NCBI GenBank assembly: GCA_023055425.1 | Contig: JALGPY010000003.1 | Location: 75,119,491 to 75,183,490, forward strand | DNA from: Linanthus parryae | Lineage: Eukaryota > Streptophyta > Magnoliopsida > Ericales > Polemoniaceae | Direction: 5' to 3' | Length of the DNA: 64,000 bases | In this document: piece by piece, positions 1-64,000 of the stretch | How the letters are laid out: each line of letters starts with the position of its first letter | Position numbering within the stretch: position 1 is the stretch's first letter | Notes under the pieces: generated by a model | What the model was told of the DNA's origin: nothing | The model's input: only the letters and a program-made list of their open reading frames with translations | Databases searched by the model: none | Translations under genes and position numbers: made by a program

Positions 1-924
1 AGTAGATTGTTAGCCAAGATTGGAGAAAAGAAGCCCAAAGCCAAAGAAGCCACAAAAGATGGAGCATGGAGCATGGAGCATTCCACATGACTATGGAGGA
101 TGGACCAAAAGATCAAGACGCATGGAGATGTGTTTGCTTTAGGGTTCATGGATAATTCCATTGGCTTGGAATTATCTTAGTCTAGAAAAGGCCATATCCA
201 CATCACGTTTAATTTCCATTTTGTGGTTGTTTATTTATTGTCTTATTATTTGTGTGGTTGGTGTATGGATGATGCATGCAATTAGGATAATAAGATAATT
301 AGACAACCCGGATCTATTATTTGGAGTTGTGCCCAAACTCAAATAGATAGATTAGTTGATATTGATCAACAAAACAATTAAAATTGAATTTAAAAATCCC
401 TCAAAATTCAAATATTGTGTTCTTGCCTTCTCGTTATTTAAACACTCATTATCATCATTATTTATCAAGCTCGTGCGTGCCAAAGCATGGCGACTTGGTT
501 CATAATGATGGAATGCGATGGCACGTAACAATGTGCAATTGTTTAGATAAGAGGTTGAACACAACTAGGCTATTAATTTGATTAAGAAACCTAGAGGAAA
601 TCAATTGGGATTATCCATATGGATGGATAAATAAGGAGTTATTTGTCCGATTGAACCAAGAGTTGCATAAGGGATGCAATTGGAATTGTTCCTACCTAAA
701 GTAGTCAAATTATGGGTGACTTGCCAAAGCAAGCTCATAAGGAGATGAAAGATGGATCTTGGCCCACTAGAAAATATAAAGATATTTTCCGCATTAATAT
801 CTTGAGGGTTATTAATCCGTAGAAAAATAGTCGGAGCTATATTTAATAAACTAGCCATTATTAAATATAGTCAAAAATTCACAAATACTAAAACTTGCGT
901 ATTTTCCTTTTTGTAGAATTCCAA
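1..924 (+). other. Untranslated leader of Angela-type Copia element A (5' LTR lies outside the window)
   Basis: This stretch precedes the gag start of the Copia element and has no credible reading frame. It does not resemble the element's own LTR (4891-6319), and no primer binding site is visible, so the 5' LTR and PBS should lie upstream of base 1. A long leader between PBS and gag is usual for the Angela/BARE-1 lineage. The sequence just before the gag ATG at 925 is T-rich and ends in TTTTTGTAG (909-916), which looks like a 3' splice acceptor. BARE-type elements are known to make a spliced gag RNA, but whether this site is used is only a guess. Confidence 0.55.
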
Positions 925-3900
925 ATGGCAAACAACTCATCGAGTTCACAACATTCCCTACGATCTGTCCTTGAGAAGGACAAGCTCTCTGGAACCAACT
1001 TTCTTGATTGGTACAGAAACTTGAGAATTGTTCTCAAGCAAGAGAAGAAACTGTACGCAATAGAGGAGCATGTTCCAGAAGGTCCAGAGAACCAGACACC
1101 TGCTGCCTTAAAGGCGTATCAAAAGCGTGTTGATGACGGTAATGATGCGGCCTGCCTAATGCTTTGCACCATGACTTCTGAGCTTCAGAAGCAACACGAA
1201 AACATGAATGCTGTCGATATGATCGAACATCTAAAGCAGCTCTTCCAAGAGCAGGCGAGGGTAGAGAGGTATGAGGTCTCAAAGGCACTGTTCAAATGTC
1301 ATCTGGCGAAAGAGGAACCCGGTGGGACCCCATGTACTCCGAATGATCGGGTACTTGGAGAATCTCGCCCGACTAGGGTTCCCGGTCGGCCAAGAGTTGG
1401 CAACCGATCTCGTGTTGCAATCGTTGCCCGAGAGTTATGGACATTTCATTATGAACTATAACATGAACGAGATCGTTAAACCACTGCCAGATTTTCTCAA
1501 CATGTTGAGGACGGCTGAACAGAGCATCAACAAGGGTAAGGGCAAGGCCATAATGATGGTACAGAAAGGAAAGGGCAAACGGTTTGCCTCTTCCTCCAAG
1601 GGCAAAGGCAAGTCAGTTGCCAAGTCCAAGGAACCAGCCCTTAAGCCTGTTGGTGGCATTGCCAAGGTCGTGACTAAAGGTGAGTGTCACTACTGCAGTC
1701 AGCCTGGACACTGGAGAAGGAACTGCCCAAAATATCTGGAGGACAAGAGGCTTGGAATAGTGATTCCACCACCACCAGGTATTTTTGTTGTAGATTTCAA
1801 TTTAACTGTCTCTACATCATGGGTATTAGATACTGGATGTGGGTCTCATATTTGTCGAAATATGCAGGATCTAAAGAGAAGTAAAAGATTGGCTAAAGGG
1901 GAAGTAGATCTGCGCGTTGGAATGGAGCAAAAGGTTGCTGCGTTAGCCATAGGCGTGTGCGAGCTATCTCTGCCTTCAGGATTAGTTTTAGAGTTAAATA
2001 ATTGCTATTTTGTGCCTGCTATGAGCAGAAACAGTATTTCTATTTCTTGTTTGGACAAGGATGGTTTTATTATTTCAATAAAGAACAATTTTTGTTCCTT
2101 TTATTTGAATAATATTCACTATTTTAGTGCGCAATTATTTAATGGACTTTATGTCCTTGATCTAAGCAATCCTGTCTACAACATTAATACCATGCGGATT
2201 AAAATAAATGATTTAAATCCTGCTTATTTATGGCATTGTCGTTTAGGCCACATAAATGAGAAACGTGTATCTAGACTCCATAAGGATGGATTACTAGACT
2301 CATTTGATTTTGAATCATATGAGACATGTGAGGCTTGTTTATTGGGAAAAATGACAAAGTCCCCTTTCAATAAGAAAGGTGAGAGGACTATTGAGCAATT
2401 GGCGCTCATACATACCGATGTGTGTGGGCCATTTGCCACGCCTGCCAGGGGTGGTTAGGTCTACTTCATTACATTTACTGATGATTACAGTAGATATGGA
2501 TTTGTGTACCTTATGAGGGCAAAATCCGAATCCTTTGAAGTGTTCAAAGAATTCAAGAATGAAGTAGAAAAGCAACTTGGCAAAAGTATTAAGGCTCTAC
2601 GATCGGATCGTGGAGGAGAATACTTGAGCCAAGAGTTTGACGACTATCTTAGAGAGTGTGGGATCGTGTCCCAACTCACTCCACCCGGAACGCCACAATG
2701 GAATGGCGTGTCCGAGAGGAGGAATCGAACCCTATTGGATATGGTTCGATCTATGATGTGTCAAACCGATCTTCCATTATCATTTTGGGGCTACGCTCTA
2801 TTAAGTGCAGCTTTCACCATTAACCGTGTTCCATCTAAATCAGTCATGAAGACACCATATGAGATGTGGAGTGGGAGGCGTCCCACACTGTCGTTCATGA
2901 GGATTTGGGGCTGCGATGTCTACGTAAAACGCTTACAATCAGACAAGCTAGGGCCTAAATCGGATAAGTGTAAGTTTGTGGGGTACCCTAAGGAAACTAA
3001 GGGATACTACTTCTACAATCCAACCGAGAACAAAGTGTTTGTTGCTCGGACCGGCGTGTTTCTAGAAAGAGAATTTGTCTCTAAATAAGCAAGTGGGAGG
3101 AATGTAGAACTTGAAGAAGTTCAAGAACCACAAACCACTGAACCGATTATGGAACATGAACAGGAAACACAAGCAGTTGTGGAGCCACCTGTTCAGGTAA
3201 CACAAGAGCTTCGTAGATCTAGTAGAGTGCGCCAGGAACCCGAGAGGTATGGACTTCTCGTAACCGATTCCGGTGACACAATGCTCATAGATGATGAGCC
3301 TACTACCTATGAAGAGGCCATGAGTGGCCCAGACTCTCAGAAGTGGCTGGAAGCCATGAGATCCGAGATGGAATCCATGTATACCAACAAAGTATGGACT
3401 TTGGTGGAACCACCCCATGGGGCGCGGCCCATAGGGTGCAAGTGGGTCTTCAAGAAGAAGATCGACATGGATGGTAATGTGATTACCTATAAGGGCCGAT
3501 TGGTGGCTAAAGGATTCAGACAGATTCATGGTATTGACTATGACGAAACCTTTTCACCAGTCGCAATGACCAAATCCATCCGAATCCTACTTGCAATTGC
3601 AGCATACCATGACTATGAGATTTGGCAGATGGATGTCAAAACAGCATTCCTTTATGGGAATCTCCTCGAGGACGTGTATATGATACAGCCGGAGGGTTTT
3701 GAGGATCCAAAGCAAGCCAACAAAGTCTGTAAGCTGCAACGGTCCATTTATGAATTGAAGCAAGCTTCTAGGAGTTGGAATCGACGTTTTGATGAAGTGG
3801 TCAAAGAGTTTGGCTTCATCAGAAACGATGATGAGTCTTGTGTCTGCAAGAAGGTTAGTGGGAGCTCTGTAGCTTTTCTGGTCTTGTATGTGGATGACAT

Positions 3901-4876
3901 ACTACTCATTGGAAACGACATTCCCATGCTGCAATCTGTGAAAGATTGGCTAGGAAAGTGTTTCTCAATGAAGGACTTAGGGGAAGCAGCCTATATACTC
4001 GGTATAAAGATCTATAGAGATTGATCTAAGAGGTTGCTAGGCCTAAGTCAAAGTACATATATTGACAAGGTGTTGAAACGGTTCAACATGCAAGATTCCA
4101 AGAAGGGATTCTTGCCCATGTCACATGGAATCACTCTTTCGAAGAGAGGTTGTCCTTCCAATGAGATTGAGAAGGAACGCATGAGTAGGATTCCCTATGC
4201 CTCGGCCATAGGATCTATCATGTACGCCATGTTATGTACTAGACCAGATGTGTCATATGCCTTGAGTATGACAAGCAGATACCAATCCAGTCCGGGTGAG
4301 AGTCACTGGATTGCAGTCAAGAACATCCTAAAGTACTTGAGAAGAACTAAGGATGTTTTCTTGATATTTGGCGGTGAGGAAGAGTTGCGTGTAAGGGGTT
4401 ACACTGATGCAAGCTTCCGAAACGACAGAGATGACTTTAGATCACAATCGAGATATGTGTTTTGCCTGAATGGAGCAGCGGTGAGCTGGAAGAGTTCCAA
4501 GCAAGAGACGGTAACTGATTCTACAACAGAGGCTGAGTACATTGCTGCAAATGGCGCAGCAAAGGAGGCTGTTTGGATCAGAAAATTTGTTTCTGAACTT
4601 GGTGTGGTCCCTAGCATTGCGGATCCAGTGGAGTTGTTCTGTGACAACACTGGGGCGATCGCGCAATCAAAGGAACCCAGATCGCACCAGAAGTCCAAGC
4701 ACGTGCTCAGGAAGTTTCATCTCATTCGAGATATTATCGATAGAGGAGACGTTCGGATATGCAAGATTCCTACAGATGATAATCTGTCAGACCCGCTTAC
4801 GAAGCCTCTCACGCAGTGGAAGCATGAAGGGCACACTAGGAGTATGGGCATACGAGATGCGCCAGATTGGCTCTAG
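925..4876 (+). pseudogene. Angela-type Ty1/copia gag-pol polyprotein, copy A (one frameshift, three stops)
   Basis: The chosen start is the ATG at 925. Domains in order are: GAG; a CCHC zinc knuckle (CHYCSQPGHWRRNC, about 1685-1726); aspartic protease with DTG (about 1829); integrase with its His/Cys finger (about 2230-2350) and DDE residues in HTDVCGP, RSDRGGEY and the E of NGVSERRN; reverse transcriptase with YVDD (about 3886); and RNase H with TDASF, TEAEY and DNTGA. The order protease-integrase-RT-RNase H defines Ty1/copia. The gag sequence and the LTR start match the Angela/BARE-1 lineage. The frame shifts by one base near 1310-1325, inside gag. In-frame stops are TAG 2456-2458, TAA 3086-3088 and TGA 4022-4024. 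Copy C at the right end of the window reads through the position of the third stop. The rest is well preserved, so this is a fairly young but inactive copy. Confidence 0.88.
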
Positions 4877-4877
4877 T

Positions 4878-4890
4878 GCAAGTGGGAGAC
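4878..4890 (+). other. Polypurine tract of element A
   Basis: The purine-rich run CAAGTGGGAGA abuts the TG of the 3' LTR. It is repeated in copies B (11150-11162) and C (63034-63046, minus). It primes plus-strand DNA synthesis in reverse transcription. Confidence 0.75.
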
Positions 4891-6319
4891 TGTTGGAATA
4901 GATGCCCTAGAGGCAATCTAGTTTAGTATGAATTTGTATATGGCTAGAAAATTCATTTATTATTTATTGGATATTTAATATAATGAAGTCCTTGGATTTA
5001 AAATTGTGTTGTTTATCTTAAATATCCCTAGTCAAGTATAATGATTAATAGGACAATCATCTATATACTAGTATGGGGTTGGATTGATATGGAGATATCA
5101 TGATCCAACACATAGGTGTGCATTACGGAATGTTGCACTGGATTGACCCATCTCCGAGAAGGCTACATACATGTTATGTTGAGTCACAAGCGCTTCTCGC
5201 GGTGCAATGGTATTGTCATCCTTAGACTTGAAGTCACTAGATATTCTAGTTGTGGATCATTGTGATCTTGGTAGCGTTAAACGCTACACCGTAACTGGGT
5301 AGTTATAAAGGCGTGTACTGGATACAATGAGAAGCAAGATTAGAGATCGTAGTGGACGTAGAGAGGATTTGCCCCTCCCACATAACGGGAGCAAATATCC
5401 TAGGCCACTCGAGGGATAGTGCTTATAGAATGTCTGGCCAGACTCAAATAAATCAATATGGGATATTGATGTTATTTGCACGAATAAGGCTATTCACATG
5501 AATCGAGAAACTATGGATTGGATATACGAGTGTGACTTGTATGTCTCGTGTCCAATCCGGATATGGAGGCAAAGGGATGAGACAATTACTTGTACAAAGG
5601 TTGTCAAGATGACTATTCTATTAGTTGGCTAGAATGGATGTTTTGCTAGAAACCGCTCCATATTAGCAAGTAGTTGCTACCAACTAGATAGAACCTATGG
5701 GGTCACACGCTATATAGAGTTGAACTAGATTTGGGAAGTAATTAATTGGATTAATTAATTAGAAGGATCACTTTGCAAACCCTTGCAAACTTAGTAGGGA
5801 CTAATTTGCAAGGAAGGGACTAAATTGAATTCTAGTTGGACTAGAATAAGTCCTTTAGGTAGTTAACAAGGAGTTGTTGGACTATATAAAGGACCCTCCT
5901 TCCTTCCTTCCTCATAACCTATGCTCATTAGTGAACATAACAAAGAGTGGGAGAGAACAAAGGAGAGAGAGCAAGCAACAAGGAGCCCGACGCCGCCCCT
6001 TGCCGCCGCCCTCGTCCCCGTCGGCCAAAAGAGGCCGAGAGCCTCTTTTTGTCTCGTTTTGCGTGATTCGTTCTTCATCTTCCTAATCCGGGCTAGCACC
6101 AAGGAGTTTGGGAGATCTAAGATCAACTCTAGGCGTGGATCAACTATAGAGAACGTGACATTATTCGCGTTTGAAGTCATCAAGGAGAACCCAAAGGTGT
6201 GTTTATGATCTCTAACCTTTACTATCGTTATGTCTCTAGACTTGTGATCCTTGGAGGGTTTTGCATGGTTGATGTTTGATTATGCTTCCGTTGTGCGATC
6301 CATGAATCAAAACCCCACA
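4891..6319 (+). repeat. 3' LTR of Angela-type element A (1429 bp)
   Basis: It starts TGTTGGAATAG directly after the polypurine tract and ends in CCCCACA. The bounds are fixed by the reverse-complement copy at 61605-63033, which has exactly the same length and differs by roughly four bases per hundred in the first 330 bp compared by eye. The phrase CTAGAGGCAATC at the start is shared with BARE-1/Angela LTRs. A TATA box lies at 5883. The first part (U3) is AT-rich. The part after the TATA box is GC-richer around 5990-6060. Confidence 0.9.
5883..5889 (+). promoter_or_regulatory. TATA box of LTR A
   Basis: TATATAA lies about 990 bp into the LTR. The same box occurs in LTR B (12160) and LTR C (62037-62045, minus). 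It marks the U3/R boundary region; transcription would start about 30 bp downstream. Confidence 0.6.
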
Positions 6320-7667
6320 ATATTTGCACAAATATGTGAATTTGACGATTTATAAGCCTAAGAGTCAAAAGTTGTGTTTCTAGCTTATTTGCGCATGTAT
6401 TCTCTCATATTTGCGATGATAATTGCACGGGTAGTATTTTGTTGTGTTTCTCAGGTAAAATAGGTTCAATGGAGCTTATGATAGGCTTGGATACACTTGG
6501 TATGGAGCTAGATGAAGAGGAGAAAAGAAGAGGCAAAGACGAAGAAAAGTTGAAAAACTCACTCCTGACCAGCCTGTAATATTTTCGATGCTCAGGAAAA
6601 TCTATACATAATTTGGGAGAAAGGCCTGCGCCATTTTAAAGTAGACATCCAGAGCTTTCCAACGATATATGGTAGGCCCGAATACGAGTCCGGATGAGGG
6701 AGATACAGTCCGCGCAAAATCAGCTTACAATTCTGTCCGGGAATTACAAACCGGAGGGGCTGAAGTGCAAATTCGGCCAAAGTTCATTAAAAAACGTGCC
6801 CAGGCCTTATGAAACGACTTCTCAGACCTAAAACAAGAACGACTCTGCTGGAGGAAGGGAGGAGACAGCTCCCAAGCCATTCGAGAGCTCGGATTCCCGT
6901 CGGATCAAGGATTCATCGTTTGATCTCTCTATCTCTCTTGTTTTTGATGAATACTTGGAACTTATTCGTTGTATTCCCAACTATGAGTAGCTAAACTTTT
7001 TTCCTATTCGGGATATCTCATAGGTAGCAAGGGTTTGAACACCATGTTTGTGATTTATGGATCTTTTTCATGCTTTTAGCTTAATTGAATGTGTTTTTCT
7101 TAGCTATGCTTGATTTATGTACTTAATTCTATCGTTTCTATTGTTTGAGCTCTCAATAGGATGATTATAGGTATGGGATGTTAGAGGAATCAACATTCTC
7201 TACCCGGAAACTTGAATCAAGCACTAGCCGTATCTAGGGTTGAGGAATCTTGCTAGTTAGCTAGAACTAAGAGTAGACCATAACAACATAATGCTTATTT
7301 GAACTTGAGTAGGCTAGAGGAATCAGGTACAAGAGTTTGAATATAGGCTTTGGTTGAGGAATCTTCAAAGCATAGGTGCTTGTTTGACTAAGTAAAAGAC
7401 GTTCGTGTTTCTTGAACATAAATCATAAGTGGTGTGAGATCCCTAGTGAACCCGAAGATATATCCTGATACTTGTCCCTCGTATTAATCTCACTTTTAAT
7501 AATCAGTTTGTTATTTAAATTATTAGTTTAATAAAACAATCCAATTGCTTGCCCACACGAAGTTAGTCATCCTAATTAATTCACGACAAGTCCCTTGGGT
7601 TCGACAAACCCGGATTACCGGATATTACTACACGCGACACCCGTACACTTGCGGTTGGATCGTGTCA
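6320..7667 (+). repeat. Gypsy-type (Athila/Tat-like) LTR remnant
   Basis: This block lies between LTR A and the truncated gag of copy B and has no coding frame. It resembles LTRs of Athila/Tat Gypsy elements in layout: a stretch on 'agagctttccaacgatatat' near 6650, a run of short repeats built on 'gaggaatc' (7193, 7240, 7318, 7353), and a GC-richer end 'cttgcggttggatcgtgtca' (7648-7667) before the copia sequence resumes. The right end (CA at 7666-7667) abuts copia gag, which suggests a solo LTR inserted into copy B. The left end is not resolved and no target duplication could be matched. Confidence 0.45.
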
Positions 7668-10600
7668 GTGCTCCATATGATCAGATACATGGACAATCTC
7701 CAGAGGTTAGGCTTTCCGTTCGGCCAAGAGTTTGCCACTGATCTCATCCTGCAACCGCTGCCAGATAGCTATAGCCAGTTCATCATGAACTATAACATGA
7801 ATGAGATCAACAAACCTCTGCCAGACCTGCTCAATATGTTGAGGACCTCTGAACAGTGTATAAACAAAGGCAAGGCCATAATGATGGTCAATAGAGGAAA
7901 GAGCAAGTGAGTTGCTTCTACCTCCAAAGGAAAGAGCAAGAAAGTTGCAAAATCCAAGGAAGTTGCCTTAAATCCTGCTGGTTGCATCTCTAAGGGCGCA
8001 TGTCACTATTGTAGTAAGACAGACCACTGGAAAAGGAACTGCCCAAAGTAACCGGAGGATAAAAGGCTTGGAATAGTGATTCCACCACCACCAAGTATTT
8101 TTGTTATATGATGTCAATTTGTCTATATCTTCATCTTTGGTATCGGAAACTATGTGATCTCACGTTATTAAATGAGCAGGATCTCAAGAGAAGTAGACGA
8201 CCGACTAAAGGGGAGATAGACTTGCACGTATGGAATGGAGCAAGAGTTGTTGCATTATCCGTAGCCGTTTATGAGTTATCTTCGCCTTTTGGAATTATTT
8301 TAGAATTAGAAAATTGCTAATATGTGCCTGCTATGAGCAGAAATATTATTTCTATTTCTTGTTTGGACTGGAAATGTTTTTCTATTAAAATAAAGGGGAA
8401 GTTATGCTCTGTTTATTTTGATAGTATGCACAGATGGTATATCCTTGATCTAAATAATTCCATCTATAACATAAATACCAAGAGTATTAAAACTAACGAT
8501 TTAAATCCTACTTATCTATGGCAATGTCGTTTAGGCCATATAAACGAGAAACACATTTCTAGACTCCATAAAGGTGGATTTCTAGACTCATTTGATTATG
8601 AATCATATGAGACATGTGAATCTTGTTTATTAGGAAAATGACAAAGTCCACTTTCAATAAGAAATGTGTGAGGACTAGTGAGTTATTGGCACTCAGACAT
8701 TATGATGTGTGTGGCCCGTTTCCCACGCCTTCCGGAGGTGGTTATCTTTATTTCATTACGTTTTTTGATGACTTCAGTAGATATGGATTTTTATACCTTA
8801 TGAAGGCCAAATCCGAATCTTTTGAAATGTTCAAAGAATTCAAGAATGAAGTAGAGAAGCAGACTGGAAAGAGTATTAAGGCTCTACGATCGGATCATGG
8901 AGGAGAATACTTAAGCCAAGAGTTTGACCACTATCTTACAGAGTGTGGGATCTTGGACCAACTCACTCCACCCGGAACGCCACGGTGGAATGGAGTGTCC
9001 GAGAGGAGGAAACATACCCTGTTGGACATGGTGCGATCTATGATGTGTCAAGCAGATCTTCCGATAGCACATGCTCTAACGACTGCAGCATTTATCATTA
9101 ACCATGTTCCATCCAAATCGGTCATGAAGACACCATATGAGATATGGACTTGGAGGCGTCCCATAGTGTCGTTTATGAAGAATTGGGGTTGCGACGTCTA
9201 TGTAAAGCGTTTACAAACATACAAGCTCGGACCCAATTTGGATAAGTGTAAATTTATGGGATATCCTAAGGAAACGAAAAGATATTATTTCTACAACCCA
9301 ATCGAGAACAAAGTGTTTGTTGCTCGAACTGGCGTGTTTCTAGAAAGAGTATTTGTCTCTAAACAAGCCAGTGGGAGGACTGTAGAACATGAAGAGGTTC
9401 AAGAACCACAAAACACCGAGCCTACAATGGAGCATGAGCAGGAACCAATTTTTTTTTTTGGCGCAATCTGTTCAAGTGACACAAGAACTCCGTAGGTCGG
9501 TTAGGGTACGTCAGGAGCCAGAGAGGTATGGACTTCTCGTGACTCTGCCCGGTGAGGTACCACTCATGGATGATGATCCTAGTACATATGGAGATGCCAT
9601 GAAAGGGCCGAATCTAAGAAGTGGCTTGAAGCTATGAGATCCAAAATGGACTCCATGTATATCAACAAAGGATGGACTTTGGTGGAACCACCCGAAGGGG
9701 CTCGTCCCATAGGGTGAAAGTGGGTCCTCAATAAGAAGACCGACATGAATGGCAATGTATTTTCCTACAAGGTACGATTGGTGGAAAAAGGATCAGGCGT
9801 ATTCATGGTATTAACTATGATGAAACTTTTTTCTCCAGTCGCAATGACCAAATCCATTTGAATCTTACTTGCTATTGCAGCTTATCAAGACTACGAGATT
9901 TGGCAAATGGATGTCAAAACAGCATTTCTGTATGGAAACCTCCTTGAGGATGTGTACATGACATAGCCAGAGGGTTTTGAGGATCCATAGCATGCCAAAA
10001 AAGTTTGTGAGTTGCAACGATCCATTTATGGATTGAAGCAAGCTTCTAGGAGTTGACATCGATGTTTTGATGACGCGGTCAAAGAGTTTGTCTTCATCAA
10101 GAACGAAGATGAGCCTTGTTTCTACAAGAAGGATAGTGGGAGTTCTGTTGTGTTTTTGGTCTTGTATGTGGATGACATACTACTCATTCGAAACGACATT
10201 TCTACCTTGCAATCTTTCAAAGATTGGCTAGGGAAGTGTTTCACAATGAAGGACTTAGGGGATGCAACTTATATACTTGGTATCCAGATTTATAGGGACA
10301 GATCTAGGAAGCTGCTCGGCCTAAGCTAATTTACATATATAGACAAGGTGTTGAAGCAGTTCAACATGCAAGAATCAAAGAAAGGATTCTTGCCCATGTC
10401 GCATGGAGTCACCCTTTCGAAGGCTGATTGACCCTCCAATAAGATTGAGAAGGACCGCATGAGTAAGATCACGTATGTGTCGGCCATATGATCTATCATG
10501 TACCCCATGTTGTGTAATAGATGTGTCGCACGCGTTGGGTATGGCAAGAAGATACCAGTCCAATCCGGGCGAGAGTCATTGGATTGCTGTCAAGAATATC

Positions 10601-11148
10601 CTTAAGTACATGAGAAGAACTAAGGATTCGTTCTTGATATTTGGAGGTGAGGAAGAACTAAGTGTAATTGGTTACACTGACGCGAGCTTCCAAACTGACA
10701 AGGACGACTACATATCGCAGTCGGGCTATGTGTTTTGCCTGAGAGGAGGAGCTATGAGCTGGGAGAGTTCCAAGAAAGAGACAATTGCTGATTCTACAAC
10801 TGAAGCTAAGTACATTGTTGCGGCAGGCGCATCAAAGGAAGCTGTTTGGATTAGGAAGTTCATCACCGAGCTTGGTGTGGTTCCTAGAATTCTGGATCCC
10901 ATTGCGTTGTATTGTGACAACACTAGGGCGATCGCACAAGCCAAGGAGCCCTGGTCACACCAGAATCCAAACACATACTTATGAGATTCCATCTTATTCG
11001 AGAAATCATCGATAGAGGATATGTGAAGATATGCAAGATTCCAACGGACAATAATATTTCAGATCTACTTACAAAGTCGCTTGTTCAGCGCAAGCACGAT
11101 AGGCACACTAGATCTATGGGCATACGATATGCACCAAATTGGCTCTAA
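7668..11148 (+). pseudogene. Degenerate Angela-type gag-pol, copy B (5'-truncated)
   Basis: The homology to copy A begins in mid-gag (MIRYMDNLQRLGFPFGQE, around 7677-7730) and runs to the end of RNase H, with the stop at 11146-11148. The zinc knuckle is changed to CHYCSKTDHWKRNC. Integrase (about 8520-9360) retains LRSDHGGEYL, the RT box YVDD is at about 10164, and RNase H retains TDASF and DNT. Many stops and frameshifts are present; the protease region (8090-8200) is badly scrambled, the gag N-terminus is missing, and a T-run at 9448-9458 breaks the linker after integrase. It diverges far more from A than C does, so it is an older relative rather than a recent copy. Confidence 0.85.
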
Positions 11149-11162
11149 AGCAAGTGGGAGAC

Positions 11163-12561
11163 TGTTGGAGTAAATGCCATAGAGGCAATCTATATTTAGT
11201 ATGAACATTGTTTGGCTGGAATATTCATTTATTATTATGGAGATATTTAATATAATGAAGTCCTTAGATTACAATGTGTTGTTTATCTTAAATATCCCTA
11301 GTCCATTATATTGATTAACAGGATGATCACTATAGACTAATGTGTGGGTAGATTGATATGGAGATATCAAGTCTAACACATGGGTATGCATTAGGAGTAA
11401 TGACATACTAGATTGACCCACAACAAGAAGGCTACATTAGATTATGTCAATGTCACAAGTGCTTCTCGTAGTGCTAATGGTGTTGTAATCCATAGACTTG
11501 AAGTCACTAGATACTCTAGTTGTAAAATATCATATTTTGATATTATCAAACGTTACACCGTAAATAGGTAACTATAAAGATTGTCATCGGGCATGATAGG
11601 AATCAAGCTTAGAGATGGTAGTGATGTAGAGAGGATTTGTGCCTCCCACATAATGGGAGAAAATATCCATGGCCACTCGAGGGGTAGTGCTTATGAAATG
11701 TCTGGCCAGACTCGGATAAATCAATATGGGGTTATTGATGTTATCTTTATAGATAAGTCTATTCACAGGATCGAGAAACTATGGATTGTATATACCAGTG
11801 TGAAAAATATGTCTAGTGTCCAATACGGATATGGAGACAAAGGGATATATACAACGCGGTAACATTGGGCGCATGGTTTGTCAGGATCACTAAATTTTCT
11901 ATGAGTTGGGTGGCATAGATGTGCTGCTAGACACCGATCTATGTTTGTAATTGTTATTACCAACTAAGTAGAAAACCATAGAGTCACGCACCTTATGGAT
12001 TAAACTGGATTTGGATATTAATTAGTAGGACTAATTAATCAAAAGGATCAAAACACAACCACAAGCAAAGTTAGTAGGACTAATTTGCAAGGTGAACTAA
12101 TCCGTGTATGGACATGATTAATATTGGGAAAAATATATAGTTAATAAAGATTTATTAACTATATAAGAGCAATACTAGCTTACTATTTCACAAGAGAGTC
12201 ATTATTGTGTGAAATAACAAAGCAAGGAGAGAGACAGACAAGGAGGCCGAAGCCACCCGTCCGCCCCCCAGGTGCCGTCGGCCATCAGAGGCGCTCGGCC
12301 CTCCGTGCTCTGTTTTGCGTTATTCTTCTACCTCCTTCTTCCCTATGCTATCACTTGACATGGAGGAGGATTCCAGCTACAATCCAAGGTGTGGATACTC
12401 GTAGAGACGAAGACACAATTCTTCGTAGTGATCACACAAGCTAAGGTACACAATTCGTTTACTCTCATCATGTTATGAATGCTTGCCTGCGATTCGTGGA
12501 GGGTTTTGATCAGGATTTATTTATTTATATTCTACTGTGTTACCTGCATCAAAATCCTACA
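11163..12561 (+). repeat. 3' LTR of Angela-type element B (about 1399 bp)
   Basis: It starts TGTTGGAGTAA after the polypurine tract CAAGTGGGAG and ends AAATCCTACA, aligning with both ends of LTR A. Internal blocks also align (the shared phrase 'aatataatgaagtcctta'), but the sequence has diverged heavily, in keeping with the decayed coding region. Confidence 0.75.
12160..12167 (+). promoter_or_regulatory. TATA box of LTR B
   Basis: TATATAAG lies at the position that matches the TATA box of LTRs A and C. Confidence 0.45.
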
Positions 12562-15180
12562 CAAAATTGGGCATCTCGGTCCACCGACACCTAATGATTC
12601 TGTTCTCATTTGTTCTACAACCCTAACGGTACATCGCGCCTCTCGGTTCTACGGTAACCGTTCAAGCCATATTAACAACCGATTTAACATTTTTGGCTAA
12701 TCCCAACAAGTCACTATCGGATTTTTTTTTATTTCGGATCAAATATCATGTCTCATTCGTATCCCGGTTAATGGCTCTCGTTCACCAACCAAGAACTAGC
12801 TGTTCAGGTGATCAATCAATATAAGCAAGAAAAATGTACCAGACAAGATAAACTAGATAAAAAACACATAATAGATTAAGATAAACTAGATCGTGAAATT
12901 TAACGAAGAATAAAACCATAAATATTATCTAATCATGCCTCAGGTAAACCATGAAACCTAGGTAAAATATTTAGCTACTGAAACTCATATTGTTATACAA
13001 GTTTTTCATAGTATAAGTACATGAGTACCAAGTAGAATGATCAAATGAAAACAATCTCCAAATCTTGTTGAACCCTATCTCCAAGAATGCTCTCGAACCT
13101 TTGAAGCCGCTCCTCTTCGATGAATGAAGAAGAAATTTAATCCTTAGGTCGTAAATTTATCAATACCATGTTTCCTTGTTTCTCAAACTTCTTAAATTGC
13201 ACTTTTACCCTTCACAATTCGGATGCACAACAGTTGACTTCCCAGATCATGCGACCTGGTTCAGATCTTGATTCAGATCGCGACAAAACGGAGGGGTGTT
13301 TTCAGATCCTACGATCTGAGACTTGTCAATACTTTTCCTAAGTTTCAGATCGTGCGACATGGGCATCTAGATTGTGCAATCTCAGCATCTCACTGCCTTC
13401 TTTTTTTCTTTCCTTATTTTTTGTCTACTTTCTTTCGAGCTTCTTTGATTCTGAAATTTGTCTTCATGTTCACAATGATCCTCAAGCTCCCAGTTCCTGT
13501 CAAACAACTTGAAACAAAAATCCACGATCATATCGACATAAAAATATCAAATAAACGTATGAAAATGTCTGGATTAACATGAATGCTCAAGAAACTCAAT
13601 TTTCATAAAATTTGCATAAATAAGCCCGAAGTGATGCTAAGTTCTCCATTAAACCTCACTAAACGGTAGGAAATAATGCAAATATACAATTTAGAGTTAT
13701 CAAGAAGGAGGGACGGGCGGGGCCTCTTTCCTACTACTGGCCGAAAACCTAATGGCTGGAGGAGAAAATTATTTCTCTCTCTCTCTCTCACACACAAAGA
13801 ATAGTAGAAATAATCTCACAACTTAATTTTCTCTGAACCCAGGAATCAATATATTGAGTGAGGAAAATTATTTTCTAAGAAAAGAGAGTTCTAGAGAAAA
13901 TATGATATGAATCTAAACTCTTGGAAAACTAATTAGCGCTAAAAATCAATTAAAGATAATTAGTCAACTTTCAAAAGGGTTTTTACCAAAAATACTAGAT
14001 TCATGCTTTATATTACTAGATTCATACTTAATATCAAAATCTAAATAAAGAAATTTACTTCAAGAGAGAAACTCATACCAAGGTTACAAATTAAGAAAAA
14101 ATATTTGTTAATAACTAAAAGATTTGCAGTCAATATAAGCTAAATAAAAAAATATAGTAATATCTAAAAATGCTCATTAAAGACAAGTTAACTACATAAA
14201 ATATTGATTTATGTTGAAAAACTTTCAGTTACTTTAATTAGAAAACTATAAAATCAATAAATGAGTTTTCATAGGAAAATACATCTTAAAAGATATATAA
14301 TAATTATTACTAAAATACTCATATTAAAAAGAAGTAATTATTGCTAGATAAAATCTCTCTCTCACTTGGAAGATAAGGAAAAAGATCCTACAAAATCTAA
14401 TAAAGAATAATTTTTCAGTAACTGAACTTCCAAAACAGAAACAGAGAAAGTCTAAAGAGTTAGTCAGCCAGCCCTGACCGCCCCTTGTAGCGCACTGTCC
14501 TCCTAGGACGTGTGCCAAGCTGCTAGCGTGCCAGGGAGGCTTAGTTTCCTCTTTGATACACTTACCTTTTTCAGTTTTGACAGTTGAATACCTATACTCT
14601 TGGATTGATGCTACATGAAAAATCCTAGACCTAAGAATGAAACTAAACGCTAGGAAGAATACCTGGAAGCCCTTGGAACGATATTAAATCTTTAACTTGC
14701 TACACTAGATTCAAATAAGCTTGAATTGCCTACAAGGAAAAGGGCTAACATCACAAAGATTCTAGATAAAGACCTCTTACATCATTATAATAAACCTATA
14801 TAATGCACTACTGATCTGAGAATTTTTGTTCTGGAATTTTAAGCTGTCTAGAAACAGTACGTGATCCTAAACTGACACAATCTGTATCATCTTCTATCAC
14901 ACTCTTTCCGCTCGTTCAGCCGCAGAAATTTCATCCCCATTCATGAAGCTCGAGGGCGCTTTGATTTGATCAGATCATGCATTGAAGTTCTTTTTGCAAC
15001 TCCCTTCAAGCAAGAAGAATGTTCAATAAAAAATTATACAGTCAAATTTCCTTAATGGCTAAGTATTTACCTGAAGGTTCACCTCGTTGGTCCACTAACT
15101 ACTTGCAAACATCCATACATGGCACTCCATGCGCAAGAAGCCCCGAATATTATGTTATAATTAGAAACAACAAAGCTGAA
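12562..15180. other. Anonymous AT-rich intergenic DNA
   Basis: No supported gene was found. The stretch 13230-13390 repeats variants of 'cagatcgtgcga' several times. A (CT)n run lies at about 13772-13790. Short ORFs here have no recognisable domains. Part of it may be eroded transposon sequence, since a PMD relic follows immediately to the right. Confidence 0.4.
14037..14080 (+). repeat. Dispersed direct repeat (second copy at 17097-17138)
   Basis: A block of about 42-44 bp, containing 'aatttacttcaagag' and 'aaactcata', recurs 3.06 kb to the right with few differences. The right copy is preceded by a third partial copy (17081-17096, 'aaagaaatttactt'). The right copy sits exactly where the PMD coding homology at 15-17 kb is broken, so it looks like filler DNA at a repaired break. 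Confidence 0.6.
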
Positions 15181-17320
15181 AACTCACATTCATCACTGTC
15201 GGCAACTATTTTCTTCAAATTTTCTTGCACAGCCTCCAAGTTAGACAATTGTCACGCTCTACAGCTTCTCGCCAACTCTTCTCCTATACAAGAGCAATGT
15301 CCCGCTCTTTCCACAACTTTTGTGGCTCTTCCTCTTCTCGCTTCCTCCGAAGCTATTAAATGGGCTTTCTCTGATAACCCTTGGCCTCCTCCTTTGGAAA
15401 AATTAGTTATGAGTTAGAAGGATCATTGAGAGAAATGCACAAGTTACATCACAATGTCTGATCTTTGATAAACTCAACACCCCTGGAGACTGTCACGCGG
15501 AGTTAAAAGAAGAAATGAGATTTCAAGACCTGACATGGAAATTTTATTTTATCTCATCACTTGATAAAGTTGAACTGGAATGCAAGTTCACCTGATTCCT
15601 GTCAGCATCACCGTCGCCTTGGTAAAGTTCCAAAGTGTCTACATCCAACTTCATGGATATGCGAGAACTCTTCCTTGGAATACCACATCTTGTACTCAGA
15701 CTTGCTTACCTTTATCCTAAGGCACCCTCGCTTGATCTTCATCCTCAACAGCTATGTCATCGCTCTTTCGCTTTGAAGCTCTCTTTGACGGAATATCTCT
15801 AGCAACAACAATTTTTTCGTCCACCTCGCTCTCGTTTGTTGTGCATGATCGAGCAACGCATGCCTGCATCTTGTCAGCTCCCATTTGATTTCTGTAGGAA
15901 AGGCTCATTAATTGGGTCGCGAGGTCGTATCTTATCTACATTACATTTCAAGGAGCGAAGCGCAATTTGAAACTTCACACTTCGGCCTTCGCAGCTAAAT
16001 CTTTTTATCAAACACTGAGTAAAATGAGAAGAACAGTTGTACATATCCTTCTTTCCCCCTTTGCACCTGCTATTGGCTCTCTCATAAGCATCTCGCCACA
16101 CATGTTCCAATCCGTGTAAAGTATGGAATAGTATCCATAAATTTGATCCATCAAGCTAACTGCAAGTTTTGAATCCTGGGACCCCTTGCGAATATGGGGA
16201 GTGTCAGTCTCGTGAGCCAACGTGAAGGCATTATTCCTTGTAACCTGCAATCTCTAGTATACAGCCCTGTCTTATATGCTCTACCCTTGCGAGAATGATT
16301 GTGTTCAATGAATGGACGGCGCCTGGTCCAACTCATATCAGATGCATCATCAATCAAAAGCCTTTGTAACAACCTAATTTGATGGAATTTGACCATATTC
16401 CAGGCAGAGTTTGGTCAAATCCAAAAATCCTTTGATCACGTCTAGGATCATAATGCACTGCCATTGAAGCATAATCTTTCAATTGATCTCCTATATCCGG
16501 CATCGCAGGTAGAAATCCCCGCGCACGCCAGCACATGAAATTCTTCACTAATAAAGCACCAACCTTAAGACTAGTGTGTTTTATTTGTGTATCTGCGGCA
16601 TGATAGCCCCCCGAGGTCGACGAAAACTGATTTCCTTATAGATTAAGGCCTGAAGAAATTAAGGAAAATACTTCTCTTGGACCTCTGGTATTGTACCATC
16701 TCCACGAACGAGGGAAACGATAACAAATGTCTTCTTATGCATCCCATTACTTTATTCCAGCAGGAGCGGGAGCATAGCTAGGGCATGGCTCGTATGCCCA
16801 CATTGTAAAAAAGTCGACATTGGCGAAGGAAATCAAATCAAAGTGCCCGCGCGACTGGTTAGACGATATGAGTATTTGATCCGATCTCTTGTACAGAGTA
16901 CTTAAAAATAAAGGACCCATGCAACTGTGTATCCCAGAGAAAGACGCATTGCGAGAGCAAGTTTGTGGTAGGATACGCCATCGTGGAATGCGTCGTCAAT
17001 CAGGTACATATAAATGCAGGTGCATAGGAAATCACATAGATAGTAATTTTCACCCAGTCCCTCAAGATAGATCGATCTAAACAAAGAAATTTACTTAAAA
17101 TCTAAATAAAGGAATTTACTTCAAGAGAAACTCATATCCTGGTCTGCATTTATTTTGTATCCCTTCGTGGCACGGATTTCGTGATAGATCCCTGCTCTCC
17201 TCAATGTTTGTTCATGATGGGTCAAAGCCCATACATCCATTCGTCAATCAGGTTGGGACCATTTTAAAACGCTTGGAAGTCGACCTTGCTATAGGGATAG
17301 TATTTGGACTTAATTGCAAC
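15181..17320 (-). pseudogene. Decayed plant mobile domain (PMD) extra ORF
   Basis: Reading the minus strand, scattered frames align in order with the PMD ORF at 51423-55751. They are: LIDEWMYGL and AGIYHEIRATKG (about 17140-17260); LCDFLC with YLIDDAFHDGV and KLALAMRLSLG (about 16930-17030); FANVDFFTMWAYE with PSYAPAPAG (about 16740-16840); and FMCWRARGFLPAM followed by DPRRDQRIFGFDQ (about 16400-16545). The segment ending in FGFD is the typical end of a PMD (aminotransferase-like plant mobile domain). Downstream, Lys/Glu-rich frames near 15200-15420 resemble the coiled-coil tail of the other copy, but this is weak. Stops and frameshifts are frequent and about 300 bp around 17050-17140 are lost or replaced. 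PMD proteins are linked to transposons and to some silencing factors. This copy cannot make a protein. Confidence 0.62.
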
Positions 17321-17614
17321 CTGGTGTATCTTCTCGTCATCCACAAGGTTCCAATCGTCGCGATTCGGCACTCCTCTAATCACCATCAAAGGATAATCTT
17401 GTCAAACTGGCGCAAAGTTGTGCGAATCCACATGATAGAATGGGATCATTTATACCCGTCAAACGTCGGTGACTTCCACCATAGATGATCTTCGTAGGCT
17501 TTCGTTCTTCCTCCTTTCACTCTATAATATCTGACAATTTTTTTGAAAACCCTAGATTATCACCCCCAATTAGTTTTAAGAAGGGTTTTTATTCACTTTT
17601 AGATCTGAATACCT

Positions 17615-18513
17615 GATGTAGACAAGGGGGGATCTGGACAGTTGGCCTTTGTTCCTGTAACCAGAAGAAAAATACAGACGACACATGGTTAACCTGTTTG
17701 GGGACCGAGAGTAAGATTAGGTTAGGGGTAAGTGTAAGGCAACATATGTTCGCCAGAGAGGAGATAGTGATTGCTTGAGTTGAGTGTTGTAGTTGTTGTA
17801 TTCGTTACGTCTGTTGTGTCTCGTTATGAATGGGACATATCCCTCTATATATACATGGATATGACGAATGTGGGTGAGTATACACGATGGTAGTGGAACC
17901 TCTCATGACCCTAACATCCGCCTAATTGAACGGATCGAGGCCCGTATATGTAGGAACCGTGGTCCGCAACTTCAGGGAAGTGAATGTCCATTCGCAGGTC
18001 TCTGGGTAACATACGATGGTCGCATGCGAGAGTGGCACCTGGCACGCGATAATCCTTACTCTAGCCTCCAAGCCACTCGCACCCCGAAGTCCTTAAGCGT
18101 AAGGCGCATATGTGAAGGACCCTGACTCGCAGTCCTTTGCATACGTGTAGACGAAGGATGTATGGAGCACATTAGTTGCACAATTGTCCCTTATATGGGG
18201 TCTCACGTGGCTCATTAATAATATCGCAGTTTAGGGTATCTACACTTGAATCGAAATATGTGAAGTTCCAAGTTCTTATTTGATTCTTGTCGAAGACAAA
18301 TTATTCAACAGAGTTAGGCCCCTCCTTCGCTTTTTCTGTGTTTCCTTCACTTTTCTCCTCCGTCGAATAGCTACGTGTCTCTATCTCTCTCTCAAATTTT
18401 GATAAGAATGAAGTTTTTCTGTAAGTGTCTACTCCGAATTAAGCACTGATCCCTATCCCCAGGCGAATCTCAATTGCTTTTGAAATATCTTTTTGATTGA
18501 ACCATTGCACAGT
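17615..18513 (-). repeat. LTR-like block related to the Tat LTR at 50059-50963
   Basis: Several phrases match the Tat LTR in the same orientation and order: 'ttactctagcctccaa', 'ccct-ctcgcag', and 'tgtatggagcac' (17.9-18.2 kb) against 50.49-50.62 kb. On the minus strand the block ends in TCTACATCA and is followed by GGTATTCAGATC (17603-17614). That resembles a tRNA-Met primer binding site (TGGTATCAGAGC) with one extra base. It may therefore be a 5' LTR of a minus-strand element whose interior lies to the left. The right boundary is approximate. Confidence 0.45.
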
Positions 18514-19330
18514 GTGTGTGCATCGACGCCTCAACTCACATCAACAGCCCATGCCAATCGACATATCTTCCCAACCGTCAGATCAGGAAACTAAAGGGTT
18601 GCGTATATTAGTGGGTCTTCCTCATAGCTTTTTTGACATAATTACTAGACTATCATGATATACTAGTAGGGTTGAGTCATCTGCAGACTCATCTTGACTA
18701 GGGTGCTTCAAGTGTGCATAGACTTCGCAAACTTGACCAATGCGCAAGGAGGCTAATGTACATAGGCTAAAACACAATCTTAGTCCGCAGCCACGTGAAC
18801 CTATCAGCATTACACATGTGGCTGCTCAATAGTGCTCCATGAACACTAGATCATGCCATGTCAGCTTACAGGGACCGTGAGACATGGTCCCTCCGCATAT
18901 AGCATCTCACACAGGAACCAGGGGATCGAGTGGTTTGGATGCTGGAATAAGGTTCGTCCCAGGGGTTCTTGTCCCACCTGCGAACCATATGTCATAAAAA
19001 AGACTTGCGAACCCTCATGTATACATATCTGATATGACCGAAAACAAGAACTTCTCCATGACCGCTTCATCCAGGGTCGTGCCACCATATGGTCACGTAA
19101 TCCCCTATTAATGGATCTTCTCTTTGACTTATATAGGGAGGTCATCCTCTTCATACAGGTTTAGATGATCTTTGATCCAAAACCCAAGCAAGAAAACTCT
19201 ACTCTCTGTAATACATTGCTTATTTTCAATTTCCACCATTACTCATTTATATGGTTCCATACTTGATTAATTGTATGTATTGTTGTGGATTTTCCCTTTA
19301 TTACAGGAACACGTTCTGATAATCTCCATC
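18514..19330 (+). repeat. Possible Gypsy LTR remnant with TATA box
   Basis: There is no ORF of note. The stretch has the look of an LTR: a TATA-like TTATATAGGG (about 19128-19137), a C/A-rich transcript-start zone, and a T-rich tail ending near 'ttacaggaacacg' (19302-19314). No partner LTR or target duplication was found, so this rests on composition and layout only. Confidence 0.28.
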
Positions 19331-19468
19331 AACAACCTTTGTCTACAAGTACTTACATTGTTTTTACATGTTTGATCACCTTATTTTTCTTCTTGTCATA
19401 CTTTCTTTTGAAGTAGTCATCTTTTAAAAATCCCTGAAAGAGAATTTAGAGTCGAACAATGTTTAGTT

Positions 19469-19546
19469 AATTAAATAAGTATGAAAAAAATCACATATAG
19501 AAGTTACAATTAAATAAGTATGAAAAAAATCACATATAGAAGTTAC
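19469..19546 (+). repeat. Perfect 39-bp tandem duplication
   Basis: Two identical head-to-tail 39-bp units (19469-19507 and 19508-19546), beginning 'aattaaataagtatg' and ending 'atagaagttac'. The lack of any difference suggests recent replication slippage. Confidence 0.9.
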
Positions 19547-20663
19547 AATAACATATAACATCGAGTCTTCTTTCTTCGAATCAATCAAATCAAGTGCTAA
19601 TTTTCTTTTCACCATTATGTTTGCGAATTAAATGAGAAAAGAAAATAAATGATTACATAAACTATGTGAGAAAAAAAGAAATATAAGAATTGATTTATTT
19701 CTCACTAACATGTTTATGAAAAGCCTCCAAAAAAAGTTTCTTCAGAAAGTTAGTTAAGAAAAATATAAACTAGTTTGATCTCACTTTACAAGACAATGAA
19801 GATCACATATAAGCAAAGACAAACGGAAAATAGAGCAAATTTATTCAGGTAGTGATGAGAAAGTATTTTGATTTATTTTTTACACATGTATTTTAGGTAT
19901 GCCCATCAAAAATATATTTAAGCTAGTTTCTTTTCTCATCGAATCTCATCACTTTTGGTGAGAAACAAATATGAGAGGCAGCGATTTCTATTTCTCATGT
20001 TCACTATTCTTTCTCACCAATTCTCGCATAAAGACCATTCCCAATATAAACGAGAAAAACAACTATGCATATACCCAATTATTTTATTCTCTTATCAAAT
20101 CTTTCAATTCAGATATAGTGTTAAACTGAAAAAGAATAATGAGAAGAGATGTTGCTAGTAAAAAATTCATTTAAGCCAACTCTTAGTAGACATATGTTTT
20201 TCTTAGAGATTTTATTTTGAGAGAATAGTAGAAATATGTTGACTAAATTATAAAAACATCTAGAGCTTGGATAATCGAAAGAGATGTTAATAAAAAATGA
20301 TTGATACAACTCATTTTGGATCTTCATGAAGTCAAGCACCGTCGATAACGGACTACATAAACTGCAAGACAATCTCAAATCCACCTGGATTGATCATCTA
20401 TGTAGTGATGTTTTGTTTTGTCATGTGTACATAGACTACCAGTCAATTGTATCTCCTTTCTTTGGTTCTCCGCCGATGTCCTGCAACTGGCGGCTACGGC
20501 CTTGTATAATGTGCATATTTTGTTAAAAAAAGCATGCTATACAGCAGTTGAACTATGGAGTACACACTAATAAAAGAAAAATTAAGAATACACCAATAAT
20601 TTAGTTTAAAAAAATAGGATGTACACTCAATGCTAGAAGAACTAGAGAATATCTAGGATATCA
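19547..20663. other. AT-rich intergenic DNA, nothing recognised
   Basis: Only short, unconvincing ORFs are present. The sequence is AT-rich, with several 'atctcat' and 'tctcac' phrases, and has no gene or transposon signature that can be supported. Confidence 0.4.
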
Positions 20664-21109
20664 TTTTTTTTTGGGTAAAAGATAAAAACCACCCCTCGAG
20701 TATGGGGTATATACAAAAACACCCCTAGTGTTCGGGGATATACAAAAACCACCCCTGTCATTAACAGCAGACTAACGGATGGGTAAGTAGACATATTTAC
20801 CCTCATTTTGGTAAAAAAAGTCACACTATAAATACCATTTTTTCTTCTTTGTTTCTCACTTTGTAACCTAGCAGAATTCTTCCCCTTCCCCATCACACAC
20901 TCTCTCTCTCTCTCTCTCAGCCTCCACCACCATCAAACCCACCATAACCAGACCCGAACCCAGAGACCCCCGATTGACAATCGATGTCGCTCCTCCGATT
21001 GAGGGCTTGACCAGATCTGGTGGCTGCTCACCAACTCCGACCAACGGCGGTGGTTCAGAGCTCAAAGCTCTCCCAGATCGGGAAAGATCTCCCAATCTTC
21101 TCGTTGAAC

Positions 21110-21179
21110 GGGGGGCACCATCGGAGGTTCAGAGCTCTCCCAGATCGGGAAGAGCTCTGAACCTCCGATGGTGCCCCCC
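21110..21179. repeat. Perfect 29-bp inverted repeat (hairpin) inside the MULE
   Basis: Arms 21110-21138 and 21151-21179 are exact reverse complements with a 12-bp spacer (CCCAGATCGGGA). The arm begins GGGGGGCACCATCGGAGG. RNA from either strand would fold into a very stable GC-rich stem. The related phrase 'ctcccagatcggga' also occurs just upstream (21069-21082), so the hairpin probably arose by local inverted duplication. Confidence 0.9.
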
Positions 21180-21330
21180 GCCGTGTAGGCCGAATCTCCC
21201 CAGATCTGGGTTGTCGTTCATCAGCCAGAGAAGAGAGAGAGAGAGAGACTTAGCAGCGGTGGTGGAGGTACTCTTGCTCTGCTACGGCGGCGGTTCTTGC
21301 CGGCGGCGTCTTACCCAGAAATGGTCATCC

Positions 21331-21501
21331 TTGAACGGCTCGGTGGTTTGCTGGGGCGGCAGCGGCGGCGAAGATGAGTTTTCCGGCAATGTAACAGATC
21401 GGGTTTCATTTGAATCAGTGGTTGCAGGTTTGAACTTCACTTGTAGATTGACTACTAGCAATTTCTCTATAACTTGTTGGGGACCTGATTCGAATAGTGG
21501 A
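21331..21501 (+). pseudogene. Captured fragment of a CRINKLY4/CCR-like receptor kinase ectodomain
   Basis: Inside the ORF 20974-21549, the stretch containing LNGSVVCWGG, FESVVAGLNFTC and NFSITCWGPDSNSG resembles the cysteine- and tryptophan-bearing repeats of the extracellular domain of plant CRINKLY4-related (CCR) receptor-like kinases. Those repeats alternate 'S-x-AG-x-x-x-TC' and 'x-CWG'. Only about 57 residues are recognisable; there is no kinase domain and no transmembrane segment. The fragment lies between the inverted ends of a MULE, so it is most simply a captured host sequence. The assignment is from memory of the family pattern and is moderate at best. Confidence 0.42.
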
Positions 21502-22772
21502 ACCGCGAGAGAAAGAGTAGGACAGAAATGGAGGTGGAGGTGGGTTTGATGGACAGAGAAGGAGGCGGGTTAGTGTTCGTAGATGCCTATCTGTCCCTCT
21601 CTGTTCGTGGATGCAGGTGGAGGAAGAGAAGGAAAAGAGAAGATGGGTTTGAAAACAGATCTGAGAGAGCGAGGTGGGGAAGGAGAAGGAGGAGGCAGGT
21701 AGGCAATTCGTTCTTCTAACTGAACGATTCCTCGATTGGTGTGAAATTGCCGCCTCTTGTCATCCAATTCAAGGTCTTGTGCGAGTGGCAGTTGGTACGG
21801 GATTGAGCTGTGTGCGGCATAGGAGAGAGTGATTCTTCTTCGGTAGACAGCATTGATGAAAATGGTGACGATGGAGCGAAGTAGTGGTAGCAGTTGTAGT
21901 TGTTGTTGTTATGGTGTCTCGGGGATGAAGATGAAGATGGAGATGGAGACCGAGCTCCATTGTTTTGCTGCCTCTTTTTCAGAATTCTCTCACTGGAAGT
22001 TGCTCTATCCACTCCTTAACACAACAATCTTATTTTTCAATGTAATTATAGAAATACCTTCAAAAAGAATTTACAACTTGTAACTAATTTATTTGAAAAT
22101 TTTGTAGGTATGTACTTTGTGTTCTTGATGTTCTTGGTGTTCTTGATGATAAATATTTGACAAATTAACTTGTATGGTTTGGTTTTGTAACTTGTATGGT
22201 TTGGAATTGATTCGGAATTTGGTTTTGTTCAATTACTGGGTTGTAATTTGAGGAATATGATTTTGGTTCGATAGGTTCTGGTAATTGAAATTCAGGTGAG
22301 TTGTTTTGGTTACTTTTAATGTTGTTTGTGTTGGCGGTGGCGGTGTGGTGGTGGTGGTGGCCAAGAACACTATGAACAAGAACAAAATAACACAAAAACA
22401 CAAATAAGGGCAAAATAGTCATAAAAGAAGTCAGATTGCACCCCTCTCTTAACTGACATTAACAGAAGGGTGGTATTTGTCCAACGGCCGTTAATGACAG
22501 GGGTGGTTTTTGTATATCTCCGAACACTAGGGGTGTTTTTGTATATACCCCATACTCGAGGGGTGGTTTTTGTCTTTTACCCTTTTTTTTTTGGTAAAAT
22601 CCAGGATATCAATTGATATAGATTGAACAAATACAATTATTATTTTACTAGATAAAAGATTGCATCTCAAGATGAAACAAAAATAAACTACTAACTTCTA
22701 TGATATCATTTAAATTAATTTTCATAATAATTGTTTACCGGAGTCTGGCTTCGCATAGCAAGTATAATAATT

Positions 22773-22775
<3 letters not shown>

Positions 22776-22804
<29 letters not shown>
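22776..22804 (+). repeat. Poly(A) run of 29
   Basis: An uninterrupted run of A. It could be the tail of a retroposon inserted to its left, but no body was recognised. Confidence 0.7.
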
Positions 22805-22807
<3 letters not shown>

Positions 22808-22857
22808 AATAGCTGACACTGGATATGTTATCAAGCAAACGTTCAAACGCAGTAATT

Positions 22858-23018
22858 AGTTCTACTAACTTTTAAATTTTTTTAATTTAAATATTTTTTT
22901 CAGTTCTACTAACTTTTAAATTTTTTAATTTTTTTTTCAGAATTACAATATATAGCCGAGTTCGAACCCGTTACCTCATGCAAGGGCTTCAAACGCTCTA
23001 CCACTTAACTAACATACA
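22858..23018 (-). mobile_element. tRNA-derived SINE-like fragment
   Basis: On the minus strand, a pol III A box (TAGTTAAGTGG, 23001-23011) and B box (GGTTCGAACTC, 22958-22968) lie 54 bp apart, start to start counted along the tRNA-like part, as in a tRNA gene. The flanking bases do not close into an acceptor stem, so it is tRNA-derived rather than a functional tRNA. Downstream on the minus strand is an AT-rich tail made of two imperfect copies (22902-22940 and 22858-22901) of a block of about 40 bp containing 'agttctactaacttttaaa' (plus-strand reading). Plant SINEs have this build: tRNA-like head and A/T-rich tail. Confidence 0.55.
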
Positions 23019-23283
23019 TTTTGATGATTTACCTTAAAACATAAAAAGAATTTCTAAGACTTCTATTTTATTTTACGTCAATTTTCTTTTGTTTCTCCAA
23101 TTTTCCGACCTCAGAGAAATGACATACGGATTTCTAAAGAAACATGTCAGGAGGGAGTCTGGACTCGCGTCCCTGATGAACTAGCTCAAAGTACTCAAAC
23201 TCGCTTCCAAAAAAAAAAAAAAAAGGTGGAGAAAGCACTGCAAATCTGCTTTCATCAAGGGAGGACAAACTGTGCACACAACT

Positions 23284-23289
23284 TTTATT
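23284..23289 (-). promoter_or_regulatory. Polyadenylation signal of the NUDT25-like gene
   Basis: AATAAA on the minus strand lies 121 bp past the stop codon (23410-23412). The 3' UTR before it holds a (CT/GA)n run at about 23313-23331. Confidence 0.5.
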
Positions 23290-23409
23290 GCCTTGAAAGT
23301 CTTGAACAACCATCTCTCTCTCTCTCTCTCTTTACAAAGACCAAAACCAAACTCTACATTACAAATTTGGAGGATACCATATTACTGTAAGTCAGGAACC
23401 TGCCAGCAT

Positions 23410-27528
<4,119 letters not shown>

Positions 27529-27636
27529 TGCTGCTCTATGACTTTCAGAAAAAAGTCAGAACTTGGAGAGAGAAGAAGAAGAGAGAGGAAGCAAGAGGCG
27601 ATCACTATCATCAGAATGTGAAAAATGAGCAAGTCA

Positions 27637-27645
27637 ATTTATATA
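27637..27645 (-). promoter_or_regulatory. TATA box of the NUDT25-like gene
   Basis: TATATAAAT on the minus strand lies about 110 bp upstream of the ATG. The space between holds a CT-rich 5' UTR-like stretch (27555-27597), as is common in plant genes. The transcript start is probably near 27605. Confidence 0.5.
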
Positions 27646-27739
27646 CAATAGTGAGAACTGAGAAGATTGACAAAGGACGAAGGAGGAGGAGTAACTTTTC
27701 GTCTCTTATCCTGCGCACCCAACCACTTTAGACTTTGCT

Positions 27740-30700
27740 AAGGTTTCTACTTTCCATCTGATTGATCTGCATTAAATTATGCCTGAGGCTATGATAGGAT
27801 GTGATAACCTTACCATCTTCATCAGTCTTGAGTGTTTTTGCTTTCAAATTGAAAATGAGGGCGCTACGGAGATGACACTGGAATCCGACTATTTGATAGC
27901 ACTAGAAATGGTTATACCTGATCACGAAACCCGATACTCCGCTTTCTTGTGCAGATGTATACAAGGAATTCTGTGTGAAAGTCACAAATGTATGCACCAG
28001 AAAAACAGTTATAGCACGTAACTCCTATGGATATAATAAAATAACGTAGATTTTTCTTAACGAGTCATTTCTTACCGCTACCATGCATTCACCCTTGCTC
28101 ACCAAGCTTGGAAGTTGAAACTCGTCGACTAGAAAAATGGATGTGTGTTTGTGATATGAAATAACGAGGGCAACATATTCTACCACCTTCAACGTCACGA
28201 ATATGCCTTCCTCCTCTGATTCGAACATCATACAATTTTCCATTCCCTGGATTATGATATTAATCTTGATTTTAAATGCTCTACGCATTTAATGATTGTT
28301 TATCTCTTATCCGATGAGTGCGTGATAAGATGAGGACATATGAAGACCTAGAAGTACATGCATGAATTCGTAATCACGCACGCCCGGCTGGAATGACGCT
28401 TTTTAAATTTTGAAAATCTAAATTCTATAAGGGGGGTGTATGAAACCACTCAGTGAATGCATCGGAGGATTCCCGATGATTAGCCACTCTTATGGTTAAT
28501 TTAGAGACCGTGAATAAGGAAATCAAACGTAAAAGAAATAGTGTGAGATTGAGAGATATAGAGTGTAGATCTATGATGTTGTCAACTAGTGGGATAATGG
28601 AGATGGACAAGGTTCATTGTTGAAAGGGCGACGAAACGGTTCCCGCGAGTTTGCCGGAGCAAGATGGCGATTCAAACGGAGAAAAAGCGAGATGAACAAG
28701 CGAAGTAATGAGCTTTGGTTCCGAGAATTCGAGATTGGCAGACACATCGTGTCCTATCTGTATGTTTATAATGACATGGTCAATGTTCAAGGAGTCAATG
28801 CTTTTAATACTCATACCGTTACTTATAACTCTAGATTGTAGAGTATAATGACTCATTGGACGCTAGAACCGTTATAGTTCAAAGGGTGTTTTATGGTCAT
28901 GGGGGCATGAGCCATAAGCATACTAATGAGGTCGCCCTGGTGGTCGTTCCGATGGGGGTTGTGAGCCTTTTTTCATTGGGCGTGTCATGTTTGTAACGCC
29001 CCGAGTTTCAACTTTAGGATATCTATCGGGCGACCCGAGTGTCATCTGCTAAGGCACGTGAATGTCCCAACAAGAAGTCTTACCCTAACAATTGGTACGA
29101 GAGAGAATTAAATACACTGACAATTTGAAAGAGAAACCTTACAATTATACTTTTAAGTATGATAGATATGTGATATTGTCTGATACCATTAATATGTCTC
29201 ATCTCTTCCTCCCCGATGTCCTTTCTGGTACGTCTCACCTCTTCCTCTCCATTTCTTGATTTGTTAACCTTAAACACTTGAAATGACAAAACTACCCTCC
29301 ACAAAACCCCACTCTTTTTTAAACCCAATTTGTTATATGATTTGGGCAATATTATTGGGTCACTTAGCCTAATAAACTAAGTTATCCAGTAATCTAACCC
29401 AGCCTACAAACCCCAAAACCAAAACAACTATGCTTATTCCCACCCACTCACGACCTTATCCTCTCATACAACCTCATGTCTCTCTCTCAAATTCTTATGC
29501 TCTCAACTCTCCCTCCACCGTGTTCTAGTTCTTCCCCAAACCGAAGAGACAACGTAGACTCCTCTCTCTCTCTCTCTCAAAATCTTATCCTCTCATCTCT
29601 CCCTCTCCTGGGTTCTTGATCTTCCCCAGACCAGACAAGCAGACACCAACCACGACGCCGAAGAGGACTCCTACATGATGCCTACGACGAAGGTGACTTT
29701 GATCCGGTGTGGTCACCCTCTCTCTCTCTCCCTATCTCTCTCCCCGTCTTCCCCTTTCTCATATCCAGTCTTCTTTCAGGAGAAGCCGTAAAGATCCGAC
29801 GGCGTTGTTGACCAACGATTCAAAGGCGGTTTCAAACAGTAAGGACGAATTCCATCTCCTGAGCTCTCTGTACAAGACTGCGGTGGCCGTGGGTGTTGTG
29901 GTATGATTTGCTTTTGTGTACATGTGAAGATTTTGATGTTTACCTCTGTAAGAAGTTTTAGTTAAACATATACCACTATGTCTCACATCTGCCTCATTAT
30001 GGATGAAGGGCACGGTGATGGGGTAGAATACACTATGCAGATGCGATGCTGTCTACCCAATCAAATTTACTGTCTTGCCTTGACACCTTGACAATCCAAT
30101 TGTTATCGGTACGGTCTCTGACTATGCCTGAAATATTATTGGGATAATTTAAAAAAAAAAACAAAAAAACAAAATGTAAAACAAATTAGAACAACAGTGA
30201 TTTTTTTTTTCTTAAATATATTTTCAGTAACTCAAAATTTGGATTAACTAGTTACCCCAATGAGGGGTTAGAGATGCTCTTAGATTAAGCACATGAGTTG
30301 CGAGTCTTCACCATAACACAGTGGGGTTGTCAACTCCCTATCTTTACACCCACAGTAGAAAGCTCACAAGTGGGACCAGCGCACGATAGCAGGATGGGGC
30401 CATCGCATGATGTGGTCAATGACTGTCATGAGTATACAGACACACGGGCAGATTGAAAAAACTGAAAAGAAGACAAAAAGGAACACAAAGTGGTGGTGGT
30501 GAGGGGTAGGACGAGCGTTGACTTTAAGGCAGTAGTAGCCAAAGTGTGAGTGGAAGCATCTCCCAATCTCATTGATATATAACTAATAATTTCTAATAAT
30601 TAACAGAAAACCCCCATCATCTTAAGGTGGAAAAACTAAAATACATTGCAACCCACTAAAGTCTAATTTACTTTTGTTTCTAGAGAAACAATAATACTAT

Positions 30701-31031
30701 TTCACTCTTATAGGTTGTTTGATAATAATAAAAAATCTCATTTATTTGATAAAAATAAATTGAACAAATAATTTATCTGGAATAACGTGAAAGTTCTTTA
30801 AGATGTATTAACAATCCAAGTTAAAATTTAGATTTTTTTTACCGTAAACCTACATGTATTAATATTTTTTTAACACTTAAAAAACTTACTCCATTATCAA
30901 TTTACCAACAAAAGCTTCTATTTTTTTTTTAATTTCTGACAAATAGTCTATTTTCCGTCCATCTCTGTTAGTGAAAGTAACATTAACCTATTTTTTTAAT
31001 TTAAATTTATAAAAGTTACATTTTTAAAATA
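27740..31031. other. Intergenic DNA, no supported gene
   Basis: The ORFs here (for example 27779-28021 plus and 28025-28288 minus) match nothing I recognise. At 28991 'tgtaacgccccgag' resembles the end of a Gypsy LTR, but no body follows. The stretch 29460-29760 is CT-rich with several (CT)n runs, like a 5' UTR region, yet no conserved protein follows it. The segment 30200-30290 ends 'gggttagagatgctctta', a phrase often seen at MITE ends, but its partner was not found. Confidence 0.4.
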
Positions 31032-31209
31032 GGTAAAAGACACTTTCACCCCCTCACGTTTGATGGAAAGACACTTCCACACCTTTCAGTTTGTGAAATG
31101 ATGCTTTCACCCCTTGAGTTTGGACACCAAAGGGGAGAAAGTGTGTTTTCCAAAACTGGAGTGGGGAAGTGTCTTTTCATCAAACCTAAGGGTGAAAGTG
31201 TCTTTTACC
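31032..31209. mobile_element. Small foldback MITE, 178 bp
   Basis: The two ends, beginning GGTAAAAGACACTTTCACC on each strand, form an inverted repeat of about 48 bp (31032-31080 and 31162-31209). The middle again shows phrases on 'ctttcacccc' in both orientations, so most of the element can fold. It encodes nothing. No clear target duplication was seen. Confidence 0.7.
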
Positions 31210-31249
31210 CTTTCAGAATTTGTAAAAAAAATAAAATCACATTTTACAG

Positions 31250-31620
31250 GGTTAATTGCAAAATACCCCCCCTGTGGTTACGAGTTTGTGCGTAAGAGCC
31301 CCCTGTGGTTTAGTTTATGTGTGAAATCCTAACAGACCTGTTAAATCTAACCGTGCATGTTATTAACTAGCTAATTGGGCGATTAAGGTGAGAATTAAGG
31401 TACTTAAATGACATAAATACCCTTCCTATTTATTTTCTTCTCTAGTTCTTCTTATTTCTCTTTGTTTCTCTCTCTAGTCTTCTCCTTCCTCACCAACATC
31501 TGGAAACCCACACATCTCTCTTGCTATCTCTCTCCCTTTATCTCGAGATCTTGTTCTCCTCCAATGGAAATTGATCCCAAGTGCTTTTGTGGTGTGATAT
31601 AGCCGGTTAGAAAGGTAAGA
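31250..31620 (+). mobile_element. One-ended MULE remnant with a GRF zinc-finger fragment
   Basis: GGGTTAATTGCAAAATACC with 'ccccctgtggtt' repeats (31250-31310) matches the TIR style of dicot Mutator-like elements. Downstream, 31564-31614 reads MEIDPKCFCGVI, a stop, then PVRK, followed by a GT splice-donor-like site. This matches the first half of a GRF-type zinc finger (K-C-x-C-G-x-x-x-P-V-R), a domain often carried by plant MULEs and related elements. No right-hand inverted end was found before 32265. Confidence 0.42.
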
Positions 31621-32265
31621 AAAAACTCAATCAACAAATGACGGAAATTTTACAGTTGTGACTTGTATGGAGTAAGTGACGGAAATCGATTTTTCTTTCT
31701 AGTTTTATCACTCTTCTTAGTTCCGATCAGGACAGGTCTGATTGTTACTTCAAATTTTGTGTATTTTTCTTGTTACAGCAGTAGAGTGATAAACATTGGA
31801 ATTTTTTTCAAATAGATTGATCCTCCATTGTAAGCAAGTGAGATGGTGCCCATTGTATTCAACCAAGTTCAGGTCTTGTAAGCAATTTTACAAGCTGTAA
31901 AGAACAAATTGATGATTTTGGGAATAATTTTTGTAGGAATTCTAATTTCAATTGGTTTGATGTATTTTTGTTCATAAATGGGGTCTTCTGTAGTCTGTAA
32001 GTTGAGGGGTGTACAATGCAATACAGTGTTTGGGTTATGGTTGCGGTTGGTTTGTATGATTCAGTGGTGTACTGAACCATTTGGTCAACTTTCGATTATA
32101 ATGGAGGAATATTTTAGTCAATCTGGATTATAATAGATGGTGGTAACTTTAGTTGTCAAATCCTCAACGATGAACTTGATACGTCCAGACACTCGTGTAA
32201 ATTTGCATGACATGTGATCAAAGCGTACTCATGATCATCTCTAAATACTTGATCAATATTTTTCA
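31621..32265. other. Intergenic DNA, nothing recognised
   Basis: AT-rich sequence with no coding domain. It may include the interior of the MULE remnant to the left. Confidence 0.4.
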
Positions 32266-32274
32266 ATCTTTTTA

Positions 32275-33442
32275 GGCTTAATTACTTAATGCATACCTCC
32301 AGTATACCGAAACTAACACATTGCAACCCCCACTTCTAGAATAGTCTTGTTACATCCCCCATTTGCAATAAAACCTACTTATTGAAATTGGTAACATAAT
32401 TCATACAAACACCGTTAATATAGTGAGGGTATAATTGACAAATGCATTACTGATAAATTCATATTCAATTTTTAAAATGAAAATAAAGAAAAATAAAAAA
32501 AAGAAAGAAAAATGAAAAAGATAAGTGTGAAAGAAGATTAGAAGAAGTTGAACATTTGTCTCTCGCATCTCTCTGCCTCTTGTCTATCACATCCCACTCC
32601 TCTCTGAGATCGATTCATGTAGTGGGGGTCGGAAATTAGGTCTGGAAACCACATCTCACGCTGATGAAGACAACAACAATGGCGAATAAGTTGATTCCTT
32701 CCACTGCAAGTGGCCTTCGATCTGGATCGACGGAGAGGGATCTACATACACATGTCTGAAGATATGGAGGTTTAGTGGTGGAAGCGGTGATGGTTGGTGG
32801 CTGTGGATTGACGGAGAGAAGCCGAGGTGATTGGGTTCTTGATTCGATTGGGGTGGGAATTCTGGGTTCGATTGCAGTTCCGGGTTCTAGGTTTGATTGA
32901 GTTAGGGAGACTCTACTGTTCGATCTGCGGCTAGTAACTGTCTCTCTCCCTCGATCTTTTGTATCTCGATCTCTCTTCTCTCCCTCTCTCTTTGATTATG
33001 TTTTTACTATATTTCTGGGGATCTATTCTAGGTTGGGTTGGGTTCAATCTATTCATGGTGATGAATAGAAGATGGTGGCCTCGATGATTCAGTGATGAAG
33101 TCTTGCTGGTATCAATGGCCACTTCAGGTCATTCATGGCCGAAATCTATGTAATATCTTGACGGATTCTGGATTTGTGTGGCGGTGATGGTGGTGGTTGG
33201 GTGGTTATTGTGATGATGTTCTTGATTTTCATACATAAAAACAGATTGACAATGTTACCCTTAAACAAAAGGACGTATTAGTCAACTAACGGTTCATTCC
33301 GTTAAATGTGTGACGGAGTTTGTTTACCAGTTTCATTAAGTATGATTTCTTGCAAATGGGGGATGCAACAAGCCTATTCTAGAAGTGGGGTTGGAATATG
33401 TTAGTTTCACTATACTGGGGGTATGCATTAAGTAATTAAGCC
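32275..33442. mobile_element. Non-autonomous Mutator-like element 2, 1168 bp
   Basis: Inverted ends of about 93 bp (32275-32368 and 33350-33442) begin GGCTTAATTACTTAATGCAT and are flanked by a 9-bp target duplication (ATCTTTTTA at 32266-32274, ATTTTTTTA at 33443-33451, one mismatch). The interior is GC-richer with a CT-rich stretch at 32570-32610 and 32940-32990. It encodes no transposase and no domain that I recognise. Confidence 0.82.
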
Positions 33443-33738
33443 ATTTTTTTATGTAGAATACTTTCCGCTTTCAACGCTTAACTGTTAACAAGAAGCCAAG
33501 GACCAACTGTATTTGAATGTTTCAGTAAGTCGAGATTTGCAAAAGCAAAATCAAGAGAATAGTTTACAAGATGATGATACTGGAAAACTTCAATAGCATC
33601 AACAAAGAGTAAAAATGTGCCATAAACTACAACCCGCTATTTTCTAAATTCCATATACTAGTTTCCTGTAAAAACACAAAAACAATTGTTGTATAGCTCT
33701 GACTCGATCTTTCGTGATCAAATGATACAAATTGATGT

Positions 33739-35315
33739 TGATACGGGTCAACCGTATCGTCGTCGTCCGTATTCTTTATTTAACATTCAACCAATTAGTT
33801 GATTAACGATTTGTTTATTTAATTAGCAGTTAATTAGTTTACTTATGATAATTAGTAGGGACTGAGCCATGTCTAAGCCTGTAGGAGTCTACGGTTAGGT
33901 CGTTTGTCTATTTAAACAAGCTTAGTCTTTTGTTATATTTCATCGAATGAATTGACTATTAAACAGAAAAATCTTTATTCGGTCGAAGAGTAGTTGTTAG
34001 GAAAGCGTCGTAGGCTAAAAGCTATGCGGTCAGTTTTGTCGATTTTCACAAAATCGTCAACCCCGATACCTTTACGACATCAATTGGTGCTTTCATTGAG
34101 TTTCGCCATCCTCAACTGGCAAAATTATGGTGAACACACCCAATTTCAACATCGTACAATGGCGAGAAGAATGGAAGCAACGCAGGTTGAATTCGAGAAA
34201 TCTATCCCGGCCATAGCGCAAAACATTGTCGAAAAAGCTTTCGAACAAGTCCGGAAGCAACAACAACAACAACAACAACAGATGGAGTACCCCCAAGAGG
34301 AAGCTACATCCCACCAAGAAGTACAGATATAGGACATGTAGGAAGAGGACGAAAATGGAGAAAAAACAGGGAAGTAGCAACCACCTCTGCCAACACCCCC
34401 GTCGCCCTTGAAGACCAAACTGGATTGACAGCCGCAAACGACGAACCATGCCACGATTCAGCCGGCGGCATCCGCCGCTGCTACTTCCTTTGTCAATGTC
34501 GACCAAGCAGCAATAGGTCTTCGTCGCGCCACTGATGATCCCATCGCAGATCTCCCCGCTACAATTGACGCCGAAGACACCACCACCGCCGCTCCAGCCA
34601 GCCCAATCCCAGGCGCCGCCCACAACTGGGTCCTCCATTTCATTGGGTCCCATTCTAGCTATGGGCCCAATTCCACACTCATACCCACTTCAAATTATAC
34701 CTCCTTTGGGCCTAATCCACATTTTAAGCCGACATCTTTAATTAAAAATTCTCTTGGGCCACATTCAGACTCCTACGGGCAGCAGCACAATTTGGAGGCC
34801 CATTCGACATTCCGGCCCAATCACGATTATTCAATTGGGAAATTCAGCAATCGAGTCCAATTATTCGAACCGCCAATTTGATCCGGGCACATGCAAGCGG
34901 TGCACAAATATGAGTGGGCTACTTCAAGATTTTCACCCTGAGGGCAAGGTGATTTTCAACCGCGAGGGAGTTGATACGGGTCAACCGTATCGTCGTTGTC
35001 CGTATTATTTATTTAATATTCATCCAATTAGTTGATTAATGATTTGTTTGTTTCATTAGTAGTTAATTAGTTTACTTATGTTATTTAGTAGGGACCGGGC
35101 CTTGTCAAGCCCGTAAGAGTCTAGTGTTAGGTCGTTTGTGTATTTGAACAAGATGTAGTCTTTTGTTATTTTTCTTCGAATGAATTGGTTATTGAACAGA
35201 AAATATTTATTCGGTCAAACAGTAGTTTTCAGAAAAAGTGTCGTAGGCTAAAAGCTACTTGGTCAGTTTTGTCAATTTTCACAAAATCGTCAACCTCGAT
35301 ACCTTTACGGTATCA
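33739..35315 (+). mobile_element. Short non-autonomous LTR retrotransposon (TRIM/LARD-like), 1577 bp
   Basis: Two LTRs of exactly 344 bp (33739-34082 and 34972-35315) start TGATACGGGTCAACCGTATC and end CATCA or TATCA. A near-perfect 5-bp target duplication flanks them (GATGT at 33734-33738, GATGC at 35316-35320). The left LTR is followed by a PBS-like TTGGTGCTTTCATTGAG (34084-34100), and the right one is preceded by the purine tract GCGAGGGAG (34962-34970). The interior is only 889 bp and holds a gag-like start but no pol, so it depends on another element. The LTRs differ at many sites, so the insertion is not recent. Confidence 0.88.
34159..34332 (+). pseudogene. Gag-like N-terminal fragment with polyglutamine
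   Basis: The ATG at 34159 opens 57 codons (MARRMEATQVEFEKSIPAIA onward) with an eight-glutamine run coded by CAA repeats, then a stop. It has the position and style of the start of a retrotransposon gag, helical and charged. Downstream frames to 34970 are broken, with proline-rich stretches. Probably a relic of the parental element's gag. Confidence 0.4.
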
Positions 35316-35320
35316 GATGC

Positions 35321-35879
35321 TTATTGATCAAGTATCCAAGTCACTGCCTACCAATGGATGCTATTATAATGCTGCAATAATGGCATCAAAGGATTGGGTC
35401 TGTTCCGAACCATTTCAGAATGTTGCAGCCAATCTTGCAATCCAAAAACTATCACTACTAGCCGTAAATGTTAACATTAATAAATTGCACTCCCAAACCA
35501 TACAAATCAAAACAAATTGTACATGTTAAATGTACCAAAATGTCCCATAACTTGTCTACCAAAATTTACCGATTTTTTTTCAAAGTTGACATCGGAACCA
35601 TCATAACTAGTCTATCAAAATGTACTAAAATTTTGTTGAAGTTGACATTAGTACTAACACAACTTGTATACCAAAAATTTAACCCATCTACTTCATATAT
35701 CAACGTATACCCCCTCTACGTCGTATACCAAAATATACCCCTATTTAGTTCATGTACCAAAATGTTCTTCCATATGTGCAAAAATAGTTGTCTACGCAAA
35801 AACCGACATCACGTCTTCAAAAAAGGGGTCATTGTTTTGAGGATTCCCTTCTTCCTGATAGATCAGAAGCTCTTTGGTG
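35321..35879. other. Anonymous DNA with a weak repeated phrase
   Basis: No gene is supported. The phrase 'accaaaatgt' and close variants recur loosely between 35530 and 35765 without a fixed period. A short frame at 35325-35475 looks protein-like but matches nothing that I recognise. Confidence 0.35.
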
Positions 35880-37322
35880 TCATGAATATGCGGATATATA
35901 AAAAGAAGGAGCTTTGATTCCTTGATGATGAAAGCTAGAAACACAAGTGTAACACAAGTCTCAAAGCTTCAAAGCTTTGAGACACTATGGTTTCCTTATA
36001 TGCTCTTAACTGTTCTATATTTTGCAGGTCTATAAGTTGGTGTTTGGAATGACTTTGTCATTCTGATGTTCTGAAAATACTATGGAATCATGTTTTGGTT
36101 GGTAGAACACAATGTGCAAGACTGAGTTGGATCGGGAATCCAAGTTCTTTTTGATCAACTAGTAGTCAAAGCTTCAAAGCTTTGAGAATTTCTGAATACT
36201 TCTTAGTGCTATGTTCATCTAACCAGATCTGTGTATGAAGGTCAATTCATTTGGTTTTATAATGTGTTATTGACTTATAATATTCTATTAATACTTTTTC
36301 TATAATGATTATTTGGTATATCATTTTAATTTGATGTACAAACTGTTTTTATTATCAGACAAAACTTAGCCTAATTTCTTCATGAACTGTAAGCATAATA
36401 CTGATCAGATCTTAATGCTAGTTTGCCTGGATATTGTTTCATCTTGTTTGTTGAGTGTATGCAGGGTTGTTGGGCATTCCAACGTCCATAAACAAAGCAG
36501 ATAGATATCCAAGCATAGCTATTGAAAGAAGCATATCAAGGGAGAGGATTTTAGGCATACAGTTCCTAAAAACTCTCAGGGTTGTTGCAGGCTGTTGTTT
36601 AAGAGACCAATATTTCGAATTTCAGAGAGAGACAGAGAAGGAGAGGCTGATGAACGTAGATCACTCAATTCTTCAATTCATCAGGCCATGAACACTGCAG
36701 AAGCAATATCATTCATCAGATATTGAAGAACACTTCCAAGCTTTATTGCTTATTTCTATTCAGTGTTCTTCACACTTGTATTGAACTTGTATTTTCATTT
36801 TGTGTTCTTAAACCTCACAAACTTATAAGTTTGTTCAAGTGAACAACAAAGAGGTTCTTATTGTTTCAACATGTTGTAGCTGGAACTAGATAGGTTAGGA
36901 ACCACAAGCTGTATAGGTGAAAGGTAGCTCACTTAGACTTGATATATAGGGCTAAATTTGGGTGATTAATAAGAATTTGTGTTAGAATCATGGAGGGATA
37001 AGATCCCTCAGGCAGAGACTAGGTCCAATTGTTACTAAACTTTGTAGATTCCTTGAGTTCTTGCTGCTTACTTTTAATATCTTTTCATTCCAGTCTAAGC
37101 AGGAAGTTCCAAAGCTTTGGAGTTTTCCAAATCTCTAAGCTTTGAAGCTTTTATGTTTAGCAGTTATATCTCTAGTTTCTCAAATTTTTTTCAAAGCTTT
37201 GAGATATCAACTGCATACTCTCTTAAAGTTACAAAAGACTGTTTTTAAGAAAAAGTTAGCATACTCTATTCAACCCTCCTTCTAGATATATCATGTTGAT
37301 ATACTTAAATTACAAACTTTCA
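35880..37322 (+). repeat. 5' LTR of SIRE-type Copia element (left end approximate)
   Basis: The right end is set by CA at 37321-37322, one base before the primer binding site. Landmarks shared with the 3' LTR (43986-45104) are 'cttgatgatgaaag' (about 35917), 'aaccacaagctgta' (about 36901), 'gattaataagaatt' (about 36962) and 'gcatactctattcaaccc' (37259). The two LTRs are strongly diverged, so the insertion is old. The LTR carries several copies of the palindrome TCAAAGCTTTGA. Confidence 0.65.
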
Positions 37323-37323
37323 A

Positions 37324-37336
37324 TTGGTATCAGAGC
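37324..37336 (+). other. Primer binding site (initiator tRNA-Met)
   Basis: TTGGTATCAGAGC matches the standard plant Copia PBS complementary to the 3' end of initiator tRNA-Met and lies one base from the LTR. Confidence 0.85.
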
Positions 37337-37373
37337 TTGGGTCACTGTTTAAGGATCTAAAAATCTTGTGACA

Positions 37374-40300
37374 ATGAGTAATGTAGGTGATGGAGGATTC
37401 TCACACGGAAGAGCAGCTAATAGACCTCCACTGTTCCGTGGTGATAACTTTGTGCACTGGAAGGCACTGATGAAAATGTTCATCATAGGTCAAGACATGG
37501 AGCTATGGTCTATTGTTAATGTCCCAAACCTGTTCTGTACTACTTCTGATGGAATTAGAACTGTCAAATCAGAGGAAGATCTCTCAGTTACTGAAATGGA
37601 AAAGGTATCAAAAATTACAAAGCTTTGAAATTTTTCTATTGCGCTCTTAGTGCGGATGAGTTTAACAGGATATCCAACTACAAGAGTGCAAAAGAGATAT
37701 GGGATATGCTAACGGTTACTTATGATGGAACTAGCCAAGTCAAGCAGACAAATATCAATATCCTTTTGAGACAGTATGAACTGTTTAAGATGAATTCTGC
37801 TGAATCCATCAAGGACATGTTCAAAATGTTTACAGATATTGTAAACAACTTGGAATACTTGGGAAAAGGTTTCTCAAATGAAGAAAATGTCAGGAAGATA
37901 CTCTGAAGTTTGCCAAAGGCTAAATGGGAGCTTAAGACAACTGCAATTGAGGAAGCTCAGGACTTAAGCATTTTGAAACTTGATGATCGGCAAGGAAAAT
38001 TGCTCACTCATGTGATCTCAATAAAGGAGGTAGATGGTGACATGAGTGACAACATCAAGAACCTGGCACTCAAGGAAAAGGACAATGAGAAATCTCAAAT
38101 CCTTTAAAAGTATGATGATGATGATGATGAAGCCTTAGCCTTGATTTCCAAAGCCTTGTCCAGAATTCTGAAAAAGAAGTGAAACTTTGGAAACAAGGAC
38201 TATAACAAGGAAAAATTCAGATCCTCAACCTGCAAGGATCATAAAGGTAAATCTTCTTCACATTCATATAAACCTAAAGTTATGAATTGCTATGAATGTG
38301 GAGATGCAGATCATCTGGTAATAGATTTCCCTCAAAATAAGAAAAGCAAGCAATTTCCTAAAAAGGAAACTGACAACAGAAGAAAGAAGGAAATGGTATC
38401 CTCATGGAGTGATTCAGGCTCTTTAGACTCAGATTCTGATGAAGAGCAAGCCAATCTTTATTTGATGGACGGATATCAAGAATATCACTCTACAGAGAAG
38501 CCAAGTGAAGATATGGTAAAGAATCGTTTATCTAGTCCTTCTGATGTATTGCCTGAAATCCTCAAAAGTATGTTTTTGAATGAGGTAAGTTACAGGAATG
38601 AGATTGTTTCCTTGAAAGTAAAGGTTCATGAGCAAGCAAAAGAAAACTTAGATTTAGTTTTTCAAAACAAATGTCTTGAAGCTACTAAGTTGAAAATTGA
38701 CAGTGACTTCAAAGCCTTGGACAGTATATTCAAAGCTTTGAAATCAAAAGTCAAAGAAGTTGTTGATCAAAAATCTCTTTTAATTGACAAATATGTTGAC
38801 CTAAAGAGTCATTCAGATGATTTAGAACAACATAACTTTTCATTGACTAGTAAGCTTCAAGAATCCAAGAAAATTCTTTCAACCTTTGCTGGCTCATAAC
38901 ATAAGCTAAACCTTATGCTTGGAGGAAGTATGCATTCTGTATACAGAAGTGGAATTGGTTATAATCCAAATTTTCTAAAAAGATGCCAAACCACATTTGT
39001 AAAATCAGGAAGCAGACCTTCTCCAAAATGTCACTATTGTGGTAAAATTGGACATGTGAAATTAACTTGCCCCTTTAGAAGGTTAGAACCTAATATAATG
39101 AGGAACACCTATCGTTATCAGCTTAAGGGACAAGTGAAACAGATTTGGGTTCCAAAAAGAATTAGACCACCTAACATGGTTGATTCTGAGTATTAATCCA
39201 AATTCTACACTTGGTCTAATAGCCTGTTAAGGCATTGATTGAATTTTGCAGGATGTCACCAAAGCTTTGAAAGACCAGAAATGGATTTTGGATAGTGGAT
39301 GTTCCAGACACATGAGGGAAAGAAATCTTTATTCACTGAGCTTAAAGAGCAATTAGAAGGAACAATCATACTTGGTGACAAAGCAAGGTGCAACATCATT
39401 GGTATATGTAGTATTGGTAATAACTCTGCATGGTCAATTTCAGATGTTTATCTAGTTGATGGTCTTGAGTATAACTTATTGAGTATATCTCATATTTGTG
39501 ATAAAGTAAATAAGGTAGTTTTTGACAAGGAAAAATGTGTGGTGCAAGATGAAAAATCAGGCAATTGCATACTCACTGCTCCTAGGTCACACATTGTTTA
39601 TGCTCTATGTACTGACAGAGTTGCAGGTGAAAGTATGAAATGTCTCAAAGCTTTGAAGGGTGACTCAAAGATTTGGCATAGAAAGCTTGGTCATATAAGC
39701 ATGCATACTATGAACAAACTCATCTAAAAAGATTTGGTAAGAGGCTTACCAATCCTGGAATTCAAAGATGATGAGATTTGCAAGGCATGTACCCAAGGTA
39801 AACAGACCAAGACCTCATTCAAGCCCAAGAACTTTGTAAGTACTTCTAGACCTTTAAAATTGATGCATATGGACATATGTGGTCCTATGAGGGTTCTAAC
39901 ACCCAAAGGTAAGAGATATATGCTTGTTGTGGTTGATGATTATTCTAGATTTACAAGGGTTGATGAAGCTCCTCCTTGCTTCATTAAAGATAAGTCCGAA
40001 GCATTATCTGAATTCTCAAAGCTTTGTAAAGAGCTTCAAACTTTAAAAAATTTACCTGTTGCATCTATTAGAAGTGATCATGGTACAGAATTTGACCAGC
40101 TTGATTTTGATTTCTTTTGTGCAAAGCATGGCATCTCACACAACTTTTCTGCTCCTGGAACTCCTCAGCGGAATGGAGTAGTTAAGAGGAAAAATAGAAC
40201 TCTTGAAGACATGTCTAGAACCATGCTACATGAAAGTAATTTTCCAAAGTATCTGTGGGCAGAAACTGTTAATACTGCCAATTATGTGCTCAATAGATGT

Positions 40301-42406
40301 TTGATCAGGCATATTTTGAAGAAACTGTTCAAATGCAGAAAGCCTAGTGTTTCTTATTTTAAGCCTTTTGGCTGTACTTGTTCTGTGCATAACTATGGCA
40401 AATATAATCTTGCTAAGTTTGATGCTAGAAGTGACGAAGGTGTTTTTCTTAGTTATTATCAAACTAGCAAAGCTTATAGAGTTTACAATAAGAGAACTAA
40501 GATAGCCGGGGAGAGTATTCATGTGATTTTTGATGAAAGTAAAGATGATTCTCTGAGTGAAAGTTTTGCAGATCTCAACTTGAACAAGTATGAGGTTGAT
40601 GATGACAATGAGAAAGTTAACAGAAGCAAAAGAAAGTTGCAGAAACATTCAGAAGGATCTCAAGGTTGAACGCCATGCTGAGCCAAAATCTCAAAGCCTT
40701 GAGACTGAGACTGACAGAACATATGATGCTCCTTCTACTGTGTCAAGAACTCAAAGCCTTGAAGGATCATACACCTTGACACCTAGAAAGAAGTTCAAAT
40801 ACTTATCCGATCATCCTGCAGAGAACATTATATCAGATCCAACCACTGGAACTTAGACAAGAGGTCAACTGAAGAATTTGTGTGCTTTCAGTGCTTTTGT
40901 ATCACTTATTGAGCCCAAAAATGCAAAAGAAGCACTAGAAGATGCAGATTGGATAATTGCAATGTAGAATGAGCTGAATGAGTTTGAGAGGAACAAAGTA
41001 CGGAATTTGGTTCCTAGACCAAAGAATCAATCAGTGATTGGAACTAGATGGGTGTTCAGAAAAAAACTTAATGAAAATGGTGAGGTTGTGAGTAATAAAG
41101 CAAGACTGGTTGCACGGGGATATAATCAAGAAGAAGGAACTAATTATGAGGAGATATTTTCCCCTGTTACAAGGTTAGAAGCTATCAGAATACTTCTTGC
41201 ATTTGCATCACATAAACATATAAAGCTTTTTCAAATAGATGTCAAATGTGCTTTTCTAAATGGATATTTACAAGAAGAAGTATATGTTGCTCAACCACCA
41301 GGTTTTGAAGATGACATTTTTCTAGATCATGTTTACAAATTAGACAAAGCCTTGTATGGACTTAAGCAAGCTCCAAGGGCTTGGTATGACGGACTCTCTA
41401 AGTTTTTACTTGAAAATGGTTTCAAGAGAGGACTTGTTGACAAAACTCTTTTTATCAAGAATCATGAAAAGGATTTGTTAGTAGTACATATATATATTGA
41501 TGATATTTTATTTGGTGCTACTAGTGATTCTCTTTCAAAAGAGTTCTCAAGTCTAATGTGCAGGAAATTTGAGATGAGCTTAATGGCAGAACTGAATTTC
41601 TTTCTTGGACTTCATGTACATAAAATGAAGAAAGGAATCTTTGTGCATCACAGGAAAAAACCAAGTACTTGTTAAATAAATATAACACAGTCCAAGGTAG
41701 TTAAGACCCCTATGAGTTCATCATTATCCTTAGACAATGATACAAGTGGTAAGAGTGTGAATCAAAATAATTATAGAGGTATGATTGGTTCAATTCTGTA
41801 TCTAACTGCTAGTAGACCAGATATTATGTTTAGTGTATGTATGTGTGCTAGATTTCAAGCAGATCCTGAAGAAAGTCATTTGACTGTTATGAAAAGGATT
41901 TTCAGATACTTGAATGGAACCAAAGACTTGGGGCTTTGGTATCCAAGAAGATCTAACTTTATGTTGAGTGGTATTCAGATGCAAACTTTGCAGGCTACAA
42001 ATTAGACTGAAAGAGTACTGAATAGTTGGCATTCAAAGAAGCAATATTTAGTAGCTCTATCAACTGTAGAAGCTGAATACATTGCAGCTAGAGCCTGTTG
42101 TTCTCAGGTTTTATTGATTGCTCTACAGCTAAGAGATCTTGGATATGAATTCAGAAATGTGCCTATCAACTGTGACAATAAAGTGCCATTTCTATATCAA
42201 AGAATCCATTTCATCATGCAAGGACAAAGCTCATAGATGTGAGACATCATTTTCTTAGATATCATGCTGAAAAAGGTGATGTTGTTCTATCTTTTATTTC
42301 TACTACTATGCAATTAGCTGATATTTTCACTAAACCATTGCCAGATGAGAGGTTTGTATCCCTAAGGCTTGAATTGGGTATGTTAAACAAGGATGCATTG
42401 GTTTAG
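37374..42406 (+). pseudogene. Degenerate SIRE-type Ty1/copia gag-pol
   Basis: Gag starts at ATG 37374 (MSNVGDGGFSHGRAANRPPL). Next come a CCHC-like knuckle (CYECGDADHLVIDFP, degenerate, about 38288), a Ser/Asp-rich and coiled-coil gag tail, and a second knuckle (CHYCGKIGHVKLTC, about 39031). Then come protease (WILDSGCSRHM, about 39284), integrase (HRKLGHIS, CKACTQGK, MDICGPM, RSDHGTEF, NGVVKRKNR with the catalytic E replaced by K), RT ([15 protein letters not shown] at about 41494) and broken RNase H. The long gag with two knuckles and the sequence style fit the SIRE/Maximus lineage. Frame breaks occur near 37620 and 40650-40670, in the linker before RT and in RNase H; stops include 37904-37906, 38105-38107 and 39725-39727. 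It is inactive. Confidence 0.82.
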
Positions 42407-42418
42407 GGGGAGTATTAG
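42405..42418 (+). other. Purine tract directly after pol (internal)
   Basis: TTAGGGGGAGTAT follows the pol stop immediately. A near-identical tract (CTTAGGGGGAGTTTC, 43971-43985) abuts the real 3' LTR, so this upstream one may act as a central polypurine tract or mark where the extra ORF was inserted. Confidence 0.4.
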
Positions 42419-42754
42419 TTTATATGTTTATTATGTGTGTAAATATCAAAGCCTTGAGATCATACTTTCTTAGCCATGAAAGTATGCCTCAAAGCTTTGA
42501 AGGTTTATGTTTTGGTCTGAAACTTCTCAAAGCTTTGAACTACTGTACAACTGCTTTGATGAAGTGGTTATGCATGTTTTTTAAATGGATCATGAAATAT
42601 CTTGTAACATCTTTATAGATAATTACAGAATATTTCAAATGTTCAGATATTTTTTACAAAATATCCCCAAAAATATCTCATGAAATCTACTGCAATCTGT
42701 TTTGCATGCAATCCCTTTTTAAATCAAACTATTTTACCTACTTAAGCCAACTTC

Positions 42755-43900
42755 ATGGCTTATTTCTTTCATTCTCACCTTTCTTCAGTTCATACATATA
42801 TCTCTCTCAAACCCTCTCAAACCCTAACCACATTGGAGCGCAAATTTGAGAGAATCAAGCAACAAGGACAGACTTCCTCAAAGAGGACAAAGAGGAAGGC
42901 TAACAGGAAGATCACCATTCATGGATATGATTCAGAAGAGATAGCTAGTGTCCATGAGACTTCACCACCCTCAAATAAGGTGAATAAGGGACAGGAAATT
43001 CAAGAAGAACCATAGGCTGGGTCAGAATCTGAGTCTGCAACAAAAGAAGTTGTGAAAATCAAAGAACATGGGAGTAAGGATCAGGTAGAAAAATCAAGCA
43101 ATAAAAAGAAGGAAGTGGCTGAAGAGAAAAGTGAGAAGAAGAGTGCACCATATTCAAAGGAAAATAAAGCTGATGAGAAGAAGGATGAAAGAACTCCAGA
43201 GAAGAAGTGAGTGAAACACAGTGCAGTAAAGACCAAGAAGGCTACAAATTTTGGTAAGAACATTTTGCCTGATTCTTGGTTTGTCAATTCAGATGTTAAC
43301 ACTTTGTGGATGGATGGGTATGCATCATCCAAGATATATTTCTGTAGTCTAATCAGTACTGAGTTATTGGATTTATTGGACTTAGAATATATTAATAAAT
43401 TGAGAGAATCATCTGTTGGGAGTTTGTTAAATCCACCATATGAGGCTTACCATAGGCTGACTAGGCATTTCTATCTGAACTTCGTTCAAGAATTGGATGA
43501 TGGTGACAATTACATTCTAACATCTGAAGTTTTTGGGATTGATATTAAGTTGGATCACAGAGTTTTTTCCAAATTCTTGGGAGTTCCTAAAAAGTATATG
43601 ATTAATGATCACCCTGATAGGAAGGAGATTTTGGAGAAAGCCATAGCCTTATTTTTATTGGAAGGAACCCCAAATGAGCCAAAACAGTTATCACATTCTA
43701 TGTTTACTTGTGGGGCTAAAATTCGGTTTTCTATTATTATGATATGTGTAGTTCCCACGGAGTATTCCAAAGAATTGGTGACAAATAGGGTGTTGATTCT
43801 GATGTATCTGATATGTCAAGGGTATGAAGTTGATCTCCCTACTGTTTTGATGGAGCATATGTGTAATCTCAATGGAGGTTCAATGTTTCAAAGACTTTAA
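42755..43900 (+). pseudogene. Extra ORF downstream of SIRE pol (putative plant transposon protein-like domain)
   Basis: One reading frame from ATG 42755 to 43900 (about 381 codons) is broken only by TAG at 43013-43015 and TGA at 43208-43210. The first half is Lys/Glu-rich and low complexity (for example KEVAEEKSEKKS). The second half is globular, with YEAYHRLTRHFYLNF, a GIDIKLDHRVFSKFLGVP segment, and VVPTEYSKELVTNRVLILMY. It follows the pattern of the 'putative plant transposon protein' domain found in many plant repeat-derived proteins. Position and length correspond to the so-called env-like ORF of SIRE elements, but no signal peptide or membrane anchor is visible. Its function is unknown. 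Confidence 0.62.
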
Positions 43901-43970
43901 ATAGCTAGTCTATTTCAAGGCCTTGAAACAGCTTTCCAAGCCTTGAAACTGACTGAGACTCAAGCATGAT

Positions 43971-43985
43971 CTTAGGGGGAGTTTC
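43971..43985 (+). other. Polypurine tract of the SIRE-type element
   Basis: CTTAGGGGGAGTTTC directly precedes the TG of the 3' LTR. Confidence 0.6.
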
Positions 43986-45104
43986 TGTATATGTTTGAAC
44001 TCCTAAACCCTTATGCTTTACTTATTATTACTTGATGATGAAAGACAATGTATTTTGATATGTTTAACACCATCTAATCTATTTTTTTGACTCAGTTTTG
44101 CAGGGAATGTTTATTTCCTATTCTGTAGGATTTACTTCCTAACCTGAGTTTTGTAGGAAATGAATTTCTTGGTTGATTTAATTCTGCAATCAATCTATTG
44201 ATCCTAACAACTTATCAAAAAGTTTATGGACAAGATCAGATCAGTATCACTGAAGATACTGAGCAACTATCCGTTGGAAGAAGACTGTTTGAGAATTCAA
44301 AGTTCTTGCCTACAAAATAGGAAAGTTTGTTGCTGAAGATTTGCAGATCAAATGAGTTGTATATATGGAGCTCAGTTTGAAGCATTTGATATACAACTAA
44401 ACGGTAAAAATTATAGAGACACTCTCAAACAATTCAAGGATTATCAACAAAAAAAAGCATATCAAAAATCTCAATCCAAGTCTCAGAAGAACACTGCACT
44501 CTCACAGCAGTTTCATTTCTTGTGTTCTTCTGTCCTGAACTTTATTTGAATATCTTTTACATACTTCTCTTATTTAAATTCTCAAGGATTGTTCAAGGTT
44601 AACAATAGAGAATTTTTAGTTAATCAGATTGCTAGAGAAGGTACTAGCTAGATTAGTAAGAACCACAAGCTGTAACTGAGTAAGGTATCTCTCTGTGCTT
44701 GAGATCTAGGCTTAGCAGTTGATTAATAAGAATTGAGTTGAAAATCCTACAGGGAGAAGATCCATGAGGTAGAGACGTAGGTCCAAGTGGACTGAAATCT
44801 ATATATCTTGTGTCTGTTGCATTTACTTTACAGTTGCATACTTAGCTTATTTGCAGCATTCAAAACAATTTAGTTTTAAGGGTTTGAATCTCATTTCAAG
44901 GACTTGAAACAAACTTATTATTTTATTTACTCTAATTTTTTTATTCCAAGGGCTTGAAACTCATTTCAAGGCCTTGAATCTCTTGAAAAATCCTTTCAAG
45001 CCACTACTCTTGCAAAGTTCAGCAAAAGACTGCATACTCTATTCAACCCCCCCCCCCTTTTAGAGTATTGATCCTGCATTTCTACCTTTTATACACCCCT
45101 TTAA
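43986..45104 (+). repeat. 3' LTR of SIRE-type element, also 5' LTR of a second one
   Basis: It starts TGTATATGTTTG after the polypurine tract and ends just before a PBS-like sequence at 45105. Landmarks match the left LTR in order. It carries a C13-type run at about 45046-45058 and CAAGG-CCTTG palindromes. Because a PBS and a gag start follow it, it also serves as the 5' LTR of a second element. Confidence 0.6.
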
Positions 45105-45179
45105 TTGGCATCATAGCTTGTATCACTGCATAGATTTAACCATCTTGTGATTATGAGTACCGTAGGTGATGGTGGTTTC
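45105..45179 (+). pseudogene. PBS-like site and first codons of a second SIRE gag, cut by an insertion
   Basis: TTGGCATCATAGC (45105-45117) is the PBS with two changes. ATG at 45153 opens MSTVGDGGF, which matches the first codons of the gag at 37374 (MSNVGDGGF). The spacing from PBS to ATG is also conserved (48 and 50 bp). The frame is cut at 45179/45180 by the LTR of the next element. Confidence 0.7.
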
Positions 45180-48100
45180 TGTAACACCCCCGATTTCCAG
45201 AGGATCCGGAAATCGGTTGGTGCCCTCCGTACAGGGGATTTTACCCTTTCGTACAAGGAGTGGTAACAACAAACAAGTGAAACGAAACATCCAACTACTG
45301 ATTCATTATGATAAAAGTTTATAACATTTGTGACTGGTTCCAAACTGGACATCGAGTCTAACAAAACATATTTTACAACAAAAAGGCTCTCCGGTTAATT
45401 AGTAGGCTCTACTGTTTGCATGAGAGAACGAATTCGTGATCCCACCGCGTTACCCCAAGCAACCAATCATATACTTGCGGGGAATTTCAATATACACAAG
45501 GACGCAATTTTCGAGTATCAGTAAAAACTGAGTGAATAAACACCTTAGCATGTAAAACAGAGTGACTAAGATAGGTTATTGGGTTTACGTTTGAAATAGT
45601 TTGAACAGTAGCAGAGTGGAAGTATAAACTTCAAATAAAGAATTGAACTGTTTTCCAAAATATAAGTACGAGTAGGAGTGACGATTATCTGAGTTCTCAA
45701 AAGTACTATTTCCGAATCGAAAGTTATACGAGTGGCCAATTCGTTTATCAATATTTCCATGCGTTTCCAAACGGAAAATGGAACGAGTCATATTATTAAG
45801 TCGCAGTAACCAGGGTAGACCAGGGTAAATAGAAAAAGATGATACTGGCATCTAGGGGGTTATGATAACCCAACCTTTTTACCAAGCGTGAAAGACGATT
45901 CCAACCGTCCCGCTAGTCATCATACAAGCAGCTACTAGACCTTAAGTGTCGGCATCCCCTTAAGATTGTAAGTCATAAGAGTAGTACTAAAATGCTGGAC
46001 TCTCACCAACAAGGTGAAGAGACGAGGCACGGAGTCCCCAACTTAAAGTAGGTCCAAGACTCCAACAAGTAGTCAAGGCATTCTACCAAATAAATAATTA
46101 CAGCCGTAGCCAACTTAGTAACAAGCGACGTAGGCGTATAGCACTGTCACATACCCAAATGGTTCTGGTACTTGCAATTCTTTCACTTTACGTTATTAAT
46201 GAATTCTTACTGTGTGACATTTGAACAATTAGTTATCAAAGTTTGAATACGAGTAGTAAAGTGGGGATTTAAATAAAGTAAAGCACGTTTAGCAAATTTG
46301 CAAGGCTAAGCACGTAAAATCGCATGTATATTTTAAGACACGAAATAAAATCGCAATTTGACACGAAAGAAGGTAAGAACGCAACACCAAGGATGAATAC
46401 TCACCGTGAGAGCCGAAGATACGCTAGCAGATCTTTACTCCTACACTACGCCTGGTTCTTCAAAGACAGGCTCTATAAACAAACACATATAGTCCTAATT
46501 ACAAGCAAGTTTGGTTTGCAAACGTATGACAATGCACATGTCCTATTTGATATGCAAGCGACAACTTTAATCAGATTCCCCCAAGGTAGTTATAAAACCA
46601 TAAACGATTCTTAAGAATTCAAAAATCAATAATAAATTTTAAGGAGATGAAACTATTTAATACTCTAATGACGATATTTAGAAATTATACAAAAACTGAA
46701 TTTCAATTTAAAGTAATACTTATAATTTCAAAAGTGCTATTTCTGATTGAAGAAGAAATTTCTTTATATTTCACAATTATATTTTAATTTACAAAAATTT
46801 ACTTTACTTTAATAAAAATTAACTAAACTTATCTATCTATTTGTAAAAAGGATAACATCGATTTTTATAAACACTTCAAAGCTCACTATTTACTTAAAAT
46901 GAATTTAAAAATTATTTAATATCTAAAAGAATAGTATTTACCGATAATATAATTAAACGTATAGAAACATTATATTTTCATTAACTTAAAAATAATTTTA
47001 AATGTTGAAAATGTAACTTACGCTAATTTGTAAAGAAAATTACATAAAAAAAGATTTTATGTTTATTTATTAACTTAATATATAACTAGTAAAGTTTATA
47101 TAATATATACACAATTTAATTTAATTAATAATATTAAATGAAACAAGTTATATGAAATACAAATAGCTCACCTAAGTTTTCATAATGTACAATCAGTCTC
47201 CCCTAGTTTAAGAAAAAAGACAAAATAACCCCCTGAAATAAACCCACGACAATTCACTGATTCCACCCATCTCCTACTTCGATCAAAACATGATTTGAAG
47301 CTATAAAAATTGGATTTTTGACAATCAAGAATGAATGAGGACGTGATTTAGAGCATACCCACGCCAGGAAATGCGAGAAACGACGGAGAAACGGAGCAGG
47401 TCGAGTTCCCGTCGGCGGGTTCGGCGACGAGGTTTCGGCAGGGAGTCTCCGGCTATCTTAGGGCTTGTATCGGAGGCTATTCATGCTCCTTGGGTGTTCT
47501 AGAATGTGGAGAGGGCGAGGATACGAGCTGGGTATAGCTTGGTTTGTTGGGTCCGAACTGTTGGCCGAAAAAAAATGGAGTTCGGCCGGTGGTGATTGAG
47601 CTCAGCTCCTGTTGCTACTGCTGCTCGCTGCTTCTGTTGTCTTCGGGGAGCTCAGAGAGAGGGAGAGAAATGGCAGAGAGAGCAGGAGGTGATGGGTTAT
47701 AGGTGGTGGTGATGTTCGGTAATGGTGGTGGTCGGTGGTGTTGGTGTCGGGGGTTGTTGTGGCCGGTGGTGGTCCGAAAAAACAGGGGGGGGGGGGGGGG
47801 AGAGAGTGAGACAGAGAGGTGAGAGAGAGAGAGAGCAGAGTGATGTTGGTGGTGTTGGTTGTTCTCGACAACAAAACATCGAGGGAGAGTTGAAGGTGAA
47901 GAAGAAGAAGAAGATGGAGAAGATTAAGAAGGTGAAGAGGAGGAGGTGAGGGATGATGTGATTAGAGAAGAGCTAGGTTAGCTAGTTGGTGGAGGAGAGC
48001 CACGCTTGGCGTGGTAGTCGCAAGGAAGGGTACGGAGGTGTGGGCGGCTGAAACAGGGGAAAGCAGAGAAAAAAGAAAAAAATAAAGTGATGGAAGAGAG

Positions 48101-48807
48101 AAAAAGATTGGATGTGGGTGGGTCGCGAGACTACGCGGTGGTTCGATACGTGAAGTGTAGTGTGCGACGGAAGATTAACACGCGACGAATGTTTTAAAAA
48201 CGCAGGCGAAGATTCGACACGCAATAAACAACTAATACGATAACAAATACATAAAATATTTTTGACTGAAAAACTAAACTTTGACTGATACAAACAAAAC
48301 GTTTAATGAAAAAATAGATTTGACTGTTAAATATAGTTTAACTAACATAAAAATAAGTTTTACTAATAAAATTAAGTTAGACTAATATATAAAAAGAAAT
48401 TTGACTTAGAAAATTCGTTTTGATTTGAGGAAACTCATAAATATTTTTATTTCAATAATAATTTACTAGACATATAATTTATAATTGATAATTAACTTAT
48501 TATTTAAACAACATACATTATTTAAAAATAACTTTATAATAATTATTTTGTTAAAACAATTATAAACGAACACATACTTACTACGATTAGAGAAGATTAA
48601 ATTTAAATATGTTATAAACAAAAACAAATTATCGGAATAACCTTACGGAAAATATGAAGTATTACATCCTTCCCTCCTTGGATTAAGCTTCTTCCTCGAA
48701 GCTTGAACATGGTACTAGGACTTAAGGGTCTCTATTGGAAGTCACAGCTAGACAAGGAGACGATTAGCAAGCAAATGAAATGCAGGGACGAAAACATGGT
48801 CGTTACA
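45180..48807 (-). repeat. 3' LTR of a minus-strand long-LTR Gypsy element (about 3.63 kb)
   Basis: On the plus strand it starts TGTAACACCCCC and ends GGTCGTTACA. The first 400 bp match the second LTR at 49656-50058. At the other end the minus-strand purine tract AGTGGGGGAGGA (48808-48819) precedes the LTR TG, a signature I associate with Tekay/Del chromoviruses. Most of the LTR is AT-rich. The segment 47380-47960 is GC-rich, with GGT repeats and a G15-type run at about 47786-47801. A second, diverged copy of the LTR/purine-tract junction lies at 48661-48713, so the true LTR end could instead be 48666. Confidence 0.68.
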
Positions 48808-49640
48808 TCCTCCCCCACTTCGGACTGAGCTTCGTCCTCGAAGCTCGAATGGTTTCTATTAGACTCTACGGGTTCTAATACGAAGTGAAAGGTAGGGTGA
48901 TCGTAGATAGGAAGCGTATTCGTCTCCATGTTGCATGCTGCTTCCTCCTCTATCTGATTCATCGCAATATTTATCCGTATGGCCTCTGGTCGTTACACTA
49001 AGTTGGTTCCTTCCATTTCGGTTGGCACATTGCTTTTGGTGGTGTACCATGATTGCCTATTAGACAAGCGTCTTATACTAAAGCCTATCAATTTGAATGG
49101 TAGGGGTATGCAAACTGGTAAGATATGAATTGATGCGCAGAAAATGGTTCTAACCGTGCAAAAGGACATTATATAAGCATATACGCAATAGTATTTAATC
49201 ATATAAAAGACTCGTCGAAATTCACGAAATTTGACAATATGATTCTCACAAACCAAAGATCATATATGAGGTGCGAATGCACTACCAGAAAATATCACAA
49301 AAGCAAGGGTAAACGCTGTTAAGTCATGTAAGAAAGAACACATAGCATTTCAAGACCAAGGATGAGGGTGGGTGGGATAGACCCCCAGTCAGTGACTGGT
49401 CATTCGAACATGTATAAGAACTAAGGATTGAAAATGGAATGAGAGTAAAGACAAGTAGCACATATCAGTTAGGCATGCGAGGATAAACAAGAGACATAAC
49501 CCAAAATCCCCGGCTATTCAGATTTTACTTCTCAGTTTGTCTTGCCCATCGATTTCAACTTCAAGTTCAAAATTAGCTTTAATTACTTTCAAAAATCTTA
49601 GTTTTATGTGTTTTCTCCCTACAGTCCTGCTGGATGTCAC
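48808..49640 (-). pseudogene. Tiny interior of the long-LTR Gypsy element with a pol 3'-end relic
   Basis: Only 833 bp separate the 3' purine tract from the PBS, far too short for gag-pol. On the minus strand, 48808-48962 ends with NHSSFEDEAQSEVGEDV, in the place and style of the very end of a chromovirus pol. No RT, integrase or gag motif is present. The element is therefore a deletion derivative (LARD-like) that could only move in trans. Confidence 0.55.
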
Positions 49641-49654
49641 TGCTCTGATACCAA
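49641..49654 (-). other. Primer binding site of the long-LTR Gypsy element
   Basis: On the minus strand TTGGTATCAGAGCA lies one base inside the 5' LTR, which ends GGTGTTACA. It fixes the element's orientation as minus. Confidence 0.8.
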
Positions 49655-49655
49655 C

Positions 49656-50058
49656 TGTAACACCCCGATTTCCAGAAGAGCCGGAAATCGGTTGGTGCCC
49701 TCCGTACGGGGGATTTTACTCCTTCGTACAAGGAGTGCTAACAACAAACAAGTGAAACGTAACATCCAACTACTGATTCATTACGATTAAAGTTTACAAC
49801 ATTCATGACAGGTTCCAAACTGGACACCGAGTCTAAAAAAACATATTTACAACAAAAAGGTTCTCCGGTTAATTAGTAGGCTCTACTGTTTGCATGAGAT
49901 ATCGAATTCGTGATGCCACCGTGTTACCCCAAGCAACCAATCATATACTTGCGGGGATTTAAAAGAAACACAAGGACGCAGTTTTTCGAGTATCAGTAAA
50001 AACTGAGTGAATAAACACCTTAGCATGTAAAACAGAGTGGCTAAGATAGGTTACCGGG
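49656..50058 (-). repeat. 5' LTR (partial) of the long-LTR Gypsy element, split by the Tat insertion
   Basis: About 400 bp match 45180-45575 at roughly nine bases in ten by eye. The match stops abruptly at 'ggttaccggg' (50049-50058), where the Tat LTR begins. The rest of this LTR should lie beyond the window. Confidence 0.8.
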
Positions 50059-50963
50059 TGTGTACGAGAGAATCCTTTAGGGAGAATTCAATATACACCA
50101 GGAGTAGAGGATTGGAACACAGGAAGAGTAGGGTTGTGTGTAGGGAGAGAGTAAGACAATAGCACTGTATGAGAGAGAAAAAGAATTTTGGCAGAGCTTC
50201 CGCGTAGTTCAGGTGATTCTCCCTTGTATGGAAGGGTTAATGATCCTGTATATAACGGAGAATGTGAACGTTGTAGTGGGTTAATGCGCCCATTAATGGC
50301 GGCTTAATTAGCTTAACCACAACGGCACGTTCGTCCGCGTATATAGGGACCGTTACGCACGTTAACCGCGTATATCGGAACCGTTATGAGGTTGACCGGG
50401 TTTATGGAGCTCGTGCCATAAATCTCTCAAAGCAGTTACTAGGGGTCGCGCGCGGGCTTGGTTGTCGCTCGCGCGCGACAGGACTTACTCTAGCCTCCAA
50501 ACCACTAAGTCCCTACAAGTCCCGTGTGGTGGTATGCGAGGGCCCTGTCTCGCAGCCCCCACATGGATCAGCGCGGGTGGTGATCCTGTGTGTGTGGAGC
50601 ACAGCTAGGTGTGCTAGATGATCGCCACATGACTAATATCTTCCTGTCTAGAAAGCACTATATACATTAGCCCCCTTTCTGCGCGTGAAGACACATAGCC
50701 GGATGGGCTTCAATGCGCAGGAACCAATGTACGCGTCGCCGCCACACACCAATTCAAATACACGCAAAATCAGCCCCCGTGCGTGCCATTATGACCTAGA
50801 ATCCCTAGAGTCGTGCCGTCTGCTCTTTTAGGGTTTTAGGCATGACGTCAGCTTGTCCTGTGATTGCGCGATTCGACGGTGACGGTTGCGATTCGACTAC
50901 TGAAAGGACGCGACTCCTCATTGTTTTGGATAAGTACTCTGTGCTCTCCATTGTTGCAAATCA
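50059..50963 (-). repeat. 3' LTR of minus-strand Tat-type Gypsy element (about 905 bp)
   Basis: The left boundary is set by the break in the host LTR and starts TGTGTACGAGAG. The right boundary is proposed at TTGCAAATCA (50954-50963), followed on the minus strand side by a purine-rich AGAGAAAGAAG (50968-50978). The interior is GC-rich with CG-rich runs such as CGCGCGCGGG (50449-50458). It is related to the LTR-like block at 17615-18513. The 5' LTR is outside the window, so the length is not confirmed. Confidence 0.62.
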
Positions 50964-51422
50964 TTACTTCTTTCTCTAAAGTGAATGATACCCGGAAGCC
51001 TTCAAGAACATACTCAAGTGATCAATCATAAGTTCTTCCTTGTCAATCGTCTCCTTCAACTTGCTTCATCAAAACAAGCTTTACCAAAACAATGTTGTCT
51101 TTGTTCAATTCCATTTAATGTACTCAAATATTCTTTGAACTGTCTTGGATCTGTAAACCCATGGTTATTTGGGATATGTCGTTCATTGAGAACTGCAAAA
51201 GAGGCCTTTTTCTTAAACCCAGAACCGATCGAATTACCAGATTGTGACAATTTTGAATGCAGAACTTCTGAAATTCTGAGCAATATAGACGAATTCTGAA
51301 CTTCTAAACCCAGAATTGACCCCGGACTGTTCATCTTCTCTTGACAAAAACATAATTGCTTCTCGAGATTCAAACTAAAAGTGTGTATACTTATCCCCCT
51401 TTTTTCTTGCTCTTCTGCAGGA

Positions 51423-54400
51423 ATGGCCAAGACAAAAGGATCCAAACCCATTAAAGAGGCCGAAGAAATACCTGATCTTCCCCAGACCTTGTGGCGAAAA
51501 GCCCCTTATTTGGGTGGAAAATATTTCTATCATGCTAGGGTTAGGGTGAAGAATCTACTGACTCCTGTTTCCTCCAGAGAATTGCGAACATTCACCCCGC
51601 CTGTCAATGCAGCCATGCTAGAGTTAATCGACTCCAAGGATGTGATTAGGTTAGGAGTTGAAAATGGGTTTTCCCCCATACTGCAATTTCTACCCAGGCG
51701 TTTGTCCAAAAATTGGACTTCATGGATGAGTGGATCGACCATGTACTGACCCACCATGCCATCGTATTGAACAATGCTGGTATTTATTTCGCAGTTCGTG
51801 CTATGAAGGGTGCTGCCGTGAAGTTGGATCCGTCCATGCTTCTAAACCTTCTTTCTCGCTATTCATGTGCGACTCATACCTTCCACTTTTCTGAGTTCGA
51901 GGCTGCTCCCACTTTGGAGGATGTGCACATGTTGTATGATCTTTCTCCCATTGGTGCGGTGGATCCTCTGAGCCCTTTGAGGACTGATCCAGAACTTGCT
52001 CTATACAAGCAGATGGAGGAATGCCTGTCCGAGGTAAAGAAAATCTCTACTCGGTGGACATCTGCGAAAGTTCTTCCCGACTGGCAGCTTGTTGATCCAT
52101 CTGCGAAGAACACATGGGGCAAATGGGTGCAATACTTCTTTCGCGACTATGCGAGTAGTAGTATCACCAAGAAACTTCTGGACCAGAACCCAAAGGCGAA
52201 AAATTATGTAAATGGGAAGGGGTACCATTTAACCTTGTGCGGCTTCCTCTGTGCCTGGTTGTCAAGGTACCTGATCGATTGTCACCCTCATGACGGGGTT
52301 TTTATCATGTCCTCCATCTTGTTGTGAAGTTGGCCCTCGGCCAGAGAGTCGCACTTGGGCCTTTGGTCTTGGACACTCTATATCACAGATTGGACCAATT
52401 AGTAGTGGCGATCAAGGACTCTCGCAGTCGTCTTAATGTGCTGACTTATGTTAACATCGCATTCCTGACTATGTGGGTTTTTGAGCGATGGCCCTCCTAT
52501 GCTCCTGTTCCTTCTAGGCCCAACAAGTGGTGTGTACCAGGTGCGGAGGATGAACTTTCCAGTGGGAGAGCTGCTCGTTGTTTTAGAACCAATCCTCCCA
52601 AGTGCACCTGGAGCCTGATATGCGATGACCGAAGCAAGTTTACGGCTAGGCCCTATTCCACGCGTATTGAGAATGTGTGATGGTTCCCGAAGCTGTATCC
52701 CGCCAAATCTCTTGCTTTTTCAGAAGAGCTCCTTTTTGAAGGTCATGAGCGCTTTCATGAGCGCTATCGCGAATTCTTCTGCTGGTGTTTAAGGGTTTCT
52801 CTCCCTGCTCTTGCTGAGTATGTTCTTGAGCTTACTCCCAGGTATGAAAGGATCACAGTCGACATTGATCCAACTCGCGTTTCTCCCCAGTTTGGCTTTG
52901 ATGCAGTGGCGTCCTCCGTGTGGCCTAGATCAATCGTGAGAGGCTGCTACAAGCGAATGTTGTCTGGTGAGTGCCAAACGATCTTCAGGAGCAACTTGCC
53001 CTTCGTTCAACCTTCAGGTGGCTGTGTAGGTCGCTTCTCCGAAAATTCGGTTGCTTACTGGACTACTCAACAGGCCAGGTTCGAGACGCAGTCGGCTCCT
53101 CAGCCCAGCAGAGCTCCTATAATCAAGAGGAATTCCTTCCCATTCCGTCCTAATTGCAGCTTGGATGACTCACAGTATGGCTGCTACTCCTTGTTGGATC
53201 TTGACAATCACTTGTGCACATCCACCATTCTTGATGAGAAGATGGCCGCGGTTAGGGATGGTGCTTCACATGTTATCAAATACAGCGAAGATTTTGCCAA
53301 GGTAAACAATTTCTTCTGTGCGTGTTAAACTCCTTTCCTTTGATGCACCGAAACTTATACTCCATTTTCTGTTTTAGTGCTATCTGAGGAGGTTTGCATC
53401 TGGAGAGCGCTCCAAGTCGCTGATCAATACTATTGTTGCTGCGAGAAGGCAGGGCGAGAAATTCTGCTAACAATGGGAATGTCTCCACCAGTAGAGGCTC
53501 GGATTCGCGAGGTGATAGATGCATTTGCTGACTCGCTGATAGATAATACCCCGGCTCCGTCTCCTCCCAGGGATGCTCCTTCCTCTCCAGCAGATGTTGC
53601 CCCGAGGGCGAAGAGACAAAAGTAGAAGGGTATTGCAATCTCCTCTCCTCCTAAGAGTGCTCCAGCTTCATCTCCTGTGAAGTCTCTTGATTCTAAGGAA
53701 AAAGGCAAAGGTCGCATGCCAAGCAAAGGAAGGAAAGAGCTCGAAGTTGAGACTTTTGCTCCTTTTGGTCAGGAGGAAGAGGAGGATGAGAGGAGAGAAG
53801 TGAGAGGAAGAGATGATGATGAAGAAGAAAGAGTCGAAAGTGAAGAAGAAGAAGAAGAAAGAGGTGAGATACAAGAAGAAGATTTGAAAGGTATCTCAAA
53901 CTTATTTTCTTTGTACTTTAGCTTTTACAATAGTTGTTGAACAGTTTGTTCTTTCACAGATGATGATACAGAAACCATCAGCGGCCTCTTGGCCAAGAAA
54001 AAGAAGAAAACCAAGGGTTCTCACTCTGGCGCTTCCAGCGAAGCCATAGACGCAGATATCCTTGATGAGTCTGAAAGAACGGCTGTAGAAGCCGCAGAGA
54101 GAAGAATGAAGCGAGAAGAAGATGAGATTGAGCTCATAAAGAGGAGAAGTTTAGAAGAACAGCATGTTGATGACTTTGCGGAGCAAGTTGATGATGTAGA
54201 TGCGACTGCTTTGGAGCAAGCTCAAGCCGACTTTGAGGAACTCGCATGTGGCAAACAAGGTGAGATTTTTAACCTTGCTGTATCTTACCAAGAAGTGATT
54301 ACTGGTGCGTTAAAGCATGGCTTATCAAAAGCTGATATTCGCCGATGGCTAGTAAGCAAGTGTGGTGAACCCTCAGGTAATCATTCAAGTAATGTTTGTA

Positions 54401-55751
54401 AACCAGGCTTAGTAACCCAATCATCATTGTAATGAGTTTCTTTGCACCCCAGGTCACTCTCACCTTAAAGATGTGCTTAATGAAGATACCCTAGTAGGAT
54501 ATGGTGTCGCATCTTTAACATATGATGAAGGTGCTGTGATCCCACCTAAGTGTGGGGATGCTCGCTTTTGATCTATTAAAATAACAAAACGCTGTGTGAT
54601 ACAAGTTACCTCACTATTTTCTGTCTTGTATCGCAGGCGATGCTGAAGAGGATGTGCCGGAACAGAGAGGTCAACCCCCTGCATCTTATGCTCCAGAGCG
54701 AAGCCCTTACGTTGAGAAGCCTGTTGCAGCTACTGAGTACGCAGGCGAGCCTTTGGAGGACATCATTGAGGTGTTTGATGATATCGAAGTTGACACCGTG
54801 CTAAGAGAGGAAGATGCCGATGCTGCAGTTGAGGAAATGGAAACAGATGGTGCTGGAGATGAAGTTCATGAAAATGAACAAGTCATGGAAGACACAGCAT
54901 TGCATGCAAATGTTGATGTCTAGATGAATGCTCCCGAGCCACAAGAGCCCCTCGCAGCCGAAGAAGTTCCTAGTCGAGTAGCAGCTACTAATGTTGCCAT
55001 TCCTTCAACAGAGGTAGAGCTTCCAGAGGTTCCCCAAGCATGGAGTTTTTGGAGCTCGCAAGTTGGAGCTGCTGTCGTGCCTGTTGCGGCCTATAATCTT
55101 CCCGCCAACTATGAAGAGCTCGAACTCGCGGCTGATAGACGAGAAATGGAGCGAGGACAGACTTCAGCTTTTCCAGCAATGCGCATTCCCTCCTTGCGTG
55201 AAATCCTTGAAGGGACAGGTATGTTACCGTTTTTTGCATTCTACACCCTTATTTAAAAGCTTTCATGCTCTAAGCTTGAATCAAATTTGTCAGGATTGAA
55301 GCAAGCTGATGTGGACTGGCTGATTCAGATGCGCCTCTCATACCCCTGGTCGTTCGCGAGATCTCTAAAGATAGAGCCGTATGACAGGAGGATTTTCTTG
55401 ACCGAAGCCATCTGGATTCTGGAGCAACTGTCTATAGCCACTCCTGCGACCATTTCTCCTCATAGTGCACAACTGCTTTTTAGCACATGCCAAGGGCTTC
55501 AAGCTAAAGTTCAAGGCAAGCTGGGCTTCGGGTATCTCCTCAACAGAATCACCCAAATTCGTGCAGCTGTGAATTTGAAACGCGGCTTCCACAACCTCGC
55601 ATCTGAGAGACGAAAGGTAGAGGAACAAAGGCAGAATGCTGAAGAAGCTGTCAACCTCTTTCATGCGATGAATGCTAAGTACGAACAGCTGAAGCGAGAA
55701 GTGGACCAAGTAAGAGAGGCATCACTCTCGTTTTCCCAGAAAACCCTTTGA
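51423..55751 (+). pseudogene. Antisense spliced PMD gene inside the Tat element (decayed)
   Basis: The start is ATG 51423 (MAKTKGSKPIKEAEEIPDLP). The exons are 51423-53301, 53378-53890, 53960-54376, 54453-54530, 54637-55218 and 55294-55751. All five introns (69-106 bp) are GT-AG; the first is phase 0 and the other four phase 1. The first exon is a plant mobile domain: DFMDEWIDHVL, AGIYFAVRAMKG, LCGFLCAWLSRYLID, TYVNIAFLTMWVFERW, FFCWCLRVSLPAL, and the closing DPTRVSPQFGFD. Then follow Pro/Ser-rich, very acidic (Asp/Glu runs near 53775-53875) and Lys-rich linkers, and a C-terminal coiled coil (near 55600-55730). Damage: frameshifts near 51680, 52318 and 53470, and stops at 52678-52680, 53623-53625 and 54921-54923. 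PMD extra ORFs are known in Tat elements. The function is unknown; DNA-transposon ancestry is proposed. Confidence 0.8.
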
Positions 55752-56777
55752 TCAAGGATTTATTTTAGAAACAAAAATATTTGTTTGAAACAAAATATTA
55801 TTGTAATCCTAGTGCTTCTCCCCCCCCTTTTTTTTATCTGGATCTCTATGTCCCGTTTTGCCCTTTTGGGGATTTGCACGAATGTTTTGATGCGTATCAA
55901 TTATGACGTCACATAGCGACGTACCTGCCTTGATTTTCGCGCTAATGATTTATTAGATAAGCACTATTTCCTTGGGAAGCCCATCCTTACTATGACCTTC
56001 CGTCATTAATTAGGGCGTGCCACCGAATCGTCATAGCCTTTAGTAGGGTAATTGAATTTTACCTCTTTTGAGACGTAAGTAATTGATTCTTACCCGTTTT
56101 CCAAGCTTTGTTGACTCAGCTGGGGAACTGAAGAGTCTCCCCAAGGTCTATATAAACCCTGCCTCTTGCTGCTTGGGTTCTTCATCCCAAAATGTGGCTT
56201 GCCATGAGTCCTTACGACTGCTGGCTTCAATGCTTTTTTTTGTTGATTCATGGAAACTTCAAGTTGTGAAATCTGAGTTTGTGCCTTGTGCCATAGAAAT
56301 AGCTCCCAAGATCTTTTTTATAAAGCTTAGTGATCTTTATTCCACTTTGAAGAAGATATACATAATATCTCATGTTTGTACGAAGATTCTTCTTCATCTA
56401 TCATGTTTGCAGGTCGTATCTCCGGCTGCCCTCCGGCGAGGTGCAGTTCCATACTGACCTTTTTACCAACTCGTAATGAATGGAGTGTTTCTACTCTAGC
56501 TTTCCTGGAGGAGAACTATTTGCCTCCACGTTCTTGAACTAGGGGTAACGAGCCATGTCGCTCGTCTCCGTGGACAATAAGCTTTCTGCCCCAGGAGCTG
56601 TTCTCCACTTGTTCTTCACCGCCGCATCCGCCTGGACATGGGGTTCATCTGGCACATATCTTGGGCAGAAGACCAGTCAAGAGCCTTGTTCATATCTAGG
56701 ACCTCGACGCTAGCGTCGCATAGCTTTTTGTTAGCAGTTGTAGGCCGTTCATTTTATAGTAGGAATTTTCTTACTAT
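55752..56777. other. Non-coding spacer between the antisense gene and the Tat tandem repeats
   Basis: No frame is convincing. On the plus strand it forms the 3' flank of the PMD gene, with a T-rich run at about 55821-55838. On the minus strand it belongs to the long 3' region of the Tat element. Confidence 0.5.
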
Positions 56778-56943
56778 GAGCTTTTGCTTGTAAAGCGCTA
56801 TCTAGAAAGATAAATCGTAAGTCATTTTGACTATTAGTGAAACGTGCTTTAGCTCAGTATGAACTTTCGCTTGTAAGCTATTATCTAGACAGATAAATTG
56901 TAAGTCATTTTGACTGTTAATGAAATGCACTTTAGTATTTGTT
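56778..56943 (-). repeat. Two-unit 83-bp tandem repeat in the Tat 3' region
   Basis: Units start at 56778 and 56861, share 'gtaagtcattttgact' and variants of 'gctatctagaaagataaat', and differ at about one base in eight. The 'tatctag-agata' core is also the core of the next array. Confidence 0.7.
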
Positions 56944-57108
56944 GTTCTTGTTTGATACAACAAATTGTAATATCGCATGCGTGCTGGCTATAAAACAAGT
57001 TATGTTTCTTTTCGCCTTTTGCATTTGGATGTTCGCCTGAATAATTCTTTATTTCAAGCTTGATAAATTTCTCATTCGCACAGGGCGTTGTTACTATAGC
57101 TTGCTATC

Positions 57109-57490
57109 TAAGCAGATAGGCTTACAGATCAGTTAAGATCACTTCTGTCATCTCGACATATGGGCTTTGGATCGCATGGGATCGTGTATTATGGCTGCTA
57201 TCTAGGCAGATAGGCTTTTGGCTCAGTTAAGATCATATATCATGGCTGCTATCTAGGAAGATAGGCTTTTAGATCACTTAAGATCGCATTTGAACTCTGC
57301 TGCTATCTCGGCAGATAGGCTTTGGATCGCATAGTATCATACATTATGGTTGCTATCTAGGCATATAGGCTTTTAGATCATTTAAGATCGTTTTTGAACA
57401 TTGCTTCTATCGCGACAGATAGGCTTTGGATCGCATAAGATCGCGTATTACGGCTGCTATCTTGGCAGATAGGCTTTTGTTGTAAATAAA
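57109..57490 (-). repeat. Seven-unit minisatellite in the Tat 3' region (50/54-bp alternation)
   Basis: Units built on GCTGCTATCTAGGCAGATAG start at about 57109, 57194, 57245, 57299, 57349, 57403 and 57453. From 57245 the spacings alternate 54, 50, 54, 50, giving a 104-bp higher-order unit: one half ends in 'tttagatca-ttaagatcg', the other in 'ggatcgcat-agatcg'. Tat/Ogre elements are known for tandem repeats in their 3' untranslated region. Confidence 0.85.
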
Positions 57491-57538
57491 CAGAGAAGTA
57501 AATAGATGATAAGAGACGATTAAGGTAATAAAATTCTT

Positions 57539-57643
57539 CTCATATGGGAGAATTCTTTTATTACAAGCACCCTCATATGGGAGAGGCGAAATTACAAATC
57601 CCTCATATGGGAGAGGCAAGATTATGAGTCCCTCATATGGGAG
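57539..57643 (-). repeat. Four copies of CTCATATGGGAG near the pol 3' end
   Basis: Copies at 57539, 57572, 57602 and 57632, about 30 bp apart, each with the palindrome CATATG inside. The minus-strand frame through them reads repeated LPYEG, but this is probably fortuitous. Confidence 0.8.
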
Positions 57644-57719
57644 GAAACAGCGCATGAATCTATCACAGTAGACATACTTTTCAATAGACATCTGAATCCG
57701 ATGTATGTAAAGAGAGAGT

Positions 57720-60700
57720 TTAAGGACAATGCTTTTTAATCCAGCGCATATTGACTAAGCTTGGGGTTGTGGCAGTCCCATGAAGCCTCTGCATTTTGCA
57801 GTAACCACTGTCAAAGACTTCTTTAACTTCGAATTGTCCTTCCCAGTTAGCTGCAAACTTTGGGTGAGCTGCCTCCCGCATGCAATGATCTGAAGCGCGC
57901 AAAACCAGGTCCCCAATCGCGAAATCTCGATGTTGGACTGTTTTGTTGTATGCGCGAGCGATCCTTTCCTTGTACCGCTTGTTAGCCCGCTTAGCTTGCT
58001 CTCGCTTCTCCTCCAACAAGATCAAGTCGTGGTCACGTTGATTGTCGTATAACGCATGAAAAGCCAATCTCGCAGATTTGACTTTCACCTCCGCCGGTAC
58101 AACGACTTCAGCTCCATAGCATAAAAGGAACAGGGAGACTCCTGTGGGAGTCCTCGGCGAAGTTCGATATGCCCACAATGCTATGTTCAAAGAATCAGCC
58201 CATCGCTTGTGATATTCTGCGACCATCTTGCTCAAAATTCTTAGTAGTGTCTTGTTGGTTGCTTCTACTTGACCATTCCCTTTCGGATAATAAGGAGTGG
58301 AACAGACCTGCCTTATGTTGTACTCTGCTAGTTTCGCGGCTACTTGTCGATTTACAAAGGGCGTGCCATTATCCGAAAGGATTGTGTTGGGGATTCCGAA
58401 CTTGCATATGATGTTTTCTTGAACGAAATTCACCACTGCGAGCGCATTAGCTGTCTTGAGCGGTATTGCCTCCACCCACTTAGTAAACAACTCAGTTGTA
58501 GTTAGAATGAATTGGTTCCCATGTGAGGCCGGTCGAATGGGGCCGAAAAAATCTAGAGCCCAAGTGTGGAATGGCCATGGCGTCCCCAATGCATGCAGGT
58601 CTACGGAAGGGGCATGTACGAGGTTGCCCTTGAATTGACATTCCTGGCATCTCCTTACTTTGGTGCGACAATCTGCCTCCATCGTTGGCCAAAAATAGCC
58701 AACTTTGAGGAGCTGTCTGCATAGCTTCGCGCCCCCTTGATGCTCTACTTGATGAGATAGATCTATCACCTCTTGCGCTTCTTTGTTATCTAGGCACCGA
58801 AGTAGATTACCTTCATGACCCCTTCGCCATAGTATGTTTTCTTGTACCACATATCGGGCTGCCTTTCTTTTAAGTTTCTCGGCTTCTTTCCTTTGCTCAG
58901 GCTCGATTCCTTCTGTGAGGAAGTCGAAGAGTGGCTTTCTCCAGTCCGTGTCATCATTGACCAAAGCGATTGTCAGGGAATCCTTGATCAATGCGTAACT
59001 TTCATAATTCCCTTGAATTATCGCCGTAGCCGTTGTCATATCGGGCCAATGAATCCCATATCTTTGGGCTTTCCGATAGATTGACACCTCACTTTCTCCG
59101 CAAGTGTGCTGGTGAATCTTTTCTAATAACGCTTGTCCTTCCTGCTGCGAGACGCATCGCATGAGTATTCCTCCTGGGCCTTTGTAGTAGAGGGCGTTAT
59201 CATGTATGCAGTACCCCTTAGTGGATGCCCAGTTTTCTTTGCTCGTTCCTTCGGCTATTGCGTGCAATATCGGTTTTCTCCAGTCTGCATCATCCATGGA
59301 CTCGTCCTCGCATGCGTCCTCCGTCAATGCCGGTACATTCAGACTTCGATTGAGATTCTCACAGGGCAGTTGTACGCACTAACTTTGGATCCCAAAGTAG
59401 CTAAAGCGTCAGCGTACCGATTATCTGCTCTAGGTGTGTGTTCGTACCTAACATCGCAGAATTGTTGTACCAGCTTCTGCACCAAAGTCCGATAGGGTAA
59501 CAGATTCACCTCTTTCAATCCGTATTCCCCCGAAGCTTGTTTGACGATTAACTTGGAATCCCCCATAACTGTCAGATTGCTTACTTCCAATGCCCTGGCC
59601 GCACGGAGACCTGCGATATGAGCCTCATACTCCGCTTCATTGTTGGTCACTGGGAAGTCAAGTTTTGTGGACATTTGGATGACCTCTCCATCTGGTTTAG
59701 TCAAAACGATTCCAATTCTTCCACCTTTCCTTGTGGACCATCCATCAAAATGAAGTGTCCAGTAAGGTAACTCGACTGCATAGATCTCGGGTCCCTCTAG
59801 TTCCTCCTCGATCATGGGATCATAGCTGTTATCCGGAAACTGTGCCAGAAGATCCGCCACTGCTTGCGATTTGATTGCTCGTGGTCGAACACACGTGATG
59901 TCGTATTGGGAAATGGTCATATACCACTTTGCCAATCTTCCTCCGGGAGAGGTGTGAGTCAAGAGATACCGTATGGGGTCACTCTTTGTAACCACCACAA
60001 CTTTGTGCGAGGCGAAATAGTGCTTCAAATTTTCGATGACGAAAAATAAGGCAATACAATGGCGTTCGATATCTGTGTACCTTGATTCAGCCGGTTGCAC
60101 TATGCGAGAAATATAGTAAATCGGCCTTTCTTGCCCTTCATGTTCTTGAGCCAAAAGCGCCCCTATAGACTTCTTTGTCGACGTCAGGTACAACAGAAGC
60201 GGCGATCCAATCTGCAGTGCGATCATTAATCTTGACGACGTCAGCAGATCCTTTAGCTTCCCGAACACAACCTCATGTTCCTCTGTCCAATTGTACACAA
60301 CATTCTTCTTGAGAAGATCGCTAAAGCAGAAGGTTATTTCGGCGATTGCTGGGATGAATCTCCGCAGGTAAGATAATTTCCCCAGAAATGTCTTCAGAGT
60401 ACTTTGATTGTGTGGCACCGTCATGCTTGTGATAGCTGATACCTTCGCGGGGTCAGGCTCGATGCCCTGGCGATGTATTACGCATCCCAAGAACTTCCCT
60501 GAAGTCACTCCGAATGCGCACTTCATGGGGTTCATCTTTAGCTGGAAACTCCTGCATATTTCAAATACTTTACGCAGGTCCCCCAAATGGTCTGTTTCCT
60601 CTTTGGACTTGACAACTAAATCATCAACATAGAATTCCACTTCCTGGTGCATCATGTCGTGGAATAGAGCCATCATTTCTCGCTGATAGGTCGCGCCTGC

Positions 60701-61604
60701 GTTCTTGAGCCCGAATGGCATAACCGTGTAATTAAAGACTCCCACCGGCGTGATGAACGCGGTTTTCCGTGCATCCTCAGGGTCCATTTTGATTTGGTTG
60801 TACCCACTGAAACCGTCCATGAAGCTGAACATTCGATGACCCGCGGTAGAATCAATGAGCAAGTCGATGTTGGGTAACGGAAAATCATCCTTGGGGCAGA
60901 AACGGTTAAGATCTCTGAAATCTACACAAATGCGAAGCTGCCCATTCTTCTTCACCACAGGAACAATGTTAGCCAACCATGTGGGATGATGGTTCGGCTC
61001 GATGAACCTAGCATTCAGCAGCTTGACGATTTCTTGCTTGATTTTCACATTTATCTCCGGCCTGAAGCTTCTCGTGCTTTGCTTTACTGGTTTAGATCCT
61101 GGGATAACATCTAACCTGTGCATAGTGATGCTCGTGTCCAAACCAGGCATTCCATCGTATTCCCAGGAAAATACATCTTTGTACTCAGTCAGCAGCTCTA
61201 GCAACCTCGCCTCTTCATCGCTTGTGAGGTCTGCGCTCAAAAAGACGGGTCTCTTCTTTTTTTCTCCTGGGCTTAGGAACACTTCCTTCAGATCCTGCTT
61301 CTGAGGTTTCGGCTTATCCTCCATGCATTCAGGAACTTCTTTAAGCTTTTCCTCTGAAACCTCTAATGTTGGTTTGACCTGCTCAACTTGATTGATTTGC
61401 CCAGAGATATCCCCATGTTCGAATGGGGGTACCCCCGCACACCTTCATATGCGGTAAAATTTCTTTCCATTGGAGTAGAAACTTTCTATCTCCTTGCCTG
61501 CGAGATCATGTTTCATCACTCTCTTCAGAGTGTACACGTTCTTTCTTTGATAGGCGACCCGCGGTGTCTCTTCGTGTGTGGACAACTTTTCCTTAGCATC
61601 CTCC
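57720..61604 (-). pseudogene. Tat-type Ty3/gypsy pol: RT, RNase H, extra RNase H, integrase (5' end cut off)
   Basis: On the minus strand, the frame from ATG 61324 to 59339 (661 aa) holds RT (ICVDFRDLNRFCPKDDFPLP; catalytic FYVDD near residue 233) and the usual RNase H. It also holds a second, archaeal-like RNase H (LHFDGWSTRKGGRIG, NNEAEYEAHIAGL, MGDSKLIVKQ), the hallmark of the Tat lineage. After one single-base frameshift at about 59340, integrase runs to 57720: a His/Cys finger (HQVEHQGG to CQECQ), then D in WALDFFGP, D in LSDNGTPF and E in GNGQVEATN. Upstream of 61324 the frame continues to a TGA at 61445-61447, beyond which KRVMKHDLAGKEIESFYSNG is readable. The Angela insertion at 61605 then cuts it off. 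Gag and protease are outside the window. The lesions visible here are that frameshift, perhaps the TGA, and the insertion. Confidence 0.9.
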
Positions 61605-63033
61605 TGTAGGGTTTTGATTCATGGATCGCGCAAACGGAAGCATAATCAAACAAACAACCATGCAAAACCCTCCAAGGATCACAAGTCTAGATGCATAACG
61701 ATAGTGAAGGTAAGAAATCATAAACACACCTTTGGGTTCTCCTTGATGACTTCAAACGCGAATAGTGTCACGTTCTCTATAGTTGATCCACGCCTAGAGT
61801 TGCTCCTAGATCTCCCTAACTCCTTGGTGCTAGCCCGGAATGAGAGGAGGGTGAAGGAATCACGCAAAACGAGACAAAAGAGGGGCTCGGCCCTCTTTTT
61901 GGCCGACGGGGTGAGGGGGCGGCGGCAAGGGTCGGGTTCGGCCCTTGTTGCTTGCTCTCTCTCTCTCCTTGTTCTCTCCCACTCTTGTTATGATCTCTAA
62001 AGAGCATAAGTTATGAGGAAGGAAGGAAGGAGGGTCCTTTATATAGTCCAACAACTCCTTGTTAACTACCTAAAGGACTTATTCTAGTCCAACTAGAATT
62101 CAATTTAGTCCCTTCCTTGCAAATTAGTCCCTACTAAGTTTGCAAGGGTTTGCAAAGTGATCCTTCTAATTAATTAATCCAATTAATTAATTCCAAATCT
62201 AGTACAACTCTATATAGCGTGTGACCCCATAGGTTCTATCTAGTTGGTAGCAACTATTTGCTAATATGGAGCGGTTTCTAGCAAAACATCCATTCTAGCC
62301 AACTAATAGAATAGTCATCTAGACAACCTTGTACAAGTAATTGTCTCATCCCTTTGCCTCCATATCCGGATAGGACACGAGACATACAAGTCACACTCGT
62401 ATATCCAATCCCTAGTTTCTCGATCCATGGAATAGCCTTATTCGTGCAAATAACATCAATATCCCATATTGATTTATTAGAGTCTGGCTAGACATTCTAT
62501 AAGCACTATCCTTCGAGTGGCCTAGGATATTTGCTCCCGTTATGTGGGAGGGGCAAATCCTCTCTACGTCCACTACGATCTCTAAGCTTGCTTCTCATTG
62601 TATCCAGTACACGCCTTTATAACTACCCAGTTACGGTGTAGCGTTTAACGCTACCAAGATCACAATGATCCACAACTAGAATATCTAGTGACTTCAAGTC
62701 TAAGGATGACAATACCATTGTACCCGAGAAGCACTTGTGACTTAACATAACATGTATGTAGCCTTCTCGGTGATGGGTCAATCCAGTGCAACATTCCGTA
62801 ATGCACACCTATGTGTTGGATCGTGATATCTCCATATCAATCCAACCCCATACTAGTCTATAGATGATTGTCCCATTAATCATTATACTTGACTAGGGAT
62901 ATTTAAGATAAACAACACGATTGTGAATCTAAGGACTTCATTATATTAAATATCCAATAAATAATAAATGAATTTTCTAGCCATATACAAATTCATACTA
63001 AACTAGATTGCCTCTAGGGCATCTATTCCAACA
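61605..63033 (-). repeat. 3' LTR of Angela-type element C (1429 bp)
   Basis: Reverse complement of LTR A with identical end points (minus strand TGTTGGAATAG to CCCTACA) and identical length. It is inserted in Tat pol. Confidence 0.92.
62037..62045 (-). promoter_or_regulatory. TATA box of LTR C
   Basis: TATATAAAG on the minus strand, at the same place as in LTR A. Confidence 0.6.
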
Positions 63034-63046
63034 GTCTCCCACTTGC
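63034..63046 (-). other. Polypurine tract of element C
   Basis: On the minus strand GCAAGTGGGAGAC lies directly before the LTR, identical to element A. Confidence 0.75.
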
Positions 63047-63047
63047 A

Positions 63048-64000
63048 CTAGAGCCAATCTGGCGCATCTCGTATGCCCATACTCCTAGTGTGCCCTTCAT
63101 GCTTCCACTGCGTGAGAGGCTTTGTAAGCGGGTCTGACAGATTATCATCTGTAGGAATCTTGCATATCCGAATGTCTCCTCTATCGATAATATCTCGAAT
63201 CAGGTGAAACTTCCTGAGCACGTGCTTGGACTTCTGGTGCGATCTGGGTTCCTTTGATTGCGCGATCGCCCCAGTGTTGTCACAGAACAACTTCACTGGA
63301 TCCGCAATGCTTGGAATCACACCAAGTTCAGAAACAAACTTTCTGATCCAAACAGCCTCCTTTGCTGCACCATTTGCAGCAATGTACTCAGCCTCTGTTG
63401 TAGAATCAGCTACCGTCTCTTGCTTGGAACTCTTCCAGCTCACCGCTGCTCCATTCAGGCAAAACACATATCCCGACTGTGATCTAAAGTCATCTCTGTC
63501 GGTTTGGAAGCTTGCATCAGTGTAACCCCTTACACGCAACTCTTCCTCACCGCCAAACATCAAGAAGGCATCCTTAGTTCTTCTTAAGTACTTTAGGATG
63601 TTCTTGACAGCAATCCAGTGACTCTCACCCGGATTGGATTGGTATCTGCTTGTCATACTCAAGGCATATGACACATCTGGTCTAGTACATAACATGGCGT
63701 ACATGATAGATCCTATGGCCGAGGCATAGGGAATCCTACTCATGCGTTCCTTCTCAATCTCGTTGGAAGGACAACCACTCTTCGAAAGAGTGATTCCATG
63801 TGACATGGGCAAGAATCCCTTCTTGGAATCTTGCATGTTGAACCGTTTCAACACCTTGTCAATATATGTACTTTGACTTAGGCCTAGCAACCTCTTAGAT
63901 CCTTCTCTATAGATCTTTATACCGAGTATATAGGCTGCTTCCCCTAAGTCTTTCATTGAGAAACACTTTCCTAGCCAATCTTTCACAGATTGCAGCATAG
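63048..64000 (-). CDS. Angela-type Copia pol, copy C: end of RT and RNase H (partial, runs off the window)
   Basis: The minus strand is open without a stop from the window edge to the TAG at 63048-63050, about 316 codons. It covers the RT end (MKDLGEAAYILGIKIYREGS), the connection, and RNase H with TDASFQTDRDDF, STTEAEYIAANG and DNTGAIAQSKEP. It closely matches copy A, but without A's TGA after the IYR segment. With matching LTRs, this is the best preserved element in the window. Whether it is intact depends on sequence outside. Confidence 0.88.
   Translation of the reverse strand, partial: MLQSVKDWLGKCFSMKDLGEAAYILGIKIYREGSKRLLGLSQSTYIDKVLKRFNMQDSKKGFLPMSHGITLSKSGCPSNEIEKERMSRIPYASAIGSIMYAMLCTRPDVSYALSMTSRYQSNPGESHWIAVKNILKYLRRTKDAFLMFGGEEELRVRGYTDASFQTDRDDFRSQSGYVFCLNGAAVSWKSSKQETVADSTTEAEYIAANGAAKEAVWIRKFVSELGVIPSIADPVKLFCDNTGAIAQSKEPRSHQKSKHVLRKFHLIRDIIDRGDIRICKIPTDDNLSDPLTKPLTQWKHEGHTRSMGIRDAPDWL

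Follow-up and report, generated by a model that had tools for sequence, protein, structure and literature searches.

A Tat-type retrotransposon with an antisense gene

We analysed a 64,000-nucleotide window (the whole stretch of Linanthus parryae DNA under study), which carries on its minus strand a Tat-type (Ogre/Retand) LTR retrotransposon and, between pol and the 3' LTR, a gene with a plant mobile domain (PMD) in antisense orientation (Table 1). Matches to PF10536 (PMD) on the plus strand and to pol domains on the minus strand confirmed the opposed orientations of the original prediction. Along pol in reading order, a domain search put RVT_3 between RT_RNaseH and rve. The element thus has the second RNase H between RNase H and integrase that PMC6317226 gives as the criterion for plant Ty3/gypsy Tat elements (Ogre or Retand). 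It also has an LTR pair, a 5-bp target duplication (CCGGG) on both sides, a polypurine tract inside, and a primer site beginning TGGTGTCCCCGACG. At 45560-45600 the window contains a paralogue of the target site without an insertion. Over a string of 22 bases that spans the polypurine tract and the LTR end (50661-50682), 14 of 23 copies agree in one common form; the other nine, the window copy included, show small differences. An Rfam scan of 49600-61600 gave no match at gathering scores. The element's family is abundant in the source genome, and the window holds one dead copy.

The LTR had been drawn at 50059-50963 (905 bp), which would put the probable gene start 22 bp away from it. This reading was rejected: the 5' LTR at L049 ends at LTR position 608, where it too is flanked by CCGGG. 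This LTR is complete, and the idea that it was truncated was discarded as well. The additional 297 bp therefore belong to the element's interior, upstream of the gene; they form part of the span in or near which a promoter had been proposed.

Within Tat, the PMD points to Ogre, whereas LTR size and tandem repeats fit Retand. A PMD occurs in 57% of Ogre elements (PMC5418596, PMC6317226). The window element resembles those Retand elements that have TRP28 antisense ORFs in its long region between pol and the 3' LTR, antisense ORFs and tandem repeats, and its 608-bp LTR falls in their range of 315-1194 bp (PMC11963269). They differ in that they carry Transposase_28 (PF04195). With a cut-off of E<=0.1, no match to this domain was found in eight pieces of the antisense gene from the window, none of them from exon 2, nor in exon 1 of another copy, L029. 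The pol-LTR distance in the window, about 7.05 kb, also exceeds the reported Retand maximum of about 6.6 kb (PMC11963269).

Table 1. Features of the antisense gene and its host element (window coordinates)
Feature	Position	Strand	Basis or remark
Target site duplication CCGGG	50054..50058	.	adjoins 3' LTR; partner outside window at L049 2638-2642
3' LTR, 608 bp, TG..CA	50059..50666	-	97.0% identity to 5' LTR at L049 2030-2637
Polypurine tract AGAAAGGGGGCTAA	50667..50680	-	beside LTR
Conserved non-LTR region, 318 bp, probable promoter	50667..50984	+	upstream of antisense gene
TATA-like box, GATAAATA in family	50929..50936	+	one difference in window copy
Exon 0, probably coding	50985..51093	+	start codon; in-frame TGA directly upstream; 109 nt in 4/4 divergent units
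Intron 0, 327 bp, phase 1	51094..51420	+	GT in 22/23, AG in 21/23 copies
Exon 1	51421..53301	+	broken in window copy
Plant mobile domain in exon 1	about 51801-52919	+	placed from its location in L029
Intron 1, 76 bp, phase 0	53302..53377	+	splice-end conservation
Exon 2, acidic and basic low-complexity	53378..53890	+	broken in window copy
Intron 2, 69 bp, phase 1	53891..53959	+	splice-end conservation
Exon 3	53960..54376	+	copy alignment
Intron 3, 76 bp, phase 1	54377..54452	+	splice-end conservation
Exon 4	54453..54557	+	end at 54551 or 54557
Intron 4, 79 bp (85 bp with donor 54552), phase 1	54558..54636	+	donor 54558 is AT in window copy
Exon 5	54637..55218	+	582 nt in 17/23 copies; in-frame stop in window copy
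Intron 5, 75 bp, phase 1	55219..55293	+	splice-end conservation
Exon 6, charged, probably helical C-terminal region	55294..55768	+	helicity judged by eye
Tandem repeats between pol and antisense gene	57092..57643	.	–
pol: RT, RNase H, additional RNase H, integrase	57720..61444	-	RVT_1, RT_RNaseH, RVT_3, rve domain matches
Younger Ty1/copia element nested in Tat element	61605..64000	-	runs on past window end

Exon-intron structure and selection across copies

The window gene was aligned with 22 other copies from the source genome (n = 23), and these were compared with a divergent subfamily (four units) that carries the gene too, at 73-79% identity. At least part of the gene stands in the same orientation beside 35 of 39 fetched 3' ends, at loci chosen by a query favouring 3' ends; absence of the PMD block from sister elements, the outcome named beforehand as speaking against a resident gene, was therefore not what we found. 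As judged from the alignments, the gene of this family consists of seven exons separated by six introns, on the plus strand and antisense to the Tat element.

The original prediction listed five introns of 69-106 bp with GT-AG ends, one in phase 0 and four in phase 1. The phases held, and so did four of the introns (1, 2, 3 and 5); a lack of conserved intron ends among family members, which had also been named as an outcome against the gene, was thus not seen for these four. At all four, the donor GT was found in each of the 22 other copies, and the acceptor AG in 22/22, 20/21, 20/22 and 22/22, respectively. By comparison, other GT dinucleotides in the same stretch were kept on average at 66% in introns (22 sites) and at 76% in exons (199 sites). 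The intron given as 106 bp had been set in the wrong place, its donor GT at 54531 being kept in only 11 of 23 copies; the actual intron 4 measures 79-85 bp. Its donor is ambiguous between two in-frame GTs, both in phase 1, at 54552 (GT in 23/23 copies) and 54558 (21/23). An alternative donor of intron 2 at 53864, GT in 21 of 23 main copies and absent in the two divergent units that reach this position, was rejected. Length differences in exon 3 between two divergent units and the main copies compared with them are in frame, as judged by eye.

A probable coding exon (exon 0) and the intron behind it had been overlooked, and the gene most likely starts at 50985 rather than at 51423. Exon 0 is open in 15 of 23 copies, and its length, frame and splice donor are maintained in all four divergent units. 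Intron 0 is only 57-65% identical between main and divergent copies; its donor context is present in all four units and its acceptor AG in three, one unit lacking it. Exon 0 is short (36 codons), with a weaker dN/dS of about 0.2-0.6, and could be partly leader.

Variants shared between copies occurred at 0.20, 0.14 and 0.49 per site at codon positions 1, 2 and 3, and at 0.43 in introns, whereas singletons were flatter in the same comparison (0.38, 0.35 and 0.43). Splice ends are near-invariant and intron interiors evolve like third codon positions. Purifying selection was evident in all 253 copy pairs, where dN was below dS (median ratio 0.207). In exon 1 the ratio between four main copies and the four divergent units was 0.067-0.111 in 16 of 16 comparisons; in the one pair tested, shifted reading frames gave 1.35 and 1.79. 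These values argue strongly that purifying selection has kept the protein working in the family, and they bear out the earlier view of an antisense gene with introns, one that the family conserves, for which intron conservation and dN/dS among further copies had been proposed as checks.

Single copies have decayed. The window copy is a pseudogene; its exons, described earlier as joining in frame, are not all open, exons 1, 2 and 5 being broken. Each of the 23 aligned copies has at least one broken exon, and an intact gene was seen in none. The family stop codon, near 55766, is reached by 12 of 23 copies, and the window copy stops at 55749-55751.

The encoded protein and its closest relatives

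The profile check proposed with the original prediction found PF10536 in two pieces of the window copy, one above the gathering score of 34.9 bits (E 1.3e-9, 38.2 bits) and one below it (E 1.4e-6, 28.2 bits). Copy L029, with an open exon 1, gave E 6.8e-24 and 85.1 bits. By the PF10536 gathering score, the gene belongs to the plant mobile domain proteins. The family protein is predicted to be long, with an N-terminal PMD, an acidic lysine-rich middle and a charged, probably helical C-terminus. A protein database search with exon 1 of L029 returned none of 7998 scored candidates at E<=0.001, and a search of solved structures gave a single match (E 0.92), taken as chance.

As the earlier reader noted, extra PMD ORFs in Tat elements are already known, and the closest proteins of this kind are the PMD-A proteins of Ty3/gypsy retrotransposons; the available text of the two sources describes no conserved multi-exon antisense gene for them (PMC5418596, PMC6317226). 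Arabidopsis MAIN and MAIL1 are members of the same PMD family (PMC5418596), but they are host genes acting in silencing, and the element protein has further C-terminal parts. Gene23 of the maize Grande element, an antisense accessory ORF (aORF-3R) between pol and the 3' LTR, is alike in its position, antisense orientation, promoter upstream of the gene and nuclear protein, although the accessible part of PMC7264820 reports no PMD for it. HBZ of HTLV-1, compared by description only, likewise has a regulatory role, is spliced and lies antisense near the 3' end of its LTR element; it differs in starting in the 3' LTR, in its two spliced forms and in encoding a bZIP protein (PMC1459196).

Expression, function and origin of the antisense gene

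Taken together, we propose, with a probability of about 0.75, that this Tat family carries a real antisense accessory gene with its own promoter, a spliced mRNA and a nuclear protein; the last three elements we infer. The conserved 318-bp segment that separates the LTR from the gene, and not the LTR, would most likely drive transcription, with a start about 25 bp ahead of exon 0. This segment has 88.7% mean identity between four main copies and four divergent units, against 62.1% for intron 0. Together with a TATA-like box that lies outside the LTR, 49 bp ahead of the ATG, and is shared by 19 of 23 main copies and all four divergent units, it suggests a candidate promoter of the gene's own. 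In sequence terms, this internal segment is a better candidate than the LTR. It seems unlikely that the gene uses an antisense promoter within the 3' LTR, with an additional non-coding exon there, on the model of HBZ, whose alternatively spliced transcripts begin in the 3' LTR (PMC1459196). Conservation of the LTR equals that of the upstream region (89.5% versus 88.7%), which would suit such a promoter, but the position of the TATA-like box and the promoter upstream of gene23 in Grande, reported in PMC7264820 along with antisense transcription and a nuclear protein, both argue against it. From the internal promoter, the antisense mRNA would be spliced and translated into a nuclear protein. Introns would persist in the element because its genomic RNA is the opposite strand and cannot be spliced at these sites.

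The product might instead be the antisense RNA itself. For such genes it has been put forward that this RNA pairs with the genomic RNA and so contributes to control of the element by small RNAs (PMC7264820), and an overlap of the antisense transcript with the genomic RNA would be expected at the latter's 3' end; since strong selection at the protein level is unneeded for this, we consider it improbable as the sole account, though both may hold together. Genes with introns are as a rule host genes, and plant LTR elements are known to capture genes (PMC7264820). The presence of the gene in one orientation across the family, divergent subfamily included, nevertheless makes a chance insertion or a recent host-gene capture in one element exceedingly improbable; we rejected both, though a capture may have taken place long ago. 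A serious contender, if short of even odds, is descent from a PMD transposon or a host PMD gene that had introns and was taken up, as DNA, by an ancestral Tat element. Entry via spliced RNA is made less likely by the introns, and PMC5418596 states that the order in which genic and Gypsy PMDs arose is open; the introns may instead have been gained within the element.

For the protein of the proposed accessory gene, a role in silencing or mobilisation has been offered as speculation (PMC5418596, PMC8616336, PMC7264820). Our hypothesis of an anti-silencing role, in which the protein interferes with PMD-dependent host silencing (the MAIN/MAIL1 pathway) to the element's benefit, is our best guess, though less likely than not. 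Direct regulation of the element's own transcription is only slightly less probable. More speculatively still, a PMD gene of host style, with seven exons and a promoter of its own, may travel as antisense cargo, its introns shielded by the genomic strand. It might act as a decoy or rival of MAIN/MAIL1, and its intron positions might record transfer from element to host or the reverse.

Neither antisense genes nor Gypsy-encoded PMDs are new in themselves. What is new is the conserved architecture with several introns, and no such intron-rich layout of an antisense element gene was found in the literature searched. Introns on the genomic strand of retrotransposons are expected to be lost at each RNA cycle. 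The conserved multi-intron gene shows how an element can have its own spliced gene when that gene lies antisense, perhaps under a separate promoter. PMC5418596 describes as fully open how the host's PMD silencing genes arose in relation to Gypsy PMDs, and conserved intron positions provide a character beyond sequence similarity for this question.

Copies of the antisense gene and conservation of its introns

To collect copies of the plus-strand PMD (PF10536) gene lying between pol and the 3' LTR of the minus-strand Tat element (the antisense gene), the source genome (1.51 Gb, 121 contigs) was searched with a query of 905 bases that, by accident, comprised the LTR and the upstream region. Of 5556 candidates, 40 were scored, one of them the window's own; all 40 are nearly full-length, with 93-100% identity. 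Among the 39 other loci fetched from these scored matches, 35 carry at least part of the gene in the same orientation, a proportion that should not be read as covering every LTR because a query with upstream sequence favours 3' ends; L014, L033, L043 and L044 carry no part of it. The window copy was aligned with 22 copies spanning essentially the whole gene (main copies), and 17 loci were excluded as partial, interrupted, rearranged or gene-less. At four of the 39 loci (L012, L015, L020 and L024) there is a further LTR-gene unit that belongs to a divergent subfamily, and these units served as an outgroup to four main copies. In each, the divergent unit comes after the main unit in the same orientation, perhaps by nested insertion or recombination.

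The original prediction contained five GT-AG introns of 69-106 bp. The ends of introns 1, 2, 3 and 5 proved conserved across copies: the donor GT is kept in 22/22 other copies at each, and the acceptor AG in 22/22, 20/21, 20/22 and 22/22, respectively. Non-splice GTs are retained on average at 66% in introns (22 sites) and 76% in exons (199 sites), and non-splice AGs at 72% (10 sites) and 82% (333 sites); the probability that a random set of background sites would match splice-site retention was 0.001 (GT) and 0.024 (AG). The 106-bp intron 4, however, was misplaced. Its acceptor AG is found in 21/22 other copies, and the proposed donor, with GT in just 11/23 copies, was rejected against two in-frame alternatives six bases apart (GT in 23/23 and 21/23). 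Two divergent units extend as far as introns 1 and 2, and in both the ends of these introns are conserved as well.

A sixth intron (intron 0) joins exon 0 in frame to the exon previously taken as the first. Its donor context is unchanged in 4/4 divergent units and its acceptor AG is present in 3/4, with interiors 57-65% identical. Within intron 0, positions 51130-51179 show 83% identity between subfamilies versus 47-56% over the next 150 bp, and this block is possibly a regulatory element.

Features of the Tat element and its antisense gene (window coordinates)
Feature	Position	Strand	Description
Exon 0	50985-51093	plus	
Intron 0	51094-51420	plus	phase 1 donor; pyrimidine-rich acceptor directly 5' of ATG at 51423
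Tandem repeats	57092-57643		between pol and antisense gene; periods about 51/104 and 30
Tat pol	57720-61444	minus	RT, RNase H, second RNase H-like domain, integrase
Nested copia element	about 61605 to about 70100		past window end; younger than Tat host element

Coding constraint and decay

Open exons among the 23 copies number 15 for exon 0 and 1, 6, 9, 21 and 7 for exons 1 to 5. For exon 6, where the direct tally is distorted by a late shift in the window copy, we counted copies reaching the family stop (12/23). No copy (0/23) has every exon open, while exon 1 is open in the divergent unit of L012. The window copy of the antisense gene, with exons 1, 2 and 5 broken and the donor at 54558 missing, is dead.

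Per site, variants present in at least two copies number 0.200, 0.135 and 0.489 for the three successive codon positions and 0.429 for intron interiors; the values for single-copy variants are 0.378, 0.353 and 0.428, and 0.480 in introns. Selection before insertion followed by near-neutral decay would give this pattern. The dN/dS comparison proposed in the original prediction upheld coding constraint: with exon 0 left out, all exons taken together gave dN below dS in 253/253 pairs, at a median ratio of 0.207, and separate exon sets did so in 252 or 253 of 253 pairs. Exon 1 compared with the divergent subfamily gave dN/dS of 0.067-0.111 in 16/16 comparisons, with a dS that is imprecise because it is high (0.9-1.9); shifted frames gave 1.35 and 1.79 in the one pair tested.

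Exon 0 is 109 nt long and open in 4/4 divergent units, and four main copies have a frame-preserving 15-nt loss in common. Among the main copies, its 35 codons carry 4 shared variants at first positions, 3 at second positions and 10 at third positions. Against the divergent subfamily, dN was below dS in 16/16 comparisons; based on just 31-36 codons, the ratios are roughly 0.2-0.6.

Element boundaries, age and upstream region

The LTR had been placed at 50059-50963, which is too long. The 5' LTR, at 2030-2637 of L049, corresponds to positions 1-608 of that interval with 97.0% identity and ends in ..CTACA, and a second LTR match, in L016, likewise stops at position 608. CCGGG follows the 5' LTR and the identical five bases precede the 3' LTR at 50054-50058; a paralogue of the target site without the insertion lies at 45560-45600, and a minus-strand polypurine tract lies immediately inside 50666. 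The LTR therefore spans 50059-50666. The pair differs by 13 transitions and 5 transversions over 608 sites (K 0.030), which, at 1.3e-8 substitutions per site per year, would date the Tat insertion to about 1.2 million years ago. The element adjoins the end of the right-hand member of two 400-bp direct repeats (45179-45578 and 49655-50053; 92.5% identical, 4.5 kb apart).

Angiosperm Tat elements (Ogre, Retand) are marked, according to the part of PMC6317226 consulted, by a second RNase H placed between the first and integrase. Past the nested copia, whose LTRs are 99.4-99.6% identical, a minus-strand reading frame occupies the expected gag position, followed by the 5' LTR; two pieces of this frame gave no Pfam support. 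In L049, a second Tat pol fragment (2650-4380, 96.9% identical to the window's pol) starts a few bases past the 5' target duplication and stops at another copia copy. Elsewhere in the window, 1334-12092 holds two tandem copia-type copies about 80% identical to each other, the first of which shares 96% identity over 3926-6319 with the copia inside the Tat element.

The 318 bp separating the LTR from exon 0 are 88.7% identical between the main family and the divergent subfamily, compared with 89.5% for the LTR, 73% for exon 0 and 62% for intron 0; similarity in this stretch guided the choice of main copies, not of divergent units. A TATA-like GATAAATA lies 49-56 bp 5' of the ATG in 19/23 copies and 4/4 divergent units, and in the window copy it is preceded by TTTAGGGTTT, which we take to be telo-box-like, and a TGACGTCA motif. 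A promoter in or near the LTR had been suggested; the conserved non-LTR region and the TATA-like box appear to fit a promoter of the gene's own better, such as a review reports for Grande gene23 (PMC7264820).

Relation to known accessory genes

The elements in the window point to a plant genome. In the passages available, PMDs are said to occur only in angiosperms (PMC8616336), their origin is described as open, and PMD-A clades are encoded by Gypsy elements only (PMC5418596). An anti-silencing role has been suggested for MULE PMDs (PMC5418596) and a counter-silencing one for element-encoded PMDs (PMC8616336). PMDs are reported in 57% of Ogre (PMC6317226), and every cluster studied is reported to have antisense ORFs, with TRP28 in 97% (PMC11963269). 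The words "intron" and "splicing" are absent from the available text of the latter, and "spliced" appears just in a reference title. In the titles, abstracts and passages searched, no plant LTR retrotransposon was described as carrying an antisense gene with several introns; Steinbauerova 2011 and Gomez-Orte 2013 may describe introns. Judged from the copies compared, the antisense accessory gene is real and conserved, and it is probably spliced. Its kind is already known, and the architectural detail is new.
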